From positions 19,953 to 83,952 of the IMG/VR virus record IMGVR_UViG_3300025869_000007: 64,000 nt of DNA. One strand, 5' to 3'. A program made the translations under genes and the position numbers. The notes below the pieces were generated by a model. The model was not told the DNA's origin. It saw only the letters and a list, made by a program, of their open reading frames with translations, and did no database searches. Below, one piece after another: positions 1 to 64,000 of the stretch; within the stretch, counting starts at the first letter, position 1, and every line of letters begins with the position of its first letter. Origin of the DNA: a virus.

Positions 1-436
1 AGCAAACTTTAATGAGAAAGGAGCATTTCAAAATTTTTCTGCATTTGTCCCTGAAGATTCAGACTCTCAATCATGGTGGAAGACAAAACTAGATAGCGAT
101 CAAATCCTTGACGATCATATGCCCAATGCAATGGCAAAAACAGAAAGCTATGTAGAAGCAGGAGTAGAATGGACAGAAGAAAAATACTTCACAGATGTAA
201 GTCAATCTATTGATATATTAAAAAAAATAGGCTATATAAAAGAACCTGAATCTGATGATCCATCTCCACCTAGAGTAAAAAGTGCAGTAAGGTCAGCAGG
301 GGTAAGAAATTGGTTGCTTATAGATGTTAAGTGGGAGATGGTTTCAACAGACTTTGAATCAGGGTATAAAGTTTCGGCAACATACAGACTGTCAGGCAAT
401 AGAGGATACAATGATAGCCTATACGAGGAAGATTAA
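1..436 (+). CDS. Unknown protein, 5'-truncated by the window edge
   Basis: The reading frame is open from base 2, so the gene begins before the window; the internal ATG at 119 is probably not its start. About 144 residues are visible, acidic and soluble, with no motif I recognise. It is followed two bases later by a tiny membrane ORF and then by virion-type genes, so a structural or assembly role is possible by position only. Confidence 0.6.
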   Translation, partial: ANFNEKGAFQNFSAFVPEDSDSQSWWKTKLDSDQILDDHMPNAMAKTESYVEAGVEWTEEKYFTDVSQSIDILKKIGYIKEPESDDPSPPRVKSAVRSAGVRNWLLIDVKWEMVSTDFESGYKVSATYRLSGNRGYNDSLYEED

Positions 437-438
437 AG

Positions 439-516
439 ATGGACGCATCAATAATATTTTGGTTTATATTTATGCTAATAGGAATAATAATATTAGATTG
501 GATATTTAAAGAATGA
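439..516 (+). CDS. Tiny single-pass membrane peptide (25 aa)
   Basis: ATG at 439, stop at 514-516 overlapping the next ATG as ATGA. Almost the whole peptide is one hydrophobic helix (Ile, Phe, Trp, Met, Leu) with an acidic start and a charged FKE end. Too short for usual gene callers, but the exact stop/start coupling on one side and close spacing on the other make it a plausible real gene. Function unknown; a lysis or membrane-insertion helper is only a guess. Confidence 0.5.
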   Translation: MDASIIFWFIFMLIGIIILDWIFKE

Positions 517-1115
517 AAGCACCAAGGTTTAGGTTTAACAACAACTCATTACAAAAAGCTTTTGATAAGATTGCTGATCACTTAGATAAGATACCTAAGC
601 ATAAAAAAATAATTGCAGGAGAGAATTTAAGAAAGCAAGAATCGGTAGATGAAGTAATTTTACATGGTACACCCGCAGGAGGTAAAGGAGGAGCAGGAGC
701 GCCTGACTGTAACTGTCCGTGGGATGTAAAATTTGAGGCAGAAGAAGATAGTGACCCTACAACATATAAGGCTGTAATGACTTATGGTAGGGTAAATAAT
801 TCAGTAACGGATGAAACTGAACTTAAAACAGGCATAGACCCAACAGCAAAAAATCCTAGTCCACAGTATGTATGCTTGGAGGTTACATTTGGAACTACGG
901 GAGGAATTGAAACTTGGAGTATTTCAGAAGAAGGAAGCATTCCTGATGCCCCTGCTCCCGAGCAGTCATACCCAACTTCAGCAAAGATTGTTATAGGGGT
1001 AAGAAAGGGAATGACATTTCATAGAATAGTTGGATGCCATAACTTGGTAATTTATCCAATAAGAATAGGTGGAGACGATTCAGCATATTGGTCATACGAA
1101 GTAATGGCTAGTTAG
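513..1115 (+). CDS. Hypothetical protein in virion gene cluster (200 aa)
   Basis: Basic N-terminal segment of about 50 residues, a Gly/Ala-rich hinge (about residues 52-62), a CNCPWDV segment and then a beta-rich, low-charge C-terminal part. No family recognised. It overlaps the preceding peptide by four bases and lies two bases before a 1617-residue structural-type protein, so a small tail or appendage component is likely from context. Confidence 0.7.
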   Translation: MKAPRFRFNNNSLQKAFDKIADHLDKIPKHKKIIAGENLRKQESVDEVILHGTPAGGKGGAGAPDCNCPWDVKFEAEEDSDPTTYKAVMTYGRVNNSVTDETELKTGIDPTAKNPSPQYVCLEVTFGTTGGIETWSISEEGSIPDAPAPEQSYPTSAKIVIGVRKGMTFHRIVGCHNLVIYPIRIGGDDSAYWSYEVMAS

Positions 1116-1117
1116 TC

Positions 1118-4100
1118 ATGCCATACATAACTTACTTAACTACAGGTAGCTATGATGACACATTAGCAAGCTACACATATTCAGGCACGCACACACAGCG
1201 TAACCATCATAGTGCTACAGAAAATGCTAATTACCCTAACTATTCAAAAAATGCATACAAGTTTAGTGAGACTAATGATGGGACAACAAAAGTAACAGTA
1301 GCACCATTTAGTAATTGCGGACAGGGTGTGCCTATAGGGTATACAAAATCTGTAGAAGTACGCATACAAAATATGTCTATACAAAGAACCGTAAAGGGAG
1401 AGGACGTATCTTGCGGATTGCAATGTGGAGAGTATAAAAGTTCATTAGTAACAGAAATTGAGCGAGGCGAAGAAAAAATAAATGAAAAATACACATTTCA
1501 AGACCCTGCTCGATCAAGACCTGACACAGAGCATAATAATAACTTATTTGCAAACAAGCAAACAGTACAAATTGCACAAGTAACCAATATTGAATACACG
1601 ACTGACGGATATACTACAACAGAAAGATTGCACAAAGGACAAGCATCCTACTACATAACAAGCCAAGCAATCCAAGTACAAGGAAATAGGGGACAGCAAG
1701 TAAATGGTGAAACTTATGTGACTTCGTCATCTTGGAATCCCACTTATCAAGGAACAATAGTAGTACACAAAGATGCTTCTGACGATACAACAACATATGA
1801 GGTAGGCACTCAAAGGGACAATTCTAAAGGCGAGAGGCAACAGGACTTTGAAACCATTACGCTTACCACAAGAAGAGGAAACACTATACTAAAGTATAAC
1901 ACTCTAAGTTTTGGAGTAGGAGATATGCGTTGTGTGGAACTAAAGGTAATTCCATATAGGCGATCAAACCATGATGAAGATGCATACGAAGATACTGTAT
2001 ACGTTCATACAAAGCATTCATATGACAAAACAACCCTGTACCATTGGTTTTCGGATTCTGATCCTCCTGATGCATTTAGTGAAGTTAGTAGTACTTTTGT
2101 TTTTGATGGATCATATTTTCGATCTACAGGGGAAGCAACAAATACAAGAACGCAACCAAAACAAAATAATATAACACTTTCTTCTACAACAGAAACCGAG
2201 TTTACGGGTGCTAATGCAGGAACAAAAGCACCTGTAGGATCAACAGGGTCACACTCAGATGACCCAAAAACGGAAAACATAATGCGAACCTTCTATGGTA
2301 GAAAGGAAGACGGTAGAAGCGGAGGAGGAACTACACATAATGCCGTAACATACGACTTTATGCATCAAGAGGTTAATAATGACGAGGCGAGATTTCATAC
2401 AAGAAGAGGATTGGAATCAGACACCAATGGAAAATGGGTTAGGGAAATAGCGAATAGCGAAAGCGAGGTTACAGTAATGTCTTCTACATTAATGCCAATG
2501 CACAGCCCTTGGGATAAATCTATGCATTATGCGGAAGAAGCAACAAGGGATATGGGTTCATGGAGAGATCAAGGTAATTATACAGGCGTTGATTTTTCCT
2601 CTTCAGCAATAACCATAACTGTGCGAACAGCAGAAACCTTAGAAATAATAAGAGATCAAAACCCTACAGATATAGAGTCTATAGAAATTCCTGAAATAAC
2701 AGCAGAAAAACACTTTCATGTTGGTTCTAACGTGGGAGTCAATTTACCAAAGTGGGTTCAGGTTTTACCTACGACAGGAGTAACAACTCAAGTAAATTTT
2801 GATCACGGATTAATAGACGACAAGAATCCGATGCAATTTGAGAAAACATTAGCTGTATACGAACTTCCTAGTAAAGTGCCATACACAGATGCAAACGGCA
2901 ACACAGCAGATGCGGATGGAAGAGAACTCTTTTATGTAAAATATACAGCAACAAAAAAAGTACAAGCATCTGATCACTATAATCTTAAAGATGTAACTAC
3001 AGGAGGACAAGCAGTAAAATATAAGGACGGACAGCGAGATCGATTCTCTTTTAGCGAGGAGACTACTTCACCTGAGGTTTGGTATGCGAAACATTTCTCA
3101 TCAAAAGGATCACAACAATTTGAACAATGGGGAGTAGGTGGAGAGTGGGGACAATATCAAATAAATACAGCATCGTGTGTAACTACTAGAGCGTCTAAAA
3201 CAGCATATAAGAATATGAAAGCCTCTTATACTTCTCTTGAAGCACAAGGTGGAAATAGTAGAAAAACTCCCGCAGTAGTAAAAGGTTTTACAGATTTAGG
3301 GGATGAAAATGGATCACATGACGCACAAAAAACAGATTATACAGCTACGGCAGGAAGTACGAGAACAAAGCAAGGGAAAACCTCATATGATTATAAAATA
3401 AAAATATGGGGTAGGGAAGGGAGCGCGGATAGACCTTATATAGTTTGCCACACGTACTCTTCAGGGTATCACGGAAATGTATTTATACACTCAGCTAGAA
3501 CAACAGGAGAAACTTATGGTGGAACATCAGAACAAGTGTATTCAGTTTTAGCATATGGAGGACTTGAAGTCTCAGACTTTAAAGCATATAAAAACCCTTT
3601 AATTCTAACTACAGGAGGATGGGAGTTAGGGTATAGACAGCAAGGTGACAGGGCACAACCTCCTGTGGTTAATGGGTCTATGTTTAGCGCCATAAACGGT
3701 GGAATAATAACACGAACATATTTAACAGATGCAGTAGTAACATATTGGGAGTCCTATCAGCATACAATATATCACGATATGGATGGATGGATGGAGTTTT
3801 GTTTATCAGACTATGATTCCGATACAGTAATAACAGAGCTTAATTGGAACAACTTAACCGATCCTTTTAACATGAACGGATGTTACCAAGTTGTATACAT
3901 GGATAACTGCGGTAATTCAAAAGAGTTTGGAGTTGGTATGGGTAGTTCAGGAATGGGAATGTCAAGTGGTGGAATGAATCAGCTACAGTCATATTCATAT
4001 ATAGATAACAATGGAGACAAGCAAGTTCTTGACCAATTTGGCAATCCTTGGAATCCACCTAATTCTAATAATCAACCTCAGAAAAGAGATCCATCTTGTG

Positions 4101-5971
4101 ATCCTTATTCTTGGACATTTTGGAGTACATTTCATCACTCCACAATGACAAAAGAAATTAAGTCCTCCACAGTCGTTAGTATTAAGCTTGAGGGAAGTGA
4201 TATAGCACCTCCTTATTACGGCATGCAGTCATACTATGGGGCAATGCATTATCCTGTACCAAGATACACAAGTGGAGATATTTGGCTTCCTCAGAATGGA
4301 TGGTTTAGTCCTTGGAATGACACTAATGCAGAATTTCACGGAGATTGGGTACAGAAAATATTCGACAGGAATATCGGATCAGTTAATTATCATTTTCAAT
4401 TCCCCCAATATGCAGTTGGTGAAACTCCTGCATTTGCTTTTGGTCGTGAGCCTCCTTTAAGACTCTTTGATACATCATTCAACAACACTCAGTATGTTTT
4501 TTTACAAGCACGAACAGAACCTTTAAATTTTGGTTTGTATGAGCATATAAAGAATGAGGACTTGATTCAGCCTTATCTAAGGTCACAAAAAATATATACA
4601 AGAACAGAACATTGCGAAGGATACAATGGTCACCTTCAACCATTTTATGCACAGGGAATGGGCGCTGAAGGAGACAACTACGAGATGTACCAAAATCATC
4701 CTGAGTATAGAACTAATTGGGTAGATGGAAGAAGGGTAATAAAAAAACTTATCCTAGAAACGAAAATTTTCCAAAAAGGTGTATATGCAATAGCACATAG
4801 CAGGGAAGATAAGACAACTTCATATAATGATGTTTATGTAATGGAGACAGAAAGTTTGGATGCACGATTTACAAGTGATTCAGGATTTTATAAAGATTAT
4901 TTAGAAAACACGCATTTTACTTTAACTTCATCAGGGTCACATCCTAACATACGAGATAGATGGTTTTATAAAACAAGTAGTCAAAAAATTTCTACTCTAA
5001 AATCAGGAAATGATGGAGTTTGGAGGGCGATACGAGAATCGGGAACATCAGGAACAATTCCGTTTAGTATAGAGTCACAAAGAGCCGAATCAAAGACTTA
5101 CCTTAGTGGCAACTTCATACTAGGCTCAAGCGATCCAAGATATTACTTAGTCCATAGACAAACTTTTCCAATAGTTCAGCCTGACTGTTGTGGTTGTAAA
5201 ACATACCATACGTTTAACGAGCAGAAGTGGACAAAGGGTGGTCAAGTTGATAACTTTAGTAGAGACATAGGGGGGCAGTATAGGGCTAAACATGAAAATG
5301 TAATTGGTGGACACTTGACTGTTGCTATGCTTCCTGTTTCTCCTCACGTAAACTTTGATAGTTTTGATCACATTCCACTTCCTATAAGGTTATACAGAAA
5401 GTCCATGAATGTTGCTACATGGTCGTATAATGATTTATTTGCAAACTTACCACCTGCGGGAAGCGATATAATGAGCCTAGATAATGAAATAATTTCATAC
5501 GAAGTGCCTGAGATGTACCTAATGCATCCACACAAACCTTTTGGCGTAGAGTTGAAAAATCACAGCACTTTCACCATAGATTATTTCTTACACATTAAAA
5601 GACCTTGCATTTATGATAAATATGAAAGAATTGGAGTAGATGTAAATATATTAGAAGCATATCTAAATGCACATAACCAATATTCTTTTATGGGATCGTA
5701 TATAGAAGAAGTAGCATATGGAGAGTGGAGTGAGTACCCTGAGTTGCTAATTAACAGAAGAATACAAAGAAATCAAAGCACAAGACAAAACACAGGCGAT
5801 GATTATGTAGATTACCACATGGTACACGTAAATGATACTAATTATGCAAGACTACAAAACGCTCAGCCTGAAGCATTAAAACATCCTGCTATCGGTAGGC
5901 AACCATCGGGGCTTGACTATTACATAACAAGTGAGTTTAACAAATATGCAATGTTTCACACCACCGAATAA
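1118..5971 (+). CDS. Very large virion protein, probably tail or appendage (1617 aa)
   Basis: A single 1617-codon frame, Thr/Ser/Tyr/Asn-rich and beta-prone throughout, with few hydrophobic runs, as in phage tail, fibre or baseplate proteins. No enzymatic motif seen. Around residues 995-1005 it has the sequence SWTFWS after a Cys, which recurs in the 1265-aa protein at 13298, and further on a DCCGC cluster. These shared pieces suggest a repeated structural module. Assignment as virion protein is inferred from size, composition and neighbours. Confidence 0.75.
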   Translation: MPYITYLTTGSYDDTLASYTYSGTHTQRNHHSATENANYPNYSKNAYKFSETNDGTTKVTVAPFSNCGQGVPIGYTKSVEVRIQNMSIQRTVKGEDVSCGLQCGEYKSSLVTEIERGEEKINEKYTFQDPARSRPDTEHNNNLFANKQTVQIAQVTNIEYTTDGYTTTERLHKGQASYYITSQAIQVQGNRGQQVNGETYVTSSSWNPTYQGTIVVHKDASDDTTTYEVGTQRDNSKGERQQDFETITLTTRRGNTILKYNTLSFGVGDMRCVELKVIPYRRSNHDEDAYEDTVYVHTKHSYDKTTLYHWFSDSDPPDAFSEVSSTFVFDGSYFRSTGEATNTRTQPKQNNITLSSTTETEFTGANAGTKAPVGSTGSHSDDPKTENIMRTFYGRKEDGRSGGGTTHNAVTYDFMHQEVNNDEARFHTRRGLESDTNGKWVREIANSESEVTVMSSTLMPMHSPWDKSMHYAEEATRDMGSWRDQGNYTGVDFSSSAITITVRTAETLEIIRDQNPTDIESIEIPEITAEKHFHVGSNVGVNLPKWVQVLPTTGVTTQVNFDHGLIDDKNPMQFEKTLAVYELPSKVPYTDANGNTADADGRELFYVKYTATKKVQASDHYNLKDVTTGGQAVKYKDGQRDRFSFSEETTSPEVWYAKHFSSKGSQQFEQWGVGGEWGQYQINTASCVTTRASKTAYKNMKASYTSLEAQGGNSRKTPAVVKGFTDLGDENGSHDAQKTDYTATAGSTRTKQGKTSYDYKIKIWGREGSADRPYIVCHTYSSGYHGNVFIHSARTTGETYGGTSEQVYSVLAYGGLEVSDFKAYKNPLILTTGGWELGYRQQGDRAQPPVVNGSMFSAINGGIITRTYLTDAVVTYWESYQHTIYHDMDGWMEFCLSDYDSDTVITELNWNNLTDPFNMNGCYQVVYMDNCGNSKEFGVGMGSSGMGMSSGGMNQLQSYSYIDNNGDKQVLDQFGNPWNPPNSNNQPQKRDPSCDPYSWTFWSTFHHSTMTKEIKSSTVVSIKLEGSDIAPPYYGMQSYYGAMHYPVPRYTSGDIWLPQNGWFSPWNDTNAEFHGDWVQKIFDRNIGSVNYHFQFPQYAVGETPAFAFGREPPLRLFDTSFNNTQYVFLQARTEPLNFGLYEHIKNEDLIQPYLRSQKIYTRTEHCEGYNGHLQPFYAQGMGAEGDNYEMYQNHPEYRTNWVDGRRVIKKLILETKIFQKGVYAIAHSREDKTTSYNDVYVMETESLDARFTSDSGFYKDYLENTHFTLTSSGSHPNIRDRWFYKTSSQKISTLKSGNDGVWRAIRESGTSGTIPFSIESQRAESKTYLSGNFILGSSDPRYYLVHRQTFPIVQPDCCGCKTYHTFNEQKWTKGGQVDNFSRDIGGQYRAKHENVIGGHLTVAMLPVSPHVNFDSFDHIPLPIRLYRKSMNVATWSYNDLFANLPPAGSDIMSLDNEIISYEVPEMYLMHPHKPFGVELKNHSTFTIDYFLHIKRPCIYDKYERIGVDVNILEAYLNAHNQYSFMGSYIEEVAYGEWSEYPELLINRRIQRNQSTRQNTGDDYVDYHMVHVNDTNYARLQNAQPEALKHPAIGRQPSGLDYYITSEFNKYAMFHTTE

Positions 5972-5981
5972 TAAAGAAAAT

Positions 5982-7175
5982 ATGATAGCTATAGCCACCT
6001 TTGCCACCAAAAGATATTCTTACGCCATTCCGAATTTTAGCAGAAGGATTGTTTCTGCAATTCAACACGCAAACGAGAAAAAAGGATACTTTATCTTCGT
6101 GACAGACAGAAGCGAAGTAATGGATAGTGTGATAAAAACATTTATTATTGATGCATTACCAAAAGGGTGGATTCCTATTATTTTACCTTTAGACATAGAT
6201 GACGAGGAAAAAAGGAATTACAAAAATGATGCTCAGTTAATGATTGCACAAATGCAAAGCTATGCGTTTACGGAGGCAAGAAAATTAAACGTAAGCAAGC
6301 TTTGGAGCGTGGAGGCAGATGTGCTAGTACCTTACAATGCATTAAGCACAAGCAAGGAACTATTAAAATTTGATGACGGATATTATGATGTAGTAATGTG
6401 TACCTATCCTTCGCAGGGAGGAGGATCATTCTTGGGTGGTAGAGGATCGTATCAGCATCCAATAGCAGAGGACTATTTACCTGAAGAAAGGGATTTACCT
6501 GAAGAGCTTCAAAAGAAAATAGAAAAAAGAGATGCTCAAATGGAAGACAAGGATTTTAGACCTGATGAGGATTGGTATAAAGAAAGGGCTGAGCTACATG
6601 ATGAAATAAAAAAGCATCCACCAAAAGATAATGTGTTTAAAATAATAGGCGAACATGGATGGAGAAAGCGAGGGTGGATGGAGTCGGCATATCCTGCTTT
6701 GGGTAAGGGTGCTATCTTGCCTACAGATTGGGTGGGAATGGGATGCACAATGCTTAGTAAAAAAGCGTTAGCTATGGCGCACTTTGACGGATATCAAGGA
6801 GGTGGCACTCAAGATTTATTTTTATGTTGGAATTGGTGGAATCCTCATGGATTGAATATGGCTGTTTGTACTCATGTGATATGCGATCATGTAGTTAGAG
6901 CTAGGGCAAAAGATTCAAATGACGAAGAACATGGTCAGGACTTTAATAAATTTATTCATGTTCAAGCATTTCATGAACCTGAGGGAGATTATGCAGGACA
7001 CCTAAGGCAAAGACATAATCCACATTATTCTTTTGTGCAGGGCGAAAAATATAATGAAGAAAATGACGGACGCATATATCCTGATCCTCCACCTGAAGAA
7101 GTAAATGTTGAAGATGTAGAAGCAGTCGAAGTTGAAGTACTAGAAGAGCCAAAAAAAGCTAAGCCAAAAAAATAG
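5982..7175 (+). CDS. Putative glycosyltransferase, GT-A-like (397 aa)
   Basis: The frame is open from 5931, but the ATG at 5982 follows the stop of the upstream gene and directly precedes a hydrophobic first beta strand, so I prefer it. The N-terminal half looks like a nucleotide-sugar-binding fold, with a VEADVLVP segment near residue 110 as a possible metal-binding acidic motif. The C-terminus is a long Glu/Pro/Lys-rich tail ending in KKAKPKK. It lies between virion genes, so virion-protein glycosylation is a reasonable inference. The precise family is not established. Confidence 0.55.
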   Translation: MIAIATFATKRYSYAIPNFSRRIVSAIQHANEKKGYFIFVTDRSEVMDSVIKTFIIDALPKGWIPIILPLDIDDEEKRNYKNDAQLMIAQMQSYAFTEARKLNVSKLWSVEADVLVPYNALSTSKELLKFDDGYYDVVMCTYPSQGGGSFLGGRGSYQHPIAEDYLPEERDLPEELQKKIEKRDAQMEDKDFRPDEDWYKERAELHDEIKKHPPKDNVFKIIGEHGWRKRGWMESAYPALGKGAILPTDWVGMGCTMLSKKALAMAHFDGYQGGGTQDLFLCWNWWNPHGLNMAVCTHVICDHVVRARAKDSNDEEHGQDFNKFIHVQAFHEPEGDYAGHLRQRHNPHYSFVQGEKYNEENDGRIYPDPPPEEVNVEDVEAVEVEVLEEPKKAKPKK

Positions 7176-7177
7176 CT

Positions 7178-7253
7178 TTGACGCACATTTAATTGAGTAC
7201 CTACTTTATAAATGTAAAGTAAGATAAGGTATTAAAATTAAATCAAATATATT
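7178..7253 (+). promoter_or_regulatory. Possible promoter before tail-fibre genes
   Basis: TTGACG at 7178-7183 is followed after 18 bases by TACTTT at 7202, and the next ATG is at 7254. Unlike the early-type promoters in this window it would leave a leader of about 40 bases with a TAAGG ribosome-binding candidate. Weak evidence from one site. Confidence 0.35.
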
Positions 7254-7568
7254 ATGAGAGGTGCGTACAATTTTACAGGTGCAGGAATGCATGAATTAAT
7301 CCCTGAAGGTGGACGAGGTAATGAGAAGAAAATTCTTACTCATGGAATAATTAAAAACACATCGGCTGCGCCCTTTGTAGTTTATGTAGGATGGACTGAA
7401 GAAAGAGATGGCGTTGGTGCTATTATAGATGTGGATGCAAGTAATGGATTCCCTGTAGAGTCAGGCGAGACATTTGCATTTGATTTAAGAAGAGAAGGGA
7501 CAAGAGTTAAAGCTCCTGTTCAAGTTTACGGAAATCAGGCAGGGTCAATCAGGTACGTTTTTGAATAA
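7254..7568 (+). CDS. Small structural-type protein (104 aa)
   Basis: Short beta-rich protein with a Gly-rich beginning and no catalytic motif. It immediately precedes a 1247-aa fibre protein, with its TAA overlapping the next ATG (TAATG), and follows a 78-base intergenic gap holding a possible promoter. Similar small proteins in phage tail regions are often head or tail decoration or trimer caps, but I do not recognise this family. Confidence 0.6.
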   Translation: MRGAYNFTGAGMHELIPEGGRGNEKKILTHGIIKNTSAAPFVVYVGWTEERDGVGAIIDVDASNGFPVESGETFAFDLRREGTRVKAPVQVYGNQAGSIRYVFE

Positions 7569-10500
7569 TGAGTTGGTCACTATCAAATACTAGCGGAACT
7601 ACAGCAGGAGGCACAGGTGCTTCAGGGGTAGATGGTTCAACAATAGAAACATACTCAAGCGTTGGTGATAGTGATCCTTTCGTGGGTGGTGCTATAATCA
7701 ATCAAGAGCAATTTGATCAATATGCTATAAATGTTAGTAACTTTAGGTTGTGGAAATTACCTAAGAATTTAGCCCCAACTACCTCAAGTAATTTTCAAGA
7801 TCAAGGAATCTTTGCAGGAACTAATGGCGTAGACGGAGCAGGATACTCAGGAGCGGTTTATGACGCAACGTCAGGGCAAATTACATTTACAGGAGAAAAT
7901 GGAAATGCAGATGTCGTAACACAAGACCTAAGAGGTGTAGACGGAACTTCCTCAACATATCTTACAGGAACAGGAGCGCCTCAGGATGGTGTAACAGGCA
8001 CAGATGGCGATTTATATGTAGATACAGACTCAGGAGATTTTTATGGACCGAGGGCAGGTGGTGCATGGGGAACATCTTCATTAAACATTAATGGACAAGA
8101 TGGCGTAGATGTAACAAGCGCAACTGCAACGACAGGCGATCTTGTAATTACGCTTAGTGATGGTAATGTGATCAATGCAGGACAGGTTTTAGGAGCAAGC
8201 GGAGGAACTCCAACAATTGTTATAGGAACAGTAACAACAGGAAGTGCGGGAACTTCAGCAAGTGTATCTCTTGATAGTTCTTCAACAGCACTAAATAAGG
8301 TTCTAAACTTTACTATCCCTAGAGGTGTAGATGGTGCATCAGGTGCAGACGGAGTTGATGGAACTACATTTACGAGGACTGAGATAATTACAAGAGACTC
8401 AGGAGATATAGGGCAAATTCATGTAGATAGCGAAGAGGGAAAGCTTTACCAAAAAAAGGAGACTTCTCATGTTAGTTCACTCACAATTTCTTTTGCTGAT
8501 TTTTCAGGCGATGACAACACTTTAGACCCAAATGGACGATATGAATTTACAGGCTTCATGGAGACTGTAGATGGAAGGCTAAGAGCAGAGTATGCACTAG
8601 ATAGAGATAATGGAAATCCTGCTCCTGATTACAAAATAGTATTTGACGAAACGGAAAACGAATGGGAATTAATATCTAATACTGATCCTGTTCCACCGCC
8701 ATTAGCTAGATGCCCTGATGCCAACATAGATGGAGAATGTGGTGTATATTTAAATACAGCTAAATGGGATGTTGAGAATCAGAACTACCCTTCTTCAACT
8801 CTTCCTAGTGTTTCAGGTAATGAAACTACTGACGAGTATATTTTCTTAAAAGAAAAAGCAGTAACTCAAGTAGGGAGTTTTGTAAATGAAGGTGTAAAAA
8901 CAGCCTTAACGATTCCGCAGAAAAAAGGCTATGTAAGAGGTGTTCCATATTTTGGAGTAACGCACACGACGGATGGCGTTAAGATGACAGGAGCAATACA
9001 TACGGATGCATCAGAAAATGTAGAAGATTCCTCATCTTTATCTGTAGATTGGAAGCTTAATAAAGTACATCTAGAAGTTACAGGGGCTTGCGAAATTTTA
9101 ATTTATGCAAAAACATCTGACAATATTGTAGTTACAGATGATGACAGTATAGGGATTGGTTCTGCCTATGAAGGCGTTTACACATTACAGTTGGCAGAAG
9201 TAAGCGGTAAAAATGCATATTTAAACAACAACTCTAAATGGATTACTTGGGATAATACAGCATGGGCTATCAGGGACTCAAGCGGAGGATTCGCTGTAAG
9301 AGAAATAACAACACAAGGAGTAGAAGACCCAAGCACTTTAACTCGTTCTGAAACAAACTTATTAAATTTTTACCCTGAGCGAAAGAGCTTAACAATAGGT
9401 GCGTTGTCGGATGCCGAAGGTAACACTCACACAAACACAGGAACGGCAGACACTATATCTTTTGGCTCAGCGTTTAGTGGCGAGATATTCCTTGAAGAGC
9501 TTAGTGATACCTCAGATTATCCTGAAGTTCACTTCCAACTGCTTACAAAAGATGAGGTAAATCTTTCTGTATCATATTTAAAATATTTAAATCTTACTAC
9601 TTGTTGGAATAAAATAGTAGATGTTGCCAATCCTGAAGGGCTTACGCTAGGAGGACTCACAAATGTTAATCGTCTTGCGGATTCACCGCTAACTGATGGT
9701 CAACTAATAAGATGGAGTGAGTCGCTTCAGGAATGGGGTTTGGCTACCCTAGATGCTACAGCTTGGTATGGGGGTTACTCATTACCTTCTGATGATCTAG
9801 GAAGCGATGGAGATTATTATTTTAACTTCACAACTAAAGATATTTCTAGGAAAGAAAACGGAGTATGGGTAGTTAGGGTTAATACATCGAGCGGAGCAGA
9901 CGGAGTAAGTGTATCTACTATTGAAGAAAATGATGGAACGGAAGAAGGTAAACCCGCATTTTCAATAACAATAACTCTAGATGATGGAACTGAATTTACT
10001 TCATCTTCATTAAAAGGAGATACAGGAGCAAACGGAAGCGCCGCAGGATTACCTACAGGCGGTGGAGGAGAAACTACAGGAACAGGAACAGGAGATACAG
10101 ACTTTACTCCTGCTGAAGTAAATAGTGAATTTTGGGTAGACTCGTCTAAAGCTTCTACTATTACATCTAATGTTAGCGGTATACTTACATGGGCTGACGC
10201 ATATGCTCAGGGAGTTAATATGGTTAATCCATCTATTGTTAATTTCCCTGCATTAGCTTCATACACAGGAGTAACAGCAGGATTTAGCGCACTTAATGTT
10301 GTTACATTAGACGGAGTAACTGATACATTAAAAACTAATTCAAATCCTGCATCTGCTGATGGCGACTTTAATATATTTGGAGTATTTCAAATTGATAATA
10401 CTGTGGATGGAATAATCATAGATTATGGTAATGGAAGCACCACAGGATCATTTAAGGTGCATATAGATACAGGCAATTTAAAACTTACTACTACAAGTAA

Positions 10501-11311
10501 CACTAACTCAATTAGCACGACAACTTTAGCATCCTCCGTAACTACAGGAAATGTTTTTGTTTTGGGAATTAAAGCAAGGTCTGTAGATTACGAAGTCAGG
10601 TTAAATGGTGGCTTAATAGGATCAGCCATATCTGCGGATATAACAGGATCAATTAATGCAAAAGATTTTTCAATAGGAGATCCCGCAGAAACTGCTACAG
10701 CAATATCAAAACATTGCGAATGGGTTCTTGGATTATCTCACATTACAGATGCTCAAGCTTTACAGAAAGAAGGCTACCTTGCTCATAAATGGGGGCTTAC
10801 AGATAACCTCAGTTCAACGCATCCACATAAAACAACTAGACCTGTAACTCAAGGAGGAACAAGGGGACAGGTACTAATTAAAGTAGGCGAAGGAGACTAT
10901 GATGTAGCATGGGCAGATCAAACTCCATACAATAGATTTCTCACCACAGGAATAGACCCACAGTATGATGTAGATGTTAGCGCACATGGAGCAACAATAT
11001 TGGCAGATGGTAAAGTGAATGCGATGGATTTAATTCTTCCGTATGATCCTGCTGATGGATGGCAATGCAATTTTATCAATCGAAACGATTTCCCTGTTAG
11101 GATTTTAGCAAAAGACGCAGGAGGAGCAATTGACAATGTTATTCCTGATGGAGGATGGGCAGTATCAGGAGATTTATCAAGTGCTAGTTGGATGAAAAAT
11201 AACGGAGACTCTTGTACTGCAACATGGCACGCTTCAGGCAACACATGGTTAGTTATTGGTAATGTAAGAACTTATGAAGAAGCATTTACAGTAACAAGTT
11301 CAATAAAGTAA
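7568..11311 (+). CDS. Tail fibre-like protein with collagen-like and LamG-like regions (1247 aa)
   Basis: Ser/Thr/Gly-rich from the start, with several short collagen-like runs such as GVDGASGADGVDG near residue 253 and similar pieces near residues 80-130 and 775-820. These often trimerise phage fibres. Residues about 850-1090 resemble a concanavalin/LamG-type jelly roll of the LamG_3 kind, ending in the characteristic YLAHKWGL and HPHK motifs. The C-terminus (about 1110-1247) is another beta domain. Likely a host- or glycan-binding fibre; the receptor is unknown. Confidence 0.75.
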   Translation: MSWSLSNTSGTTAGGTGASGVDGSTIETYSSVGDSDPFVGGAIINQEQFDQYAINVSNFRLWKLPKNLAPTTSSNFQDQGIFAGTNGVDGAGYSGAVYDATSGQITFTGENGNADVVTQDLRGVDGTSSTYLTGTGAPQDGVTGTDGDLYVDTDSGDFYGPRAGGAWGTSSLNINGQDGVDVTSATATTGDLVITLSDGNVINAGQVLGASGGTPTIVIGTVTTGSAGTSASVSLDSSSTALNKVLNFTIPRGVDGASGADGVDGTTFTRTEIITRDSGDIGQIHVDSEEGKLYQKKETSHVSSLTISFADFSGDDNTLDPNGRYEFTGFMETVDGRLRAEYALDRDNGNPAPDYKIVFDETENEWELISNTDPVPPPLARCPDANIDGECGVYLNTAKWDVENQNYPSSTLPSVSGNETTDEYIFLKEKAVTQVGSFVNEGVKTALTIPQKKGYVRGVPYFGVTHTTDGVKMTGAIHTDASENVEDSSSLSVDWKLNKVHLEVTGACEILIYAKTSDNIVVTDDDSIGIGSAYEGVYTLQLAEVSGKNAYLNNNSKWITWDNTAWAIRDSSGGFAVREITTQGVEDPSTLTRSETNLLNFYPERKSLTIGALSDAEGNTHTNTGTADTISFGSAFSGEIFLEELSDTSDYPEVHFQLLTKDEVNLSVSYLKYLNLTTCWNKIVDVANPEGLTLGGLTNVNRLADSPLTDGQLIRWSESLQEWGLATLDATAWYGGYSLPSDDLGSDGDYYFNFTTKDISRKENGVWVVRVNTSSGADGVSVSTIEENDGTEEGKPAFSITITLDDGTEFTSSSLKGDTGANGSAAGLPTGGGGETTGTGTGDTDFTPAEVNSEFWVDSSKASTITSNVSGILTWADAYAQGVNMVNPSIVNFPALASYTGVTAGFSALNVVTLDGVTDTLKTNSNPASADGDFNIFGVFQIDNTVDGIIIDYGNGSTTGSFKVHIDTGNLKLTTTSNTNSISTTTLASSVTTGNVFVLGIKARSVDYEVRLNGGLIGSAISADITGSINAKDFSIGDPAETATAISKHCEWVLGLSHITDAQALQKEGYLAHKWGLTDNLSSTHPHKTTRPVTQGGTRGQVLIKVGEGDYDVAWADQTPYNRFLTTGIDPQYDVDVSAHGATILADGKVNAMDLILPYDPADGWQCNFINRNDFPVRILAKDAGGAIDNVIPDGGWAVSGDLSSASWMKNNGDSCTATWHASGNTWLVIGNVRTYEEAFTVTSSIK

Positions 11312-11315
11312 CAAG

Positions 11316-13301
11316 ATGCCTACTCCACTTAATAAAGGCATTAGAGATTTCTCGCGTGCAATTCAGCATACTGTTGTTACATATACAAAAACTGAAGACA
11401 CAACTACGCATGAAACTAAGTGCCCTGTTACCTTTTCAGATAAGTTTAGTAGTGAGTATACATCTTACTCAGATTGTACAAAGACAAAGACTGTTACAAT
11501 ACCGCCTGTAACAAGAACTACTATAGCTACAACTACAGGAAAATCTGAAACTTGCGAGACTTGTAAGTCAACAATTAATACATATCCACCAATCACAACT
11601 AAAGGAACATTTACAGAAACTATTCCGAAGTGGAGACCTATAGAAAACAAGCAGTCATACCTAGTGGAGAATGCAATGCCTTGGCATCCTTTAGGGGTTT
11701 GCGGTTTAGCAAAATGGTACATGGCAGACAAAGGGCATCCTGCGTGGGGCGTAAAAAAGAAAATTCATGCATACAATGATGATGCAACAGAAGAGTATCA
11801 AGGAGCTTTAGAGCAAACAGGTATACTAGAAGCAGGAATACAAACAGAAACATATAAAAATTATTTTAGCGAAGGGAAGCTTGCATCAAGCATTTCAGCT
11901 ATATCGAACAAGCAAAAAATCTATCAAGGCTTAGAGGGTTTTGTAAGTGGTGCTTTTTTATGGAGATACAACCATCACAATCCTCACGACAAAGGCTACA
12001 CTCCTTTGTTTACGGAAATTCAAGACAAGTGGACTCAAACACTAGACGGAGTAATTTACCCTACAGATTGGGTAAGAGTACGAGTGCAGGGAGTTAAGCT
12101 AAATGAAGATGGAGAGATTACTCATGTAGCAGTAATTACAAAATATGGAACAGGTTCAAATCCTGTATATGCAATTAGAGAAAATTCATATGACGATCCT
12201 TTTTGGACAAACAGCCCAAGTGTGTTAACAGAGGCTTCATGCACATTAGGTTATGAAGGTCATATAGCACTTATTCCATTGGCTAGACTTTTTGAATTTA
12301 GTGCGGAAAAAATATTTTACTTTATAGATGATGATACTAAGAACGATATAAACTATGATAGCGTAGCAATAGACATAGGTTCAAGAGTAGCAAATTCTCG
12401 AAACTATCCACTCACATTATCGGAAAATGAGTTAAGTGAAGATGACTTAGATGCAGAACCCTACGTGTCAGAGGAAAAGCAAGATGGTGTGAACAACCTA
12501 ATAGAAGAGCTTGATAGATCACCATTGCAACCTAAAGAGTCCAACTACGAACTTGAGGTAGAAAAAGAAAAAGTTAAAGATGAAATCCAAAAGGAAAAAG
12601 AGAAAGAGTTGATAAGACCCGCTCCTGCTCTAGAAGACCCTGTAGGAAACTCAAATACACCAACGGATTCTTCTTTGAGGTTTAAGTTTTGGGAATACTA
12701 TCCTAATATATGGAAATTAAATACAAATACTCCTGACTTCTCAGAAACAAATTATCCCTACTTTAAGACGTGGAATATAGGAAATGCAGAAGTACTTCCA
12801 ACTTTTAGAATAACATGGTTTAAAAGATATCCACAAAATCAAGATGATCTAGTTGGGGGAGCAGACTATATAAGAAGAGCAATTGATTTTAATCGAAAAA
12901 TTACTTACACGTGGACAGCGTGGAAAGAATACACATGGCAGTTTACTGAGTTTGGGACACAAGATTTAAAATGGGTATTAGGGCATCCTGAGATAGAATT
13001 TTTACATGACTTTCAAACAGCAAACATACAAACCATTAAAACTAATAGATGGTGGGACGATGGTTGGACTACGCAAAGCTCATTTAGTGGAGAGGAGACT
13101 TTAAATAACAGATTAGATTTTTATTTCAAGGCTCACAATGAAGAGTTAAGAATTAGAAACCTAAGTGTAATATTTAGTCACGGATCTAAAATGAACCTAA
13201 CAAAAAATCTAAGAGATGGTGCAATGATGCCAATATGGTTTAACAACGCAGGAGGTGATGCTATATTTGTTTTTGAGTTTCCACCTTTCAATAGATCATG
13301 A
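11316..13301 (+). CDS. Virion protein, tail-associated (661 aa)
   Basis: Thr-rich N-terminal 100 residues with paired cysteines (CETC near residue 86) resembling the N-terminal style of neighbouring large proteins. A central Glu/Lys-rich, probably helical linker lies at about residues 370-450, and the C-terminal part is Trp/Tyr/Phe-rich. The stop overlaps the next ATG by four bases. No enzyme motif was recognised; structural role inferred from composition and position. Confidence 0.65.
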   Translation: MPTPLNKGIRDFSRAIQHTVVTYTKTEDTTTHETKCPVTFSDKFSSEYTSYSDCTKTKTVTIPPVTRTTIATTTGKSETCETCKSTINTYPPITTKGTFTETIPKWRPIENKQSYLVENAMPWHPLGVCGLAKWYMADKGHPAWGVKKKIHAYNDDATEEYQGALEQTGILEAGIQTETYKNYFSEGKLASSISAISNKQKIYQGLEGFVSGAFLWRYNHHNPHDKGYTPLFTEIQDKWTQTLDGVIYPTDWVRVRVQGVKLNEDGEITHVAVITKYGTGSNPVYAIRENSYDDPFWTNSPSVLTEASCTLGYEGHIALIPLARLFEFSAEKIFYFIDDDTKNDINYDSVAIDIGSRVANSRNYPLTLSENELSEDDLDAEPYVSEEKQDGVNNLIEELDRSPLQPKESNYELEVEKEKVKDEIQKEKEKELIRPAPALEDPVGNSNTPTDSSLRFKFWEYYPNIWKLNTNTPDFSETNYPYFKTWNIGNAEVLPTFRITWFKRYPQNQDDLVGGADYIRRAIDFNRKITYTWTAWKEYTWQFTEFGTQDLKWVLGHPEIEFLHDFQTANIQTIKTNRWWDDGWTTQSSFSGEETLNNRLDFYFKAHNEELRIRNLSVIFSHGSKMNLTKNLRDGAMMPIWFNNAGGDAIFVFEFPPFNRS

Positions 13302-16300
13302 GTAATTTAACAGAACTTATAGACATTCACAGCTTAGATCATTGCGGAGACACTAGGCAAAATCCAAAAACAAATAATCTAGTTTTTACAGGACAATACC
13401 CGCGCGTTGAAAAATTTGAGGAAATACAAACAAAAGACAGGGCAGGACGAGACTCTAGTATACTTAATGTTAAGGGAGTAAACAATTGGGAGTTATGGAC
13501 TCACGAAGATGCGTGTAAAGATATTGATGGAGGGCATAGCAGAACAGTAAAGGCATTAAGTTTCCTAGATGGAGTACAAGGATCAACAGATGCGATACAA
13601 GGAGTTAAGGACTCTTGGATGGCAGTAGGGCTTACTGAGCTAATTCATGGCACAGGAGATAGTAAGATAAGCCTTAAAGACGGAGGTGATCAAACTCTGT
13701 TGTTTATGGGCGACACAACAAAGACCTCAAGCTATATAGAGGTAAGATACAAAAGAAACCTACCTGAAGTAGGAGATAAAATAAAATTCAGGGAAGACTT
13801 TTTTGCGGAATACATTAAGTCAAACTACTTAGAGGAAATTACTTACTCTGCATCTGAGTATGAATATACACACAGCACTACAGAGCTAAAGCAGGGCAAC
13901 CATTATACAATTAAGGTAACAGGCAAGGCTACAAGAGAAGATGGAACTATTGTAGATGGCAATTTTCAAATCCCACAAGGAAACGTCGGGAAGGCTAATG
14001 TTATAAGTTTTGGAATATCAAACTCTCAAGGGATTCCAATAAGTGACTACAATGCAACCTACATAAACGGAGGCGAATATACCAAATCTTTTACGGCAAC
14101 TAAAAATGCAACAATTGGATTTAGATTAGAAGACTTTGATAGAACAAACACAGTAGGATCGTTTACTATCAAGCTTTACGAAAGCATAAAACAGCCAATA
14201 AAAAGTGGAGTTGTAAAAAGCGTAGGTAATGTACACATTCTTAATCCTTTTAATAAAGAAGGACAGGCATCAGAAGAATATGTAGTAAAGAGCATAAATG
14301 AAGGCACAAATGAATTTACATTAAAAAGAAGTGACAGGGATAGCATGGGTTTTCCTGCTGTAACAACACATATCATATCGCCAACACATGGGAAGTGGTG
14401 GTCATCAACACAAACTGATTGCTCGTTAGATATATCAGGTAAGTCAGATGACGAAACAGCTTTTAATAAAGAATACTCTATTGAAGTTGGTCTAGATGCT
14501 CAAAAGCTAGACTTATTTGCAATAGTAGCAAATGCCAATGGCTTAAATTGCACATACAATGGGCAAGCTTGGTATACAGTAACATCTAAATTATGCTATT
14601 CGCTTTCAGCAGAAAATATAACTATAGGAAATGCATCATCTGTTACCGAAGTTGATTCAGCAAGCATAAGTAAAGAAAGAAGAATTAGGCATTTTGAATG
14701 GATGTTCTTTGATCAAGAACTACTTTCAGAGAATGGTGGAAATCGTATGTTTACATACTCACCTACTAAGCTAGATGAAGTAAATGACGATATGCTTTAC
14801 ATCTTTTCTTATCTTAGATGTAAGTATGGATACCCGTGGCTGAATGGATTAGAAGAAATAGGCAAATGGAAACAATGTAAGTTTCAACAACCACCTAAAG
14901 ATGTTCCTGAAATTGAGCCACCTATTGCTACTTGTTGCTTCACTCAGGTTTCTTGGACATTTTGGAGTCACACCTATGAAACAATATATGAAACTACAGC
15001 AACAACTCCACAGACAGAACAGTTTTTTCGCACGGAGTTGGTAGCAGGAACTGCATCACAGGAAACAGTAACAACAGATCAATCAGGAAACACAGGTACA
15101 GACTGTACAGATTTATCTGACACCCTTTCAGTATGGGGTCAATCAGGGGAAACGAAATCTGATTGGACGTGGAATATATACGGTCCTTTTGGCATTCCTA
15201 CTTCTTCAGCAGAGATATTTCCAATTCCTTGCGTGCCACCTGTGGACAGAGGAAGAAATAAATTAAAAAACAGATTAAATGCATTTTTAAAAGGAGTAAA
15301 AAGCCTTACATACGAAACTACTGTAGGGGCGCAAGGAGAACATAAATTAACTTCTTCAGTTTGGTCAAAGCCTAAAGCTTACACTTCACCTCGTTCTACC
15401 AAAGATATTGGCAAGTATGTAACATACTTAAATAGTATGACAGGTAGAATCGTAGATATAAGTCATGGCGCTCATGTTTTGTCTGACATTACATACACAG
15501 TAACTAATTTGTACGCAAAGAATGATGTTATTGCAGAAGGAAGTCAGTCAACAACAGGATCAACTACTTTAACCTATAATGAAATTCGTGGATTTGCATA
15601 TGTAAGTTGTAAGCCTAAATACTTTGGAGGCTCATGGACATACGTAACACCAATAAGAGATGTGTTTCCTTATACCGCAATGGTAGACGAAACATTTACT
15701 ACGAAGACAATACTACAATCAAGTAGCACAATAAAAAGTGAGTACCCAAGTGTTGAAGCATATGGAAAGTTTTCAGAAGTTTCAAGTTTAGCTTTAGGTG
15801 CTTATGATAATAAAAACTTCAAGCCTGATGAAATTATATCGTATGTAGTTTTTGATATAACTGCACCTCCTTATACATTTCGTGTGTTTGAGGACGACTC
15901 CGTAGCAAATGAGTTTACAACGACAGACATTACTCAAGTAGAAGGGACATCACAGTACTACGGAGATTATTACACTACATCTACAGCAAGCACAAGTGAG
16001 GTGGCATTTAAGGGAGGCGAGACAGAGTTTAAGACAATGAAGTATGAGCTTGTGAAGACTTCTGATTATACCTTAATTAGGACATTTGAAACTACAGCAT
16101 TGGGGTCGTTTACTACTACGATGAATGCTCTTAGTTACGAAAATATGGACAAGGACTCTACAGACATAAAGCATTATGGTCTGTGCGGTGAGAAAAGTGA
16201 GACAGAAGGAATTAGCTTTTTGCATCAATATAAAGGAACAGATACAGGGCAATTGTGGGTAAGCAATCCTAGTGCATACACTAATACAAATTACAAAGAT

Positions 16301-17095
16301 GACTTTTATGAAGCATACTCTGATAGATTTAATGTAAATATAGCAAAAAGATACGATCAAATAAATGAAGATCGAAATCATGCAAGATATAGACGACTAA
16401 ACACATATGGCGATGACCCAATTAATAATTTTGTAGAATTTGAATATTTAAATGATCAACTTAAAAACGGAAAGATCATGGAAGCAGTTGTTGCAGGGGC
16501 AGATTACGAACAAAGGCAACGAATAGCAAAGCAACGAAGACAGTATCATAGAGGACACAGAGAGTTTACTAGAAATCAAGCAAAGTCAGGACACTCCTTT
16601 TATGCTACAGGTGCAGGAGATGCATTTTGGGGAGAGGTAAGACGAGGAACAAATACATCAAGCTCAAGACCTGTTAACATAAGAGTGACAACACAGTCAG
16701 CCGATGATAGTACATTTACTAAATGGTCAACAAGCGCACAAAGCTCATCATGGAAAAACATAGCGGGTAACACAAAGCTACTAGTGCAGGACAAGCGTTT
16801 ATCAGCAGAGCTTGCACCTTACAATCAAGCAAGGAATGGTGCATGGCCGAGACCTGATCATGGAAGTACAACACAGGGAGGATTTCGAGACTTTGATGAT
16901 TATAGGCAAAACTTTCCACACAGTCTCAGTTCTACTATGCCTGATAGGAGAGATAGATGGAGAAAACCTGAACCTCCATACAATCCGATAAACGATTATT
17001 ATAATCGATCACCTTCTCCTACATCATGGTATGAAATAAATACATTCAGTCACACAAGGCTTCTCACAGCAGAAAACGAATGTTTTACAGAGTAA
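13298..17095 (+). CDS. Large virion protein with a module shared with the 1617-aa protein (1265 aa)
   Basis: A long Thr/Ser/Tyr-rich, beta-prone frame. Near residues 545-560 it has CC followed by SWTFWS, closely resembling a stretch in the 1617-aa protein at 1118-5971. The last 200 residues become basic, Arg/Gln/Tyr-rich and probably extended. ATGA coupling with the upstream gene puts it in the same operon. No lysozyme, peptidase or depolymerase signature was seen. Tail or appendage component by inference. Confidence 0.65.
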   Translation: MSNLTELIDIHSLDHCGDTRQNPKTNNLVFTGQYPRVEKFEEIQTKDRAGRDSSILNVKGVNNWELWTHEDACKDIDGGHSRTVKALSFLDGVQGSTDAIQGVKDSWMAVGLTELIHGTGDSKISLKDGGDQTLLFMGDTTKTSSYIEVRYKRNLPEVGDKIKFREDFFAEYIKSNYLEEITYSASEYEYTHSTTELKQGNHYTIKVTGKATREDGTIVDGNFQIPQGNVGKANVISFGISNSQGIPISDYNATYINGGEYTKSFTATKNATIGFRLEDFDRTNTVGSFTIKLYESIKQPIKSGVVKSVGNVHILNPFNKEGQASEEYVVKSINEGTNEFTLKRSDRDSMGFPAVTTHIISPTHGKWWSSTQTDCSLDISGKSDDETAFNKEYSIEVGLDAQKLDLFAIVANANGLNCTYNGQAWYTVTSKLCYSLSAENITIGNASSVTEVDSASISKERRIRHFEWMFFDQELLSENGGNRMFTYSPTKLDEVNDDMLYIFSYLRCKYGYPWLNGLEEIGKWKQCKFQQPPKDVPEIEPPIATCCFTQVSWTFWSHTYETIYETTATTPQTEQFFRTELVAGTASQETVTTDQSGNTGTDCTDLSDTLSVWGQSGETKSDWTWNIYGPFGIPTSSAEIFPIPCVPPVDRGRNKLKNRLNAFLKGVKSLTYETTVGAQGEHKLTSSVWSKPKAYTSPRSTKDIGKYVTYLNSMTGRIVDISHGAHVLSDITYTVTNLYAKNDVIAEGSQSTTGSTTLTYNEIRGFAYVSCKPKYFGGSWTYVTPIRDVFPYTAMVDETFTTKTILQSSSTIKSEYPSVEAYGKFSEVSSLALGAYDNKNFKPDEIISYVVFDITAPPYTFRVFEDDSVANEFTTTDITQVEGTSQYYGDYYTTSTASTSEVAFKGGETEFKTMKYELVKTSDYTLIRTFETTALGSFTTTMNALSYENMDKDSTDIKHYGLCGEKSETEGISFLHQYKGTDTGQLWVSNPSAYTNTNYKDDFYEAYSDRFNVNIAKRYDQINEDRNHARYRRLNTYGDDPINNFVEFEYLNDQLKNGKIMEAVVAGADYEQRQRIAKQRRQYHRGHREFTRNQAKSGHSFYATGAGDAFWGEVRRGTNTSSSRPVNIRVTTQSADDSTFTKWSTSAQSSSWKNIAGNTKLLVQDKRLSAELAPYNQARNGAWPRPDHGSTTQGGFRDFDDYRQNFPHSLSSTMPDRRDRWRKPEPPYNPINDYYNRSPSPTSWYEINTFSHTRLLTAENECFTE

Positions 17096-17096
17096 T

Positions 17097-19199
17097 GTGA
17101 ATGATAGAACGATATTTGTATTTTCAGAGTCAAACAAACAAGTTTTACAATACTGTATAAAATTTGGATATTCTTATCTCGTAACAAGTGAGGTAAAAAA
17201 TCTGATTAATTTGTTAGAGAAGTTTATTTATTCTCATGACAAAATTATAATAATACAAGATCATGTTAAATGGATATCTGAGCAAGAAGTAAATATACAC
17301 TTAGATGACAAAGCTTTTGCTATATGTAAGTGGGACTTGGGTGTAATATGTTTAGACCTAAGGCATAAAGATACAAAAACATTTATAAAATTATTTAGGT
17401 TACACAAAGAATTTTGGAAAACATGGAGTTTAATAAAATCAAAAAGATATAAGGAAGAAAAAAGAGCAAAAAAGATATATAGTAAACCTTTAACTAAATA
17501 TGATTTTAAAAACTACAATGCACTAGACAATTGGAATTTATTTAATTTTAATGGAAGTAATACTAAAGTAGAAACCTTTCGTAAAACTACTTTTATTTAT
17601 AATCATACTTTTGCACCACAAGAAATTAATATAGGTATAGCAACTATTGTATTACCTAGAATAGAATTACCTTGGTTAAATGAATGGATTAATCACCATA
17701 AAAGATTAGGAGTAACAAAATTTTTAATATATAATAATGGGTTCATAAGTAATGATACTCAATATGAAAACGAATTTGATCAATTTGAAAAACAGTACAA
17801 GTGGAGCAAAAAACCAAACATATATTATATTACCGACAAGGATAACGAAGAAACAACTAGAGAGCTTTATAATATAGCAAATGCACATCCTGAAGTAGAA
17901 ATAGTAGAGTGGGTGCAGGGAGTAAACCACGACTACCCTTACCCTGAAAGTCAAATGCAGATGGTGTACGACTCCTGCAAAGACATAAAGTATAAGTGGC
18001 TATACATAGACCCTGATGAGTTTCTACACTTACATAAACACAATAACATACAAGGCTACTTAACTGAAAGTGGTCTCATTAATAGTTCAAGTATCAGGAT
18101 TCCATCAAAGTTGTTTAGCGAAAGAAAAATAGGCAAGTCTGTATCTTCTATCACCAATTGGAGCATGGATGAGAAAATGAGAAAATGCTTAATAGATGGA
18201 GAAGTATCTAGGAACTCTACAATACATAATTTAAAAGTTGGAGATAGTCACAATTACGCAGATAGGGATGATATAGAAATATATCATTATTGCGGTTCTC
18301 CGCTTGATCACAAAGATCAATCAAGAAAAAAAATATATATGGATGAAGGCAGTCCACCTTTTGATAAAATTATATATTCAAAAAGAATAAATCGTTATGA
18401 AAATACAGGACTATCAGCAATTATTCTTAGGCGAATTGAAGTGCCTTGGCTAAAGGAATGGATAGATCATCACATGGATTTAGGATTTGAGAAAATCAGA
18501 ATCTATGACAATGGCACTTTGTCATTCGATGATAGTGAGTGGGCAGAGGGAGGAAGAGAATTAACCGAAGAGGAAAAAGCAAAAAAACGATGGAAGAAAA
18601 AACCCGACATTGAATACTTTGACGATCTTTCAGATGATAAAATATTAGAAATGCTAAAACAGATTGAAGCAGACTATCCTAATGTCGAAGTTATTCCTTG
18701 GGAAAAAGGAAAAGATCACGAATATAATTATCCTCTTAGTCAATGGGAATCATTGAAGGATTCTACGATCAAAGAACCTTCGACCTTTTGGTTCTTTGCT
18801 GACCCTGATGAATATTTAGTTCTAAAAAAACACAATGACATTAGAGAATTAATTGATGAATATCCAAATGCTAAAGTAATAAAATTTAAGCAACGAATAT
18901 TTGATCAACGAATAAGAGGAAAAGCAGTAAAGGATATAATAAATTGGGGATACGAATCTCATATGCCTAAAAATTTAGTTTTGGGCAAGATGCAAGACGG
19001 ACTAAATGTACATGAAGCAAATCCGATAGATAGTTCAGATATAATTTGGATCGATAAGGAGGTAGCAAGATATAATCATTATCGTGGAGTTCCGCAATAT
19101 ATGGGTGAGGATCAAAATAAAAAAGATTGGGAGCTTGCAGGATCACCAAAAAAATTCATACTTCGTGACAACTCGATAAATGATCTCGGAAAAAAATAA
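17097..19199 (+). CDS. Tandem two-domain glycosyltransferase, GT92-like (700 aa)
   Basis: GTG start just after the upstream stop. The first 175 residues are unassigned. Two homologous glycosyltransferase modules follow, at about residues 178-400 and 438-690. Each begins with a strand and the motif (R)IE(L/V)PWL(N/K)EWI-HH, then a nucleotide-sugar-type loop (YNNG, YDNG), and each has a DPDE metal-binding motif (about residues 304 and 568). This matches the DUF23/GT92 and related GT-A families. Both DPDE copies are intact, so both domains may be active, perhaps adding consecutive sugars. First gene of the glycan locus. Confidence 0.8.
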   Translation: MNDRTIFVFSESNKQVLQYCIKFGYSYLVTSEVKNLINLLEKFIYSHDKIIIIQDHVKWISEQEVNIHLDDKAFAICKWDLGVICLDLRHKDTKTFIKLFRLHKEFWKTWSLIKSKRYKEEKRAKKIYSKPLTKYDFKNYNALDNWNLFNFNGSNTKVETFRKTTFIYNHTFAPQEINIGIATIVLPRIELPWLNEWINHHKRLGVTKFLIYNNGFISNDTQYENEFDQFEKQYKWSKKPNIYYITDKDNEETTRELYNIANAHPEVEIVEWVQGVNHDYPYPESQMQMVYDSCKDIKYKWLYIDPDEFLHLHKHNNIQGYLTESGLINSSSIRIPSKLFSERKIGKSVSSITNWSMDEKMRKCLIDGEVSRNSTIHNLKVGDSHNYADRDDIEIYHYCGSPLDHKDQSRKKIYMDEGSPPFDKIIYSKRINRYENTGLSAIILRRIEVPWLKEWIDHHMDLGFEKIRIYDNGTLSFDDSEWAEGGRELTEEEKAKKRWKKKPDIEYFDDLSDDKILEMLKQIEADYPNVEVIPWEKGKDHEYNYPLSQWESLKDSTIKEPSTFWFFADPDEYLVLKKHNDIRELIDEYPNAKVIKFKQRIFDQRIRGKAVKDIINWGYESHMPKNLVLGKMQDGLNVHEANPIDSSDIIWIDKEVARYNHYRGVPQYMGEDQNKKDWELAGSPKKFILRDNSINDLGKK

Positions 19200-19839
19200 A
19201 TTTATCTACATTAAAGTCCCGAAGACTGCAACCTCATCAATTGAATATACACTTACTCAAGCATTCAAAGATGATGAACTAACTTGGGATGAGCAATTTG
19301 AGAAATATCCGTGGATAAGAAAGCATTCTAAATTAGATTGGTTCTATGAGCATTTGATAGATTTGTCGGAATATTTTTGCTTTTCATTTATTAGAAACCC
19401 GTGGGATTTAGTTCTATCTTTTTGGACATATTATCAGAATGAAAAGATTATTCCTTGGAAGCCCGTCAATTGGGCAGTCTTAGAAGATATGGGTTACGAA
19501 AGGTGGAAGGAAGGAGATGATCACTATATAGAAAAAGAAAAGTCTACAAAAGGTGTAGATTTTAATGAGTGGATAAAAACAAATTACGATTGGATGCAGG
19601 GCGATCAAGTTTCCTTCTTCGATAATGCCGACAGGGAAATGGATTTTATTGGAAGATATGAAAATCTAAATGCAGATTACGATACACTCTGTAAAAAATT
19701 AAAGATAGAAAATAAATTAGGTCATGTTAATAAATCCTCGACCAAATCAAATAGGCAAGATACATATAACGAAGAAAGTAAAAAAATTGTAGAAGATTAT
19801 TTTATGCGTGATATAGAAAAGTGGGGATTTGAGTTTTGA
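19180..19839 (+). CDS. Sulfotransferase-like protein 1 (219 aa)
   Basis: Begins with a strand then KVPKTATSS, the 5'-phosphosulfate-binding loop expected for a PAPS-dependent sulfotransferase, and has RNPWDLVLSFW near residue 70, the 3'-phosphate-binding motif. The length fits compact bacterial and viral sulfotransferases. It would transfer sulfate from PAPS to a sugar or protein hydroxyl. It overlaps the upstream glycosyltransferase by 20 bases and the next gene by four (TTGA). Confidence 0.75.
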   Translation: MISEKNKFIYIKVPKTATSSIEYTLTQAFKDDELTWDEQFEKYPWIRKHSKLDWFYEHLIDLSEYFCFSFIRNPWDLVLSFWTYYQNEKIIPWKPVNWAVLEDMGYERWKEGDDHYIEKEKSTKGVDFNEWIKTNYDWMQGDQVSFFDNADREMDFIGRYENLNADYDTLCKKLKIENKLGHVNKSSTKSNRQDTYNEESKKIVEDYFMRDIEKWGFEF

Positions 19840-20705
19840 AGGGAGTACAATTTGATATGCATGGTGGACGAAGTGGGGATCAAGCTAGGACTCTCTATTC
19901 ATTATGGGCTTTTGCGGAAGAAGCAGGTGTGCATCCTGTGTGGAATGAGTTTTATTGGGATAAAATACATAGCAGATTCTTCAATGAAGAAGGATGCAAG
20001 AAACACATGAAGGCACCGAGTGAATTTGATAAACAAATTATTGTTGCAGACACAATTAAATGGAACGGATTACCTTATGCAGACTTTAAAGAAATTTGCA
20101 ATGCTATAGAAGACTCCGATGATGGCACTCTTTGCATAGTAAAAGGAACACCAAGGGTAGAGCCTTGGAAGTTAAATATGTGGCATCACGATAAACTCAT
20201 TAAATGGAAAGTTGAGAATAGACCAAAAGTAGAATACCAAAAATTATTTTACTATGGATTTGAGATAGAGAAAATTGATGAGGTCATTATTCAAGTAAGG
20301 CGAGGAGATAGATCAGATTATATGAGAGAGTGCGGATATACATATGATTACTATGTAAGTCTAATTGATTGGATAAAAAATAATATCTCTATGTCTTCGG
20401 GTGCAGAAATGAAGATAACAATAATATCCTCGGATGCAGGAAGGGCAGGAACAAGTAATGATCTCTTAAAACTAGGAGAGATAGATCGAGTTCGTGTAGA
20501 TATTGGGGACTATCACGACTTTGATAGGCAAGTCCTACAGATGCTTGGATGCTCTCATTTGTTTATAAATCATAGTGGATTTACGAAAGCGATTTACTAT
20601 GCAAAACAATTTGGTAATACATATATTAACGAATCAGTATTTGGCGGACAATACGACAAGATGAAATATTACGGACAGCCCGAAAATTTAAAATTCTATA
20701 GATGA
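19836..20705 (+). CDS. Fucosyltransferase-like glycosyltransferase (289 aa)
   Basis: TTG start overlapping the previous TGA. The N-terminal GGRSGDQ segment and the central QVRRGDRSD motif (about residue 150) are typical of GT-B fucosyltransferase relatives (NodZ, GT11, O-FucT type), where the Arg binds the GDP-sugar phosphate. A later NHSGFTKA segment fits the C-terminal nucleotide-binding half. It probably transfers a deoxyhexose from a GDP-sugar to a glycan made by its neighbours; donor and acceptor are inferred. Confidence 0.6.
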   Translation: MKGVQFDMHGGRSGDQARTLYSLWAFAEEAGVHPVWNEFYWDKIHSRFFNEEGCKKHMKAPSEFDKQIIVADTIKWNGLPYADFKEICNAIEDSDDGTLCIVKGTPRVEPWKLNMWHHDKLIKWKVENRPKVEYQKLFYYGFEIEKIDEVIIQVRRGDRSDYMRECGYTYDYYVSLIDWIKNNISMSSGAEMKITIISSDAGRAGTSNDLLKLGEIDRVRVDIGDYHDFDRQVLQMLGCSHLFINHSGFTKAIYYAKQFGNTYINESVFGGQYDKMKYYGQPENLKFYR

Positions 20706-21361
20706 AAGACACATATAAAATAAATAAATTAGAAGCACCGATTATTAATGAAGAATGGGATGGTTTTGTACGAGCATCACCTTATCCAAAGTATCAAACT
20801 TTGCGAACGCATCAGCCTGTCAATGCAGAAGGATTGCCATCTGAAGTAGTATTTTACTCCCAACTTGGGCAGGACAAGTTTGTGGTTGAGCATCTAAACG
20901 GAAAAAGAGATGGGGTATGGGTAGACATTGGTTGCAATCAATCGATTTCTCTATCAAACACATATTTCCTTGAGCGTAATTTAGGTTGGCGAGGGATATC
21001 CATAGATATGCTCGATTGGATTCCAAGGGATTGGCAAGGAGTAAGAAACAAAGATATGCTATACGCTCCCTGTGATGCATTAGAATTGAATTACGAAGAA
21101 GAGTTCAATAAGCAAGGTTTCCCCGAAGTAATCGACTACCTAACAATTGACATTGAGGAAGCAACTACTCCTGCTATGAAATTGATCCCTTGGGATAAGT
21201 ACAAGTTTCGAGTTATCACCATAGAGCATAACGCCTATACTGATAATGGTGAGCAGATGAACATACAAAGAGAATTCCTATCAGATAAAGGATACACTTT
21301 AGAGATTGCAGGAAACCTAGCAGGATGCGCACAGGATGACTTTTGGGTTTTAAATGATTAG
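20702..21361 (+). CDS. FkbM-family methyltransferase (219 aa)
   Basis: FYSQLGQDKFV near residue 50 followed by VWVDIGCNQ, the SAM-binding strand-loop, and GISIDML, the acidic ribose-binding position. This is the usual start of FkbM-type O-methyltransferases. LTIDIEEATTPAM is the later conserved strand. The likely role is O-methylation of a sugar hydroxyl in the glycan made by the locus. ATGA overlap with the upstream gene. Confidence 0.75.
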   Translation: MKDTYKINKLEAPIINEEWDGFVRASPYPKYQTLRTHQPVNAEGLPSEVVFYSQLGQDKFVVEHLNGKRDGVWVDIGCNQSISLSNTYFLERNLGWRGISIDMLDWIPRDWQGVRNKDMLYAPCDALELNYEEEFNKQGFPEVIDYLTIDIEEATTPAMKLIPWDKYKFRVITIEHNAYTDNGEQMNIQREFLSDKGYTLEIAGNLAGCAQDDFWVLND

Positions 21362-21938
21362 CTTTGAGAAAAAGTTTATACTCATTACTCCCGAAAAAAC
21401 AGGTTCGGTTTCCTTGGTTACTGCTCTTAGGAAATACATAGACTTTTCTAAAGTAACAGAGCAACGGAAAGATTGCTTTGATTTTGGTGATAGTTTTGGA
21501 ACTAAATATGCAAAGCATTTACCCCTGTCTCGTTATGAAAAATTATGGGATGATCAAGTATATGGATCACTAGATGAATACCATCTATGCGTGTCTATAC
21601 GAAACCCTTTTGACAGGGAGGTTTCTTGGTGGAAATGGACAAGGAGAAAGGCGAGTCAAGACCCTAAAGACTTTAAGCAGTTTGTATTAAATTTTAAAAC
21701 AACTCCTCTGCTAGATAAGATTGAATCTAAAAAATACAAAATAAAAAACTTTATAAGATTTGAAAACATAGAAAAAGACTTCAAGGCTTTCTGCGTAAAG
21801 GTAGGTATTGATGAAGAGCTTCCCCATAGAAACAAATCGTCACATATGCATTACACTAAATACTACGATGATGAAACTCGTCAAATCGTTGCGGAAAAAT
21901 ACGCAAAGGATATAGAATATTTTAATTATGAATACTAA
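21354..21938 (+). CDS. Sulfotransferase-like protein 2 (194 aa)
   Basis: Same architecture as the gene at 19180: an initial strand, TPEKTGSVS as the PAPS-binding loop, and SIRNPFDREVSWW as the 3'-phosphate site near residue 80. The C-terminal NKSSH segment also recurs in other family members here (NKSST in the 19180 protein). Overlaps both neighbours, so it is translationally coupled within the glycan operon. Confidence 0.75.
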   Translation: MISFEKKFILITPEKTGSVSLVTALRKYIDFSKVTEQRKDCFDFGDSFGTKYAKHLPLSRYEKLWDDQVYGSLDEYHLCVSIRNPFDREVSWWKWTRRKASQDPKDFKQFVLNFKTTPLLDKIESKKYKIKNFIRFENIEKDFKAFCVKVGIDEELPHRNKSSHMHYTKYYDDETRQIVAEKYAKDIEYFNYEY

Positions 21939-22536
21939 AGAAAGACTGCTAAATGAAAGAAGAATGAACCCGAACGGGAATGACATACCTAGTCATACCC
22001 AAGGGCTTTTTGATTTAATTGATTATATCGGTGGGATTAATGACAAAAAAATCTGTGAGGTAGGTTCTTTTAGGGGAGTTTCTTCTGAGGTATTTCTATC
22101 ACATCAGCCAAAAGAAGCTACCTTTGTGGATATTTGGGGAAAGGATGAAAGTTATCGTCAGTCAAATTGGGCGTTTGATAAAAAGAAAATTTATTGGGAT
22201 GAAATAAAAAAAGAATTTATTGAAAGAGTTGGAAGGTATAAGGACAAGACGATAATCAAAGTGTTTCACGACTACTCCGACAGAGCTTCTTTATCAGCAG
22301 ATGAAAGCTCATTAGATTTTGTTTACTTAGATGGAGATCACTCAAAGGATGCGGTGATAAAAGATATTGAGAATTGGCTTCCTAAGATCAAGCAGGGTGG
22401 GTTTCTTTGTGGGCATGATTATCATCCTCCCGTAGAAGATAGGGTAAAGGATGCATTAGATGAGTTCTTTGGAAGTGAATTTATAAAAGAAAACATCGCA
22501 ACATTCTCGGATCGTAGTTTTGCTATAAAAAAATGA
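21928..22536 (+). CDS. Class I SAM-dependent methyltransferase (202 aa)
   Basis: Contains KICEVGSFRGVSSE (SAM-binding motif I, about residues 40-53), an acidic motif (VDIWG) and LDFVYLDGDHS (about residues 128-138), the signature of the Methyltransf_24 and glycan or macrocin O-methyltransferase-like group. The substrate is not readable from the sequence. Location between a sulfotransferase and a glycosyltransferase supports sugar methylation. Confidence 0.7.
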   Translation: MNTKERLLNERRMNPNGNDIPSHTQGLFDLIDYIGGINDKKICEVGSFRGVSSEVFLSHQPKEATFVDIWGKDESYRQSNWAFDKKKIYWDEIKKEFIERVGRYKDKTIIKVFHDYSDRASLSADESSLDFVYLDGDHSKDAVIKDIENWLPKIKQGGFLCGHDYHPPVEDRVKDALDEFFGSEFIKENIATFSDRSFAIKK

Positions 22537-23225
22537 TTTATGTCCTAACAATACATTACAAGTCTAGCCAATGGATTCCTATTCAAACTAGCTATCTCAA
22601 GCAAAACTTAAAGCATTACCAAGTTTATAGCTACATTGATGGGATTGAGATTGATTTGGATGATATCAATTTTACATTTACAGGACAAAGCTCTATTGAA
22701 ATTGACGGAAGCAAAGGTCACGCAAAAAAACTTGATCAGCTTGTGTCAGAAATAAAAGATGCATCAGATGATGACATAATTTTATTTCTTGATGGTGATT
22801 CTTTTCCTATAGCACCCTTAAATAAATTCATAGAAAATTGGATTAGTAAATATGACTTTGTGTCGATTGTGAGAAAAGAAATGAATCACACTTTTCCGCA
22901 TCCATCTTTTGCATTTTGCAAATTTGGAACATGGAGAAACCAAGGCTTAACATGGAAAGTGAAATTTGACACAGGAGGAGTATTAAAGGATCAAGTTGAA
23001 GAAAAAAATCTTAAATGGAAAAAGCTCTACAGAACTAAATCTATGGGCATTCATCCTGTGATGTTTGGAGTATATGCAGACCTCGTATATCATCACACCG
23101 CAGGATTTCGATCCGCAGTCACTCGATGGGATAAGGATAATCAAAAATTCAATTCGCAGGAAAGAGAAAGAGAAGCTCTTACTATTCTAGAAAAAATAAA
23201 AAGTAAGAAAATTAAATTCGTGTGA
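22533..23225 (+). CDS. Putative GT-A glycosyltransferase (230 aa)
   Basis: Starts MIYVLTIHYKS, a GT-A-like first strand, and has IILFLDGDSFP near residue 85 with the DGD metal-binding motif expected for a nucleotide-sugar transferase. C-terminal half has conserved-looking His residues (YHHTAGF) that may close the active site. It overlaps the upstream stop as ATGA and the next start as GTGA. Sugar specificity unknown. Confidence 0.65.
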   Translation: MIYVLTIHYKSSQWIPIQTSYLKQNLKHYQVYSYIDGIEIDLDDINFTFTGQSSIEIDGSKGHAKKLDQLVSEIKDASDDDIILFLDGDSFPIAPLNKFIENWISKYDFVSIVRKEMNHTFPHPSFAFCKFGTWRNQGLTWKVKFDTGGVLKDQVEEKNLKWKKLYRTKSMGIHPVMFGVYADLVYHHTAGFRSAVTRWDKDNQKFNSQEREREALTILEKIKSKKIKFV

Positions 23226-23962
23226 AAACATTTACAATTGGCAGGAGTGGGCTATGTGCAGAATTGCAAAACTTGATTGGATTTTATTACAAATATATTC
23301 ATGGCACAGAAAACAAAATTCATGTAGAGTCTGCCTCTCCATATTTTAGAAAGTTCTGCATTTCATCTCTATTTCAATTTCCAAATAATTTTACATTCGG
23401 AAGAAGGGATTTGGTTAAACACAAACGAGAGAAGCTTTATCATAAATATTTTCCTTTCGGATTTACTTTTGACTACACAGAGAATTTTAAATCTGAAATT
23501 GACAATATAATAAATGAGCTAATCCTTCCTGATTCCTATGTATGCGCTCATATAAGGAGAGGGGATAAAGTAGGAGAAAAGGAGTGCAGACAGGCAAGCA
23601 CTACAGGAGTAATTGAGGGAAAGCGATTCGAGTCCTCGGATTATATTCATTACTGCCCCACCAATATAGATACAATCTTCCTTATGACAGATGACTACAA
23701 AAGCATAAAGGAAGCTAAAGAGTTTATTGATAGGCAAAAATTATCTTTAAAAGTTTTGCACTTAACAAAGGAATCGCAGGATGGACACTCAGAAAAAGAG
23801 AACAATAAAAAAATATACCTAAAACAAGAACTTTTACAGTTCTTTGCGGAAATAGAAATTGCAAAAAAATCTTCCACATTTATAGGCACTAGATCAAGTA
23901 ATGTTTACAGGTATATTAAGAAATCCTACAAACCAAATTGCAACTTTGTTCAATTAGATTGA
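23222..23962 (+). CDS. Fucosyltransferase-like glycosyltransferase 2 (246 aa)
   Basis: GTG start. The central motif CAHIRRGDKV (about residue 105) is the GDP-fucose-type phosphate-binding loop of O-FucT and alpha-1,6-fucosyltransferase relatives. A later segment, TFIGTRSSNVYRY, corresponds to the second conserved nucleotide-binding motif. Like the gene at 19836, it probably uses a GDP-sugar. Two such enzymes in one locus suggest a branched or repeated deoxysugar decoration. Confidence 0.65.
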   Translation: MKTFTIGRSGLCAELQNLIGFYYKYIHGTENKIHVESASPYFRKFCISSLFQFPNNFTFGRRDLVKHKREKLYHKYFPFGFTFDYTENFKSEIDNIINELILPDSYVCAHIRRGDKVGEKECRQASTTGVIEGKRFESSDYIHYCPTNIDTIFLMTDDYKSIKEAKEFIDRQKLSLKVLHLTKESQDGHSEKENNKKIYLKQELLQFFAEIEIAKKSSTFIGTRSSNVYRYIKKSYKPNCNFVQLD

Positions 23963-23966
23963 GGCT

Positions 23967-24620
23967 ATGATAATATCAGATAAATATAAATTTCTAGTGT
24001 TCCATAATCCTAAATGTGGGGGTTCAACGATGGCAACTTGGTCAAGGTCTCACTACGACAAAGAGCCACCATATCGTCAGAATATACATCCCCAAGAATG
24101 CACTATGGAATCTTTTAGGAAGCAAGGTGACGGCATCGATACGAGAGATTACGGGCATGGAGGCACAGGTGCATTCGTCAGATTATATGGGAGAGAAAAA
24201 TTCGATGAGTATAAAAAATACATAGTCGTTAGAAACCCAATAGATCAATGTAAATCTTTGCTCAATCAGTTTGTTAAACACAATGAAAGATTCGGAGAAA
24301 AACCTAACCAATGGGGATCATTAGAGTGTAACGAGCAAGGTGTGCGAAAGGCATTGTTATGGGTTGAGGCAAGACTAAAGGACTTCTTTATTTTAGAGAA
24401 GCAAAAGGGAGTCATGTTTGATGAAGTTGTAAGGTTGGGTGACCTTACTAAGTGGTTCAAAAATTTGTATGAGTCTAATGGCGAAAAAATTAAATGGACT
24501 TTGTCGCATAAAGGAAACACAAGAGTTGATGTAGAAACACCCAATTTGACAGACGAGGATTTAGATTACATTCAGAACGCAGAATATATGAAGTATGTAA
24601 GGGAGACTTATTGTGGATAA
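23967..24620 (+). CDS. Sulfotransferase-like protein 3 (217 aa)
   Basis: HNPKCGGSTMATW near residue 13 is the PAPS-binding loop and VVRNPIDQCKSLL near residue 88 the 3'-phosphate-binding motif. The KCGG variant resembles carbohydrate sulfotransferases of the Sulfotransfer_2 type. It overlaps the next gene by eight bases. Acceptor unknown. Confidence 0.75.
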   Translation: MIISDKYKFLVFHNPKCGGSTMATWSRSHYDKEPPYRQNIHPQECTMESFRKQGDGIDTRDYGHGGTGAFVRLYGREKFDEYKKYIVVRNPIDQCKSLLNQFVKHNERFGEKPNQWGSLECNEQGVRKALLWVEARLKDFFILEKQKGVMFDEVVRLGDLTKWFKNLYESNGEKIKWTLSHKGNTRVDVETPNLTDEDLDYIQNAEYMKYVRETYCG

Positions 24621-25242
24621 AAGAATACCTAGTGGGGATGGAGTTGATCTATTGTTTATTGGGTCAAGTCGATTTGCATTCGTCAGTCAGTATATAAAAT
24701 ATCGTCACGGAATTATTATAGAAGCTATTCCCGAAGAGTTTGAATACATGGAAGCCAATGTAAAAAATTGCAATGCAATGCATAAAACTAATTTCATTCC
24801 TTTGAATGAGTTGATTACAGACAAGGCAGGACAAAGTTATCAGTTTAATATAATTTTAAATAAAAAAGACTCACACGCAGGATCATCTTCTATCTATGAG
24901 CTTCAAGCGTGGAAATATATGCTTGAAAAGACTAACTCTATAGATTTGACGTCTACTACAATTGAAAAAATATTAGATACTTCCAAATGGCAGGACAGGT
25001 TACTTGATGTAGTATTGGATGTCCAAGGTGCGGAACTACTTGCCTTGAAAGGCTTTGGCGAATACATAAATAATGTTAAAAGGCTAGTAGTAGAAGCTTC
25101 GGTAAAAGAATTTTATAAAGGTGGGTGCTTGGCAAATGAATTAAATGCTTTCTTGTTAAACAACAACTTTTCTAAAGTACACGAAGATAAATATTTTAAG
25201 AAGAATGGACACGGAGATATTTGCTATATAAACAATGAATGA
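24613..25242 (+). CDS. FkbM-like methyltransferase 2 (209 aa)
   Basis: GTG start. LLFIGSSRFAF stands in place of a canonical Gly-rich SAM loop, followed by GIIIEAIPEEFEYMEANV, the acidic strand typical of FkbM proteins, and the hallmark VVLDVQGAELLALKGF (about residues 135-150). The first Gly motif is weaker than usual, so activity is uncertain, but the family assignment is good. Likely sugar O-methylation. Confidence 0.7.
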   Translation: MDKRIPSGDGVDLLFIGSSRFAFVSQYIKYRHGIIIEAIPEEFEYMEANVKNCNAMHKTNFIPLNELITDKAGQSYQFNIILNKKDSHAGSSSIYELQAWKYMLEKTNSIDLTSTTIEKILDTSKWQDRLLDVVLDVQGAELLALKGFGEYINNVKRLVVEASVKEFYKGGCLANELNAFLLNNNFSKVHEDKYFKKNGHGDICYINNE

Positions 25243-25495
25243 ACGAGGAAAAGAAAATCGAAGTTACGCAGGAAACGTCAAGAAGACGGGTGTTAGGACG
25301 AAGAAGATCAATGAAAAGCTATCAGAGATGGTAGATAATATGACTCACCCACATACTTGTGCAGAGATTGCTGAATATTGCGTAATGTCAAAACAGGCAG
25401 TATATCAAATAGAGAAAAAAGCAATGAGGAAGATAGCTAATAAATATCCCGAACTAAAAAAGGAATTAGAAACACTCGCAATTCTTTCAGTTTGA
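25235..25495 (+). CDS. Sigma-70 region 4-like helix-turn-helix protein (86 aa)
   Basis: Residues about 40-72 read like sigma region 4.2: a helix AEIAEY, a turn, then SKQAVYQIEKKAMRKI, the pattern of the -35-recognition helix in primary sigma factors. There is no region 2, so it cannot melt promoters alone. It may act as a split or accessory sigma-like transcription factor, or as a small DNA-binding regulator. It overlaps the upstream methyltransferase, so it is expressed with the decoration genes. Confidence 0.6.
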   Translation: MNERGKENRSYAGNVKKTGVRTKKINEKLSEMVDNMTHPHTCAEIAEYCVMSKQAVYQIEKKAMRKIANKYPELKKELETLAILSV

Positions 25496-25528
25496 TGCTT
25501 ATTGACATCATGCATTAGTAAAGAGGTA

Positions 25529-26122
25529 ATGCCATTAAAAGATAATATATTATTTCTTCATATACCAAGGACAGGAGGCACGTCCATAACGAAAGCTATG
25601 GGCATAAAAAAACTAAGGAAGAGCCAAGAGGAATACCTGTACTGTCCACACAAAGGGTATCAACACTACACAGGGTTGCAGATTGAAGGACTAGGGCAAG
25701 AGTGGGATAAATCATTTTCTGTAGTAAGAGATCCCGTCATGAGGCTACAGTCAGAGTGGTTCTTGGGTTATGACAATTGGAGGAGCATAGCGTTACAAAG
25801 AAATACTACAATGCATGAAATTTTTTGGCAGATATGTAAAAGAAATAAAAACACAAAGGGACACTACTGTCATTTTGCTTCATATTCTTTTATGTATAAG
25901 GGCATAGATGATTTAAGGCTACTAGATTTTCACAACCTACAAAACGATTGGGAAGCGATGGTGGATGAGTGGAGCTTGCCGTTTGATAGACAGCTTGAGA
26001 GAAAAAGCATATCTAGATCAAGAGGCAGAGAAAAAATGCCATACTCGCTAAAGCAAGACCTTGCACAGTTATACAAAGAAGATTATAAGCTACTTCGTGA
26101 GAAGGGTATGGCATGGGCATAG
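25529..26122 (+). CDS. Sulfotransferase-like protein 4 (197 aa)
   Basis: The frame is open from 25502, but the ATG at 25529 has an AGAGG upstream and begins with the usual first strand. HIPRTGGTSITKAM is the PAPS-binding loop (about residue 12) and VVRDPVMRLQSEW the 3'-phosphate motif (about residue 65). It closes the glycan locus, separated from the next gene by a promoter. Confidence 0.7.
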   Translation: MPLKDNILFLHIPRTGGTSITKAMGIKKLRKSQEEYLYCPHKGYQHYTGLQIEGLGQEWDKSFSVVRDPVMRLQSEWFLGYDNWRSIALQRNTTMHEIFWQICKRNKNTKGHYCHFASYSFMYKGIDDLRLLDFHNLQNDWEAMVDEWSLPFDRQLERKSISRSRGREKMPYSLKQDLAQLYKEDYKLLREKGMAWA

Positions 26123-26129
26123 TCAGCCG

Positions 26130-26164
26130 TTGACCTAGCAAGGTATTGTGATATAATATATTAT
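26130..26164 (+). promoter_or_regulatory. Promoter predicted to give a leaderless mRNA
   Basis: TTGACC at 26130-26135, 16 bases, then a perfect TATAAT at 26152-26157; the ATG of the lipoprotein gene at 26165 sits at the expected +1. Confidence 0.7.
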
Positions 26165-26641
26165 ATGAAGTGGTGGTGGTTAAGTGTGTTAATCTTACTA
26201 ACAAGCTGTAAGATGTCATCTTTTTATGCTCCTGCGGGGGCTACAGGTGGAGCAGTTGTGGGAAGCTTAGGCGGTCCTGCAATGGCAGGAGGAGGTGCAA
26301 TTATTGGTTATGGCGTAGGCAAAGGCGCACAGTTGTTAGATGAAAATAAAGAACTTCAAGAGACTGTTGAACTACTTTCTACAGGAGATGTAGAGACTAT
26401 AGCAAAGAATGCTTTAGAAAAAGGTATGGAGTCGCAAGAGGGTAAGTTTCAAGAGTTTATAGGAAAAGTTGAGAAATGGCTAATAGTCGCCGCAATTGCA
26501 TTAGTGTTATATTTATTCATTCCTATACTTGTAGCGCGTAAGACTGCTACGTCATGCTCAAAGAGTAACAGGGAACACTTAGAGAAGTTAACCTCTGAGA
26601 CACGCCCACCCTTCCCAATTAAACCTTCAGAGCGAAAATGA
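26165..26641 (+). CDS. Lipoprotein/membrane protein with glycine-zipper (158 aa)
   Basis: Signal-like N-terminus ending in LLTSC, a lipobox with Cys15. A glycine-rich, zipper-like hydrophobic stretch follows (about residues 22-58), then an acidic helical segment and a transmembrane helix near residues 108-124. The tail is cationic. Could be a membrane-perturbing or superinfection-related protein, or a spanin-like lysis component; none is proven. First gene after a strong promoter, with the start codon at the predicted +1. Confidence 0.65.
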   Translation: MKWWWLSVLILLTSCKMSSFYAPAGATGGAVVGSLGGPAMAGGGAIIGYGVGKGAQLLDENKELQETVELLSTGDVETIAKNALEKGMESQEGKFQEFIGKVEKWLIVAAIALVLYLFIPILVARKTATSCSKSNREHLEKLTSETRPPFPIKPSERK

Positions 26642-26754
26642 AAAACTTATTATTATTAAAATCTTATTACTCAAAGCTTTCTAATAAAGGAAAGATTATA
26701 TTTATTATAGCAGGGCTAGTTGTAGCCATAGGCGTTATAGAGCTTCTAAAATAA
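26638..26754 (+). CDS. Small single-pass membrane protein (38 aa)
   Basis: ATGA overlap with the lipoprotein gene upstream and TAATG overlap with the next gene. A cationic start (K and Y residues) precedes a hydrophobic helix from about residue 20 to 36. Coupling on both sides argues that it is translated. Possibly a holin or lysis-type peptide working with the lipoprotein; inferred only from topology. Confidence 0.55.
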   Translation: MKNLLLLKSYYSKLSNKGKIIFIIAGLVVAIGVIELLK

Positions 26755-26936
26755 TGGAAAAAGCGAGAGCAGTTAAAAAAGCTAATGATGCTAAAAGGCT
26801 AAAGGAATCGCTAAAACAAATAAAAAAAGTAAACAGTATTCTTGAAAAGAAAAACTTTTCAATTACTGATGCTTGCAGGAAAGTTGGCATATCTGTAGAT
26901 AAATACTACAGAATTAAAAAAACTTTAAAGTCTTGA
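26754..26936 (+). CDS. Small helix-turn-helix protein (60 aa)
   Basis: Very Lys-rich N-terminal helix followed by SITDACRKVGISVDKYYRIKK, a compact HTH of the type found in small phage regulators and transposase or terminase-like DNA-binding domains. Probably DNA-binding. Its end runs into the promoter of the cyclotransferase gene. Confidence 0.5.
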   Translation: MEKARAVKKANDAKRLKESLKQIKKVNSILEKKNFSITDACRKVGISVDKYYRIKKTLKS

Positions 26937-26969
26937 CAAATAAGTTAGTCATGTTGATATATTTACAGC
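26933..26969 (+). promoter_or_regulatory. Early-type promoter, leaderless
   Basis: TTGACA at 26933-26938 overlapping the end of the HTH gene, TATATT at 26958-26963, ATG at 26970 (37 bases after the first base of the -35 box). Confidence 0.7.
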
Positions 26970-27437
26970 ATGACAATAATACCAACAACAAACGAAATCT
27001 TAAACAAGCTTGGAGGAGGAATACCTTTGTTTGTTTATGGGACACTTAAACGCACCTTTCACAATCATAGGTTTTTAGAAAACGAAACCTTTATTTCGGA
27101 AGGAAAAACAGAAACGCCATTTTTATTATATAAGCATTGGGGCTTACCATATGTTTCTAATCGTGATGGATGGGAAACTCATGGACATCAAATAAAAGGC
27201 GAAGTGTACTCAGTGCGAGACATCAATGCCATAGATAGATTAGAGGGAGCGCCACACCACTACCATGCCCATCAAGAGATAATAGACATGGGAGGAATGC
27301 AATTGCCATGCAGAATTTATTTAGACTCAAGTAAGAGACATGAAATGCAATTAGACGATTGTATATTTACAGATGAGTGGACTCACGAATTTTCAGAATC
27401 TATAGAAAACGATATAAACTACATAAATATAGGATAA
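26970..27437 (+). CDS. Gamma-glutamylcyclotransferase-like protein (155 aa)
   Basis: LFVYGTLKR near residue 20 is the family's YGTL substrate-binding loop, and GEVYSV plus IDRLEG (about residues 72-90, containing the catalytic-type Glu) complete the GGCT/AIG2 fold. Members cleave gamma-glutamyl amines to 5-oxoproline. This family is known to occur with amidoligases and class II glutaminases, both encoded at 41614 and 42710, so it may remove or trim an amide-linked modification. Leaderless start predicted. Confidence 0.75.
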   Translation: MTIIPTTNEILNKLGGGIPLFVYGTLKRTFHNHRFLENETFISEGKTETPFLLYKHWGLPYVSNRDGWETHGHQIKGEVYSVRDINAIDRLEGAPHHYHAHQEIIDMGGMQLPCRIYLDSSKRHEMQLDDCIFTDEWTHEFSESIENDINYINIG

Positions 27438-27440
27438 ACA

Positions 27441-27614
27441 ATGGGCAGACATAAACTACCAAATGACTTAAAAAAGAAGCGCCATACATTTCGATTATCG
27501 AAAGAGTGCAAAGAAAAGCTTAAAGAGGAAGCAGATAAGCTAGGGATACCTATGTCTAGGTTACTAGAGAATAAAATTATGCAAGGCAGTCAAATACTAG
27601 AAAAAATTAAATGA
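27441..27614 (+). CDS. Small ribbon-helix-helix-like protein (57 aa)
   Basis: ATG at 27441, stop overlapping the next ATG. Cationic start, then HTFRLSKECKEKLKEEADKLGIPMSRLLE, with the strand-helix-helix pattern of CopG/Arc-type DNA-binding proteins. Likely a small transcriptional regulator. Confidence 0.55.
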   Translation: MGRHKLPNDLKKKRHTFRLSKECKEKLKEEADKLGIPMSRLLENKIMQGSQILEKIK

Positions 27615-28573
27615 TTGATATTGAAAAGATTATTGGCGATCAGTTAATCAAGGAGAACGAAAGCCACAACAGGGAAAGGCAAGTAGGCGAGTATTACTGC
27701 ACAGACCTTGGTAATTGCATTCGTAAAACTTGGTACAAGTATCAAGGCATAGAACTAGAGGAAGCAGACAGGGAAGAAGAGGTCAGGATGCTTAAAGTGT
27801 TTGAGCGTGGAAATCTATTGCACGAATGGATTACTGACAGGCTCAGAATGCACGTAGATCAAATAGGTGGAACTCTTAGGGATGAGGTTTCAATAGTAAT
27901 GCCTGACCTTAGGGAAGACTTTGTTATTAGGGGAAGGATAGACAACCTAATAACAACAGACGATGGTTATGAGATTATTGAGGTAAAGACAACAGCAAGG
28001 ATACCTAGCCCAAGGGGAAGAAAGACAATGCCTATGCCACACCATGTAGCACAAGTAATGCCTTACTTAATGTTTTCACCAAGTGCTAAGGCAGGAATAT
28101 TATACCTAGAACCAAACACATTGAAGACAGCATTCTTTGAAGTTAAAAGAGATAAATTTGCACTACAGGACTTGTGGAGGAAAGCTAATGATCTTCATCA
28201 AGCGCTATTAAATAATATACTTCCTGATGCAGAGGCTAAGCTAAAAAAGGACGAGGAATGGCAATGCAAGTACTGTGAGTTCTCAGGACTATGCGACAAG
28301 CAAGAAATAAAAAGCACGCCACAAGATTGGGTAAGTGTTGCTCCTGTAAACCCTACAGAAGAAGAAATGTCGATTATTAATGGATGTGAGGTAAATGAGG
28401 ATAATGTAGAAGACAAAGCATTGGAGTACTTTGCACAAGAGGTAGAGCAAATAGATAAAGATTTAGCCACAGCAATTAATGCGGATGAGGTGAAGGAAGA
28501 AACAGCAGAAGAGAAATGGCAAAAACTTAAACAAAGAATGCAAGAAGCAGAGGAGGATCAAGAACATGAGTGA
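27611..28573 (+). CDS. Cas4/RecB-like PD-(D/E)XK nuclease with probable Fe-S cluster (320 aa)
   Basis: RGNLLHEW (about residues 76-83), an Asp in GRIDNLIT (about residue 118) and EIIEVKTTA (about residues 130-138) form the RecB-type nuclease core. Cysteines in GNCIRK (about residue 37) and CKYCEFSGLC (about residues 218-227) match the four-Cys Fe-S site of Cas4/AddB-like enzymes. The acidic C-terminal 90 residues are additional. Probably a 5'-3' DNA exonuclease in phage recombination or host DNA degradation. No cas1 or cas2 nearby. Confidence 0.75.
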   Translation: MIDIEKIIGDQLIKENESHNRERQVGEYYCTDLGNCIRKTWYKYQGIELEEADREEEVRMLKVFERGNLLHEWITDRLRMHVDQIGGTLRDEVSIVMPDLREDFVIRGRIDNLITTDDGYEIIEVKTTARIPSPRGRKTMPMPHHVAQVMPYLMFSPSAKAGILYLEPNTLKTAFFEVKRDKFALQDLWRKANDLHQALLNNILPDAEAKLKKDEEWQCKYCEFSGLCDKQEIKSTPQDWVSVAPVNPTEEEMSIINGCEVNEDNVEDKALEYFAQEVEQIDKDLATAINADEVKEETAEEKWQKLKQRMQEAEEDQEHE

Positions 28574-28877
28574 AGTACGATATATGCCTGTAAAGGTAAC
28601 GAAGATTTACAGAGGATTAGCAGATGCTAGGTGCTACATAGTAGAGGCTTGTCAGAGAAGCGGTATGGGCATTCAGTTCACGCACGAAGGAGAGAGTAGG
28701 TTTGTGCATCCTGAGGAAGTAGACAAGGGCGAAGTAACAGCACAAGGGATAACGCCCAAATACCCACTACCTGATGGCAGAAAAACTTTTAGCTTGGTAA
28801 GTTGGAAATGGTCTAAATTAGCCAAAAGCAAAGAAGAGAGAATGCATGAAGTAAAACAAATGGATTTATTTTCTTAA
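28566..28877 (+). CDS. Hypothetical protein ending in a clamp-binding-like motif (103 aa)
   Basis: No family recognised. The last residues are KQMDLFS; QMDLF fits the QL(S/D)LF-type motif that binds the bacterial sliding clamp. Overlaps the Cas4-like nuclease gene, so it may recruit or tether that nuclease, or itself, to the replication machinery. The interaction is inferred from the motif alone. Confidence 0.55.
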   Translation: MSEVRYMPVKVTKIYRGLADARCYIVEACQRSGMGIQFTHEGESRFVHPEEVDKGEVTAQGITPKYPLPDGRKTFSLVSWKWSKLAKSKEERMHEVKQMDLFS

Positions 28878-28948
28878 TTTTTTTTAAATTTTATATAGCT
28901 TATAAACAGCTACTTATGAAATAGATTTAAATTTATTTTAAAAAGGTG

Positions 28949-28985
28949 TTGACATCTATTCATGTTTCCATGTATATATATGGGC
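28949..28985 (+). promoter_or_regulatory. Early-type promoter, leaderless
   Basis: A-rich box, TTGACA at 28949-28954, TATATA at 28973-28978, ATG at 28986 at the predicted +1; the message starts with AACAACAAC after the ATG. Confidence 0.75.
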
Positions 28986-29204
28986 ATGAACAACAACACA
29001 GATACATTAGATCGCACAGCCCACACCTTCGGAATCACAGACGTAGAGTTTGAAGATCGTGAGTTGATCCTTAAAACGCTTGCATCACTTCCTGAGCCAC
29101 AAGTATTAGTACAAGACTTTGGAGACGAATGCTTTGAAGAAGAGCTTTCACAAATTAACGAAGGTGCTTTTATTACAGCACAAATGAACAACATGGTAAT
29201 ATAA
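28986..29204 (+). CDS. Small acidic early-type protein (72 aa)
   Basis: An in-frame ATG at 28962 lies inside the promoter, so ATG 28986 is the realistic start, coinciding with the predicted transcription start. Asn/Thr-rich first residues, then an acidic helical protein. No family known. First gene of a three-gene unit. Confidence 0.6.
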   Translation: MNNNTDTLDRTAHTFGITDVEFEDRELILKTLASLPEPQVLVQDFGDECFEEELSQINEGAFITAQMNNMVI

Positions 29205-29215
29205 GGAGAACAACA

Positions 29216-29389
29216 ATGAATAAATACGGATTATACTCATTCACTAAAAACGGAAACGCGCGCCTCATAGCTACCACAGAAGCAAAAGATTCTGTACAGG
29301 CAGGACTAGACCTTGAGACTTTTGCAAATGCAATGGTAGGTAAAGGCAATTGGTACACAACCAAAATAGAAGGGAAGGTGTTCGGATGA
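29216..29389 (+). CDS. Small hypothetical protein (57 aa)
   Basis: ATG at 29216 preceded by AAGGAG with good spacing; stop overlaps the next ATG (ATGA). Begins with an YxLYSFTKNGNARLIA strand pair and ends with a WYTTKIEGKV strand; it may be a small alpha-beta fold like the 56-aa protein at 31793, with which it shares the strand-helix-strand layout. Function unknown. Confidence 0.6.
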   Translation: MNKYGLYSFTKNGNARLIATTEAKDSVQAGLDLETFANAMVGKGNWYTTKIEGKVFG

Positions 29390-29592
29390 GAAATCTATCA
29401 GACATCTACGGATACGGAACGCCTAGCAATCGTTTCGTTCGCCCACAGTCGCAACGCACAGAAACCTACGATGATCCTATAGAGCAAGAAGAAGCCCTTG
29501 ATCAGTTAGACCCTTTTCGTCATGAGAGAGAAGCAGAAGAGCAAGCGATGGCAGAAGCAATGGGAGACGAAAGTAAATACGAAAAAAAATAA
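29386..29592 (+). CDS. Small acidic hypothetical protein (68 aa)
   Basis: ATGA overlap fixes the start at 29386 although the frame is open from 29350. Glu/Gln/Asp-rich and probably helical after residue 30. No recognised motif. Followed by an A/T-rich gap and a new promoter. Confidence 0.5.
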   Translation: MRNLSDIYGYGTPSNRFVRPQSQRTETYDDPIEQEEALDQLDPFRHEREAEEQAMAEAMGDESKYEKK

Positions 29593-29625
29593 TTTAAAGA
29601 AAAGCAAAGTTTTTTAATAAAAGTA

Positions 29626-29660
29626 TTGACATCTATTTTTAGATATGCATTATTAAAGTC
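29626..29660 (+). promoter_or_regulatory. Early-type promoter, leaderless
   Basis: TTGACA at 29626-29631, CATTAT at 29648-29653, ATG at 29661, 35 bases from the -35 box. Confidence 0.7.
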
Positions 29661-29894
29661 ATGAACAACACAACACCAAATCAATTCCAAGTAGGAAAAA
29701 CTTACACAACTAGATCAGCCTGTGATTATGACTGCATCTTTTCATTTAATATCGTAAAGACATCTAAGTCTTCAGTATGGTTTACAGGATCATGCACAAA
29801 GGGAGTGCAACGCAGAGCAGTAAAAAGCTACAACGGACAGCAATACTTTTCACCTTTAGGAACTTACTCAATGTCCCCAATCATCAACGCATAA
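29661..29894 (+). CDS. Small hypothetical protein (77 aa)
   Basis: Leaderless start ATGAACAAC. FQVGKTYTTRSACDYDCIFSF is strand-rich, resembling the small SH3-like or beta-barrel phage proteins with a V-G-K-x-Y beginning. Three Cys residues. Function unknown. Confidence 0.6.
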   Translation: MNNTTPNQFQVGKTYTTRSACDYDCIFSFNIVKTSKSSVWFTGSCTKGVQRRAVKSYNGQQYFSPLGTYSMSPIINA

Positions 29895-29899
29895 TAATT

Positions 29900-30223
29900 A
29901 TGACAACACCAAATTACGACTCAAGACACAGAGCATTCATTGATTTAAAAGTTGATATGCTAGAAGACTTAAAGAGAGCAAGGGCAAAGCTCCTAGAAGC
30001 TAGAGAACTAAGTGCTAAGCTGTATGAGGTTCTTAATAAGGACTACAACGAGCAAAACACTACCAATTATGAAAATGCTTACAATCAAGTTAGGGTAGAG
30101 CAAGCAAAAGTAGATACTCTTAATTTCCAAGTATGCTCCTTGCAGGGTAGAATAAATTATTACGAAGAAGGCGAAGAAGGATACGCACTACTAAATCACA
30201 GCAATGAATCTGTACGAAGCTAA
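29900..30223 (+). CDS. Coiled-coil hypothetical protein (107 aa)
   Basis: ATG at 29900 just after the previous stop; the longer frame from 29777 lies inside the upstream gene. Long charged helices with heptad spacing (about residues 15-85). No known family. Overlaps the next gene by 20 bases. Confidence 0.55.
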   Translation: MTTPNYDSRHRAFIDLKVDMLEDLKRARAKLLEARELSAKLYEVLNKDYNEQNTTNYENAYNQVRVEQAKVDTLNFQVCSLQGRINYYEEGEEGYALLNHSNESVRS

Positions 30224-30635
30224 CGGAAGGATTAACATCTCTCAAAAGTGGTGCTACTGCGCCATGAAGCTTTTGCAAAAACATTGTGTAAGCACAAAGA
30301 AATATGGTGGTAAGTATCAATGGATTCTTGATGAAATACACACCAACCTGTCAGAGCTTTTTTATTATGGCAGGATAGATATGTTTAGTGAGTTAAGTGA
30401 AACAGAATACTTTTTTATGCCAACCAATCACAAAGGAATGTTAGGCATATACAGAAACTTACGAAGAGCAATTAAAACTGCACACCCATTAATGTTTGCT
30501 AAGTCGATAGATGACATGGCTCACAAGCTTACGAATGGTCACTACCAAAGGGCTGAGTATTTTGCGGATTGCAAAAATTTTCCTAGATGGTCTGACGAGG
30601 TTTACGGAACACAAGCACTCAATTATGAAAGTTAA
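30204..30635 (+). CDS. Hypothetical protein (143 aa)
   Basis: Mixed helical protein with Cys/Trp residues near the N-terminus and many aromatic residues. No recognised motif. Overlaps both neighbours, so it is part of the small-gene operon. Confidence 0.55.
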   Translation: MNLYEANGRINISQKWCYCAMKLLQKHCVSTKKYGGKYQWILDEIHTNLSELFYYGRIDMFSELSETEYFFMPTNHKGMLGIYRNLRRAIKTAHPLMFAKSIDDMAHKLTNGHYQRAEYFADCKNFPRWSDEVYGTQALNYES

Positions 30636-30849
30636 AAATTTTGATAGTCACATACATTCTATTCGTGGAATGGTAAGCGAAGGCGAAGGCAGACCACAAT
30701 GGGAAGAGTTTACTGAAGAAATGGAAGAGGTAATACAAGTATTACAAATCCATAATAAGCTTATTCAAACAGTAGACCACGTTTATCCGATGGATGACTT
30801 AATTGATTTCCTGAGAATGAGGAGTAATAAAACAAACAATGCACTATAA
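30625..30849 (+). CDS. Small helical protein (74 aa)
   Basis: The ATG at 30625 overlaps the upstream gene by 11 bases; the longer frame from 30511 lies within that gene. A helical EEFTEEMEEVIQVLQIHNKL segment dominates. Function unknown. Confidence 0.5.
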   Translation: MKVKNFDSHIHSIRGMVSEGEGRPQWEEFTEEMEEVIQVLQIHNKLIQTVDHVYPMDDLIDFLRMRSNKTNNAL

Positions 30850-31081
30850 AAAAATAGCAGACGAACACTTTTTATATACAGATTGGAGAGACAGGGATTG
30901 GAGCATATGGAGACAATCCAAACATGGAAGTAATCAATGGGCAATGAGTTGCAGGGAAGAAAATATGGAAATGTTTGATGATGCTTTTTGGACAAGAACA
31001 AGCTGTGTCAGGCAAATAAAATATTTAGAAAATCCTGAGAATGAAAAACGCGAAATAGATAAAAGAAAAAATGAAAACTAA
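30839..31081 (+). CDS. Small charged protein (80 aa)
   Basis: Trp-rich first half (WRDRDWSIWR) and a Lys/Glu/Asn-rich end. Overlaps both neighbours. No family recognised. Confidence 0.5.
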   Translation: MHYKKIADEHFLYTDWRDRDWSIWRQSKHGSNQWAMSCREENMEMFDDAFWTRTSCVRQIKYLENPENEKREIDKRKNEN

Positions 31082-31670
31082 TTTACAATTTATTCATGTG
31101 GGAAAATGCGGAGGCATGACTATAAGAAATATGCTTAAAAGTCAGTCTATACTTTTTTTTGCAATTCATGTGCAAGCGCCCATGTTAGATTCGCAATTTA
31201 AAAGCATAATACCAATACGCAATCCTGTAGAAAGATTTTGCTCAGCATTTTATTGGAGAAAGAAAAAGACAAGCCATAATCAAAAATTAAGATTTAATGG
31301 AGAGAAGAATTTTTTAGATAAGCATAAAGACATAAATAGTTTGATCGACAACCTAGAAGAGTTGCAGACAAATTATGTACACCACATAGGCGAAGGATAC
31401 CATTGGTACTTAGCAAATTATTTAAAAGTATTAACTCCACAATTATTAAAAGGACTAGTGTTTACAAATTCAATAAAAGAAGATTTAGGCAAAATGTATG
31501 GCAAAGAATTTGATGACCTATGGGACAACAAGGGTACTAGTGAGTATGAGTTAACAAGCAAAGAAAGAGAGAAACTAAAAGAACACTTAGCCTTAGATTA
31601 TAAAACCCTAGAACAGCTATTTAACAAAGTTAGTATTAATAACAATAAAACCAAAGATATTTTAAAATAA
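31071..31670 (+). CDS. Sulfotransferase-like protein 5 (199 aa)
   Basis: HVGKCGGMTIRNML near residue 7 is a PAPS-loop-type motif and IPIRNPVERFCSAF near residue 48 the 3'-phosphate site. Spacing between them is shorter than in the glycan-locus members, and it lies 5 kb away among small early-type genes, so it may act on a different acceptor or at a different time. It overlaps the upstream gene by 11 bases. Confidence 0.65.
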   Translation: MKTNLQFIHVGKCGGMTIRNMLKSQSILFFAIHVQAPMLDSQFKSIIPIRNPVERFCSAFYWRKKKTSHNQKLRFNGEKNFLDKHKDINSLIDNLEELQTNYVHHIGEGYHWYLANYLKVLTPQLLKGLVFTNSIKEDLGKMYGKEFDDLWDNKGTSEYELTSKEREKLKEHLALDYKTLEQLFNKVSINNNKTKDILK

Positions 31671-31757
31671 AGCAAAAAAAGTTTCTCCTGTAAAATGCTT
31701 AAAAACAGCAACTTACGAAAGTAATAAAAAAAATATTAAAAAAAGTTTTAAAAACGC

Positions 31758-31792
31758 TTGACAAGTATTATTTATTCTCTTAGGTTAAGAGC
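31758..31792 (+). promoter_or_regulatory. Early-type promoter, leaderless
   Basis: TTGACA at 31758-31763, exactly 17 bases, TAGGTT at 31781-31786, ATG at 31793. The upstream gap (31671-31757) is A/T-rich with a small TTAC-GAAA-GTAA hairpin near 31713. Confidence 0.75.
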
Positions 31793-31963
31793 ATGAACAA
31801 CACATATAACGGAAGAGTTTATTTCACCACAGCAAAGCCAACTTTCTTGAGAGTTATTTCAGTAGAAGCTCCTAGCAAGAACGAAGCAAGATTACTTATC
31901 TATAAGATTGCTAAGGAAAGCGGAAACTACGATTACATCGATTCAATAAGAGAAGTTAACTAA
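31793..31963 (+). CDS. Small early-type protein (56 aa)
   Basis: ATGAACAACACA start coinciding with the predicted transcription start. Short alpha-beta protein (VYFTT strand, SKNEARLLIYKIAKE helix, DYIDSIREV strand). No family known. Confidence 0.6.
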   Translation: MNNTYNGRVYFTTAKPTFLRVISVEAPSKNEARLLIYKIAKESGNYDYIDSIREVN

Positions 31964-31973
31964 GGGGGAAACA

Positions 31974-32288
31974 ATGAGCTTACAAAAAGAAATACTAGAA
32001 GACGCACTAAAGGAGGAAAGCCCAAGGGACTACCTCTATGGTTACTTTTCAGATATGTATAAGGATGCATGGAATGTTCGCCCTCGTTGGATTGGTAGAG
32101 AAGATTATTCTTTATCAACTTTAGCATCTGAGATTGCAAAAATGCATGATGCTGTAGCAGATCAAATACGCAAAGAGTGCGATTGGGTAGCGAAGGAAGA
32201 AAAGGAAGAAGAGGAGCATCAAGCAAAGCTTGCGGAAGTTCTTGTTCCATTTGAAGGTTACACTTTAGGCGAGTTAGGACTTATTTAA
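31974..32288 (+). CDS. Hypothetical helical protein (104 aa)
   Basis: Preceded by AAGGGGG for ribosome binding. Acidic, helical, ending in a GYTLGELGLI tail. No recognised motif. Sits directly before the terminase gene but under an early-type promoter. Confidence 0.55.
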   Translation: MSLQKEILEDALKEESPRDYLYGYFSDMYKDAWNVRPRWIGREDYSLSTLASEIAKMHDAVADQIRKECDWVAKEEKEEEEHQAKLAEVLVPFEGYTLGELGLI

Positions 32289-32315
32289 AAGTAGACAGGC
32301 GCAGTTTAAAAAGTC

Positions 32316-33740
32316 ATGCTTGTTTGCGTGGAGGACGTAGACAAAGCAAGATTAGCATTAACTAGATTAGCACATGATGATTTATTGGCTTATGTATTGG
32401 CACACGATCCTAAATATCAAGTAGCAAAAGTTCATGCTTTTTTACTCAAAAAACTACAAGAGCTTGTTGGCAAAGAAGGCGAAAAAAGAATAATAATTAA
32501 TATGCCTCCACAGCATGGAAAAAGTCGTGCTGTGTGTGAAGAGTTTGCAAGTTTTCTTTTAGGTAAAGACCCAACTGAAAATATAGCTTTAGCAGGATAC
32601 GGCTTAGACTTGCCAACGAAAAACTGCAAAAAATTAAGGGAGCGCATTAAATCTACGATATATAAAAAGATATTTCCTAATACCCATTTAGGAGAAGATA
32701 CAAGGACTCAATCAAATTGGACTACTTCAGTAGGTGGTGGAGTTAAGGCTGTTGGTGTGGGTACAGGACTTACAGGAAACAGGGTAAGCACATTAATAAT
32801 AGATGACCCTCACAAAGACAGAGCAGAGGCAGAGTCAGCCACATATAGAAATAGAATATGGGATTGGTTTACATCAACAGCAATGACTCGATTAACTCCA
32901 AACTCTACAATTATTTTAATTATGACTAGATGGCATGAGGACGATTTATGCGGAAGGCTTACGGCAAAGCATTATGTAGAAGACTTAAAAGAAAGAGGCT
33001 TTGAGGATCAGGTATTTGAGCAATGGAACTTTCCTGCAATCTGTGAAGAAGAAGATGATATTATTGGCAGAGTTGAAGGAGAAGCTTTGTGGAGCGAGAA
33101 TAAGCCTGTACACTTCTTGGAGGGAAGAAGACAGGTATTAGGTCAATATGAGTATAATGCCTTATACAGGGGTAATCCTATTTCTAAAGGTGGTAACATT
33201 GTAGATATAGAAAAAATAGAATACTGTGAAAGAAGCGAAATACCTACAGAAGTAGAATTAGTGAGAGCTTGGGATTTAGCGGCGACCTCTAAGAAGACAA
33301 GCGATTATAGTGCTTCAGCATTATGCGGATATGATAAAGAAACAGAAATTTTCTACATTAGTCACGTAATGAGAGATAAGCTTAATTGGCACGCTACTAA
33401 ACAAGCCATAGGAAGATACGGAGACTTAGAGCAGAACAGAATAGGCATAGAAAGCGTGGGCGGGTTTCACACATCTTACGAACAGATTAAAGAGGATAGA
33501 GTAGGTAAAAATGTAGTGCAGAATATAAATGTATCTAAGGATAAGTTAAGCAGGGCAAACCCTTGGTTAAGTATGGTGGATGCAGGAAGAGTGAAAATGG
33601 TTAGAGGCTCATGGAACTATGATTTTTTAGATGAGCTAAGAGCCTTTCCTGATTCAAAAAATGATGACCAAGTAGATGCGGTCAGCTTAGCATTTGGTAT
33701 GGTATTTAAACAGCAAACAACGAAATTACTAATGGCATGA
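32316..33740 (+). CDS. terL: Terminase large subunit (474 aa)
   Basis: ATPase and nuclease that packages DNA into the prohead. Walker A-type PPQHGKS near residue 64, Walker B LIIDDPH near residue 159, then the nuclease domain with RAWDLAAT (first catalytic Asp, about residue 316) and NDDQVDAVS (last acidic motif, about residue 448). Length is typical. It is followed by an ATGA-coupled chain of genes up to the probable small subunit at 39340. Confidence 0.9.
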   Translation: MLVCVEDVDKARLALTRLAHDDLLAYVLAHDPKYQVAKVHAFLLKKLQELVGKEGEKRIIINMPPQHGKSRAVCEEFASFLLGKDPTENIALAGYGLDLPTKNCKKLRERIKSTIYKKIFPNTHLGEDTRTQSNWTTSVGGGVKAVGVGTGLTGNRVSTLIIDDPHKDRAEAESATYRNRIWDWFTSTAMTRLTPNSTIILIMTRWHEDDLCGRLTAKHYVEDLKERGFEDQVFEQWNFPAICEEEDDIIGRVEGEALWSENKPVHFLEGRRQVLGQYEYNALYRGNPISKGGNIVDIEKIEYCERSEIPTEVELVRAWDLAATSKKTSDYSASALCGYDKETEIFYISHVMRDKLNWHATKQAIGRYGDLEQNRIGIESVGGFHTSYEQIKEDRVGKNVVQNINVSKDKLSRANPWLSMVDAGRVKMVRGSWNYDFLDELRAFPDSKNDDQVDAVSLAFGMVFKQQTTKLLMA

Positions 33741-34618
33741 GAATTTTAATTATAGGTTCAACAGGATGGGTTGGTGAGCAAGTGTGGTGGAACGCAAACA
33801 GGTCAGGGCATGAGTGCCACACAATAAGCAGGACAGAATTTTGGATGGACGAAGAATTTAATAATTATTTAAAAAATGTAGATGCAGTAGTGAACTGTGC
33901 AGGATATGCAGGAACGCCAAATGTAGACGCTTGCGAATTACCTGAAAATAGAGAAGCCGTCCATACAGCAAATGTAAAAATTCCAAAAAGATTAGCGGAG
34001 TTTTGTAAAGACATTCCATTTGTCCATGTGTCTAGCGGATGCCTATATCAAGGACAGGGCAGAACAGGAAGACTTAGAGAAAGAACAGATTACATAGGAA
34101 AGCATTTTACTATAGACGATTGGCAACATGATAGTTGGTCAGAGAGGAATGCACCAAACTTTAGAGGCAGTTATTATGCTCAAACTAAAATAGAGGGAGA
34201 GCAACAACTAGAAAATGTAGATTGTTGGATTTTGAGACCTAGAATGTTTTTTGGATTGGGAAAACATAATAAAAATTTTATCTCAAAAATTATAGAGTAT
34301 GACACTATAGTAAACGCAATTAACAGCGTTACACACATAGGAGAGTTTTGTGTATCCATTATAAAATGCATAAATTTAAATCCTCCTTTTGGAACTTATA
34401 ATATAACGCATCCTGTGCCTGTGATGACTAGTCAAATACTAGACACTTTAGGGTATGAAAAAAAATATGTTACTTGTCAGAAGTTTAATGAAGACATGAG
34501 GGCAAAAGGATTAGCGGAAAGAAGTTTTACGACTTTGGACTCTCGCAAAGCTTGCCAACATAAAATAGGGCTATCACTAGACCCAATGCGAATAATCCAA
34601 AACTACAAGCACCAATGA
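33737..34618 (+). CDS. RmlD/SDR-type nucleotide-sugar reductase or epimerase (293 aa)
   Basis: IIGSTGWVG is the Rossmann NAD(P) loop, NCAG and VSSGCLY the second and third SDR motifs, and YYAQTK the catalytic Tyr-xxx-Lys (about residue 149). The pattern is that of dTDP-4-dehydrorhamnose reductase and extended SDR epimerases. It may make an activated sugar for the nearby glycosyltransferase at 35214 or for the glycan locus. Unusual placement between terminase and ParB genes. Confidence 0.7.
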   Translation: MRILIIGSTGWVGEQVWWNANRSGHECHTISRTEFWMDEEFNNYLKNVDAVVNCAGYAGTPNVDACELPENREAVHTANVKIPKRLAEFCKDIPFVHVSSGCLYQGQGRTGRLRERTDYIGKHFTIDDWQHDSWSERNAPNFRGSYYAQTKIEGEQQLENVDCWILRPRMFFGLGKHNKNFISKIIEYDTIVNAINSVTHIGEFCVSIIKCINLNPPFGTYNITHPVPVMTSQILDTLGYEKKYVTCQKFNEDMRAKGLAERSFTTLDSRKACQHKIGLSLDPMRIIQNYKHQ

Positions 34619-35217
34619 ACATAAGTACACTTATACCTAGCGAGCAGAATCCTAGAATCATTTCCCAAGAAAATTTAAATAAATTAAAAAGCAGTATAAA
34701 AGGCTTTGAAAAAATGATGGAAGCTAGACCTTTAGTTGTAACTGAAGACATGAGGGTAGTTGGAGGTAATCAAAGATTAAAAGCATTAATCCAATTAGGA
34801 TACGAATCAATTCCTGATTCTTGGGTAAAGATAATGTCATTTACTCCTGAAGAAGAAAGGGAGTTCATAGTGAAGGATAATGCTTCATATGGTGGATGGG
34901 ATTGGGATTTATTATTAGAAGAGTTTGGGCAAAAGGAACTATTTGATTGGGCTATAGAAGTGCCAAACTTGGGAGACTTAGAGAAAGTTGAAAAAGTTAA
35001 CGACCTTGAAAATGAAGAGTGGGTTGGTATGCCTGATTTTGAGACAAAGGAAGATCCTTTACAAATTGTAGTCAAGTTTGAAAACGATGGACTAAGGAAA
35101 GAGTTTGCCGAAAAAATGAACATTGAATTTACATACGCAAAAGAAGGAAATAAAACTTGGACTACATGGTATCCATATAAGGGAAAAGGTGATTGGAAAA
35201 GTAAAAAATACGAGTGA
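34615..35217 (+). CDS. ParB/Srx-domain protein 1 (200 aa)
   Basis: N-terminal LIPSEQNPRIIS (NPR motif) and VVGGNQRLKA (G-G-x-x-R-x-x-A box) define the ParB N-terminal domain (about residues 1-95). FIVKDNASYGGWD follows, as in other phage ParB-like proteins. No ParB HTH or dimer domain, so it is not a segregation ParB. In phages such genes lie beside DNA modification genes; here it is coupled to a TAGT-type glycosyltransferase. Confidence 0.75.
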   Translation: MNISTLIPSEQNPRIISQENLNKLKSSIKGFEKMMEARPLVVTEDMRVVGGNQRLKALIQLGYESIPDSWVKIMSFTPEEEREFIVKDNASYGGWDWDLLLEEFGQKELFDWAIEVPNLGDLEKVEKVNDLENEEWVGMPDFETKEDPLQIVVKFENDGLRKEFAEKMNIEFTYAKEGNKTWTTWYPYKGKGDWKSKKYE

Positions 35218-36029
35218 ATCCTAAATACCCAATTTATGTGCCAACAAAAAACAGGCATAAGTTAGCACACACGATAAGGTGCTTTCTTGAGGATGGTGTA
35301 GATTTCAAGATAGTAGTAGAGCCATCTCAGGTAGAAAACTACAAAGAGTTTAAAGATATTATGCTAGTGCTACCTGAAAATAATCTGAGATTATTAGGGT
35401 CAAGGCTTTGGATCAGAGAGCATTCATTAAAGAACGGCTTTGCTAGGCATTGGCAGTTTGATGACAACATTAGATATGTAGGTAGGCTACACAAAGGAGA
35501 ACGGATTAGGTGCAATGCAAACAAAGCAATTTCTATAGTAGAAGAATTTACAGACAGGTACTCTAATATAGGAGTGAGCGGATTAAACTATAGAATGTTT
35601 GTAGCGAGGCAGAAAAAGCCCTACATACTTAACACAAGGGTATACTCAGCAAGTTTAATAAACAACGAGATGCCATACAAGCACAGGCTGTATTATAACG
35701 ATGACACAGACTTATGCCTACAATGCGTGACCAATAATTTATGCACTATTAACTTCTGTACATTTTTTATAGAGAAGATAACCACAATGAAAGTAAGTGG
35801 AGGCAACACTACAGACCTTTACGAAAAGGATGGAAGATTATTGATGGCGAGGTCATTGGAAGAAGTGTGGGGCAAAGAGCTAGTGGAAACTAAATGGAGA
35901 TTTGGCAGACCACAGCACGTTGTTAAAAATTCTTGGAATCAATTCACGCATCCATTAATAAGGAGAAAGGATATTGATTGGGATGAGATTAAAAATAAAA
36001 AGTATGAATTTAAATTAAAAGAAAAATGA
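35214..36029 (+). CDS. TET-associated-type glycosyltransferase (TAGT-like) (271 aa)
   Basis: GTG start overlapping the previous TGA. Begins YPIYVPTKNRHKLAHTI, then KIVVEPSQVENYK, LVLPENN and WQFDDNIR (about residue 82), which matches the GT-A family described with TET/JBP dioxygenases and proposed to glycosylate hydroxymethylated bases in phage DNA. DDN is the likely metal and nucleotide-sugar site. A TET/JBP dioxygenase is not visible in this window. Flanked by two ParB-domain genes in one coupled operon. Confidence 0.75.
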   Translation: MNPKYPIYVPTKNRHKLAHTIRCFLEDGVDFKIVVEPSQVENYKEFKDIMLVLPENNLRLLGSRLWIREHSLKNGFARHWQFDDNIRYVGRLHKGERIRCNANKAISIVEEFTDRYSNIGVSGLNYRMFVARQKKPYILNTRVYSASLINNEMPYKHRLYYNDDTDLCLQCVTNNLCTINFCTFFIEKITTMKVSGGNTTDLYEKDGRLLMARSLEEVWGKELVETKWRFGRPQHVVKNSWNQFTHPLIRRKDIDWDEIKNKKYEFKLKEK

Positions 36030-37516
36030 AAACAGAACTAATAAAAAACATTAAGCCAAACCCTGATAATCCTAGAATTATAAAAGATGAAAAATTTAAG
36101 CAGTTGGTGAAAAGCATTAAGGACTTCCCCGAAATGCTGAAACTGAGACCGATTGTAGTGAACAGCGAAAGTATAGTTCTTGGTGGAAATATGAGGCTTA
36201 AAGCTTGCGTGGAGGCAGGACTCAAGGAAGTACCTATAATACGCGCAAGCGAGTTGACTGAGGATCAGCAGAAAGAGTTTATAATTAAGGACAACTCTAG
36301 TTTTGGCGAATGGGATATGGAGCAACTTTTAAACGAATGGAAAGCGGAAGATTTAAATGAATGGGGTCTTGATGTTCCGATTGACTATGCCGTCGACGAA
36401 GTTTTGGAAATCAAAGAGGATAATTTTGATGTAGCTTCTGAAGAAGTAGAAAAAATTGAAACAGACATTAAATTGGGTGATTTAATACAAATAGGAGATC
36501 ATCGAATTTTATGCGGGGACTCCACGAAGCCCGAAGACGTCGAGAGACTTATGGGAGAAGAGAGGGCAGACCTTGCACACAACGACCCACCTTACGGAAT
36601 GAAGAAAGAAAAAGATGGGGTTATGAATGACAATCTAAACTTTGATGCACTACTAGAGTTTAATAAGGCGTGGATTCCTTTGCAGTTTTCGTACATTAAG
36701 GAAAACGGATCGTGGTATTGTTGGGGAATAGACGAGCCACTTATGGATGTGTATCATGTTATTCTAAAGCCATATCAAATTGAAAAAAAATTAAAATTTA
36801 GAAATCTCATAACTTGGGACAAGGGACATGGGCAGGGGCAGAAAAGTGAAAATACTCGTATGTTTGCCACAGCAGACGAGAAGTGCCTACACGCAGAGCA
36901 TTTATTATTTGCCATGATGGGAGAGCAGGAGGCAGGACAAAATAAGGATTTCTTTATGAAGGAGTGGATGCCTTTGTTGACATATCTTGTAGGAGAAAAA
37001 GATAAGATGGAATGGACTACAAACGACTGCATAAAGATAACAGGAAAGTCGTCCGCATCTCACTACTTCACAAAGTCTCAGTTTTTCATTCCGACAAAAG
37101 AACATTATTACAAACTTAGAAATGCCTCAAAGGGTAAGGCATTCTTGAGGTCATACGAAGAGTTGGAGGAAGAATCCAATGAAATACTTCAAGAATTTTA
37201 TAACAAACGGACATATTTTGATAATATGCACGACAACATGAATAATGTGTGGCACATCGACAGGACATCAAACAAAGAGAGGGAGGCTGTAGGTAATCAC
37301 GCAACCCCTAAGCCTTTATCACTTTGTGGTAGGGCTATTAAAAGCAGTTGCCCTGTTGGCGGATTGGTTATTGATATGTTTTTGGGTTCGGGGTCTACTA
37401 TGGCATCAGCACATCAACTAAAGAGAAAATGCTATGGCATGGAGTTAGACCCAAAGTATTGCCAAGTAATTATTAACAGAATGCTAAAACTTGACCCAAC
37501 ACTAAAAGTAGAATGA
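36026..37516 (+). CDS. ParB-domain fused to N4/N6 DNA methyltransferase (496 aa)
   Basis: Residues 1-110 form a ParB-type domain (NPDNPRI, GGNMRLKA, IIKDNSSFGEW). A methylase follows with DPPYG near residue 187 and DMFLGSGST near residue 452, the order of class beta amino-methyltransferases (N6-adenine or N4-cytosine). It would methylate an exocyclic amine in phage DNA; target sequence unknown. The ParB part may guide or regulate it. Confidence 0.85.
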   Translation: MKTELIKNIKPNPDNPRIIKDEKFKQLVKSIKDFPEMLKLRPIVVNSESIVLGGNMRLKACVEAGLKEVPIIRASELTEDQQKEFIIKDNSSFGEWDMEQLLNEWKAEDLNEWGLDVPIDYAVDEVLEIKEDNFDVASEEVEKIETDIKLGDLIQIGDHRILCGDSTKPEDVERLMGEERADLAHNDPPYGMKKEKDGVMNDNLNFDALLEFNKAWIPLQFSYIKENGSWYCWGIDEPLMDVYHVILKPYQIEKKLKFRNLITWDKGHGQGQKSENTRMFATADEKCLHAEHLLFAMMGEQEAGQNKDFFMKEWMPLLTYLVGEKDKMEWTTNDCIKITGKSSASHYFTKSQFFIPTKEHYYKLRNASKGKAFLRSYEELEEESNEILQEFYNKRTYFDNMHDNMNNVWHIDRTSNKEREAVGNHATPKPLSLCGRAIKSSCPVGGLVIDMFLGSGSTMASAHQLKRKCYGMELDPKYCQVIINRMLKLDPTLKVE

Positions 37517-38109
37517 GTCAACCAATGGAGAATCAGGAAGATAAATATCCATGCCTAGCCGTAATGAAGGCAGGAGATATAAGGAGAGCAGAATGGAATC
37601 CAAGAACACTTCCTGAGAGAAATGAAGGAAAGGCAGGAGAGTCATTAGAGCATTTTGGTTGGCTACAGCCTTTGACATGGAATGCGAGAACAAAGACCCT
37701 GCTAGATGGGCATATGAGGCTAGAGGATGTATCGGATGAAGATGAAGTACCTGTATACTGCGTATGGCTAGATAGTGAGAAAGAGCAAGTAGCAAGCGTG
37801 GCGCTAAACAACAGCTATGGGGAATGGATAGAAGAAGGAGTTAGTGAGAGCTTAAAAGATTTAAGTGAGGAGATGGCAGAAGTGGGGTTAGCAGGATTTG
37901 GGAGCGATACAGGCAAATTTTTATTTTTGGAAGAATGGGAAAAAGATGAGCGGGAAGAAAGAGAAGAGTTGGATGAATATGAGAAGAAGCATAAGTTGGT
38001 ATTGGAGTGGGATAGCCTAGATCAGAAGATAGCATGGGAGCAGTTTCAGCAGAGGGCAGGAACAATTGACGCAATATTAGAAGCAATGAGAGGATGGAAT
38101 AATGAGTGA
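37513..38109 (+). CDS. ParB/Srx-domain protein 2 (198 aa)
   Basis: WNPRTL and LLDGHMRLEDV are the NPR and G-H-x-R boxes of a divergent ParB domain, followed by ALNNSYGEWIEEG, the same post-domain element seen in the neighbouring paralogs. The C-terminal half is Glu/Lys-rich and helical. ATGA-coupled to the methylase fusion. Confidence 0.7.
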   Translation: MSQPMENQEDKYPCLAVMKAGDIRRAEWNPRTLPERNEGKAGESLEHFGWLQPLTWNARTKTLLDGHMRLEDVSDEDEVPVYCVWLDSEKEQVASVALNNSYGEWIEEGVSESLKDLSEEMAEVGLAGFGSDTGKFLFLEEWEKDEREEREELDEYEKKHKLVLEWDSLDQKIAWEQFQQRAGTIDAILEAMRGWNNE

Positions 38110-38344
38110 TGACATATTAGAAGGAAAGATTAGGCAAAGTACAGAAAACCCTTTACCTATACTTAGGATATTGGAAACAAGAGATATACCATATGTGGAG
38201 ATGGATATAGAGGGAGAAGTAGATGCTATAAAGGTCATAGTTGATATGGGGAAGGAAGTAGCAACAGATGAAGATTACTTTAACATAGGACTTACGCACG
38301 GATTAAAGGAAGCAATAAAGGAGCATGAGAAGAACAATGACTAA
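38102..38344 (+). CDS. Small acidic protein (80 aa)
   Basis: Overlaps the ParB gene upstream and the next gene downstream. Acidic alpha-beta protein without a recognised motif. Confidence 0.5.
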   Translation: MSDDILEGKIRQSTENPLPILRILETRDIPYVEMDIEGEVDAIKVIVDMGKEVATDEDYFNIGLTHGLKEAIKEHEKNND

Positions 38345-38798
38345 AGAAGAAGCTGTAGAATATTACACCAAAGAAATGGGTAAGGACTTTGCTCCAAAGT
38401 ATGGAGACATACGAACAACTGAATCTATAGAGAAATGCTATGATCAGGTAATGCAGAAGGTAGAAGAAGGATTACAGGATTGGGATGGTTGTGTGGGTAA
38501 GGGATTATGCTGTAAGGCTTTTACTCATAAGATAAATGTAAAGAAAGCCATGAGTGAGGGTGGAGAAGATATGGAAGCATTTGCTAATGCACACTTCGAT
38601 GGCGAGGAAGATAGCGATACAAGTATATCAGTAGTTATCAATCATACCTGTAATTTATTGGGGGAAGATAACAGATGTACGATATATGAAGATAGACCTA
38701 AGATATGCAGGGAGTATTTATGTCAGGCATCTAAGTTAAGAAGAGATATGTTTTGGAGAATCAAACATCCACACATAGTATCAATGGCAGAAGAGTGA
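38325..38798 (+). CDS. YkgJ-like cysteine-cluster protein (157 aa)
   Basis: CVGKGLCCKAF (about residues 55-65) and CNLLGEDNRCTIYEDRPKICREYLC (two stretches, residues about 108-132) give the conserved Cys set of the YkgJ/CxxCxxCC zinc- or iron-chelating family. Role in phages unknown; in cells it is a putative metal-binding domain. ATG 38325 or ATG 38337 could be the start; the second overlaps the previous stop. Confidence 0.65.
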   Translation: MRRTMTKEEAVEYYTKEMGKDFAPKYGDIRTTESIEKCYDQVMQKVEEGLQDWDGCVGKGLCCKAFTHKINVKKAMSEGGEDMEAFANAHFDGEEDSDTSISVVINHTCNLLGEDNRCTIYEDRPKICREYLCQASKLRRDMFWRIKHPHIVSMAEE

Positions 38799-39349
38799 AG
38801 CTAATAAAGAAAAAGGTAAGTGAGCTAAAGGAGCATTCCTTAAACGAGAAGACCCGTAGGATTACCTCTGAGGCATTAGGTAAGCTAGAGGTATCAATAG
38901 ACACCTTAGGGACGATACAGCCCATTGTATGGAATGAGAGATTGGATTGCATATGTTCAGGGCATCAACGTGTGAAGGCATATAAGTCGAAAGGAATAGA
39001 AGAAATCGACGTATGGGTGGTAGACCTAAGTGAACAAGATCATTGCTTGGCTATGTATATGTTGAATAATCATTTTGGTGAGTTTGATGAGGATATGCTA
39101 AGGAATGTTATACAAAGCGTAAATGAGGCAGACGACATGGAAGTTGACCTACTAGGATTTGATGAAAATAAAATTGAAAATTTTTTAAAGGAGTTGGATA
39201 CAGATAGTTTGCAAGAAGAGAAGTACTGCTCTAGTATTATATTTGATAACGCGGAACAAAAGAAAGAATTTATACAGCTAAGAAAGAAGTTCAGAGATAG
39301 TGGACAACTTGCGGAATTAGCTACAAACAAATTACAGCTATGGACATAA
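38795..39349 (+). CDS. ParB/Srx-domain protein 3 (184 aa)
   Basis: The GTG at 38795 overlaps the previous TGA (GTGA), which I prefer to the upstream ATG at 38753 inside the YkgJ gene. CSGHQRVKA is the G-H-x-R box and YMLNNHFGEFDEDM the element after the domain, as in its paralogs. No HTH follows. Fourth ParB-type gene in this operon. Confidence 0.7.
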   Translation: MKLIKKKVSELKEHSLNEKTRRITSEALGKLEVSIDTLGTIQPIVWNERLDCICSGHQRVKAYKSKGIEEIDVWVVDLSEQDHCLAMYMLNNHFGEFDEDMLRNVIQSVNEADDMEVDLLGFDENKIENFLKELDTDSLQEEKYCSSIIFDNAEQKKEFIQLRKKFRDSGQLAELATNKLQLWT

Positions 39350-39816
39350 TAGAGAACACAAACAGAGTGACTAACATAAGAGTAGGTGCAAGGGATAAGA
39401 GAGCAGACCCTGATGTAATATCAGCTATAACAAAAGCATTAAAGGCAGGATGCACCAAAAAGGATGCCTGTTCTCTCGCAAGTATCTCTGAGCAAACATT
39501 TTACAGGTGGTTGAGAGAAGGAGAGAATGCTTCAGAAGGTAGCGAAGCGTGGCAATTTTGTGAGTCCATAAAAAAGGCAATAGCAGAAGCAAGGGCTAGG
39601 AACGTCACCATAATACAAAAGCACGCCGTAAAGAATTGGACTGCGGCTGCTTGGTGGTTGGAAAGATCCGATCCTGATCATTGGGGAAAAAGAGAGAAGG
39701 TTGAGATGACAGGAGCAGATGGTGGTGCTATGGAAATGAAAGTGATTAGTGAGAAGGAAATTACTGACGATGAAATCTCTGACATCATGAGTAAGCTACA
39801 TAAGGCTAGGGATTAG
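39340..39816 (+). CDS. terS: Probable terminase small subunit (158 aa)
   Basis: N-terminal HTH (TKKDACSLASISEQTFYRWLREG, in two halves around residues 38-58) followed by AVKNWTAAAWWLERSDPDHWGKR (two stretches, about residues 97-120), a pattern common in phage small terminase or HTH proteins. It would recognise the packaging site for the large subunit 6 kb upstream. An unusually large set of modification genes separates the two. Confidence 0.65.
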   Translation: MDIIENTNRVTNIRVGARDKRADPDVISAITKALKAGCTKKDACSLASISEQTFYRWLREGENASEGSEAWQFCESIKKAIAEARARNVTIIQKHAVKNWTAAAWWLERSDPDHWGKREKVEMTGADGGAMEMKVISEKEITDDEISDIMSKLHKARD

Positions 39817-39819
39817 CAG

Positions 39820-40041
39820 ATGGAACTACCGCCTCTATATATCTTTTGTGGTATAGGGGTAGCCCTATCCATATTAGGCTTCTTCTTAAAGAAGATAAAG
39901 ACAGAGGTGGATGACTTAAAGGAACAGGTAAGAAGAGATCAGATACTAAATGCTAGACAGCAGGAGCAGATGCGCCACATAGAGAAGGTACTAGAGGATA
40001 GAAGGCGTGACGTGAAGGAATTGCACGCTCGATTTAAGTAA
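39820..40041 (+). CDS. Membrane-anchored coiled-coil protein (73 aa)
   Basis: N-terminal transmembrane helix (about residues 5-23), then a charged coiled coil to the end. Topology resembles inner-membrane spanins or XhlA-like phage proteins, with a periplasmic or cytoplasmic helical arm. No partner lipoprotein adjacent. Last gene of the terminase/ParB operon. Confidence 0.55.
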   Translation: MELPPLYIFCGIGVALSILGFFLKKIKTEVDDLKEQVRRDQILNARQQEQMRHIEKVLEDRRRDVKELHARFK

Positions 40042-40136
40042 AAATTCCCCGACTTGGATTCTTATTTCTTAAATAAACAGCTTCTACCAATTTGGGAAAA
40101 TATAATATATGTCTTGACATTTATATATACTTTCTC

Positions 40137-40526
40137 CTAATCGCTATTTACTAATCTTATGTATTCTAGGATTACAGTTAGATTGAATTGATGGACAGCC
40201 TTAATTCTTAATCCATTATTAAAAAAACCAATCTCAGCCCAAGGCAGAGTGCCGTCTTCTGAAAGCCTAATGGCTTTAAAATTTTCCAACTCCTGCGGAG
40301 TTATTATATCTGATATGTAATCCCTGATTCCATTTTTCTTCATCCACTTCCAATAATATGACCTTGTCCCTTTTTCTGCTGTGAGAAGAATATCCTCATA
40401 CTCGCAAATTTTTGCATAGAGAGAAATATCCCTAAAGGATGACAACTCAGAAGGAGGACAGCATAAAGGAGCATCTAATACTAAGTACACACATACATTT
40501 TGAAATTCAAATCCTGTGTGCGTCAA
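40137..40526 (-). CDS. Lone minus-strand hypothetical protein (129 aa)
   Basis: The frame is open to a TTG at 40568, but the minus-strand promoter (TTGACA at 40581-40576, TAAAAT at 40557-40552) would start transcription near 40545. The TTG at 40526 follows a GGGAGGGG site by eight bases and is the better start. A tyrosine-rich alpha-beta protein without a recognised family. The only convincing gene on this strand in 64 kb. Confidence 0.55.
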   Translation of the reverse strand: MTHTGFEFQNVCVYLVLDAPLCCPPSELSSFRDISLYAKICEYEDILLTAEKGTRSYYWKWMKKNGIRDYISDIITPQELENFKAIRLSEDGTLPWAEIGFFNNGLRIKAVHQFNLTVILEYIRLVNSD

Positions 40527-40551
40527 TAGATCAGCCCCTCCCCACCCTCGG

Positions 40552-40581
40552 ATTTTAGCATGGATCAAATATACTTGTCAA
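40552..40581 (-). promoter_or_regulatory. Minus-strand promoter of the lone reverse gene
   Basis: On the minus strand AAAAGTA precedes TTGACA (40581-40576), then 18 bases and TAAAAT (40557-40552). The same upstream A-rich box as the plus-strand promoters. Confidence 0.55.
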
Positions 40582-40904
40582 TACTTTTATTCAAATATTT
40601 TAAAATAAATTTAAAAGAAAGAAAAGATAGGGAGGGATATTGCATTACCTCCAAGGTTTCAGGGAAACTACAATGAGTTCTAACTGCACCTACCGACTTA
40701 CTTGGCTCATCCATTTGGACATCACTACAAGCAAGCTGTACCTTACGACGTTTCCATTCGTTATTCGAGTCACTATCTTAAACTGTGTTATATGGGACAC
40801 ATATATATAAGAGTAGGGATAGATTATTTTTTTCGGAATTTTTAAAAAAAACTTTTCTAGAGGTTGCGCTTTTACTATTTGCCTGACCTATTATATATGG
40901 GAGA

Positions 40905-41052
40905 CCATTTCTTTCTTATTTATTATTATGGTCGCAAGCGATAAGGCGAGTTGAGGCAGAAAATCTCAATGATGATCCAAAAGCTCCTTTGCATGACAGG
41001 GGGGCAGGGAAGTTTTTATTGGTATTCTTCCTTGCCCCTTCTATCATAACTT
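40905..41052 (+). ncRNA. Candidate small structured RNA in a 750-base non-coding gap
   Basis: After a TATTATATAT-type -10 near 40890 comes a GACCAT...ATGGTC stem (near 40905-40935), a TTGAG...CTCAA hairpin and a 12-bp hairpin GGGGCAGGGAAG / CTTCCTTGCCCC (about 41001-41040) ending near TTCTATC. No ORF of note. The rest of 40590-41240 contains smaller hairpins, such as GGAGG...CCTCC near 40635, and no gene I can support. Confidence 0.4.
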
Positions 41053-41094
41053 ACCTCGAAAATCAGTAATGTAATACTAGATTTACAAGGTGAA

Positions 41095-41130
41095 TTTTGC
41101 TTTAAATCAATTTCAGCAAAACTATTTTAA
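41095..41130 (+). terminator. Rho-independent terminator-like hairpin
   Basis: TTTTGCT (41095-41101) pairs with AGCAAAA (41115-41121), followed by an A/T-rich tract with a run of seven T. Precedes the promoter of the amidoligase operon. Confidence 0.5.
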
Positions 41131-41249
41131 AATTTTTTTACCTTTTTTTTAAAATAAATTAACAGCTCGCAATGTCAGTAAACAAGAGGGTTCTAGCCGT
41201 AATGAAGCATAATGCTACAAGAAATATTTAACTTTTTTTTGAAGATGTC

Positions 41250-41284
41250 TTGACATAAATCATAATCTATGGTTTTATTAAATC
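41250..41284 (+). promoter_or_regulatory. Early-type promoter of the amidoligase operon
   Basis: TTGACA at 41250-41255 and TTTTAT at 41273-41278. Predicted +1 near 41285 (ATAACAACGAGG), but the first ATG that fits the gene is at 41335, so this transcript would have a leader of about 50 bases. Its core is almost identical to the promoter at 48787. Confidence 0.65.
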
Positions 41285-41334
41285 ATAACAACGAGGGAGA
41301 CCTCACAACAACAAACACCAAAATATTACACACC

Positions 41335-41586
41335 ATGAAATCAATCAACATCACAACTCGCAAGTTCAACAAGTCAAACGGACAACTCAACGCTAACCAA
41401 GAGTGGTTAGTAACAATCGTAAAAGCAAACGGAGACGTTCAGTCACGCCACATCGCAAGCCCTGCTTGGAAGGTAGACCAAGAAACCAAGTCAAGCGGAT
41501 ATGCTTCATTCTACGATTGCGAAAAAAAGAGAATGTCACGATTCGACCTTTCAACATCAATTACTGCTCCTGTAGCAGTTAACTAA
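41335..41586 (+). CDS. Small protein preceding the amidoligase (83 aa)
   Basis: The frame extends up to 41269, into the promoter, so ATG 41335 is chosen. Basic, with a WLVTIVKANGDVQSRHIA strand pair and a YASFYDCEKKRM segment. No family recognised. As the first gene of an amidoligase/glutaminase operon, it could be a modification substrate or accessory factor; that is inference from position. Confidence 0.55.
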   Translation: MKSINITTRKFNKSNGQLNANQEWLVTIVKANGDVQSRHIASPAWKVDQETKSSGYASFYDCEKKRMSRFDLSTSITAPVAVN

Positions 41587-41613
41587 TTAACCACAACCAA
41601 GGAGAACAACACA

Positions 41614-42675
41614 ATGAATCCTAAAGTTAACGAAATCACATTTGGCGTAGAAGTCGAATGCATCTTACCATCAAGCCATCCTTTCAGAGTAGGTGGATAC
41701 CATAACGGAATAGAGATGGACGCATCTTACACTATCAATGGAGAGACTGTTCAAGCTCCTTCATTTAATGGCAAGCGTGCCAAGTGTGAAACTGATTCAA
41801 GCCTTCGCACTAGAGGTTACAACAGAGTAGGCGTAGAAATCGTAACTCCAATACTTAAAGGTGAGGAAGGGCGTCAGTTCATGATAGACCTTTTTGACTT
41901 CATCAAGCTTGTAGGTGGCAAAGTAAATCGCTCATGTGGTCAGCATATCCATTTAGGATTAGAGTCAATTACAGGACGCACAGCAACTCCTTCACAGGTA
42001 ACAATGTTTCTTGCAGAGATCATGAAGAAAAGTTCAAACCTTCAGTATAGTGCATATGCACAAACAGGAACTGACAGGAATCGTAATGGCTACTCTAGAG
42101 AGATTGCAGTAAACAGCAATATCATCAATACCATGACTCAAAAGATTGCACGTCGCACTAAGAAGCATGGCGTAGGAAATAGCTTTAATAGAAGTGATGT
42201 TCAAGATTTTGCTAATACTTGTGCAAGAGGTTCATTCTTAAACCTTACTACCATCAACAGAAAAGCTACGATAGAGTTTCGTTGGGGTGCAGGGACTCTT
42301 AACATTCAAAAGTTTCTCAGTCACTTGTTCACTTGCGAATATATCGCACGTCGTGCATGGCGCTCAAAAGGTTATCCAACCAACTGCACTAAGCACAGAC
42401 AAAACCACATCCATCGTGGAGATAATGCTACACGTGGACAGCGTGCATTAAACTACTTGGTAAACGATTTTCGTAAAAACCAAGATGGACGTGCAATGTT
42501 TAATTTCTCAGAAATCTACAAGGCTAACTTCACAAGAATGTGGGCAACATCAATGCGCATGGCACGCAAATGGGATAGGCTTATGAGTGGTGCAGAGACT
42601 CGCTACAATTACACAAAAGACCCTAAGCGTGCAATGCTTGACAAGATTGCCAATTCTACATTCACTTGGTTCTAA
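41614..42675 (+). CDS. Amidoligase-family ligase (353 aa)
   Basis: TFGVEVECIL near the N-terminus, GVEIVTPIL (about residue 72), CGQHIHLGL (about residues 109-117) and IEFRWGAGTLN (about residue 225) are the conserved Glu/His/Arg clusters of the COOH-NH2 ligase (Amidoligase_2) family, a glutamine-synthetase-fold enzyme forming amide bonds from carboxyl groups and amines with ATP. AAGGAG precedes the ATG. Directly followed by a class II glutaminase-like gene. Confidence 0.8.
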   Translation: MNPKVNEITFGVEVECILPSSHPFRVGGYHNGIEMDASYTINGETVQAPSFNGKRAKCETDSSLRTRGYNRVGVEIVTPILKGEEGRQFMIDLFDFIKLVGGKVNRSCGQHIHLGLESITGRTATPSQVTMFLAEIMKKSSNLQYSAYAQTGTDRNRNGYSREIAVNSNIINTMTQKIARRTKKHGVGNSFNRSDVQDFANTCARGSFLNLTTINRKATIEFRWGAGTLNIQKFLSHLFTCEYIARRAWRSKGYPTNCTKHRQNHIHRGDNATRGQRALNYLVNDFRKNQDGRAMFNFSEIYKANFTRMWATSMRMARKWDRLMSGAETRYNYTKDPKRAMLDKIANSTFTWF

Positions 42676-42709
42676 TAACTATAACATAATAAAATAAGGA
42701 GACATCACA

Positions 42710-43528
42710 ATGTGTATCATAATTTATAAACCCAAAGGAAAATCCGTTCCTTTGGAAAGACTATTCAACGCTAAGGATCGCAACCCTCATGGATTCGGAA
42801 TTTCATGGGCATTCAAGAAAAAGTTGCATATCTTCAAAACAATGGACTTTGATTTATTTCTAGAGAAATACAGCAAGGTAAGTAAGTTTGATTGCTTAAT
42901 ACATTTTCGATTTGCCACAAAGGGTAAAAAGGAAAAAATTAATTGTCATCCATTTCGTATAAATAAAAATCTAGTCATGACTCATAATGGGACTATACAG
43001 GATTTAGATGGTACTAGTCATGAGCGTTCAGACTCTAGGACATTTGCTCATTCATACGTTAAGCCAATGGTTAATATTAAAAGCGATTTTGTAAACTCTT
43101 CAAATGGCAAGCGTTGGATGAAGGGAATGATTTCAATGCAGACCAATAAACTAGTTTTCATGAATCATCATGGAACACCTACTTTTATAAATGGAGACTT
43201 GGGGCATTGGTCTATGGGATGTTGGTACTCAAACGAGACCTACAAGGCGAGGCATCTCCCATCCCACTCGTTTACTAGCAGAAAATCTATAAAGGGATAT
43301 AAGCACCTTTCTCGCAAGCCTAAGGCTATACCTAATGAAATTGTACAGGGATTGCCAATAAACTACGGAAAGCTTCGATCAGGTAGAAGTTTAATAGATG
43401 AAGTGGAAGACGAACTGCAAGGGCAAGTTGACTTATGGGGAGATGTGCAAGATCAGATGGAGCAAAATCAATTAGACTGTAACACGTCAGAAGGTTTTGA
43501 TTGTGCAGAAGATGATACTCTAGAATAA
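42710..43528 (+). CDS. Class II glutamine amidotransferase-like protein (272 aa)
   Basis: Starts MCIIIYKP, with Cys2 as the N-terminal nucleophile of Ntn glutaminases after Met removal. RNPHGFGISW (about residue 25), IHFRFATKGK (about residue 65) and THNGTI (about residue 93) are the conserved substrate-binding loops. It could release ammonia from glutamine for the amidoligase reaction or remove a gamma-glutamyl group. Preceded by AAGGAG; the C-terminus is acidic. Confidence 0.75.
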   Translation: MCIIIYKPKGKSVPLERLFNAKDRNPHGFGISWAFKKKLHIFKTMDFDLFLEKYSKVSKFDCLIHFRFATKGKKEKINCHPFRINKNLVMTHNGTIQDLDGTSHERSDSRTFAHSYVKPMVNIKSDFVNSSNGKRWMKGMISMQTNKLVFMNHHGTPTFINGDLGHWSMGCWYSNETYKARHLPSHSFTSRKSIKGYKHLSRKPKAIPNEIVQGLPINYGKLRSGRSLIDEVEDELQGQVDLWGDVQDQMEQNQLDCNTSEGFDCAEDDTLE

Positions 43529-43536
43529 TTTTACAT

Positions 43537-43610
43537 TGTGTTGTTAGTCCCCTTGGGTATCCCAAATTCCGCTCTACAAATGGATGCCCTTGGGGACTAC
43601 TTATTTTATT
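43537..43610 (+). terminator. Terminator of the amidoligase operon with a GUUGUU-bearing 3' UTR
   Basis: AGTCCCC (43546-43552) pairs with GGGGACT (43592-43598) and an inner GGGTATCC with GGATGCCC, then T-rich sequence. The nine bases before the stem (43537-43545) are TGTGTTGTT, complementary to the AACAACACA that follows several leaderless start codons. Confidence 0.75.
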
Positions 43611-43643
43611 TTAAAGTTTTTTTGAAAAAATATTAAAAAGGTA

Positions 43644-43678
43644 TTGACACATTGAAATAAATATAAGAGGTTAAGGAC
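43644..43678 (+). promoter_or_regulatory. Early-type promoter
   Basis: TTGACA at 43644-43649 and GAGGTT at 43667-43672; predicted +1 near 43679 and first ATG at 43708, so a short CA-rich leader without a Shine-Dalgarno site. Confidence 0.65.
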
Positions 43679-43707
43679 AGACAACAAAACCAACAACATA
43701 AAATAAA

Positions 43708-44106
43708 ATGAACTTAATAGAAATTATTCGCCCATTCGCAGAAACCTTAAATGCATCAAATGTAAATGACTCAAGGTTCGATAGATTAGAACTAGATGAC
43801 ATTGAGATAACAGAAGATGGCTTTGATGCATCAGTATCAGACCTTAATGGAGGATGGCTTCAGATTGAAGGTGGAGTAAGGGAAGAAGAAACAGAATCAC
43901 TTTGGGGAGATCAAGTTTCAGAAGTTCATCAAATGGCATACGCACAAGAAAATGAAATTTCAGAAGTTCGTCAGTTTGATCCTAATGGAGTTGAGTTGCC
44001 TTACGTTGAATTAAGATTTTTACATCTTGCTAGACCAATAGTAGACGAAGAAGAAGGAGAGCTAAGTTCAGAAAATTGCTACGTAAATTACAACCATAGT
44101 TATTAA
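43708..44106 (+). CDS. Acidic hypothetical protein (132 aa)
   Basis: Strongly acidic alpha-beta protein (many Asp/Glu), leader of CA repeats and no ribosome site. No family recognised. First of four closely packed genes. Confidence 0.6.
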   Translation: MNLIEIIRPFAETLNASNVNDSRFDRLELDDIEITEDGFDASVSDLNGGWLQIEGGVREEETESLWGDQVSEVHQMAYAQENEISEVRQFDPNGVELPYVELRFLHLARPIVDEEEGELSSENCYVNYNHSY

Positions 44107-44107
44107 G

Positions 44108-44449
44108 ATGGCAGTAATAACCTTAAATAGAAATGGGAAAAAAGTAGAAGTGGAAACCTACTTAACTAGAAACAAAGAATTAGAAGTTCATGTTTTTCTA
44201 TCTGTTACTGATTCTCGAAATAGAACTTACAAGGATGAATGGTTTTTTGATAAAGTTCCATTCAATGTAAAAATCGAAAACGGAGAAATTAATTTTAAAG
44301 AGTCATGGATGGATTTAAGAAATTCAAAAATAGACTCACACATACCAAAAACTGAAATTGATATACTTATGGATTATATGGAAATTACAAACGCAGAAAA
44401 AGGAGCAATAGAAGATTACTCAATGAGATATAAAGGAGTAGAGTTATGA
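44108..44449 (+). CDS. Hypothetical protein (113 aa)
   Basis: N-terminal beta hairpins and a C-terminal helical part; acidic overall. Separated by one base from the upstream stop and overlapping the next gene by four. Function unknown. Confidence 0.55.
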   Translation: MAVITLNRNGKKVEVETYLTRNKELEVHVFLSVTDSRNRTYKDEWFFDKVPFNVKIENGEINFKESWMDLRNSKIDSHIPKTEIDILMDYMEITNAEKGAIEDYSMRYKGVEL

Positions 44450-44679
44450 TGGGTGAAGATATTGCCTGCGATGTCATGTATCAGAGAGGAGTAAGTGATG
44501 CGCGTCAAAGCATAGCAAGCATGATAAAGCATGAAATAGAAAGACTTGAGGCAATCTTAGTAGCAATGGAAGGTGATGTACATTTTGAGGATAATGAAAA
44601 AGGAACTGAGATAGTCAGTAAGTTAAAATACACTTATCAGATTGAACAATGCGCAATGTTCTTAGAAAGATTAAAATGA
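44446..44679 (+). CDS. Small helical protein (77 aa)
   Basis: Helical heptads (IKHEIERLEAILVAM) suggest a short coiled coil. ATGA overlap on both sides. No known family. Confidence 0.5.
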   Translation: MMGEDIACDVMYQRGVSDARQSIASMIKHEIERLEAILVAMEGDVHFEDNEKGTEIVSKLKYTYQIEQCAMFLERLK

Positions 44680-44999
44680 AAAATTACCAAACTATATCAT
44701 TGTGTGAATTTACTTTTTTACAAAGAAGAGTTTTGATAGAATTATTAAAACCTGAGTGGAATTGGAGAACAGAAAAAACAATCCTCAAGGCAATAGAAGA
44801 TGAGCGAGAGAGAATTATTAATTGGGTAGCAAATGATGTAGCTACACTATTAGACAGGGAAGAAAAGCCTACTAGTGTGGTAAAGCAGTTATTAGCAATG
44901 GGCATGATAGAAGTGCAAGTGGCAAGCACACACAACGGCAAGTGCATAAAGTCAACTACTTACTATAAGATTAATGACAGATGGAAAAAAAGAAGTTGA
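44676..44999 (+). CDS. Winged-helix-like small protein (107 aa)
   Basis: The ATG at 44676 overlaps the previous stop; the frame is open from 44649. Residues about 55-100 (REEKPTSVVKQLLAMGMIEVQ then a TTYYKIN strand) have the helix-helix-wing layout of winged-helix DNA-binding domains. Possibly a regulator. Tentative. Confidence 0.5.
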   Translation: MKNYQTISLCEFTFLQRRVLIELLKPEWNWRTEKTILKAIEDERERIINWVANDVATLLDREEKPTSVVKQLLAMGMIEVQVASTHNGKCIKSTTYYKINDRWKKRS

Positions 45000-45027
45000 A
45001 TAAATTTAAACTTTTTTTAAAAAAGTC

Positions 45028-45062
45028 TTGACAGAAAACATTTCTTCCATATAGTTAAGGGT
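45028..45062 (+). promoter_or_regulatory. Early-type promoter, leaderless
   Basis: AAAAAAGTC then TTGACA at 45028-45033, TATAGT at 45050-45055, ATG at 45063, 35 bases from the -35 box. Confidence 0.75.
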
Positions 45063-45212
45063 ATGAGCAACACATACACCAACTTAATCACTAACGAAAA
45101 ACTTCAAGCAACTAAAGCAACTTCTCATGGAGTAGACTTCAAAGTAATCGCAACAGGAGAGTGGAAGTTTTACACTAATTACCAAATTGCAAAATTTATC
45201 CGCATTAAATAA
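45063..45212 (+). CDS. Small early-type protein (49 aa)
   Basis: ATGAGCAACACA start at the predicted +1. Beta-rich with a WKFYTNYQIAKFIRIK end. Below usual gene-calling length, but the promoter-start geometry and the following AAGGAG-led gene support it. Unknown function. Confidence 0.6.
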   Translation: MSNTYTNLITNEKLQATKATSHGVDFKVIATGEWKFYTNYQIAKFIRIK

Positions 45213-45234
45213 TTATAAAAAGGAGACAACAACA

Positions 45235-45462
45235 ATGCCACAAGACAACAACACAGAAATTGACCTTAGCGAGTTTAAGGTTTACGTAGGAACTTTCACC
45301 AAAGCAAGCGGAGAGGTTCGCACCATGAAGTTTCGCGCTCACCCTCATAAAGTAGTTGTAGCACTACAAGACGAAACCTCAGAAGTAGTTTATGATTTAG
45401 AAGTAGACAACTTTCGTAGGTTTAACTTTGGAGCAAGAGTAGGAAGGGTAGTACCTGTATGA
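45235..45462 (+). CDS. Hypothetical beta-rich protein (75 aa)
   Basis: ATG 45235 has AAGGAG at good distance, preferred over the upstream frame start at 45187. Strand-rich core (FKVYVGTF, VRTMKFRA, KVVVAL). No family recognised. Confidence 0.6.
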   Translation: MPQDNNTEIDLSEFKVYVGTFTKASGEVRTMKFRAHPHKVVVALQDETSEVVYDLEVDNFRRFNFGARVGRVVPV

Positions 45463-45689
45463 AAATATTTGAAGATGCAAAAAGCGAGTGCCTTGTAGTA
45501 AATGACGATATTGAGGTTTACACCTGTGAAGAAACAGGAAAGGTATTAAATTTATTTTCTCGCACAGGAGCAGAAATTGATTCTGATGAAATAGAAGAAG
45601 AAGTTTTTAATTATAGAACAGCACAACATGAGTTAGAAACTTTTGGTAAACTCATGTGGTCTGCAACAGATAAGGAATGGAAATTATGA
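45459..45689 (+). CDS. Small acidic protein (76 aa)
   Basis: Acidic, beta-rich, with a YTCEETGKVLNLFSRTG segment. Coupled by ATGA at both ends. Unknown. Confidence 0.5.
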   Translation: MKIFEDAKSECLVVNDDIEVYTCEETGKVLNLFSRTGAEIDSDEIEEEVFNYRTAQHELETFGKLMWSATDKEWKL

Positions 45690-45901
45690 GCTACATGAGT
45701 GAAAAAAACATTGATGAGCAAAATGCAGAGCCTGTAAGAGTTGCAATGGTAAGTATGATTCATAACGGAAAACTTATAGATGTACAGGTAGATAACTGCG
45801 AGTTTCTAGGAATAGAAGAAGACATATTTGGTAGGGATTTATTGACCTTTAAATACGAGGGTGTAAGGTACAGCGCACACACTTGGGAAAAATGGATATA
45901 A
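45686..45901 (+). CDS. Small hypothetical protein (71 aa)
   Basis: ATG 45686 overlaps the upstream TGA; ATG 45695 is an alternative. Alpha-beta, ending in a WEKWI tail. Unknown. Confidence 0.5.
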   Translation: MSYMSEKNIDEQNAEPVRVAMVSMIHNGKLIDVQVDNCEFLGIEEDIFGRDLLTFKYEGVRYSAHTWEKWI

Positions 45902-46158
45902 AACAACGCATAGCAAGTTCCTTATATACTCCTACTCACAAAGCAAGTAGGGTAATGCAACTATCTCACAATTTAAATGCTCGCGCAGATGTTTTAAAAG
46001 AACTTTACAGACTCCATAAAAATTTAAACTCAGCAATTATGTTTATGGAAAAGTATAATGACAGAGAATCTCTAGACGAAGTATACACAGAACTAGATTA
46101 TTTAATAGAAAATGAAAGAAAAAAGCTACTACAAGAAACTCAAAGCCCAAAAGGATAA
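45892..46158 (+). CDS. Small helical protein (88 aa)
   Basis: Start 45892 overlaps the previous gene by 10 bases. Helical after residue 25. No recognised motif. Confidence 0.45.
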   Translation: MDIKQRIASSLYTPTHKASRVMQLSHNLNARADVLKELYRLHKNLNSAIMFMEKYNDRESLDEVYTELDYLIENERKKLLQETQSPKG

Positions 46159-46414
46159 TTTAAAATCACAAGGGTGGTCTGAAGTAATAATTACAGAAGA
46201 CGGAAAACAAAAACGCAAATGGACGCATCCTGAGATAGAAGGTTCGCATTCAGTAAACGGAGCATACAAGCTTGCATCTAACTCTGCGGTATTATCTCTA
46301 GATGAAATTGCACAAATCAAAGAAACTCTTAATAAGGTCATAGATGCGGTATGTCAAAACACGACATCTATCAAAGAGATTCAAAAAAAGATAAGAGAGA
46401 CAGAGTATGTTTAA
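46112..46414 (+). CDS. Small basic protein (100 aa)
   Basis: Lys-rich N-terminus, overlapping the upstream gene by 47 bases. C-terminal helix likely. A large overlap makes the exact start uncertain. Confidence 0.45.
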   Translation: MKEKSYYKKLKAQKDNLKSQGWSEVIITEDGKQKRKWTHPEIEGSHSVNGAYKLASNSAVLSLDEIAQIKETLNKVIDAVCQNTTSIKEIQKKIRETEYV

Positions 46415-46574
46415 TATAAATCTGATTCTTCTAGGTATAGTTTTTATACTTTTAGGAACATCATGCTCTACAGTCTGTAAAAGAAAATTGTGCTGTCCTG
46501 ACGAAGGGCATGGTAAATGCCCATTTTGTCATATAGAAGACTATGAAGCGGATTTAAGAAAGGCTATAAAATGA
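46407..46574 (+). CDS. Small Cys-rich lipoprotein (55 aa)
   Basis: ATG at 46407 overlaps the previous gene; hydrophobic segment ends in LLGTSC, a lipobox. The mature part has several cysteines (CKRKLCC, CPFC). Small phage lipoproteins often act as outer spanins or block superinfection; which applies here is unknown. Stop overlaps the next ATG. Confidence 0.55.
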   Translation: MFNINLILLGIVFILLGTSCSTVCKRKLCCPDEGHGKCPFCHIEDYEADLRKAIK

Positions 46575-47173
46575 TATACTCAAGCCACTCATACAGCCAC
46601 TACCAAGGCAATGGATACCCAAAGCATTACGATCCTATGCCTACGATTTTAGGAGATAAGCTAGGGGTGCTTAGTCGCCAACTACAGCAGATTGTTAGCG
46701 ATAACGAAAACCAAGCTAAACAAATAAAATCACTAGAAGATAAATTATCTAATGCACTAGAAAAACTAGATTACCTTTGTCTTTCACCTGAAGAAAAAGA
46801 AAACAAGAAAATATCAGACAAGGCAGATAATGTGATAAATAATTTACTGCAATGCGAAATATGGGATTTTTGCCATGTGTTTCTTCCTGAGCTTCTAGAT
46901 GATCAATTTTTAATTAGGCTTTTAAATGTTTATAATTTCTATAATACTAGACATTACCTTATAGGGGAACTTATGAAGTCAGCTACAGGACAGCCTTTTA
47001 CAAATGAAATAATAGAATATACAGATAAAGAAATATTAAGGAATCTTACCAAATTAAAAAGATGCGGAACAAAAACGGCACAGTTTGGAATGAAAATTTG
47101 GAGAAAAGCGGAAGAATTATTAAATGAACAAAAACAAATATTAAAAAACATTGAAAGCAAGAAACTTACCTAA
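46571..47173 (+). CDS. Coiled-coil protein with HhH-like segment (200 aa)
   Basis: Coiled coil at about residues 40-80 (QIKSLEDKLSNALEKL), then a mixed helical region, and RCGTKTAQFGMKIW near residue 170, which resembles a helix-hairpin-helix but lacks clear Gly spacing. No firm function. Confidence 0.5.
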   Translation: MIYSSHSYSHYQGNGYPKHYDPMPTILGDKLGVLSRQLQQIVSDNENQAKQIKSLEDKLSNALEKLDYLCLSPEEKENKKISDKADNVINNLLQCEIWDFCHVFLPELLDDQFLIRLLNVYNFYNTRHYLIGELMKSATGQPFTNEIIEYTDKEILRNLTKLKRCGTKTAQFGMKIWRKAEELLNEQKQILKNIESKKLT

Positions 47174-47339
47174 AGATAAATCAATATACGAAGAACGCGA
47201 AGCACTTAGTCAGCAAGTGAGAAATTGGAATGGGTCAGACTTAGTTATGAGCAATATTAAGCACAGGCTAGAGACGCTAAAAAACTTAATAGATCAAGCA
47301 AGAATTGCAGAAAAATCAAAAAGTGCAGAAAAAAAATAA
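47151..47339 (+). CDS. Small helical protein (62 aa)
   Basis: TTG start overlapping the upstream gene by 23 bases. Charged and helical with a Lys-rich end. Last coding gene before the large non-coding region. Confidence 0.4.
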   Translation: MKARNLPKDKSIYEEREALSQQVRNWNGSDLVMSNIKHRLETLKNLIDQARIAEKSKSAEKK

Positions 47340-47362
47340 AAAATATTTAACTTTTTTTTACA

Positions 47363-47400
47363 GGCTGAATCCCTTATGAATACAGGGACTTAGCCGTTTT
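47363..47400 (+). terminator. Hairpin after the small-gene operon
   Basis: GGCTGAATCCC (47363-47373) pairs with GGGACTTAGCC (47385-47395) around TTATGAATACA, followed by TTTT. Closes the operon just before the promoter at 47436. Confidence 0.55.
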
Positions 47401-47435
47401 AAGAAAAAAAGTTTTAAAAAAAATTTCAAAGTAGC

Positions 47436-47470
47436 TTGACATTTATGAAAAAAAGCAATAGGTTTAAATC
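47436..47470 (+). promoter_or_regulatory. Early-type promoter of the giant RNA
   Basis: TTGACA at 47436-47441, exactly 17 bases, TAGGTT at 47459-47464; predicted +1 at 47471. Same box as the protein-gene promoters. Confidence 0.75.
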
Positions 47471-48650
47471 ATATTCAACAAAGCACCTTGAGCTAAAGAA
47501 AAGGCAACACGACCAAAAAGACTAAAGAGGGGATCAGCCAAAAGCCGATCAAAACAAAAACTATAACAAAAGTTATTCAGTAAAACTTTTCGATTAGGCT
47601 CACAGGAATCTTTCTTATCGAACGAGGCAAACAAGTTAACGCTTGTCCCTGCTATCTATGGCAATACCACTTGACGCTCCTAGATGAAGACGGCGCCCCT
47701 GCTAACGGAAGGTTTTATTGAGTAACTTTGATATTAGCTTAGAGAGATGAAACACCGAGGGATAGAGAAAATCAGCTACTCTCCTACGAAAGTAGACTCT
47801 AAGTTAATATCTTGTCTTTAGGTCAATGTGCCTACGCTATTCGTGTTAAAACACTCCCTATTGAGTCAAGTGTTATGTCTGTGGATACTGCCACTTTCAT
47901 GATGCCATCTCATAGGTTAGAGCAATGTGATACACGATAGTCGTACTAGACCATACCTAAAGGCAAATTAATTTTTAGATGGCTCTCTGCGCTTTAAAGC
48001 GTGGTAATAACCAAGGCTTGTGAATGGTAGGCTTTCCCTTCTTCGGGAGAGACAAGCGTTAAGCAAGTCGTAGGTCAGAGGATTATAGAGAATCCTTAAT
48101 AAGCGGAGATATAAAACAGGTATGCGTAAGTGCCAACTGACCCTCAGTCACACACCCTATCGAAGAAGGTGCATGGAGCAACGAACGACTCCATGAGGCG
48201 CAGAGAGCCATCTAATTATTTTAATCCATTGAGGTTGTGCTTACATCGAGTGAACTTGACTCAGATACCTAAGCCTATCTTATAGAATCCTCCTATGCGT
48301 TTAGTGAAAGCGAGCATTACGTGAGGCAAGCGTTAAGACAAGGCAACGGATCATCTGACCAAGGTGACGATAAGCCAATGGATACATTTTAATGGGACGG
48401 ACGGAATCAATCCGTGAGATAACATCAGAACTTCGCAGGGTAATCAGTCAAATCTGCCTGTGGCAAAGTCCAAGTCCTTACACTAGAGCCGACTTCCAAA
48501 GTACACGGAATCCAATGCTGAGTGTGAGGGCGAATCAATTTTATATGCTAACAAGTTCTAACTTAACTGCAAATAGGTGGTGATAAGAGAGGTGCGGAAT
48601 GCAGTCTAATCTATCCTCTTGTAGGTTCGACTCCTACCTTGTCTAGCACT
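47471..48650 (+). ncRNA. Giant structured non-coding RNA candidate (about 1180 nt)
   Basis: No coherent ORF, less AT-rich than the flanks, and its own promoter. Visible helices: 15 bp between 47730-47744 and 47797-47811 (one G-U), enclosing a CTAC-GAAA-GTAG stem; 12 bp perfect between 47637-47648 and 48051-48062; 18 bp perfect between 47975-47992 and 48198-48215, enclosing CATGGAG/CTCCATG, AGGATT/AATCCT and a UUCUUC-loop hairpin. The 3' end has a tRNA T-arm (GTAGG-TTCGACT-CCTAC, 48621-48637) and CTTGTCT (48638-48644), which can pair with AGACAAG at 48336 or, with a bulge, with GCTAACAAG at 48547. This fits the giant phage RNA type (GOLLD or ROOL), but I cannot assign a family from the sequence alone. 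Confidence 0.7.
48546..48650 (+). other. tRNA-like 3' domain
   Basis: A canonical T-stem/loop and a candidate acceptor helix, but no consistent D-arm or anticodon arm and no encoded CCA. It may be a tRNA-like processing signal at the end of the large RNA or a degenerate tRNA. Confidence 0.5.
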
Positions 48651-48714
48651 CTTTAAATTAGAAAACTGCAAATTGTTTAATAAAAAATTAAAGTTTTTTT
48701 AAAAAAATAAAAAG

Positions 48715-48765
48715 GCTAAACCCTAGTGTTTATAAGGGTTCTAGGACTTTTGGAAAAACTTTTTT
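48715..48765 (+). terminator. Hairpin plus T-tract after the giant RNA
   Basis: GGCTAAACCC pairs imperfectly with GGGTTCTAGG around a TAGTGTTTATAA loop, followed by AAAAACTTTTTT. Same style as the hairpin at 47363. Confidence 0.5.
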
Positions 48766-48786
48766 AAAATAAAATATCAAAAAGGG

Positions 48787-48821
48787 TTGACATAAATAAT
48801 AACTTATGGTTTTATTAAATC
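48787..48821 (+). promoter_or_regulatory. Early-type promoter of a second non-coding RNA
   Basis: TTGACA at 48787-48792, TTTTAT at 48810-48815, predicted +1 near 48822. Nearly identical to the amidoligase promoter at 41250. Confidence 0.65.
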
Positions 48822-49220
48822 ATATTAAGCAACGGACTTGTGACCGACAGATCAAGCAAAACGACTAATAAGAAGGGAACAAAAGTTCAAAACCAAAAAA
48901 AAACTTTTAAACTTTATCTAAAAGTAGTCAAGACGTACGACAACTGTATAGAATTAGCTACTACTAGATAAGAAAAGAAGTAGAGATTGAAATATCGAAA
49001 AGCGAGAAAATCAGCGCCTTCCATCATAAACTTAAACATAAATATAAGCCACAAAACATTAATTTGATGATCTACTTCTTCCGTCAAATCCTGTCCTTCG
49101 TGAAATTGGTTATGCATTAAATTGTGTGTAAAATTCCCATACTCCTTCAATGGAGATAAGCGAAGGGCAGGGTAAGATGGTTTTTCATAGAAATCATTTT
49201 TATAAATTTTTCCAATTCCG
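48822..49220 (+). ncRNA. Second non-coding transcript candidate
   Basis: About 400 bases after a strong promoter with no supportable plus-strand ORF. It has A-rich stretches and an AAAGTT...AACTTT pairing early on. A minus-strand ORF (49237-48914, TTG start) overlaps it but has no ribosome site or convincing promoter. Terminated at the latest by the hairpin at 49269. Confidence 0.4.
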
Positions 49221-49255
49221 TTGACATAAAAAACCAACCACAGTTATTTTAAAGA
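49221..49255 (+). promoter_or_regulatory. Possible promoter of a short sRNA
   Basis: TTGACA at 49221-49226 and TTATTT at 49244-49249, with predicted +1 near 49256. Lacks the usual A-rich box. Confidence 0.45.
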
Positions 49256-49314
49256 CTGTTGTTGTTCTGCCCTCTCTCGTTTACTTGGTGTGACGAGAGG
49301 GGGCTATTTTTTTG
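49256..49314 (+). ncRNA. Short RNA with a GUUGUUGUU tract and terminator
   Basis: TGTTGTTGTTC at 49257-49267, then a 12-bp stem (49269-49280 with 49293-49304) and TATTTTTTT. The tract is complementary to the conserved AACAAC start region of the leaderless genes. Confidence 0.45.
49269..49314 (+). terminator. Rho-independent terminator
   Basis: GCCCTCTCTCGT (49269-49280) pairs with ACGAGAGGGGGC (49293-49304), then TATTTTTTT. Strong and followed by a new promoter. Confidence 0.8.
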
Positions 49315-49321
49315 GTTTTGT

Positions 49322-49356
49322 TTGACGTACTTAAGATAAAAAAGATTTAGTCTTTT
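49322..49356 (+). promoter_or_regulatory. Early-type promoter variant, leaderless GTG
   Basis: TTGACG at 49322-49327, ATTTAG at 49345-49350, GTG start at 49357, 35 bases from the -35 box. Confidence 0.55.
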
Positions 49357-49575
49357 GTGAATAGAAATCTAAATGTTAAATGGTATAAGGAATCTGCAAC
49401 TATAACGACACCTACAACTACAATAACTAATTGTAAAATAGAATTATTATACAATGAGGGATTATGGTTAGTGGAAAAAAGAAAAGAAGAAGAAATAGTT
49501 GAGAGTAATAAATTTGGAACATTAGCAGAAGCATCCAAGTGGTGCGAGGATGTCCTTTTGGGTAAAACCAATTGA
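49357..49575 (+). CDS. Small hypothetical protein (72 aa)
   Basis: GTG at the predicted +1. Strand-rich N-terminus and a helical end (EASKWCEDVLLG). No family recognised. Confidence 0.55.
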   Translation: MNRNLNVKWYKESATITTPTTTITNCKIELLYNEGLWLVEKRKEEEIVESNKFGTLAEASKWCEDVLLGKTN

Positions 49576-49607
49576 CGCAATTTAATTTTTTTTGATTAAG
49601 TGTATTC
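49572..49607 (+). promoter_or_regulatory. Early-type promoter variant, leaderless
   Basis: TTGACG at 49572-49577, ATTAAG at 49595-49600, ATG at 49608. The -10 is weak. Confidence 0.5.
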
Positions 49608-49811
49608 ATGAGATTGAGAAATCAATTGTACAACAGGTTTAAAAAAATAGGATATACAAAGAGTTTAGCTTTATTTCTTTCAAAGGAACTAGTAGAAGCT
49701 TCATCTGTGTTGAATCATAAAATTTCTCCTGTTCTTATAACACAAAAAAAATCAGGAAAAATTAAACAAGAAGTTAGAGCATGGAAACAATCAGAGAATC
49801 ATTCCCTGTAA
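49608..49811 (+). CDS. Small basic protein (67 aa)
   Basis: Arg/Lys-rich, helical, starting at the predicted +1. Overlaps the next, membrane-type gene by 31 bases. Unknown. Confidence 0.5.
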   Translation: MRLRNQLYNRFKKIGYTKSLALFLSKELVEASSVLNHKISPVLITQKKSGKIKQEVRAWKQSENHSL

Positions 49812-49942
49812 TATTAGGAGCGACAGGCACAGGTATAACCTTTTGGATGAGCAATTATGGTCTTCCTTGGATTGGTGCAACTTGCGGTCTACTTACAATT
49901 ATTCATTTAATTATCCAAATTAAGCAAAAGATTAAAAAGTAA
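49781..49942 (+). CDS. Small holin-like membrane protein (53 aa)
   Basis: ATG at 49781. Two hydrophobic segments (about residues 9-24 and 28-45) separated by a short SNYGLP turn, and a Lys-rich KQKIKK tail. This is the layout of small holins that permeabilise the inner membrane. No endolysin recognised nearby, so the role is uncertain. Confidence 0.55.
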   Translation: METIRESFPVILGATGTGITFWMSNYGLPWIGATCGLLTIIHLIIQIKQKIKK

Positions 49943-49949
49943 ATAGGTC

Positions 49950-49985
49950 TTGACATAATTAAAGTATTATTTTGTGTTCCTAACA
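49950..49985 (+). promoter_or_regulatory. Early-type promoter, leaderless
   Basis: TTGACA at 49950-49955, TGTGTT at 49973-49978, ATG at 49986, 36 bases from the -35 box. Confidence 0.65.
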
Positions 49986-50240
49986 ATGGGAACAGGAACA
50001 ATAACACAAGTAATATATAAACAAACACAGCAACTTATTGATCAAGCATTTAAGCTTGGGGCTTTAGAGGCAAAAATATCAATAAATAATTTAGATAGAA
50101 ATGCTGTAAGGTTACAGGAAGATATTAGGGAAATTCATAATGAGGCACTTAGGTTAGATAATTCTTTGCGCTCTTGTTTAGTTAACAAAGAAAACTCCTG
50201 TGAGTTAATAGATATTCCTCGCTCTTCCATATTTCAATGA
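49986..50240 (+). CDS. Small helical protein before the methylase (84 aa)
   Basis: The frame can be extended to a GTG at 49974 inside the promoter, so ATG 49986 is chosen. Long helices (QLIDQAFKLGALEAK, VRLQEDIREIHNEALRL). ATGA overlap with the methylase. Unknown. Confidence 0.55.
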   Translation: MGTGTITQVIYKQTQQLIDQAFKLGALEAKISINNLDRNAVRLQEDIREIHNEALRLDNSLRSCLVNKENSCELIDIPRSSIFQ

Positions 50241-51361
50241 AGTGGATTTCACTCTTTAGTGGAGCAGGATGTGGAGACTTAGGATTACATAGAGCAGGAC
50301 ATGAAGTGGTTGCTATGGTTGAATGGGACAAGTATGCCTCTGCTGTCGCTAAATACAACTTTCCCAATATACCTTTGTTTGCGGATGTGCAAAAACTTGA
50401 TCCCGCAGACTTGCCTGATGCCGACGGCTTAATCTATTCTTTCCCTTGTCAGGATTTAAGCATAGCAGGGAAAGGAAAAGGATTTAAGGGAAATCGATCT
50501 ACTCTTTATGAACACGCAATCAGAATTATTCAGCATCTCAGAACTAGAGGACTTAGGTATTCCTTGGCTGAGAATGTCGTTGGACTCCACACATCAAACA
50601 ATGGGGATGACTTTGCGAGGCTCATCAACGACTTACTCAACGTCGGGCATAATTCAATCGGATGGACGATATTGGACTCTAGATACGTCGGATTCAGTTT
50701 TCCACAAAGTGGAGGGAGCAACAAAAGAGGAGTTAGGCAAGCCGTACCTCAACGCAGGAGAAGAATCTTTGTACTTGGCGCTTTCGGAGATATTAGTGGA
50801 GAATCCATCTCAAAAATATTATCTTTCAGAGAAAGGGGCAAAGGGTATCTTATTGAGGGCGAAGAGAAGAGGAAAGTTAGAGAATATGCCTCAGGTATTG
50901 AAGGAGAACCTACTGAAGTCGGCAAATATGTCTCTACAGGAGTTGATGTTTACAACGGATGCCACACAGGAGAAACAGCTTCCACTCTCACTACAGCAGT
51001 AGGTGGTACTCATGGAAGCGGTCCTAAAATTGCAGTAAGTTGGAATGGGGATACTACTCCAAAATCGTCAATCAATGTTTGCATGACATTGAGAAGTCAA
51101 CAAGGAGGCGAGGGCGTAGGAGTTGCTACCAAAGAAGGAGTTAGAAAAATAACACCAATAGAATGCGAAAGACTGCAGGGGCTTCCTGATAACTTTACAA
51201 AAAAAGGAAAAAAACTGAAGCTTGACGACAACAGTTGGATTTTAGAAAATGGAACTATTGATTTATCAGACAACCAAAGGTATAAAATACTAGGCAACGC
51301 TATTACATCTCATTGTACAGAATGGATAGCGAGGCGAATAACAAATTATGAAGAAGAATAA
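50237..51361 (+). CDS. C5-cytosine DNA methyltransferase (374 aa)
   Basis: Motif I FSGAGCGDLGL (residue 7 on), PCQ of motif IV near residue 69, ENV of motif VI near residue 111, QRRRRIFVLG of motif VIII near residue 171, and YKILGNAI of motif X at the end. All catalytic residues are intact, so it should make 5-methylcytosine in DNA. Target sequence unknown. No restriction endonuclease partner beside it, suggesting protection of phage DNA or the first step of base hypermodification. Confidence 0.9.
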   Translation: MKWISLFSGAGCGDLGLHRAGHEVVAMVEWDKYASAVAKYNFPNIPLFADVQKLDPADLPDADGLIYSFPCQDLSIAGKGKGFKGNRSTLYEHAIRIIQHLRTRGLRYSLAENVVGLHTSNNGDDFARLINDLLNVGHNSIGWTILDSRYVGFSFPQSGGSNKRGVRQAVPQRRRRIFVLGAFGDISGESISKILSFRERGKGYLIEGEEKRKVREYASGIEGEPTEVGKYVSTGVDVYNGCHTGETASTLTTAVGGTHGSGPKIAVSWNGDTTPKSSINVCMTLRSQQGGEGVGVATKEGVRKITPIECERLQGLPDNFTKKGKKLKLDDNSWILENGTIDLSDNQRYKILGNAITSHCTEWIARRITNYEEE

Positions 51362-51557
51362 AACTGAAGATACAAGCTACAGAATTAAAGGCGATCAAAT
51401 TTTACTTTGCTGTGGTAAAGCTAATTGCCCTTCTGTAGAAGTTAGGGAAGAAAATTACATTGTCATTAAAGATGATTTTGGGGGAGAAGTAAAAATCCCA
51501 AAAGAAAGAGCCAAGATGATTCAAGGGGCTATTGATATATTGGAGGCAAGGGCATGA
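51348..51557 (+). CDS. Small hypothetical protein (69 aa)
   Basis: Has a CCGKANCPSVEV and IKDDFGGEVKI pattern with three Cys; strand-rich then a helix. Overlaps the methylase by 14 bases. I do not recognise a named family. Confidence 0.55.
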   Translation: MKKNKTEDTSYRIKGDQILLCCGKANCPSVEVREENYIVIKDDFGGEVKIPKERAKMIQGAIDILEARA

Positions 51558-51892
51558 TCTTACTAGCATCTATAGGAATAACAATGATCCTTATGTATGG
51601 GTCAATTTTTAACGCACCAAGAAAACTGCTATGCAAGATAGGATTAATAAAGAAATTATTATCATGTTCTCTGTGCTTAGGCTTTTGGGTAGGTTTGGCT
51701 CTTGCAAGTGCAAAATACTATACTGACAGAAACTTAGTAGAATTGATTTATATACCTTTTGCATCAGCTTCTTTAAATTGGGTTTTTGATAGCTTTATGG
51801 ACTTCCTGCAAATACACACATTAGGCGTGTGCAATAAGGTAGAAAATAAAAATAAAAAAATCTTTGAGGATTTTAAAAGACCTAATTTGTAA
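51554..51892 (+). CDS. DUF1360-like membrane protein (112 aa)
   Basis: Three hydrophobic segments. SCSLCLGFWVGL near residue 37 carries the C-x-x-C-x-G-(F/Y)-W motif seen in DUF1360-type phage membrane proteins. Lys/Asp-rich C-terminus. Function of the family is unknown. Coupled to the previous gene. Confidence 0.6.
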   Translation: MILLASIGITMILMYGSIFNAPRKLLCKIGLIKKLLSCSLCLGFWVGLALASAKYYTDRNLVELIYIPFASASLNWVFDSFMDFLQIHTLGVCNKVENKNKKIFEDFKRPNL

Positions 51893-51900
51893 AAAAAGTA

Positions 51901-51935
51901 TTGACATCTATCTATAGCCCTTTTTAGTGGAGGGC
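51901..51935 (+). promoter_or_regulatory. Early-type promoter, leaderless
   Basis: AAAAAAAGTA then TTGACA at 51901-51906, TAGTGG at 51925-51930, ATG at 51936. Confidence 0.7.
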
Positions 51936-52187
51936 ATGACAATAGCAAGTGAACAGATAGTATTAAGTGACATAGGTAGTTACTTACATCAAAGATGCGT
52001 AGGCACTCTTAACGCAAGTGGATTGCCCTTACAGGAACTAGATGACTTAATCCCTATACAGGATTGTGACATGGAATGGTTTAATGCCTTAAATGGAGAA
52101 ACCAAAAATGTAGTATGGTGGTATATTAACGAGTTAGGAATGACTTCTGAGCTAACAAAGGAACAACTAAGCATATGGAAACAATAA
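51936..52187 (+). CDS. Small acidic protein (83 aa)
   Basis: ATG 51936 coincides with the predicted +1; the in-frame GTG at 51927 lies in the -10 region. Helical and acidic, with no recognised motif. Overlaps the next gene. Confidence 0.55.
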   Translation: MTIASEQIVLSDIGSYLHQRCVGTLNASGLPLQELDDLIPIQDCDMEWFNALNGETKNVVWWYINELGMTSELTKEQLSIWKQ

Positions 52188-52366
52188 TTGAATTTGTAGC
52201 AACAATTGTAGTGTCTGCAATCATTGGTTTTATTATTGGGTCATACTTTGGGTCAAAAGAAAGCGAAGTAGCTATTCAAAACATAAGAAGTTATTTTATA
52301 TACGAAATAAGACTTCTTACGGAAAGAATCAAAGAACTAGAAAGGAAATATAATGGACGCACCTAA
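52175..52366 (+). CDS. Small membrane protein with helical tail (63 aa)
   Basis: Transmembrane helix at about residues 5-25 with a GxxxGxxFGS end, followed by a charged helix. Likely inner membrane. Unknown function. Confidence 0.55.
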   Translation: METIIEFVATIVVSAIIGFIIGSYFGSKESEVAIQNIRSYFIYEIRLLTERIKELERKYNGRT

Positions 52367-52586
52367 ATTTGAAACCAAAGATGACAAAGAACCTACCCTA
52401 GAATACCTTCAGGAATTTGTAGGTGGATATGTTGAAGCTCAGTATCTCCCAAAGAAAGAAATGATACTAATTAATGAAGATGGGCGAAGATTAAATCTGC
52501 CCTTTAATGTTAAAGCTTCAGTATATGCAGGATTTGAAATTCTAGGAAATGCTATATTATTAAAAGGTAAAGCTGTCTTAACATGA
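52353..52586 (+). CDS. DUF3846-like protein (77 aa)
   Basis: LQEFVGGYVEAQYL, then MILINEDGRRLNLPFN and EILGNAILLKG, the layout of the DUF3846 family, found in phages and conjugative elements with unknown function. Coupled on both sides. Confidence 0.65.
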   Translation: MDAPKFETKDDKEPTLEYLQEFVGGYVEAQYLPKKEMILINEDGRRLNLPFNVKASVYAGFEILGNAILLKGKAVLT

Positions 52587-52747
52587 ATATTTTACAGAAG
52601 TGGATAATTGGTACTGTATACTCAGATAGCCAAATACTCGAAATACTTCAAGATTGGGGAATTATATCAGATAACTGCTATAAACTAGAGCAAGTAGGCA
52701 ATAGCGAAGTAGCCGTGAATTATCTGATTAATAAAATGGGTCTTTAA
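52583..52747 (+). CDS. Small hypothetical protein (54 aa)
   Basis: ATGA overlap with the DUF3846 gene. Helical, ending KMGL. Below common gene-calling limits but well coupled. Unknown. Confidence 0.5.
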   Translation: MNILQKWIIGTVYSDSQILEILQDWGIISDNCYKLEQVGNSEVAVNYLINKMGL

Positions 52748-52775
52748 TTTTTTTTAATTTTTTTTTAAAAAAGTA

Positions 52776-52810
52776 TTGACAAGTTGTAAATTCTTTAGTA
52801 GGTTTAAGGC
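52776..52810 (+). promoter_or_regulatory. Early-type promoter, leaderless
   Basis: AAAAAAGTA then TTGACA at 52776-52781, 17 bases, TAGGTT at 52799-52804, ATG at 52811. Confidence 0.75.
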
Positions 52811-53161
52811 ATGAACAACATTAAACACCAAATAGAATACAAATACACAAGCAACGGAAAGAAAGTTTTATCCGTAACTCTTAATGCAAACCTTGACGGA
52901 CAAAGAATTTTTCTTACAGGTTTTAGCCTAAAGCAAATTGCTTATAAATACTGCGAGCAAAAGAAAAGCTTTGCTAAGTTCAACAAGCTTATGAAGGTTC
53001 TTCAAAGTCTTCCACAGACTCACAACGATCCTTACGAAGCAGTAAGACAGCAACAAGAGCGTGACGAAGAGCGTTTGGCAGATATCTGCGATGATCTTAA
53101 ATGCTCAGTATCAGAAGCACGCCATTTTCAAAAAACAGGCGAACATCCAAGAGGTTGGTAA
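52811..53161 (+). CDS. Hypothetical protein (116 aa)
   Basis: ATGAACAACAT start at the predicted +1. Beta-rich N-terminus (KVLSVTLNANLDGQRIFLTGF), helical C-terminus rich in Glu/Gln/Arg. No recognised family. Confidence 0.6.
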   Translation: MNNIKHQIEYKYTSNGKKVLSVTLNANLDGQRIFLTGFSLKQIAYKYCEQKKSFAKFNKLMKVLQSLPQTHNDPYEAVRQQQERDEERLADICDDLKCSVSEARHFQKTGEHPRGW

Positions 53162-53162
53162 T

Positions 53163-53567
53163 ATGTTTTATCAAAAATATCTAAAACAAAGGCTCTCGGA
53201 AGTAGAGTTTGAATCTACAATTCCTTTTAGCGAATTTAAACAATGGGTAAATGACCAAACATCAAAAGGTCACTATCTACATCAAAGTAAAAGCGCTTTG
53301 CAGTATTCAAGAAAAAAACTTTATATAAAAAGAAGTATAGACAGGATGTATTTAAGACAATCACAAGAACCAAAACTTGAGGGCGAGTGTATTAAAATGT
53401 CGAACGACGCTTTATTATATCCTAACTCGCAAGTGCTAGTAAGAAATGGATATAAGCTATGGGTGCATGATCTTGGATTGGCAGACTTTGCGTGTTTTAC
53501 TGAAAATGAAATAGTGACTATGATGAACTGCCTAAAAAAAGGTAAGTGGGCAATTGAAAAAAGTTAA
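53163..53567 (+). CDS. Basic hypothetical protein (134 aa)
   Basis: ATG 53163 follows the previous stop; the longer frame from 53061 lies within that gene. Lys/Arg-rich with mixed structure. No recognised motif. Confidence 0.55.
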   Translation: MFYQKYLKQRLSEVEFESTIPFSEFKQWVNDQTSKGHYLHQSKSALQYSRKKLYIKRSIDRMYLRQSQEPKLEGECIKMSNDALLYPNSQVLVRNGYKLWVHDLGLADFACFTENEIVTMMNCLKKGKWAIEKS

Positions 53568-53585
53568 AAAAACTTTAAAAAAGTA

Positions 53586-53620
53586 TTGACATAAAGAAAA
53601 ACATCTCATAGGGTGTAATC
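53586..53620 (+). promoter_or_regulatory. Early-type promoter, leaderless
   Basis: AAAAAAGTA then TTGACA at 53586-53591, 17 bases, TAGGGT at 53609-53614, ATG at 53621. Confidence 0.75.
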
Positions 53621-53770
53621 ATGAACAACTTAAATCAACACCAACCAAGACTTCAAAGAATCACTTCTGCCTTAACAAGAGCAAGAGTTCAAAACAGTCA
53701 GACTTGGATACTGTCAAGGCTTTCTGAAATTTGGGATGCTGAAGCATTAAGAATTTGCAGAGCAAGCTAA
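53621..53770 (+). CDS. Small basic early-type protein (49 aa)
   Basis: ATGAACAAC start at the predicted +1; helical, Arg-rich. Stop overlaps the next ATG (TAATG). Unknown. Confidence 0.55.
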   Translation: MNNLNQHQPRLQRITSALTRARVQNSQTWILSRLSEIWDAEALRICRAS

Positions 53771-53880
53771 TGAGAGCCAAAGCAAGGATTCCATTTGTAT
53801 TCACCAAGGCACGTCCTCATAAGGATAAGTCAAAATACAATCGTAAACATAAACATAAAGGACAACACAATGACAGATAA
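53770..53880 (+). CDS. Tiny basic peptide (36 aa)
   Basis: Lys/Arg/His-rich (KYNRKHKHKGQH), coupled at both ends. May be translated only as a link in the operon. Unknown. Confidence 0.4.
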   Translation: MRAKARIPFVFTKARPHKDKSKYNRKHKHKGQHNDR

Positions 53881-53962
53881 AATACTTAACAAAGAAAACA
53901 TTATAATTCCTGCATTATTTGCACTAGGGTGGTTAGCAATCATAATCGATATGATCCTATGA
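53870..53962 (+). CDS. Tiny membrane peptide (30 aa)
   Basis: ATG 53870, hydrophobic from about residue 11 to the end, stop overlapping the next ATG. Single-pass helix. Unknown. Confidence 0.45.
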   Translation: MTDKILNKENIIIPALFALGWLAIIIDMIL

Positions 53963-55134
53963 GCAAGACAGACAAAATATTATCGTTGCACGAAAAAATT
54001 ATATCAAAAGCAAAGCTTACACCTGATTGGAAAAAGCATTGCCCAAAAGAGTATAAAGTACCTAAGGGATATTATAATCCTGCTTGGTATTCAACTCTTC
54101 AACTTGCAACATCAGGTGGGAAAATTGAGGGTGTAGATAGTCCTGATTATAGTTTTCAAGCAGACATATCATTTAAGGTAGGTGAAATGCTATCTACATA
54201 TATGTTTCCACATTACTTTCTAGATAAGGATTTAGTAAAACTTATGGGCATGACTCAGATGACAAATGAGGTAGATTTAGCTAAAATAAAATACCCATTC
54301 GACTCTTGTCTGTTTACTCTGCCTATAAATATGATTCAAGATGTATATTCAGACTTAGACAGAGAAAAGCCTAGAGAAAAACTTGGTGCGTCTTTTGAAT
54401 ACAATAAGTGCTACCTTACTCAACTTGCATATGCTAGATCATTTGATGTTCAAACTATGACCCAAGAGTTAAATGCAAAAGCAAAAGGCTTGCAGTCTAC
54501 AGACGGACGCCATTATCTACCACAGATATCTAGATTATGGACAGAGACATTATCACTAGAAGAAGATCAGCAACATAAAGCTCAAGAAATTATCTTAGAA
54601 GGCTTAGAGCAACAGATGGGTGAGCCTTGCAGAATAGTTCCAAGCTTTAGTGTAGTTATGGCATACGACACAGGTGATATTGGTGTAACTTGTTACCCAA
54701 TAGAAAAAGATAAGGGGCTAGGAGAGATAGTAAAATCTTATGATAATACTTTTTATTTTGAGAACGAAAAACTTAAAAATCTAGATGATATTAAAGGCGT
54801 ACGCAATGAAGTAAGTTCAATGCAAAACCTAACTAAGCTAGTGGTTACTTTAATTTTGTATATGTCCTCTAAAGCTACAGAGTACAAAACAGAATCTAAG
54901 AAAATTAAGTTCCAACATAAAGGAAGTACTGTATCAAATTTATACTCGGCAAATTTCTTAGGCGCTAAATACAAAGGGTATATCAGTAAACAGGAAAAAC
55001 TAATGGGCAATAAAAGGATGAAGCCACATTGGAGAAGTGGCACATATCGGATTTATTGGACAGGTAAAGGTAGGAAAATACCTGTAAACAAATGGGTAAT
55101 GCCATATCCTGTAAACATGGAAAAAGTTGCATGA
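53959..55134 (+). CDS. AcrVA2-like C-terminal motif protein (391 aa)
   Basis: ATG 53959 overlaps the previous stop and is preferred over 53929. The bulk shows no enzyme motif. The last 40 residues include KPHWRSGTYR and GKGRK, resembling the conserved C-terminal tail of AcrVA2-like proteins, a broad phage family whose namesake inhibits type V CRISPR-Cas12a production. Similarity is judged by eye and does not prove anti-CRISPR activity. Confidence 0.45.
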   Translation: MSKTDKILSLHEKIISKAKLTPDWKKHCPKEYKVPKGYYNPAWYSTLQLATSGGKIEGVDSPDYSFQADISFKVGEMLSTYMFPHYFLDKDLVKLMGMTQMTNEVDLAKIKYPFDSCLFTLPINMIQDVYSDLDREKPREKLGASFEYNKCYLTQLAYARSFDVQTMTQELNAKAKGLQSTDGRHYLPQISRLWTETLSLEEDQQHKAQEIILEGLEQQMGEPCRIVPSFSVVMAYDTGDIGVTCYPIEKDKGLGEIVKSYDNTFYFENEKLKNLDDIKGVRNEVSSMQNLTKLVVTLILYMSSKATEYKTESKKIKFQHKGSTVSNLYSANFLGAKYKGYISKQEKLMGNKRMKPHWRSGTYRIYWTGKGRKIPVNKWVMPYPVNMEKVA

Positions 55135-55295
55135 ATGCGTGGGTTTTTATATCAAGCGACACTCTTCTAGTGTCAGCAAAAAAGTCAGACAAGGAATACA
55201 TGGAAAGGCAAAAAAAAGTCTTGACAGAAAGAAAGCAATTTGTACAAATAATTAAACCTAAGTCAGAAAAATATAACAAAATAAACACAAAATAA
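55131..55295 (+). CDS. Small basic protein (54 aa)
   Basis: ATGA overlap with the upstream gene fixes the start at 55131. Ser-rich beginning then Lys/Glu-rich helix. An AAAAAAAGTC-TTGACA box at 55221 lies inside it and may drive the next gene. Confidence 0.5.
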   Translation: MNAWVFISSDTLLVSAKKSDKEYMERQKKVLTERKQFVQIIKPKSEKYNKINTK

Positions 55296-55296
55296 T

Positions 55297-55887
55297 ATGA
55301 ATAAAATATCTCAACTATTAACTGCACCTGAAGGATATGTATGCACAGGAATAGAAGGCGAAGTATCCAACATTTATAAACGCTCTGTCTTCTCAAAAGG
55401 CGACTCTGAAAATAGTGTACAGAAGGTCATTATAAAGGACACAAGTGGAAGCTCAATTAGGTGTGCATTTTGGGGAAGAGCAGAATTTCCATATGGAGAA
55501 GGAACTAAGATTTTAATTACTCCTACTTCTCAAGGCAAAGGTCTTACTATCAAGGATAACGAGTACAAAGGGCAAGTTAACAAAGAATTAAACGTAGGAG
55601 ACAAAGCAGGGATAGTTCAAATTGATGAATACAGCGATCAGACTGAAGTTACTACAGAAGCACCTATAAGCGTTGCAGAAAACACTTCTAGTTCAACTGC
55701 TTCTATGCTACCTGTTCCATTGGTTCAGAATATTAATCTTATGGATTTATGCATACAAGGAGCAACCACGCTAAGAACTAAATATCCCAATATGACAGAT
55801 GACCAATTTCAGGCTATTACTTCATGCTTCTTTATTGAGGGAAATAAACAAAACCTTGGAAAATCTATGCCCTCTCAGCTTTTATGA
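55297..55887 (+). CDS. OB-fold protein, possible single-strand DNA-binding protein (196 aa)
   Basis: Residues about 12-72 (EGEVSNIYKRS, VIIKDTSGSSIRCAFWGRA, GTKILIT) have the strand pattern of an RPA/SSB-type OB fold. A Ser/Thr linker and a C-terminal helical part follow. In the replication block, so single-strand DNA binding is the most likely role. Confidence 0.6.
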   Translation: MNKISQLLTAPEGYVCTGIEGEVSNIYKRSVFSKGDSENSVQKVIIKDTSGSSIRCAFWGRAEFPYGEGTKILITPTSQGKGLTIKDNEYKGQVNKELNVGDKAGIVQIDEYSDQTEVTTEAPISVAENTSSSTASMLPVPLVQNINLMDLCIQGATTLRTKYPNMTDDQFQAITSCFFIEGNKQNLGKSMPSQLL

Positions 55888-56147
55888 GTAGGGGCATGGA
55901 TTCGCAGTCACTAGGATATGAAGATGTAGCCTTGTTGGATATATTTCTTACTAGTGATTCTACCAAAAGTTTAATATCAGAAGCTACTGCAAAAAAATTA
56001 AGAAAGCGTGCATACAGTCAATTAGTTAAAGAATACATGAAGATTGAGGGCGTCCATGAATTAGATGCAGAAATAGAAGTTGATGCTATAGTGTGCTGTA
56101 TGCTTATTGAGAAAAAAGGTGAAAACATTGAATGTGATTTAAATTGA
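55884..56147 (+). CDS. Small acidic helical protein (87 aa)
   Basis: ATGA overlap with the OB-fold gene. Helical, acidic, with two Cys in a VDAIVCCML segment. Unknown function. Confidence 0.5.
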   Translation: MSRGMDSQSLGYEDVALLDIFLTSDSTKSLISEATAKKLRKRAYSQLVKEYMKIEGVHELDAEIEVDAIVCCMLIEKKGENIECDLN

Positions 56148-56215
56148 GCTTAATTACCATATTCTGCATTATTGTTGTTATATGTGCAGGATTGGTATGG
56201 CTTTACAAAACTTGA
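56144..56215 (+). CDS. Possible tiny membrane peptide (23 aa)
   Basis: TTG at 56144 overlaps the previous TGA (TTGA) and encodes a single hydrophobic helix (SLITIFCIIVVICAGLVWL) ending in YKT. It lies out of frame inside the possible N-terminal extension of the phosphoesterase, so only one of the two may be real. Confidence 0.3.
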   Translation: MSLITIFCIIVVICAGLVWLYKT

Positions 56216-57158
56216 CGCACACAATAATGCTGTTCCATTATTTGTCATGGCAACAGAAAAAAGCGTCCCTTGGAAGCTTACAAGAGTAAGCAGAAATGTT
56301 CACAAAATAACTTGGGACTTCAAGAGTAAAGAAGAGTGCGCTTGGGTTTTATTGCGAAGTGATGCCCATCACGATTCTAAGCATTGTGATAGATCGATGG
56401 AAAAGCGTCATCTAGAATTAGCGGTAAAAAGAAATGCAGTTGTGCTAGATAATGGAGACTTGTACGATGCAATGCAGGGTAAGTTTGATAGAAGAGCATC
56501 AAAAGATGATTTGCTTCCTGAGTACAAAAATGGAGATTACCTAGATAGCTTAGTAAATGAAGCGGTCAAGTTTTATAGTCCATATGCTAAACAGTTTGCT
56601 ATTCTTGGACAGGGAAATCATGAAACAGCAATTTTAAAACACCATGAAACAAACTTAACTGACAGGCTCAGGATTGGTCTTAATAGACACCTTAAAGACG
56701 AAGGAAGTAATCATAGAGTTTATATGGGAGGATATGGTGGATGGGTTCGTTTAGTTGGAAAAAGTCATGGCGCTCAAGATGGAAAATGGCTACACTATTT
56801 TCATGGTTCAGGTGGAGGCGGTCCTGTAACAAGAGGTGTAATCGGAACAAATCGAGAGGCAGTATTCCACCCCGATCCTTCGTTCTGCGTAAGTGGTCAC
56901 ACACACGATCAATGGATTGTGCCTATTGCAAGAGATAGAATTAAAGACACAGGAACACTTTACCAAGACACTCAATATCATATCAAGATTGCGGGATACA
57001 AAGAAGAGTATGGCGATGGATACGGAGGATGGCATATAGAGCGAGGCGCTCCTCCAAAACCTTTAGGCGCCGCATGGATAAAAATCTCTTGGATGGGTAG
57101 CAGTCATGATAAAACAAAAAGAGGGATATACCCTGAAGTGTTTTTATCTGACCGATGA
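56172..57158 (+). CDS. Calcineurin-like metallophosphoesterase (up to 328 aa)
   Basis: SDAHHD (about residue 63), NGDLYD (about residue 95), GQGNHET (about residue 142), a His in HGSGG and CVSGHTHD (about residue 240) are the five metallophosphoesterase blocks that bind two metals. Likely cleaves phosphomonoesters or phosphodiesters such as nucleotides, cyclic nucleotides or DNA ends. The start is uncertain: TTG 56172, GTG 56184 or ATG 56247 (the first ATG). Adjacent to replication genes. Confidence 0.75.
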   Translation: MLLYVQDWYGFTKLDAHNNAVPLFVMATEKSVPWKLTRVSRNVHKITWDFKSKEECAWVLLRSDAHHDSKHCDRSMEKRHLELAVKRNAVVLDNGDLYDAMQGKFDRRASKDDLLPEYKNGDYLDSLVNEAVKFYSPYAKQFAILGQGNHETAILKHHETNLTDRLRIGLNRHLKDEGSNHRVYMGGYGGWVRLVGKSHGAQDGKWLHYFHGSGGGGPVTRGVIGTNREAVFHPDPSFCVSGHTHDQWIVPIARDRIKDTGTLYQDTQYHIKIAGYKEEYGDGYGGWHIERGAPPKPLGAAWIKISWMGSSHDKTKRGIYPEVFLSDR

Positions 57159-57406
57159 TAGAACCTAACGGAGAAGAATGGGATGTAGCAAAAAAATGCG
57201 ATGCCTTGGAAATGGAACTCCAAGGGATGATCAATCATTATACTGCTGAATTTTGTGATCTTGATGAAGAGTTAGAGTCTTTGCAAATAAGACCTAAGGA
57301 AAATGTTCCATTTGTGGCAATAATTGGAATCCTTGAAAAAATAAAGCTTGATTTTTACCTAGAAAGCAAACTAGAAGAAGAAGGCTTCTTTCAAGAAGAC
57401 ACATAA
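57155..57406 (+). CDS. Small acidic protein (83 aa)
   Basis: ATGA overlap with the phosphoesterase. Glu-rich helices. Unknown. Confidence 0.5.
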   Translation: MIEPNGEEWDVAKKCDALEMELQGMINHYTAEFCDLDEELESLQIRPKENVPFVAIIGILEKIKLDFYLESKLEEEGFFQEDT

Positions 57407-57440
57407 CGTAACCATAAAATAACTACAAAATAACTATCGA

Positions 57441-58331
57441 ATGATAATAAAAATAAAAGAAAAAATATTTGATCCATACGCAAGAATACCAAACAGAATA
57501 TTAAATGATTCCAAACTAAGTTGGAAATCAAAAGGCTTATTAGCCTACTGTATGAGCAAACCTGAAAATTGGGAAATCAGAGTTGCAGACATAATTAATA
57601 AATCTACAGACGGAGAAAGTTCTGTTAGAAGCGCTTTAAAAGAATTGATGGAACTTGGATACTGTCAAGGCACTCAACTTAAAAACCCTGATGGTAGTAT
57701 AGGTGGATATCAATACGATTTTGCTGACTATCCATACTTCAAAAGCCCACACGTGGAAAATCCACACGTGGAAAACCACCACCATAATAATAAAGAAAGA
57801 ATAAGTAATAATAATAAATTATTATTAGAAGTACCTGTTGAAACTTTTGATAAAAGACCTAAAAGCACGCCATTTGCAGAAATAATTGCAATCCTTACTA
57901 AGCAGAGACCACACAAGAAGTTTATTAGGCGAAAGCAATACGGAACTACTGAAAAAAACATAGGCAAATTTTACAGAGAGAACAACAAGGACACACAATG
58001 TTTTTATGACCTGTGTGACAGATTGGAGGAAAGCGATTTTCTTATGGGACGGAATGGTCACAATCCACCTGTGCAAATTAAAGACCCTGATTGGTCTTGG
58101 ATATTTAAGCTTGGGCAGGATGGCACGATGAATGCCATGAAAATAATGGAGGGCAAGTATGCCAATGATAGGATGTCATTTGCATTGGAGAAAGCAAAGA
58201 AAGAAGCTTTAACTGAGGTTATTATAGTAGGTGGCGGTGGCAAACAGAAGGTAGACCTTACTGACCCTAAGTACAGAGTAGTAGGATTTGACGATGTACA
58301 AAATCTTAAAAAAGTAGTGGAGGTAGTGTAA
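57441..58331 (+). CDS. Winged-helix replication-initiation-like protein (296 aa)
   Basis: FDPYARIPNRILND then LSWKSKGLLAYCMSKPENWEI and SSVRSALKELMELGYC (about residues 12-80) form the winged-helix found at the start of phage replication proteins of the O/DnaD type. A His/Asn-rich linker (about residues 110-130) and a C-terminal domain follow. It overlaps the primase-helicase start by one base (TAATG), supporting a role in origin recognition or helicase loading. Confidence 0.65.
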   Translation: MIIKIKEKIFDPYARIPNRILNDSKLSWKSKGLLAYCMSKPENWEIRVADIINKSTDGESSVRSALKELMELGYCQGTQLKNPDGSIGGYQYDFADYPYFKSPHVENPHVENHHHNNKERISNNNKLLLEVPVETFDKRPKSTPFAEIIAILTKQRPHKKFIRRKQYGTTEKNIGKFYRENNKDTQCFYDLCDRLEESDFLMGRNGHNPPVQIKDPDWSWIFKLGQDGTMNAMKIMEGKYANDRMSFALEKAKKEALTEVIIVGGGGKQKVDLTDPKYRVVGFDDVQNLKKVVEVV

Positions 58332-60160
58332 TGGATGCTAGTGAAATAAAAGATATGCTACACAATGATGCTTTAAGTATATGCGAACTTCTATTACCTA
58401 ACGGAAAATTAGAACGAAACGATTGGTGTGTTGGCAGTATTGCAGGAGAAGAAGGCAGAAGCTTAAAAGTAGTTACCTCAGGCAGAAAAATAGGAACATG
58501 GAAAGATTTTGCAGGAGATGATGGGGGTAATAACTTATTAGAGCTTTGGGCAAAGGTTAAACGTATAAGTTTTGTAGATGCATACTTAGAGGCAAAAAAA
58601 TACTTGGGTGTATATGAAGAAGAATACATCAAGGGTACTAAACCAAAATTTGAGCCTTTTAAGATTTCCTCAGAGTGGAAAATAAAACACTCAGACGGAA
58701 TGAACTACTTGATTGAAAAAAGAGGAATGTCAAAAGATACAATTAAGGCTTTTGGTGTAAGCACTAAAGGTGTGGAGGTAATGTTTCCGTACTATTCTAC
58801 AGATGGTGGCACTTGCGAGATGGCAAAGTTTTTAAAAAAAGAAGGCAACAAAAAGAAGCAAATGTGGTCATCTTCAAATACAGCCAAAACTTTATTTGGA
58901 AAAAGCCTTACTTCTGATAATGCGCATACACTTATTATAACGGAAGGAGAGATTGATTGCATGACTTTATGGCAAGAGTTAAAAAGCGAAGAGCATGGAA
59001 TAGTAAGCGTTCCTTTTGGGGCAAAATGGGAAGCGCAGAATGGAAATGATCCTAATAGCGAGTGGATTTCTAACGACTTTGATTATTTAAGTAGATTTGA
59101 AACTATCATACTTGCCTTAGATAACGATGAGGCAGGAGAGTCAGCTACGAAGTCAATAGTTAAGAGATTAGGTAGGGAAAGATGTAGGTCTGTAGATTTT
59201 GGCGAATACAAAGATGCTAACGAGGTTATGCTGAAGGAAGGTGATCTTAAAAAAATCATTGAGGATGCAAAAAACTATGAACCTGAAAACTTAAAAAATG
59301 CATCAACTTATGAAGGGGAATTAGCAGAAAGATTTTTTAATCCTGAAAAAAACTACAGAGGTATTCCTTTACCTTTCAACATTCCTTTTTTTATAAGGAT
59401 GAACGAGTTGAGTATAATGACAGGGTTTAGCGGTAGTGGTAAAACTATGTTGCTAAATTACTTATGCTGTCATTTGGCAAGCACAGGTAATAAAGTTTGT
59501 ATTGCTTCATTAGAAATCAGGGTAGAAGAGACAATATCCTGCCTTGTTGCACAAACACTAGGGAAAGACGCACCTAGTTCAAGAGAAGAGCTTACAGGTG
59601 CTATGAATTGGCTAGGAGATGGCTTTTGGTTTTATGATCATGTAGGTCAGGCAGACTTTGAGCCAATGATTGAAAGCTTTGCCTATGCTCATAAGAGGCA
59701 TGGCATAAATATAATTGTAATAGACAGCTTGATGAAATGCGGATTGGCATTTGATGATTACAAGGGGCAAAAACTTCTAGTAGATAAACTTGCAGACTTT
59801 GTGCATAAATACGATGTTCATATATTTTTAGTAGCTCACTCAAAAAAGAAAGAGAGCGAAAAAGAATATGTAGGAAAAATGGATGTTAAGGGCATAACAG
59901 AGATTACAGACATGGCTCACAATGTACTTAGTGTTTGGAGGCACAAGGCGAAAGAGGAAGCGATAAATGGTCTTAACCCTGATACTCAAGAAGAAGAAAT
60001 AATGGACTTGGAAATATCAATGTTTAACAGCTTGTTTAGTGTCCACAAGCAAAGAGGAGACAAGGGAGAAGAGCCTGAAGCAAGGCTTTGGTATGATAAA
60101 GATTCAAGGCATTACACAACTCAATGGGATGGAGGAAAGAAAGGATTTTATGAAGGATAA
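58331..60160 (+). CDS. Primase-helicase, TOPRIM plus RecA-like (609 aa)
   Basis: N-terminal zinc-finger-like region without clear cysteines (GTWKDFAGDDGGNNLLELW), TOPRIM motifs ITEGEID (about residue 201) and ALDNDEAG (about residue 260), then a DnaB/Twinkle-type ATPase with Walker A GFSGSGKT (about residue 364) and Walker B IIVIDS (about residue 460). A fused primase-helicase like T7 gp4. It unwinds DNA and makes primers. Confidence 0.85.
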   Translation: MDASEIKDMLHNDALSICELLLPNGKLERNDWCVGSIAGEEGRSLKVVTSGRKIGTWKDFAGDDGGNNLLELWAKVKRISFVDAYLEAKKYLGVYEEEYIKGTKPKFEPFKISSEWKIKHSDGMNYLIEKRGMSKDTIKAFGVSTKGVEVMFPYYSTDGGTCEMAKFLKKEGNKKKQMWSSSNTAKTLFGKSLTSDNAHTLIITEGEIDCMTLWQELKSEEHGIVSVPFGAKWEAQNGNDPNSEWISNDFDYLSRFETIILALDNDEAGESATKSIVKRLGRERCRSVDFGEYKDANEVMLKEGDLKKIIEDAKNYEPENLKNASTYEGELAERFFNPEKNYRGIPLPFNIPFFIRMNELSIMTGFSGSGKTMLLNYLCCHLASTGNKVCIASLEIRVEETISCLVAQTLGKDAPSSREELTGAMNWLGDGFWFYDHVGQADFEPMIESFAYAHKRHGINIIVIDSLMKCGLAFDDYKGQKLLVDKLADFVHKYDVHIFLVAHSKKKESEKEYVGKMDVKGITEITDMAHNVLSVWRHKAKEEAINGLNPDTQEEEIMDLEISMFNSLFSVHKQRGDKGEEPEARLWYDKDSRHYTTQWDGGKKGFYEG

Positions 60161-60653
60161 CTTAGAAAAAATTATAAAACACATTGTTGACAATAAAGAA
60201 ATGGCATCAATTGATACTGTTGAAACAAATTCAAGTATTACAATGATAGCTAAAGTAGCAGGAGAAGACTACGGAAGAATTGTAGGAGCAAAAGGCAGAA
60301 CAATAGAACTTATTAAAGATTTTGTAGATGCATACTCAGACTTACCAACAACCAAGAAAACTCATAGGCTTATATTAGAAGAACCTCAGACAAAAAGTTG
60401 GGGAGTAAGAGAAAGTTTTAAGCATAACCCAAATTGGAAACCTGACATAGTTTTAAAAGACCTTGGTGAGTTAATAAGTCTATTTGGTAAAGTTCAGATA
60501 AGTGTTGTAGATACAGGCTCTCATGTTATATTTGAATGTAATGAAATAGAGAACAATTACATTAACGATAAAGTAAAAGAAGCTGTAGAGTTCCTAACCA
60601 AAGCAATGGTTAAAGGATACGGCAGAAATGCTTTATTAGAATTTTATCAATGA
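60150..60653 (+). CDS. KH-domain RNA-binding protein, KhpA-like (167 aa)
   Basis: ATG 60150 overlaps the end of the primase-helicase; the frame open from 60039 lies inside that gene. LEKIIKHIVDN and the KH GxxG loop GEDYGRIVGAKGRTIELI (about residues 40-57) match bacterial KhpA. The C-terminal 90 residues are an extra domain of unknown kind. It probably binds RNA or single-stranded DNA. Confidence 0.65.
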   Translation: MKDNLEKIIKHIVDNKEMASIDTVETNSSITMIAKVAGEDYGRIVGAKGRTIELIKDFVDAYSDLPTTKKTHRLILEEPQTKSWGVRESFKHNPNWKPDIVLKDLGELISLFGKVQISVVDTGSHVIFECNEIENNYINDKVKEAVEFLTKAMVKGYGRNALLEFYQ

Positions 60654-60910
60654 AGTATAAGCAAGAATCTATTACAAGATTTGTATTTTTTTCAGAATCT
60701 CAAAAAGATACTGCTCATGTTGTAGATTTAATGGACGGAGAATGTACTTGTCAAAATTTTCAATTCAGAATTAAACCTTTATTGGAAAGAGGAATAATAA
60801 AGCCTACTGACGCTGTTGCAAAATGTAAGCACATGAAGCAAGCAAGAGAAATTTTGTGTGATGAAATATTAAACCAATTAAAAAATGGCGAAAAGCAGAC
60901 ACAGAGCTAG
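60650..60910 (+). CDS. SWIM-like zinc-binding protein (86 aa)
   Basis: ECTCQNF (about residue 31) and KCKHMKQARE (about residue 60) form a C-x-C-xn-C-x-H pattern typical of SWIM zinc fingers, which bind DNA or proteins. Small, coupled to the KH gene and overlapping the next gene by 26 bases. Confidence 0.6.
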   Translation: MKYKQESITRFVFFSESQKDTAHVVDLMDGECTCQNFQFRIKPLLERGIIKPTDAVAKCKHMKQAREILCDEILNQLKNGEKQTQS

Positions 60911-61508
60911 AGCAAAGCAAATCGCTCATGCAAATCAAAGGATTGCTCACGCGCAAACAGGACGACAAATATTCTTAAATAATCAAGTTAAGAAAAAAGC
61001 AATAGCTACACAAAAGGCAAAAGCTACGCAGAGAGCAAAAGCAACACAGGTAGCACAAGCGACAAATAGAATAAAGCACGCACAGACAGGAAGGCAGAGG
61101 TTTCTCAAGGCAATGGAATCTTTGAAAAAACAACAAATAAAGATAACAAAACACAATGTAAAAACTAGAGCAGAATTTTTAGAGCAGGATAAGAAAAACG
61201 GAAGCCAAAGATTAGCTAAAAAAGCCAATGGTAGTGCAAGGTTGTCAAAAAAAGCTAATGGAAGTGCTAGATTAGCAGGAAAGCAGAATGGCAGTCAGAG
61301 ACTAGCAGGAAAAAGCAATGGTAGTGCAAGGATAGCTAATATAAAAAATGGTAGCGCTCGCTTATTGGATAAGAAAAACGGAAGTGCAAGATTGGCAGAA
61401 AATAAAAAACAGCAACCCAAAACACTAAGAAATGGAAGTGCAAGACTAAGAGATCAAAGAGGGATACAAGATAAAGATCATTTAAAAGCACCTAGACCAA
61501 TGGCATAA
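60885..61508 (+). CDS. Highly basic repeat protein with NGSARL repeats (207 aa)
   Basis: Two imperfect N-terminal repeats (RIAHAQTGRQ and RIKHAQTGRQ) separated by a KAKATQ-type stretch, then eight copies of NGS(A/Q)R(L/I) spaced by about nine residues and separated by short Lys-rich linkers (about residues 107-195). No hydrophobic core is evident, so it is probably disordered and strongly cationic. It may bind or condense nucleic acid, act as a translation- or RNA-binding tether, or be a virion-packaged protein; none is proven. Confidence 0.7.
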   Translation: MAKSRHRARAKQIAHANQRIAHAQTGRQIFLNNQVKKKAIATQKAKATQRAKATQVAQATNRIKHAQTGRQRFLKAMESLKKQQIKITKHNVKTRAEFLEQDKKNGSQRLAKKANGSARLSKKANGSARLAGKQNGSQRLAGKSNGSARIANIKNGSARLLDKKNGSARLAENKKQQPKTLRNGSARLRDQRGIQDKDHLKAPRPMA

Positions 61509-61510
61509 TT

Positions 61511-62362
61511 GTGAAAATGAAAATAAACTGCTCTTATACGAAATTAGTACCCATAGAGGAATTAGTTAAACATCCCAAAAATCCAAACACACATACACCT
61601 AGGCAAATCGATCTACTTGCAAAGATTATAAAAATGAGCGGATTTAGATCGCCTATTGTGGTGAGTAAAAGAAGTGGCTTTATTGTAAAGGGTCACGGCA
61701 GATTAGAAAGTGCAATAAAAGCAGGACTAAAACAAGTGCCTGTGGATATTCAAGAATACGAATCAGAGGCAGAAGAATATGCAGACATGATCGCAGATAA
61801 TCGAATTGCGGAACTGAGTGAAATGAACCCTGACACACTTATTGAGTTAATAGGAGAGCTTGAAGAGGTTGACTTTGATGTGGATTTGACGGGATTTGAG
61901 GAGTATGACATCGACCAACTTATCGATGGAATAGGTGAAGAGAAAAAAGAGGAGAAGAAGGAAGGTGGATACTTGGATATTGAGTACACGCAAAAGATAA
62001 AAGCACCTAATTACGAGATAAAGGGAGACAAGCCAAGCATAGAGGAGTTGTATGAAACAGAAAAATATGACTCTTTGGTTGAAGAAATAGATAAGAGTAG
62101 CCTCTCGGAAGAGCATAAAAAGTTTTTAAAAATAAGTGCCTCAAGGCATATAGTCTTTAATTATGAGAAGATAGCTGAATACTACGCACATCAAGAAAAG
62201 GAAGCACAGGGGCATATGGAAGATTCTGCATTAGTTGTTATAGATTTTGATAAAGCCATAGAGAAAGGATTTGGCTCATTTACGGAAGAAATGAGAAAGT
62301 ACTTTGCCCAAACACCAACAGGTGCAAATCCTGTGCCTTTGTATTCAGATGATGAAGAATAA
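61511..62362 (+). CDS. ParB/Srx-domain protein 4 (283 aa)
   Basis: GTG start at 61511, with ATG 61517 as an alternative. HPKNPNTHT replaces the NPR box and VKGHGRLESA is the G-H-G-R box; MIADNRIAELSEM follows. The rest has a DDxxGF-type element and an acidic tail. Overlaps a TAGT-like glycosyltransferase, repeating the ParB/TAGT arrangement at 34615-36029. Confidence 0.7.
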   Translation: MKMKINCSYTKLVPIEELVKHPKNPNTHTPRQIDLLAKIIKMSGFRSPIVVSKRSGFIVKGHGRLESAIKAGLKQVPVDIQEYESEAEEYADMIADNRIAELSEMNPDTLIELIGELEEVDFDVDLTGFEEYDIDQLIDGIGEEKKEEKKEGGYLDIEYTQKIKAPNYEIKGDKPSIEELYETEKYDSLVEEIDKSSLSEEHKKFLKISASRHIVFNYEKIAEYYAHQEKEAQGHMEDSALVVIDFDKAIEKGFGSFTEEMRKYFAQTPTGANPVPLYSDDEE

Positions 62363-63242
62363 TAAGTTTCAGAGTTTTGCAATATTTATAATGGTTCATG
62401 GAAGACCTGAAAAGGATTGGACTTACAGAACTCTAAGAAGAAATGGTTATACAGGGAGAATCTACTTAGTTGGTGATGACTTAGATGAAACCATAGATGA
62501 GTATAAAAGAATATGGATTCCAAAACTCACCAAGAATGGAGACGAGTTAATAGTTTTTGATAAAGAAAAATCTAGGAAAGGATTAGATGCAGGAGACAAT
62601 TCGGGTGATTTAAGAAGCACTTTGTACTCATCTAATAAAATTCTTGAATTAGCTAAGGAAAGAAATTTAGATTATTATATGATCATGTGCGATGACTATG
62701 ATGGCTTTAGGTTTCGCTTTGACGACAAAGACAACTACAACACCACAAAAAATTGCAGATGCTTAGATAAGGTCATGGAGAGTATGCTCAAACTAATGGA
62801 TTCCTCAGAGCAAATAACTACAGTAGCATTTGCGCAAGGTGGTGATTTTGTAGGAGGAGCAAATTCAAGCACGGCTAAGAAAAAAACATTAACTCGAAAA
62901 TCAATGAATAGTTTTTTATGTAGCACTAAAAGACCATTTAAGTTTATGGGTAGAATGAATGAAGACGTAACTACCTATGTAAATCTTGGAAGTAAGGGAT
63001 ATTTATTTTTTACAATTCCTCAGTTAGCAATTGACCAAATGGGAACACAGCAGGAAAAAGGTGGATTGACTGATCTTTACAAAGCCTATGGAACATATGT
63101 TAAATCTTTTTTTAGTATAATGTATAATCCTTCTTGCGTAAGATTAAGCGTACTAGGAAAGAATCATAAAAGAATACACCATAAAATTTTATGGAAACAC
63201 GCAGTTCCTAAAATACTATCAGAGGATCACAAAAAAAGATGA
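62349..63242 (+). CDS. TAGT-like glycosyltransferase 2 (297 aa)
   Basis: The ATG at 62349 (or 62352) overlaps the ParB stop; the frame from 62304 lies inside it. IFIMVHGRPEKDWTYRTLRR then IYLVGDD and YMIMCDDYDGF (about residue 102, DD motif) give a GT-A layout like the TAGT family, more divergent than the gene at 35214. The C-terminal half has repeated aromatic segments. Likely modifies a base or protein; substrate unknown. Confidence 0.6.
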   Translation: MMKNNKFQSFAIFIMVHGRPEKDWTYRTLRRNGYTGRIYLVGDDLDETIDEYKRIWIPKLTKNGDELIVFDKEKSRKGLDAGDNSGDLRSTLYSSNKILELAKERNLDYYMIMCDDYDGFRFRFDDKDNYNTTKNCRCLDKVMESMLKLMDSSEQITTVAFAQGGDFVGGANSSTAKKKTLTRKSMNSFLCSTKRPFKFMGRMNEDVTTYVNLGSKGYLFFTIPQLAIDQMGTQQEKGGLTDLYKAYGTYVKSFFSIMYNPSCVRLSVLGKNHKRIHHKILWKHAVPKILSEDHKKR

Positions 63243-63613
63243 AGCGTACACCATTAAAAAGAAAGACTCCAATGATGCGAAGTCAGAAGCCTATGAAAAG
63301 GACTCCGCTAAAAAGACAGAGCCAAAGCAAAAATGCTAAGGAGAAAAGAAAAGGTTATGCTACAGCGAAGAAGGATTATATGCATGATAGAGGAAGCAAA
63401 AAACACCATTGCGAAAGATGCGAAGGGTTGTACGGCATAGAATACCTAGATTTGCATCATAAATCAGGCAGAGCAGGGTCTTCCGTAAATGAAGAAGGTA
63501 TTATGGAGAGAAACCTAACAAACAAAGCTACATTTATGGCTGTGTGCAGATGTTGCCACGATTGGATACACAGAAATCCAAAAGAGAGCAGAGAGGCGGG
63601 GTGGTTAATATAA
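63239..63613 (+). CDS. HNH-like nuclease (124 aa)
   Basis: Very basic N-terminus (repeats of MKRTPLKR), then CERCEGLYGIEYLDLHHKSGR and CRCCHDWIHRNP (about residues 59-110): a zinc-binding CxxC...CxxC HNH finger with LHHK as the active-site strand. A small phage HNH endonuclease or recombination-type protein. Confidence 0.7.
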   Translation: MKRTPLKRKTPMMRSQKPMKRTPLKRQSQSKNAKEKRKGYATAKKDYMHDRGSKKHHCERCEGLYGIEYLDLHHKSGRAGSSVNEEGIMERNLTNKATFMAVCRCCHDWIHRNPKESREAGWLI

Positions 63614-63617
63614 TTTT

Positions 63618-63824
63618 ATGACAATATACAAAAGCAAAGATTATGCAGAAGGTGAAAAGCTATCATATGCATCAAGTGATGGAAGGCAGTTAAGTGTGGC
63701 TCTTCCTTTTTGGATGAAAGAAAAAATAAGAAATGAAGCTCAAGAAAACAAACAAAGCATAAGCAGATATGTTATAAATCTTTTAAAAAAAGAATGGGAA
63801 GAAAATAACACAAATAATTTGTAA
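63618..63824 (+). CDS. Ribbon-helix-helix-like protein (68 aa)
   Basis: LSVALPFWMKEKIRNEAQENKQSISRYVINLLKK (two halves, residues about 23-56) follows the strand-helix-helix pattern of CopG/Arc regulators. A likely DNA-binding regulator, at the end of the operon. Confidence 0.6.
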   Translation: MTIYKSKDYAEGEKLSYASSDGRQLSVALPFWMKEKIRNEAQENKQSISRYVINLLKKEWEENNTNNL

Positions 63825-63842
63825 AAATTTTTAGTCCTGAAA

Positions 63843-63867
63843 CCTACATGAATAGTGGGCTGTAGAC
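63843..63867 (+). terminator. Weak hairpin before the last promoter
   Basis: CCTAC pairs with GTGGG around ATGAATA, with a further weak GTC/GAC closing pair, followed by A- and T-rich sequence. Same ATGAATA loop as the hairpin at 47363. Confidence 0.4.
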
Positions 63868-63906
63868 GAATGGAAAAAAAAACTAAAACTTTTTTCTAAA
63901 AAGGTA

Positions 63907-63942
63907 TTGACAAATATATAAGTTTGTGGTTTTATTATAACC
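63907..63942 (+). promoter_or_regulatory. Early-type promoter, leaderless
   Basis: TTGACA at 63907-63912, TTTTAT at 63930-63935, ATG at 63943. Confidence 0.7.
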
Positions 63943-64000
63943 ATGAACAACACAACAATTACAACAATAAACATAAACACTTTTACAGGCTCAATTCCAA
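63943..64000 (+). CDS. Early-type protein, truncated by the window end
   Basis: ATGAACAACACAACA start at the predicted +1; 19 codons visible, Asn/Thr/Ile-rich. Continues beyond the window. Confidence 0.5.
   Translation, partial: MNNTTITTININTFTGSIP

Follow-up and report, generated by a model that had tools for sequence, protein, structure and literature searches.

A gene-free locus with two predicted transcription units

The upstream genes of the phage stop at 47339, and no further + strand gene starts until 49357. The gene-free span of ~2.0 kb in between contains two predicted geneless transcription units, named here RNA1 and RNA2. All positions refer to the window, which is the whole stretch of 64,000 bases that was analysed and corresponds to positions 19953–83952 of a viral-contig record of 83,952 bases. 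The first ~125 bases of this record reappear at its end (record 1–125 and window 63870–64000, with one A indel), and on account of this terminal direct repeat the record probably represents an entire circular phage genome of ~83.8 kb, with nearly all of its genes on the + strand. The initial annotation had described positions 47471–48650 as free of genes; this was borne out, and the gene-free stretch proved to be longer than had been stated. The elements of the locus are as follows.

47363–47395, + strand: terminator-like hairpin (GGCTGAATCCCT...AGGGACTTAGCC and a T run) belonging to the operon before RNA1; z −3.8 and folding energy −16.4 kcal/mol, not equalled by any of 200 shuffles
47436–47470, + strand: RNA1 promoter, TTGACA (47436–47441), N17, TAGGTT (47459–47464), TAAATC; layout shared with other promoters of the phage
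47471–48655 (3′ end approximate), + strand: RNA1, large structured noncoding RNA with the start AUAUU; fold z about −6, chance-level ORFs
48710–48751, + strand: terminator-like hairpin after RNA1, weak (fold −10.8 kcal/mol, z −0.7), resembling the terminator upstream of RNA1
48787–48821, + strand: RNA2 promoter, TTGACA, N17, TTTTAT, TAAATC; layout as in the RNA1 promoter
48822–49311, + strand: RNA2, second structured noncoding RNA of ~490 nt; z −6.0, 0 of 100 shuffles as good
49269–49304, + strand: intrinsic terminator of RNA2, strong, with a T run behind it; z −5.6, folding energy −25.5 kcal/mol

The 3′ end of RNA1 is given as approximate because the hairpin at 48710–48751 is weak. The longest + strand ORF inside RNA1 has 63 aa, a length that 32% of shuffles reach and that is thus at chance level, and the small ORFs adjoining the RNA locus are orphans.

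Promoters and predicted transcript starts

The proposal that RNA1 is driven by the phage's own promoter type holds, with TTGACA-N17-TAGGTT-N6-A at 47436–47471, and the start of 47471 given in the initial annotation is the +1 predicted from this promoter. About ten other promoters of the phage have the identical layout, with an ATG (usually ATGAACAAC) 35–37 bases from the start of TTGACA. The arrangement TTGACA-N17-TAGGTT/TTTTAT-N6 with an ATG at the expected +1 is seen at window positions 26933, 29626, 31758, 45028, 51901, 52776, 53586, and 63907, among others. Because six bases separate the −10 hexamer and the start, the phage apparently makes many leaderless mRNAs that would start at AUG. 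Both RNA promoters carry ATATT at the position of the ATG; the predicted transcripts start with AUAUU and have no start codon, and both would open with AUA where the leaderless mRNAs open with AUG.

The terminator-promoter-leader modules of RNA1 and RNA2 are related to each other, with 63% identity over 258 nt by blastn (E 3e-13). Additionally, the transcribed leaders (47471–47598 and 48822–48958) align with a score of 66, which none of 1000 shuffles reached, the best shuffle being close at 64. As the second unit has the same promoter type, a related leader, a z-score of −6.0, and a strong terminator, the locus would encode a pair of noncoding RNAs, not a single RNA. The presence of an own promoter and terminators would also suit a long regulatory RNA (an antisense RNA, a sponge, or a small-RNA precursor) whose fold gives stability only, and the single-stranded, A-rich leader common to RNA1 and RNA2 could be its active part. 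However, the structured body of ~1 kb would far exceed the need of such a function, and we consider this explanation unlikely.

Predicted fold of RNA1

Folding of 996 nt of RNA1 gave a z-score of −6.1, a fold that none of 20 shuffles equalled, and the full 1180 nt gave −6.0 on the + strand and −3.8 on the reverse strand; in the same fold test, three coding controls gave −1.0, 0.0, and −2.6, although folding z-scores by themselves are no proof of functional structure. In 200-nt windows across RNA1 the signal was modest, with the exception of one near 47801 (+ strand z −4.1), as expected if long-range helices carry the fold signal. Six compact domains in a row, each closed by a long helix, make up the predicted fold; most of these helices have a mean pair probability above 0.9.

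47569–47729, + strand: domain 1, closed by 24 consecutive pairs (47569–47592/47706–47729); mean pair probability 0.99
47730–47811, + strand: domain 2, closed by 15 pairs (47730–47744/47797–47811); mean pair probability 1.00; internal GAAA-loop hairpin
47812–47966, + strand: domain 3, closed by 12 pairs (47812–47823/47955–47966); mean pair probability 0.94; strongest local + strand z in RNA1, −4.1
47975–48215, + strand: domain 4, 20 pairs (47975–47994/48196–48215) around a multi-branch junction; mean pair probability 0.98
48224–48383, + strand: domain 5, closed by 8 pairs (48224–48231/48376–48383); mean pair probability 0.81; moderate confidence
48474–48531, + strand: domain 6, closed by 11 pairs (48474–48484/48521–48531); mean pair probability 0.99

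In this predicted fold, domains 1–3 abut with zero linker, as in coaxial stacks. The 24-pair helix of domain 1 was absent from the initial annotation, which had listed three long-range complementarities of 18, 15, and 12 bp as exact. The first of these, 47975–47992 with 48198–48215, is exact Watson–Crick pairing with pair probabilities of 0.91–1.0, and the longest perfect stem among 300 dinucleotide shuffles was 14 bp. The second, 47730–47744 with 47797–47811, is retained as a helix with pair probabilities of 0.98–1.0 but contains one G–U pair and is therefore not an exact complement. The third is real, but its coordinates had been one base off (47636–47647 with 48051–48062), and ~5% of shuffles match that stem length. 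The complement and a repeated motif are as follows.

47636–47647, + strand: TTAACGCTTGTC, complement of 48051–48062 (12 nt); its first 10 nt are also the complement of 48327–48336
48049–48063, + strand: motif GAGACAAGCGTTAAG, with copies at 48323–48337 (93%) and 47863–47877 (80%)

The 12-nt complement would cross the 20-pair helix of domain 4 as a pseudoknot, and it has probability 0 in the nested fold. From base complementarity, 47636–47647 might possibly engage 48051–48062 or 48327–48336 in a pseudoknot or in an inter-molecular contact.

Inverted repeats of this length in ~2 kb of geneless sequence could instead act in DNA, as part of a replication origin, a packaging site, or a protein-binding array, or could lie in a gene-poor spacer, and in relatives of the phage the gene-free DNA near this place is unstructured. 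Nevertheless, the fold signal is stronger on the + strand, which is the strand of the promoter and the terminators, GC skew shows no switch at the RNA locus, and the helices are imperfect and nested as RNA domains, unlike binding-site arrays. A DNA element or spacer is therefore quite improbable. Collectively, the promoter with its +1 at 47471, the stable helices, the z-score of about −6, the chance-level ORFs, the second unit, and the terminator hairpins that precede RNA1 and close RNA2 argue for a structured noncoding RNA.

A tRNA-like stretch near the 3′ end of RNA1

Near its 3′ end, RNA1 contains one stretch that resembles part of a tRNA.

48586–48645, + strand: tRNA-like stretch with the anticodon arm missing; the tRNA model aligned end to end, at 15.6 bits against a gathering threshold of 29

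This score, together with the missing anticodon arm, does not make the stretch a member of the tRNA family. The T-arm that the initial annotation had placed near the 3′ end is present as a sequence (GTAGG-TTCGACT-CCTAC at 48621–48637), but the predicted fold prefers a competing hairpin, and the pair probability of the T-arm is 0.04. Counting both strands, the whole record contains three perfect T-arm sequences, and for one of them to fall inside RNA1 is a ~2% event. With the bases that follow, GTAGG-TTCGACT-CCTAC-CTTGTCT-A is similar to the T-arm and the 3′ strand of the acceptor in the 3′ half of tRNA or tmRNA, as in those tRNA-Ile(UAU) genes whose ends read CTTGTCTA; in contrast to these, RNA1 has no anticodon arm, scores below the threshold, disfavors the T-arm in its fold, and matches no tmRNA model. 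The proposed association with tRNAs found no support in tRNA genes, of which ARAGORN detected none in the record, and what is left is a single T-arm-like hairpin, itself disfavored in the predicted fold; at the level of sequence, a tRNA link of RNA1 is suggestive. A tmRNA reading, in which AGACAAGG at 48336–48343 would pair with CCTTGTCT, was dropped because the pair probability is 0 and there is no tmRNA match.

Comparison with known RNA families

To our knowledge, few giant phage RNA families are known, and two of them proved to be RNA-only cages, the purpose of which is unknown. GOLLD is a 14-mer RNA cage, and ROOL is an 8-mer RNA cage. At gathering thresholds, Rfam gave nothing, and a permissive scan with all 4227 Rfam models returned only the weak tRNA match, whose 15.6 bits fall short of the gathering score of 29, and two chance matches. 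Across the whole record, the GOLLD model (RF02032) matched nowhere at E ≤ 10, and it was absent from the permissive scans as well. The ROOL model (RF03087), run over the same record at E ≤ 10, likewise had no match, a somewhat weaker result since the positive-control genomes gave none either. The tmRNA model matched nothing over the entire record at E ≤ 10 (14 of 14 controls matched), and ARAGORN called no tmRNA. Furthermore, group-II-D1D4-1 (a group II intron domain model, RF01998), run singly on the whole record, gave none at E ≤ 10, and the all-Rfam scans contained no match to group I introns, group II introns, or HEARO. The covariance-model check suggested at the outset for GOLLD, ROOL, HEARO, and tmRNA thus returned no match to any of them. 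The initial annotation had proposed a giant structured RNA, possibly of the GOLLD/ROOL class; the large structured noncoding RNA is upheld by the promoter, the geneless span, the fold statistics, and the second unit, whereas membership in GOLLD or ROOL is not, as neither model matched. As a kind, RNA1 looks like a large structured phage noncoding RNA, with a fold beyond chance, its own promoter, and no ORF above chance level.

GOLLD and ROOL RNAs form RNA-only cages (PMC12286853). Similar to GOLLD, which is often tRNA-linked (PMC12286853), RNA1 is phage-borne, longer than 800 nt, and multi-domain and has no protein product; in contrast to GOLLD, it has no model match at E ≤ 10, no tRNA gene, and a smaller structured companion RNA. 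With ROOL, which makes RNA-only cages (PMC12286853), it shares being a large structured RNA of a phage or prophage, but it is twice the length of the 574-position ROOL model and gave no match (nor did any positive control). A divergent GOLLD or ROOL member beyond the reach of current models would agree with the size, the phage origin, the elaborate fold, and the T-arm-like hairpin, and the 5′ regions of GOLLD are poorly conserved (PMC12286853). However, the 3′ region of GOLLD is universally conserved within the family (PMC12286853), so its absence counts, both RF02032 and RF03087 were silent across the whole record, and the record is without tRNA genes; such membership is most unlikely. Two unclassified lncRNAs of staphylococcal phage K, lnc001 (635 nt) and lnc002 (1154 nt), are abundantly transcribed, and lnc001 has its own promoter (PMC9241854). 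What the two phages have in common is a pair of long noncoding RNAs of comparable size (PMC9241854), whereas the phage K pair flanks tRNA genes and lies far apart, and there was no DNA similarity in the phage collection.

Searches for homologs and relatives

By blastn, RNA1 had no homologs among 50,697 phage records or among plasmids, and RNA2 had none among the phage records. A scan of viral contigs with the T-arm/acceptor pattern gave matches that were read as tRNA genes or tRNA-like 3′ ends, and one with the repeated GAGNCAAGCGTTAAG motif gave chance matches, with contig L174 (59% match) judged to be noise. For the motif that the RNA1 and RNA2 leaders have in common, no surrounding similarity was present among the viral-contig matches listed. 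The T-arm scan of the genome collection returned four tRNA-Ile genes and one chance match in a coding region.

Neighboring and conserved genes were used as baits for related phages. The neighboring amidoligase gave no relatives, the neighboring 200-aa ORF gave only an unrelated glycosyltransferase contig, and the neighboring methyltransferase gave distant phages only. With the terminase, two sisters were found (L006, 89% identical, and L007, 82%), both fragments that do not extend over this locus, as well as a full relative, L009, in which there was no RNA. With the helicase, the sisters L195, L197, and L198 were found, with 72–79% DNA identity in the helicase region, and these contigs stop short of the RNA locus. 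Large gaps in L077 and L082 were an artefact of record cutting. The full-length relative G005 (85,196 bases, terminase 59%) has the same gene order; its gene-free DNA near the equivalent place is dissimilar and shows no structure (z 0.3 and 1.0). Because G005 holds only unstructured gene-free DNA there, the RNA is, as far as sequence comparison goes, not conserved across the wider phage group. In the shorter relative G006, the gene-free region has a z-score of −4.3, but a terminator and simple GGTCGGTC repeats occur in it, and it is not similar to RNA1 or RNA2. The gene-free DNA of G005 (83313–85196) and of G006 (1041–2083), near the equivalent place, has GGCGGTGCGTATAG-like repeats in common.

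The lack of any homolog in the searches made, and the adjoining small ORFs that are orphans too, could be taken to mean a gene in decay, or junk gained recently, in which the structure arose by chance. We regard this as very improbable, since the z-score of about −6 and the 18-bp perfect stem are far outside the shuffles, RNA1 does not significantly resemble any of the proteins encoded by the phage, the promoter is intact, and the two units are alike in build.

Interpretation of the RNA pair

By analogy, the locus is best read as representing an orphan class of large structured phage noncoding RNA that would be GOLLD/ROOL-like and a member of neither. We consider it fairly probable that RNA1 is an independently transcribed large structured phage noncoding RNA accompanied by the smaller RNA2, similar in kind to GOLLD and ROOL, likely a homo-oligomeric or ribosome-sized scaffold, and part of no known family. 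RNA1 would be transcribed during infection and, with AUA at the position of the first codon, would accumulate by virtue of being compact and untranslated. It might act as a structural RNA rather than as an antisense regulator, and this structural role would most likely be that of a homo-oligomeric or ribosome-sized scaffold, as for GOLLD and ROOL.

A more tentative reading, possible but less likely, is that of a new giant phage RNA class unrelated to GOLLD and ROOL, produced as a pair (1.2 kb and 0.5 kb) from promoter-leader modules that were duplicated, and forming an RNA complex in which a TTAACG hairpin loop at 47636–47641 and its two CGTTAA partner sites may provide the contacts. If true, an unrelated giant RNA class with a companion RNA would imply that phages invented such RNAs repeatedly, and the pair would provide a new system, with a defined promoter and a companion, for asking what giant phage RNAs do.

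Other features of the phage genome

Elsewhere in the window, a gene run at 17097–26122 resembles, by eye, glycosyltransferases, sulfotransferases, and FkbM-like methyltransferases. Several ParB-like or methyltransferase-like ORFs at 34615–39349 and 61511–62362 are mutually related and in tandem, as judged by eye and from cross-matches. At 60885–61508, a 207-aa protein consists mostly of a repeated NGSARL-like unit and has no Pfam match. Finally, a strong hairpin region at 40901–41200, seen on both strands (z −3.3 and −4.5), probably serves as a terminator in both directions next to one of the rare genes on the minus strand (40137–40568).
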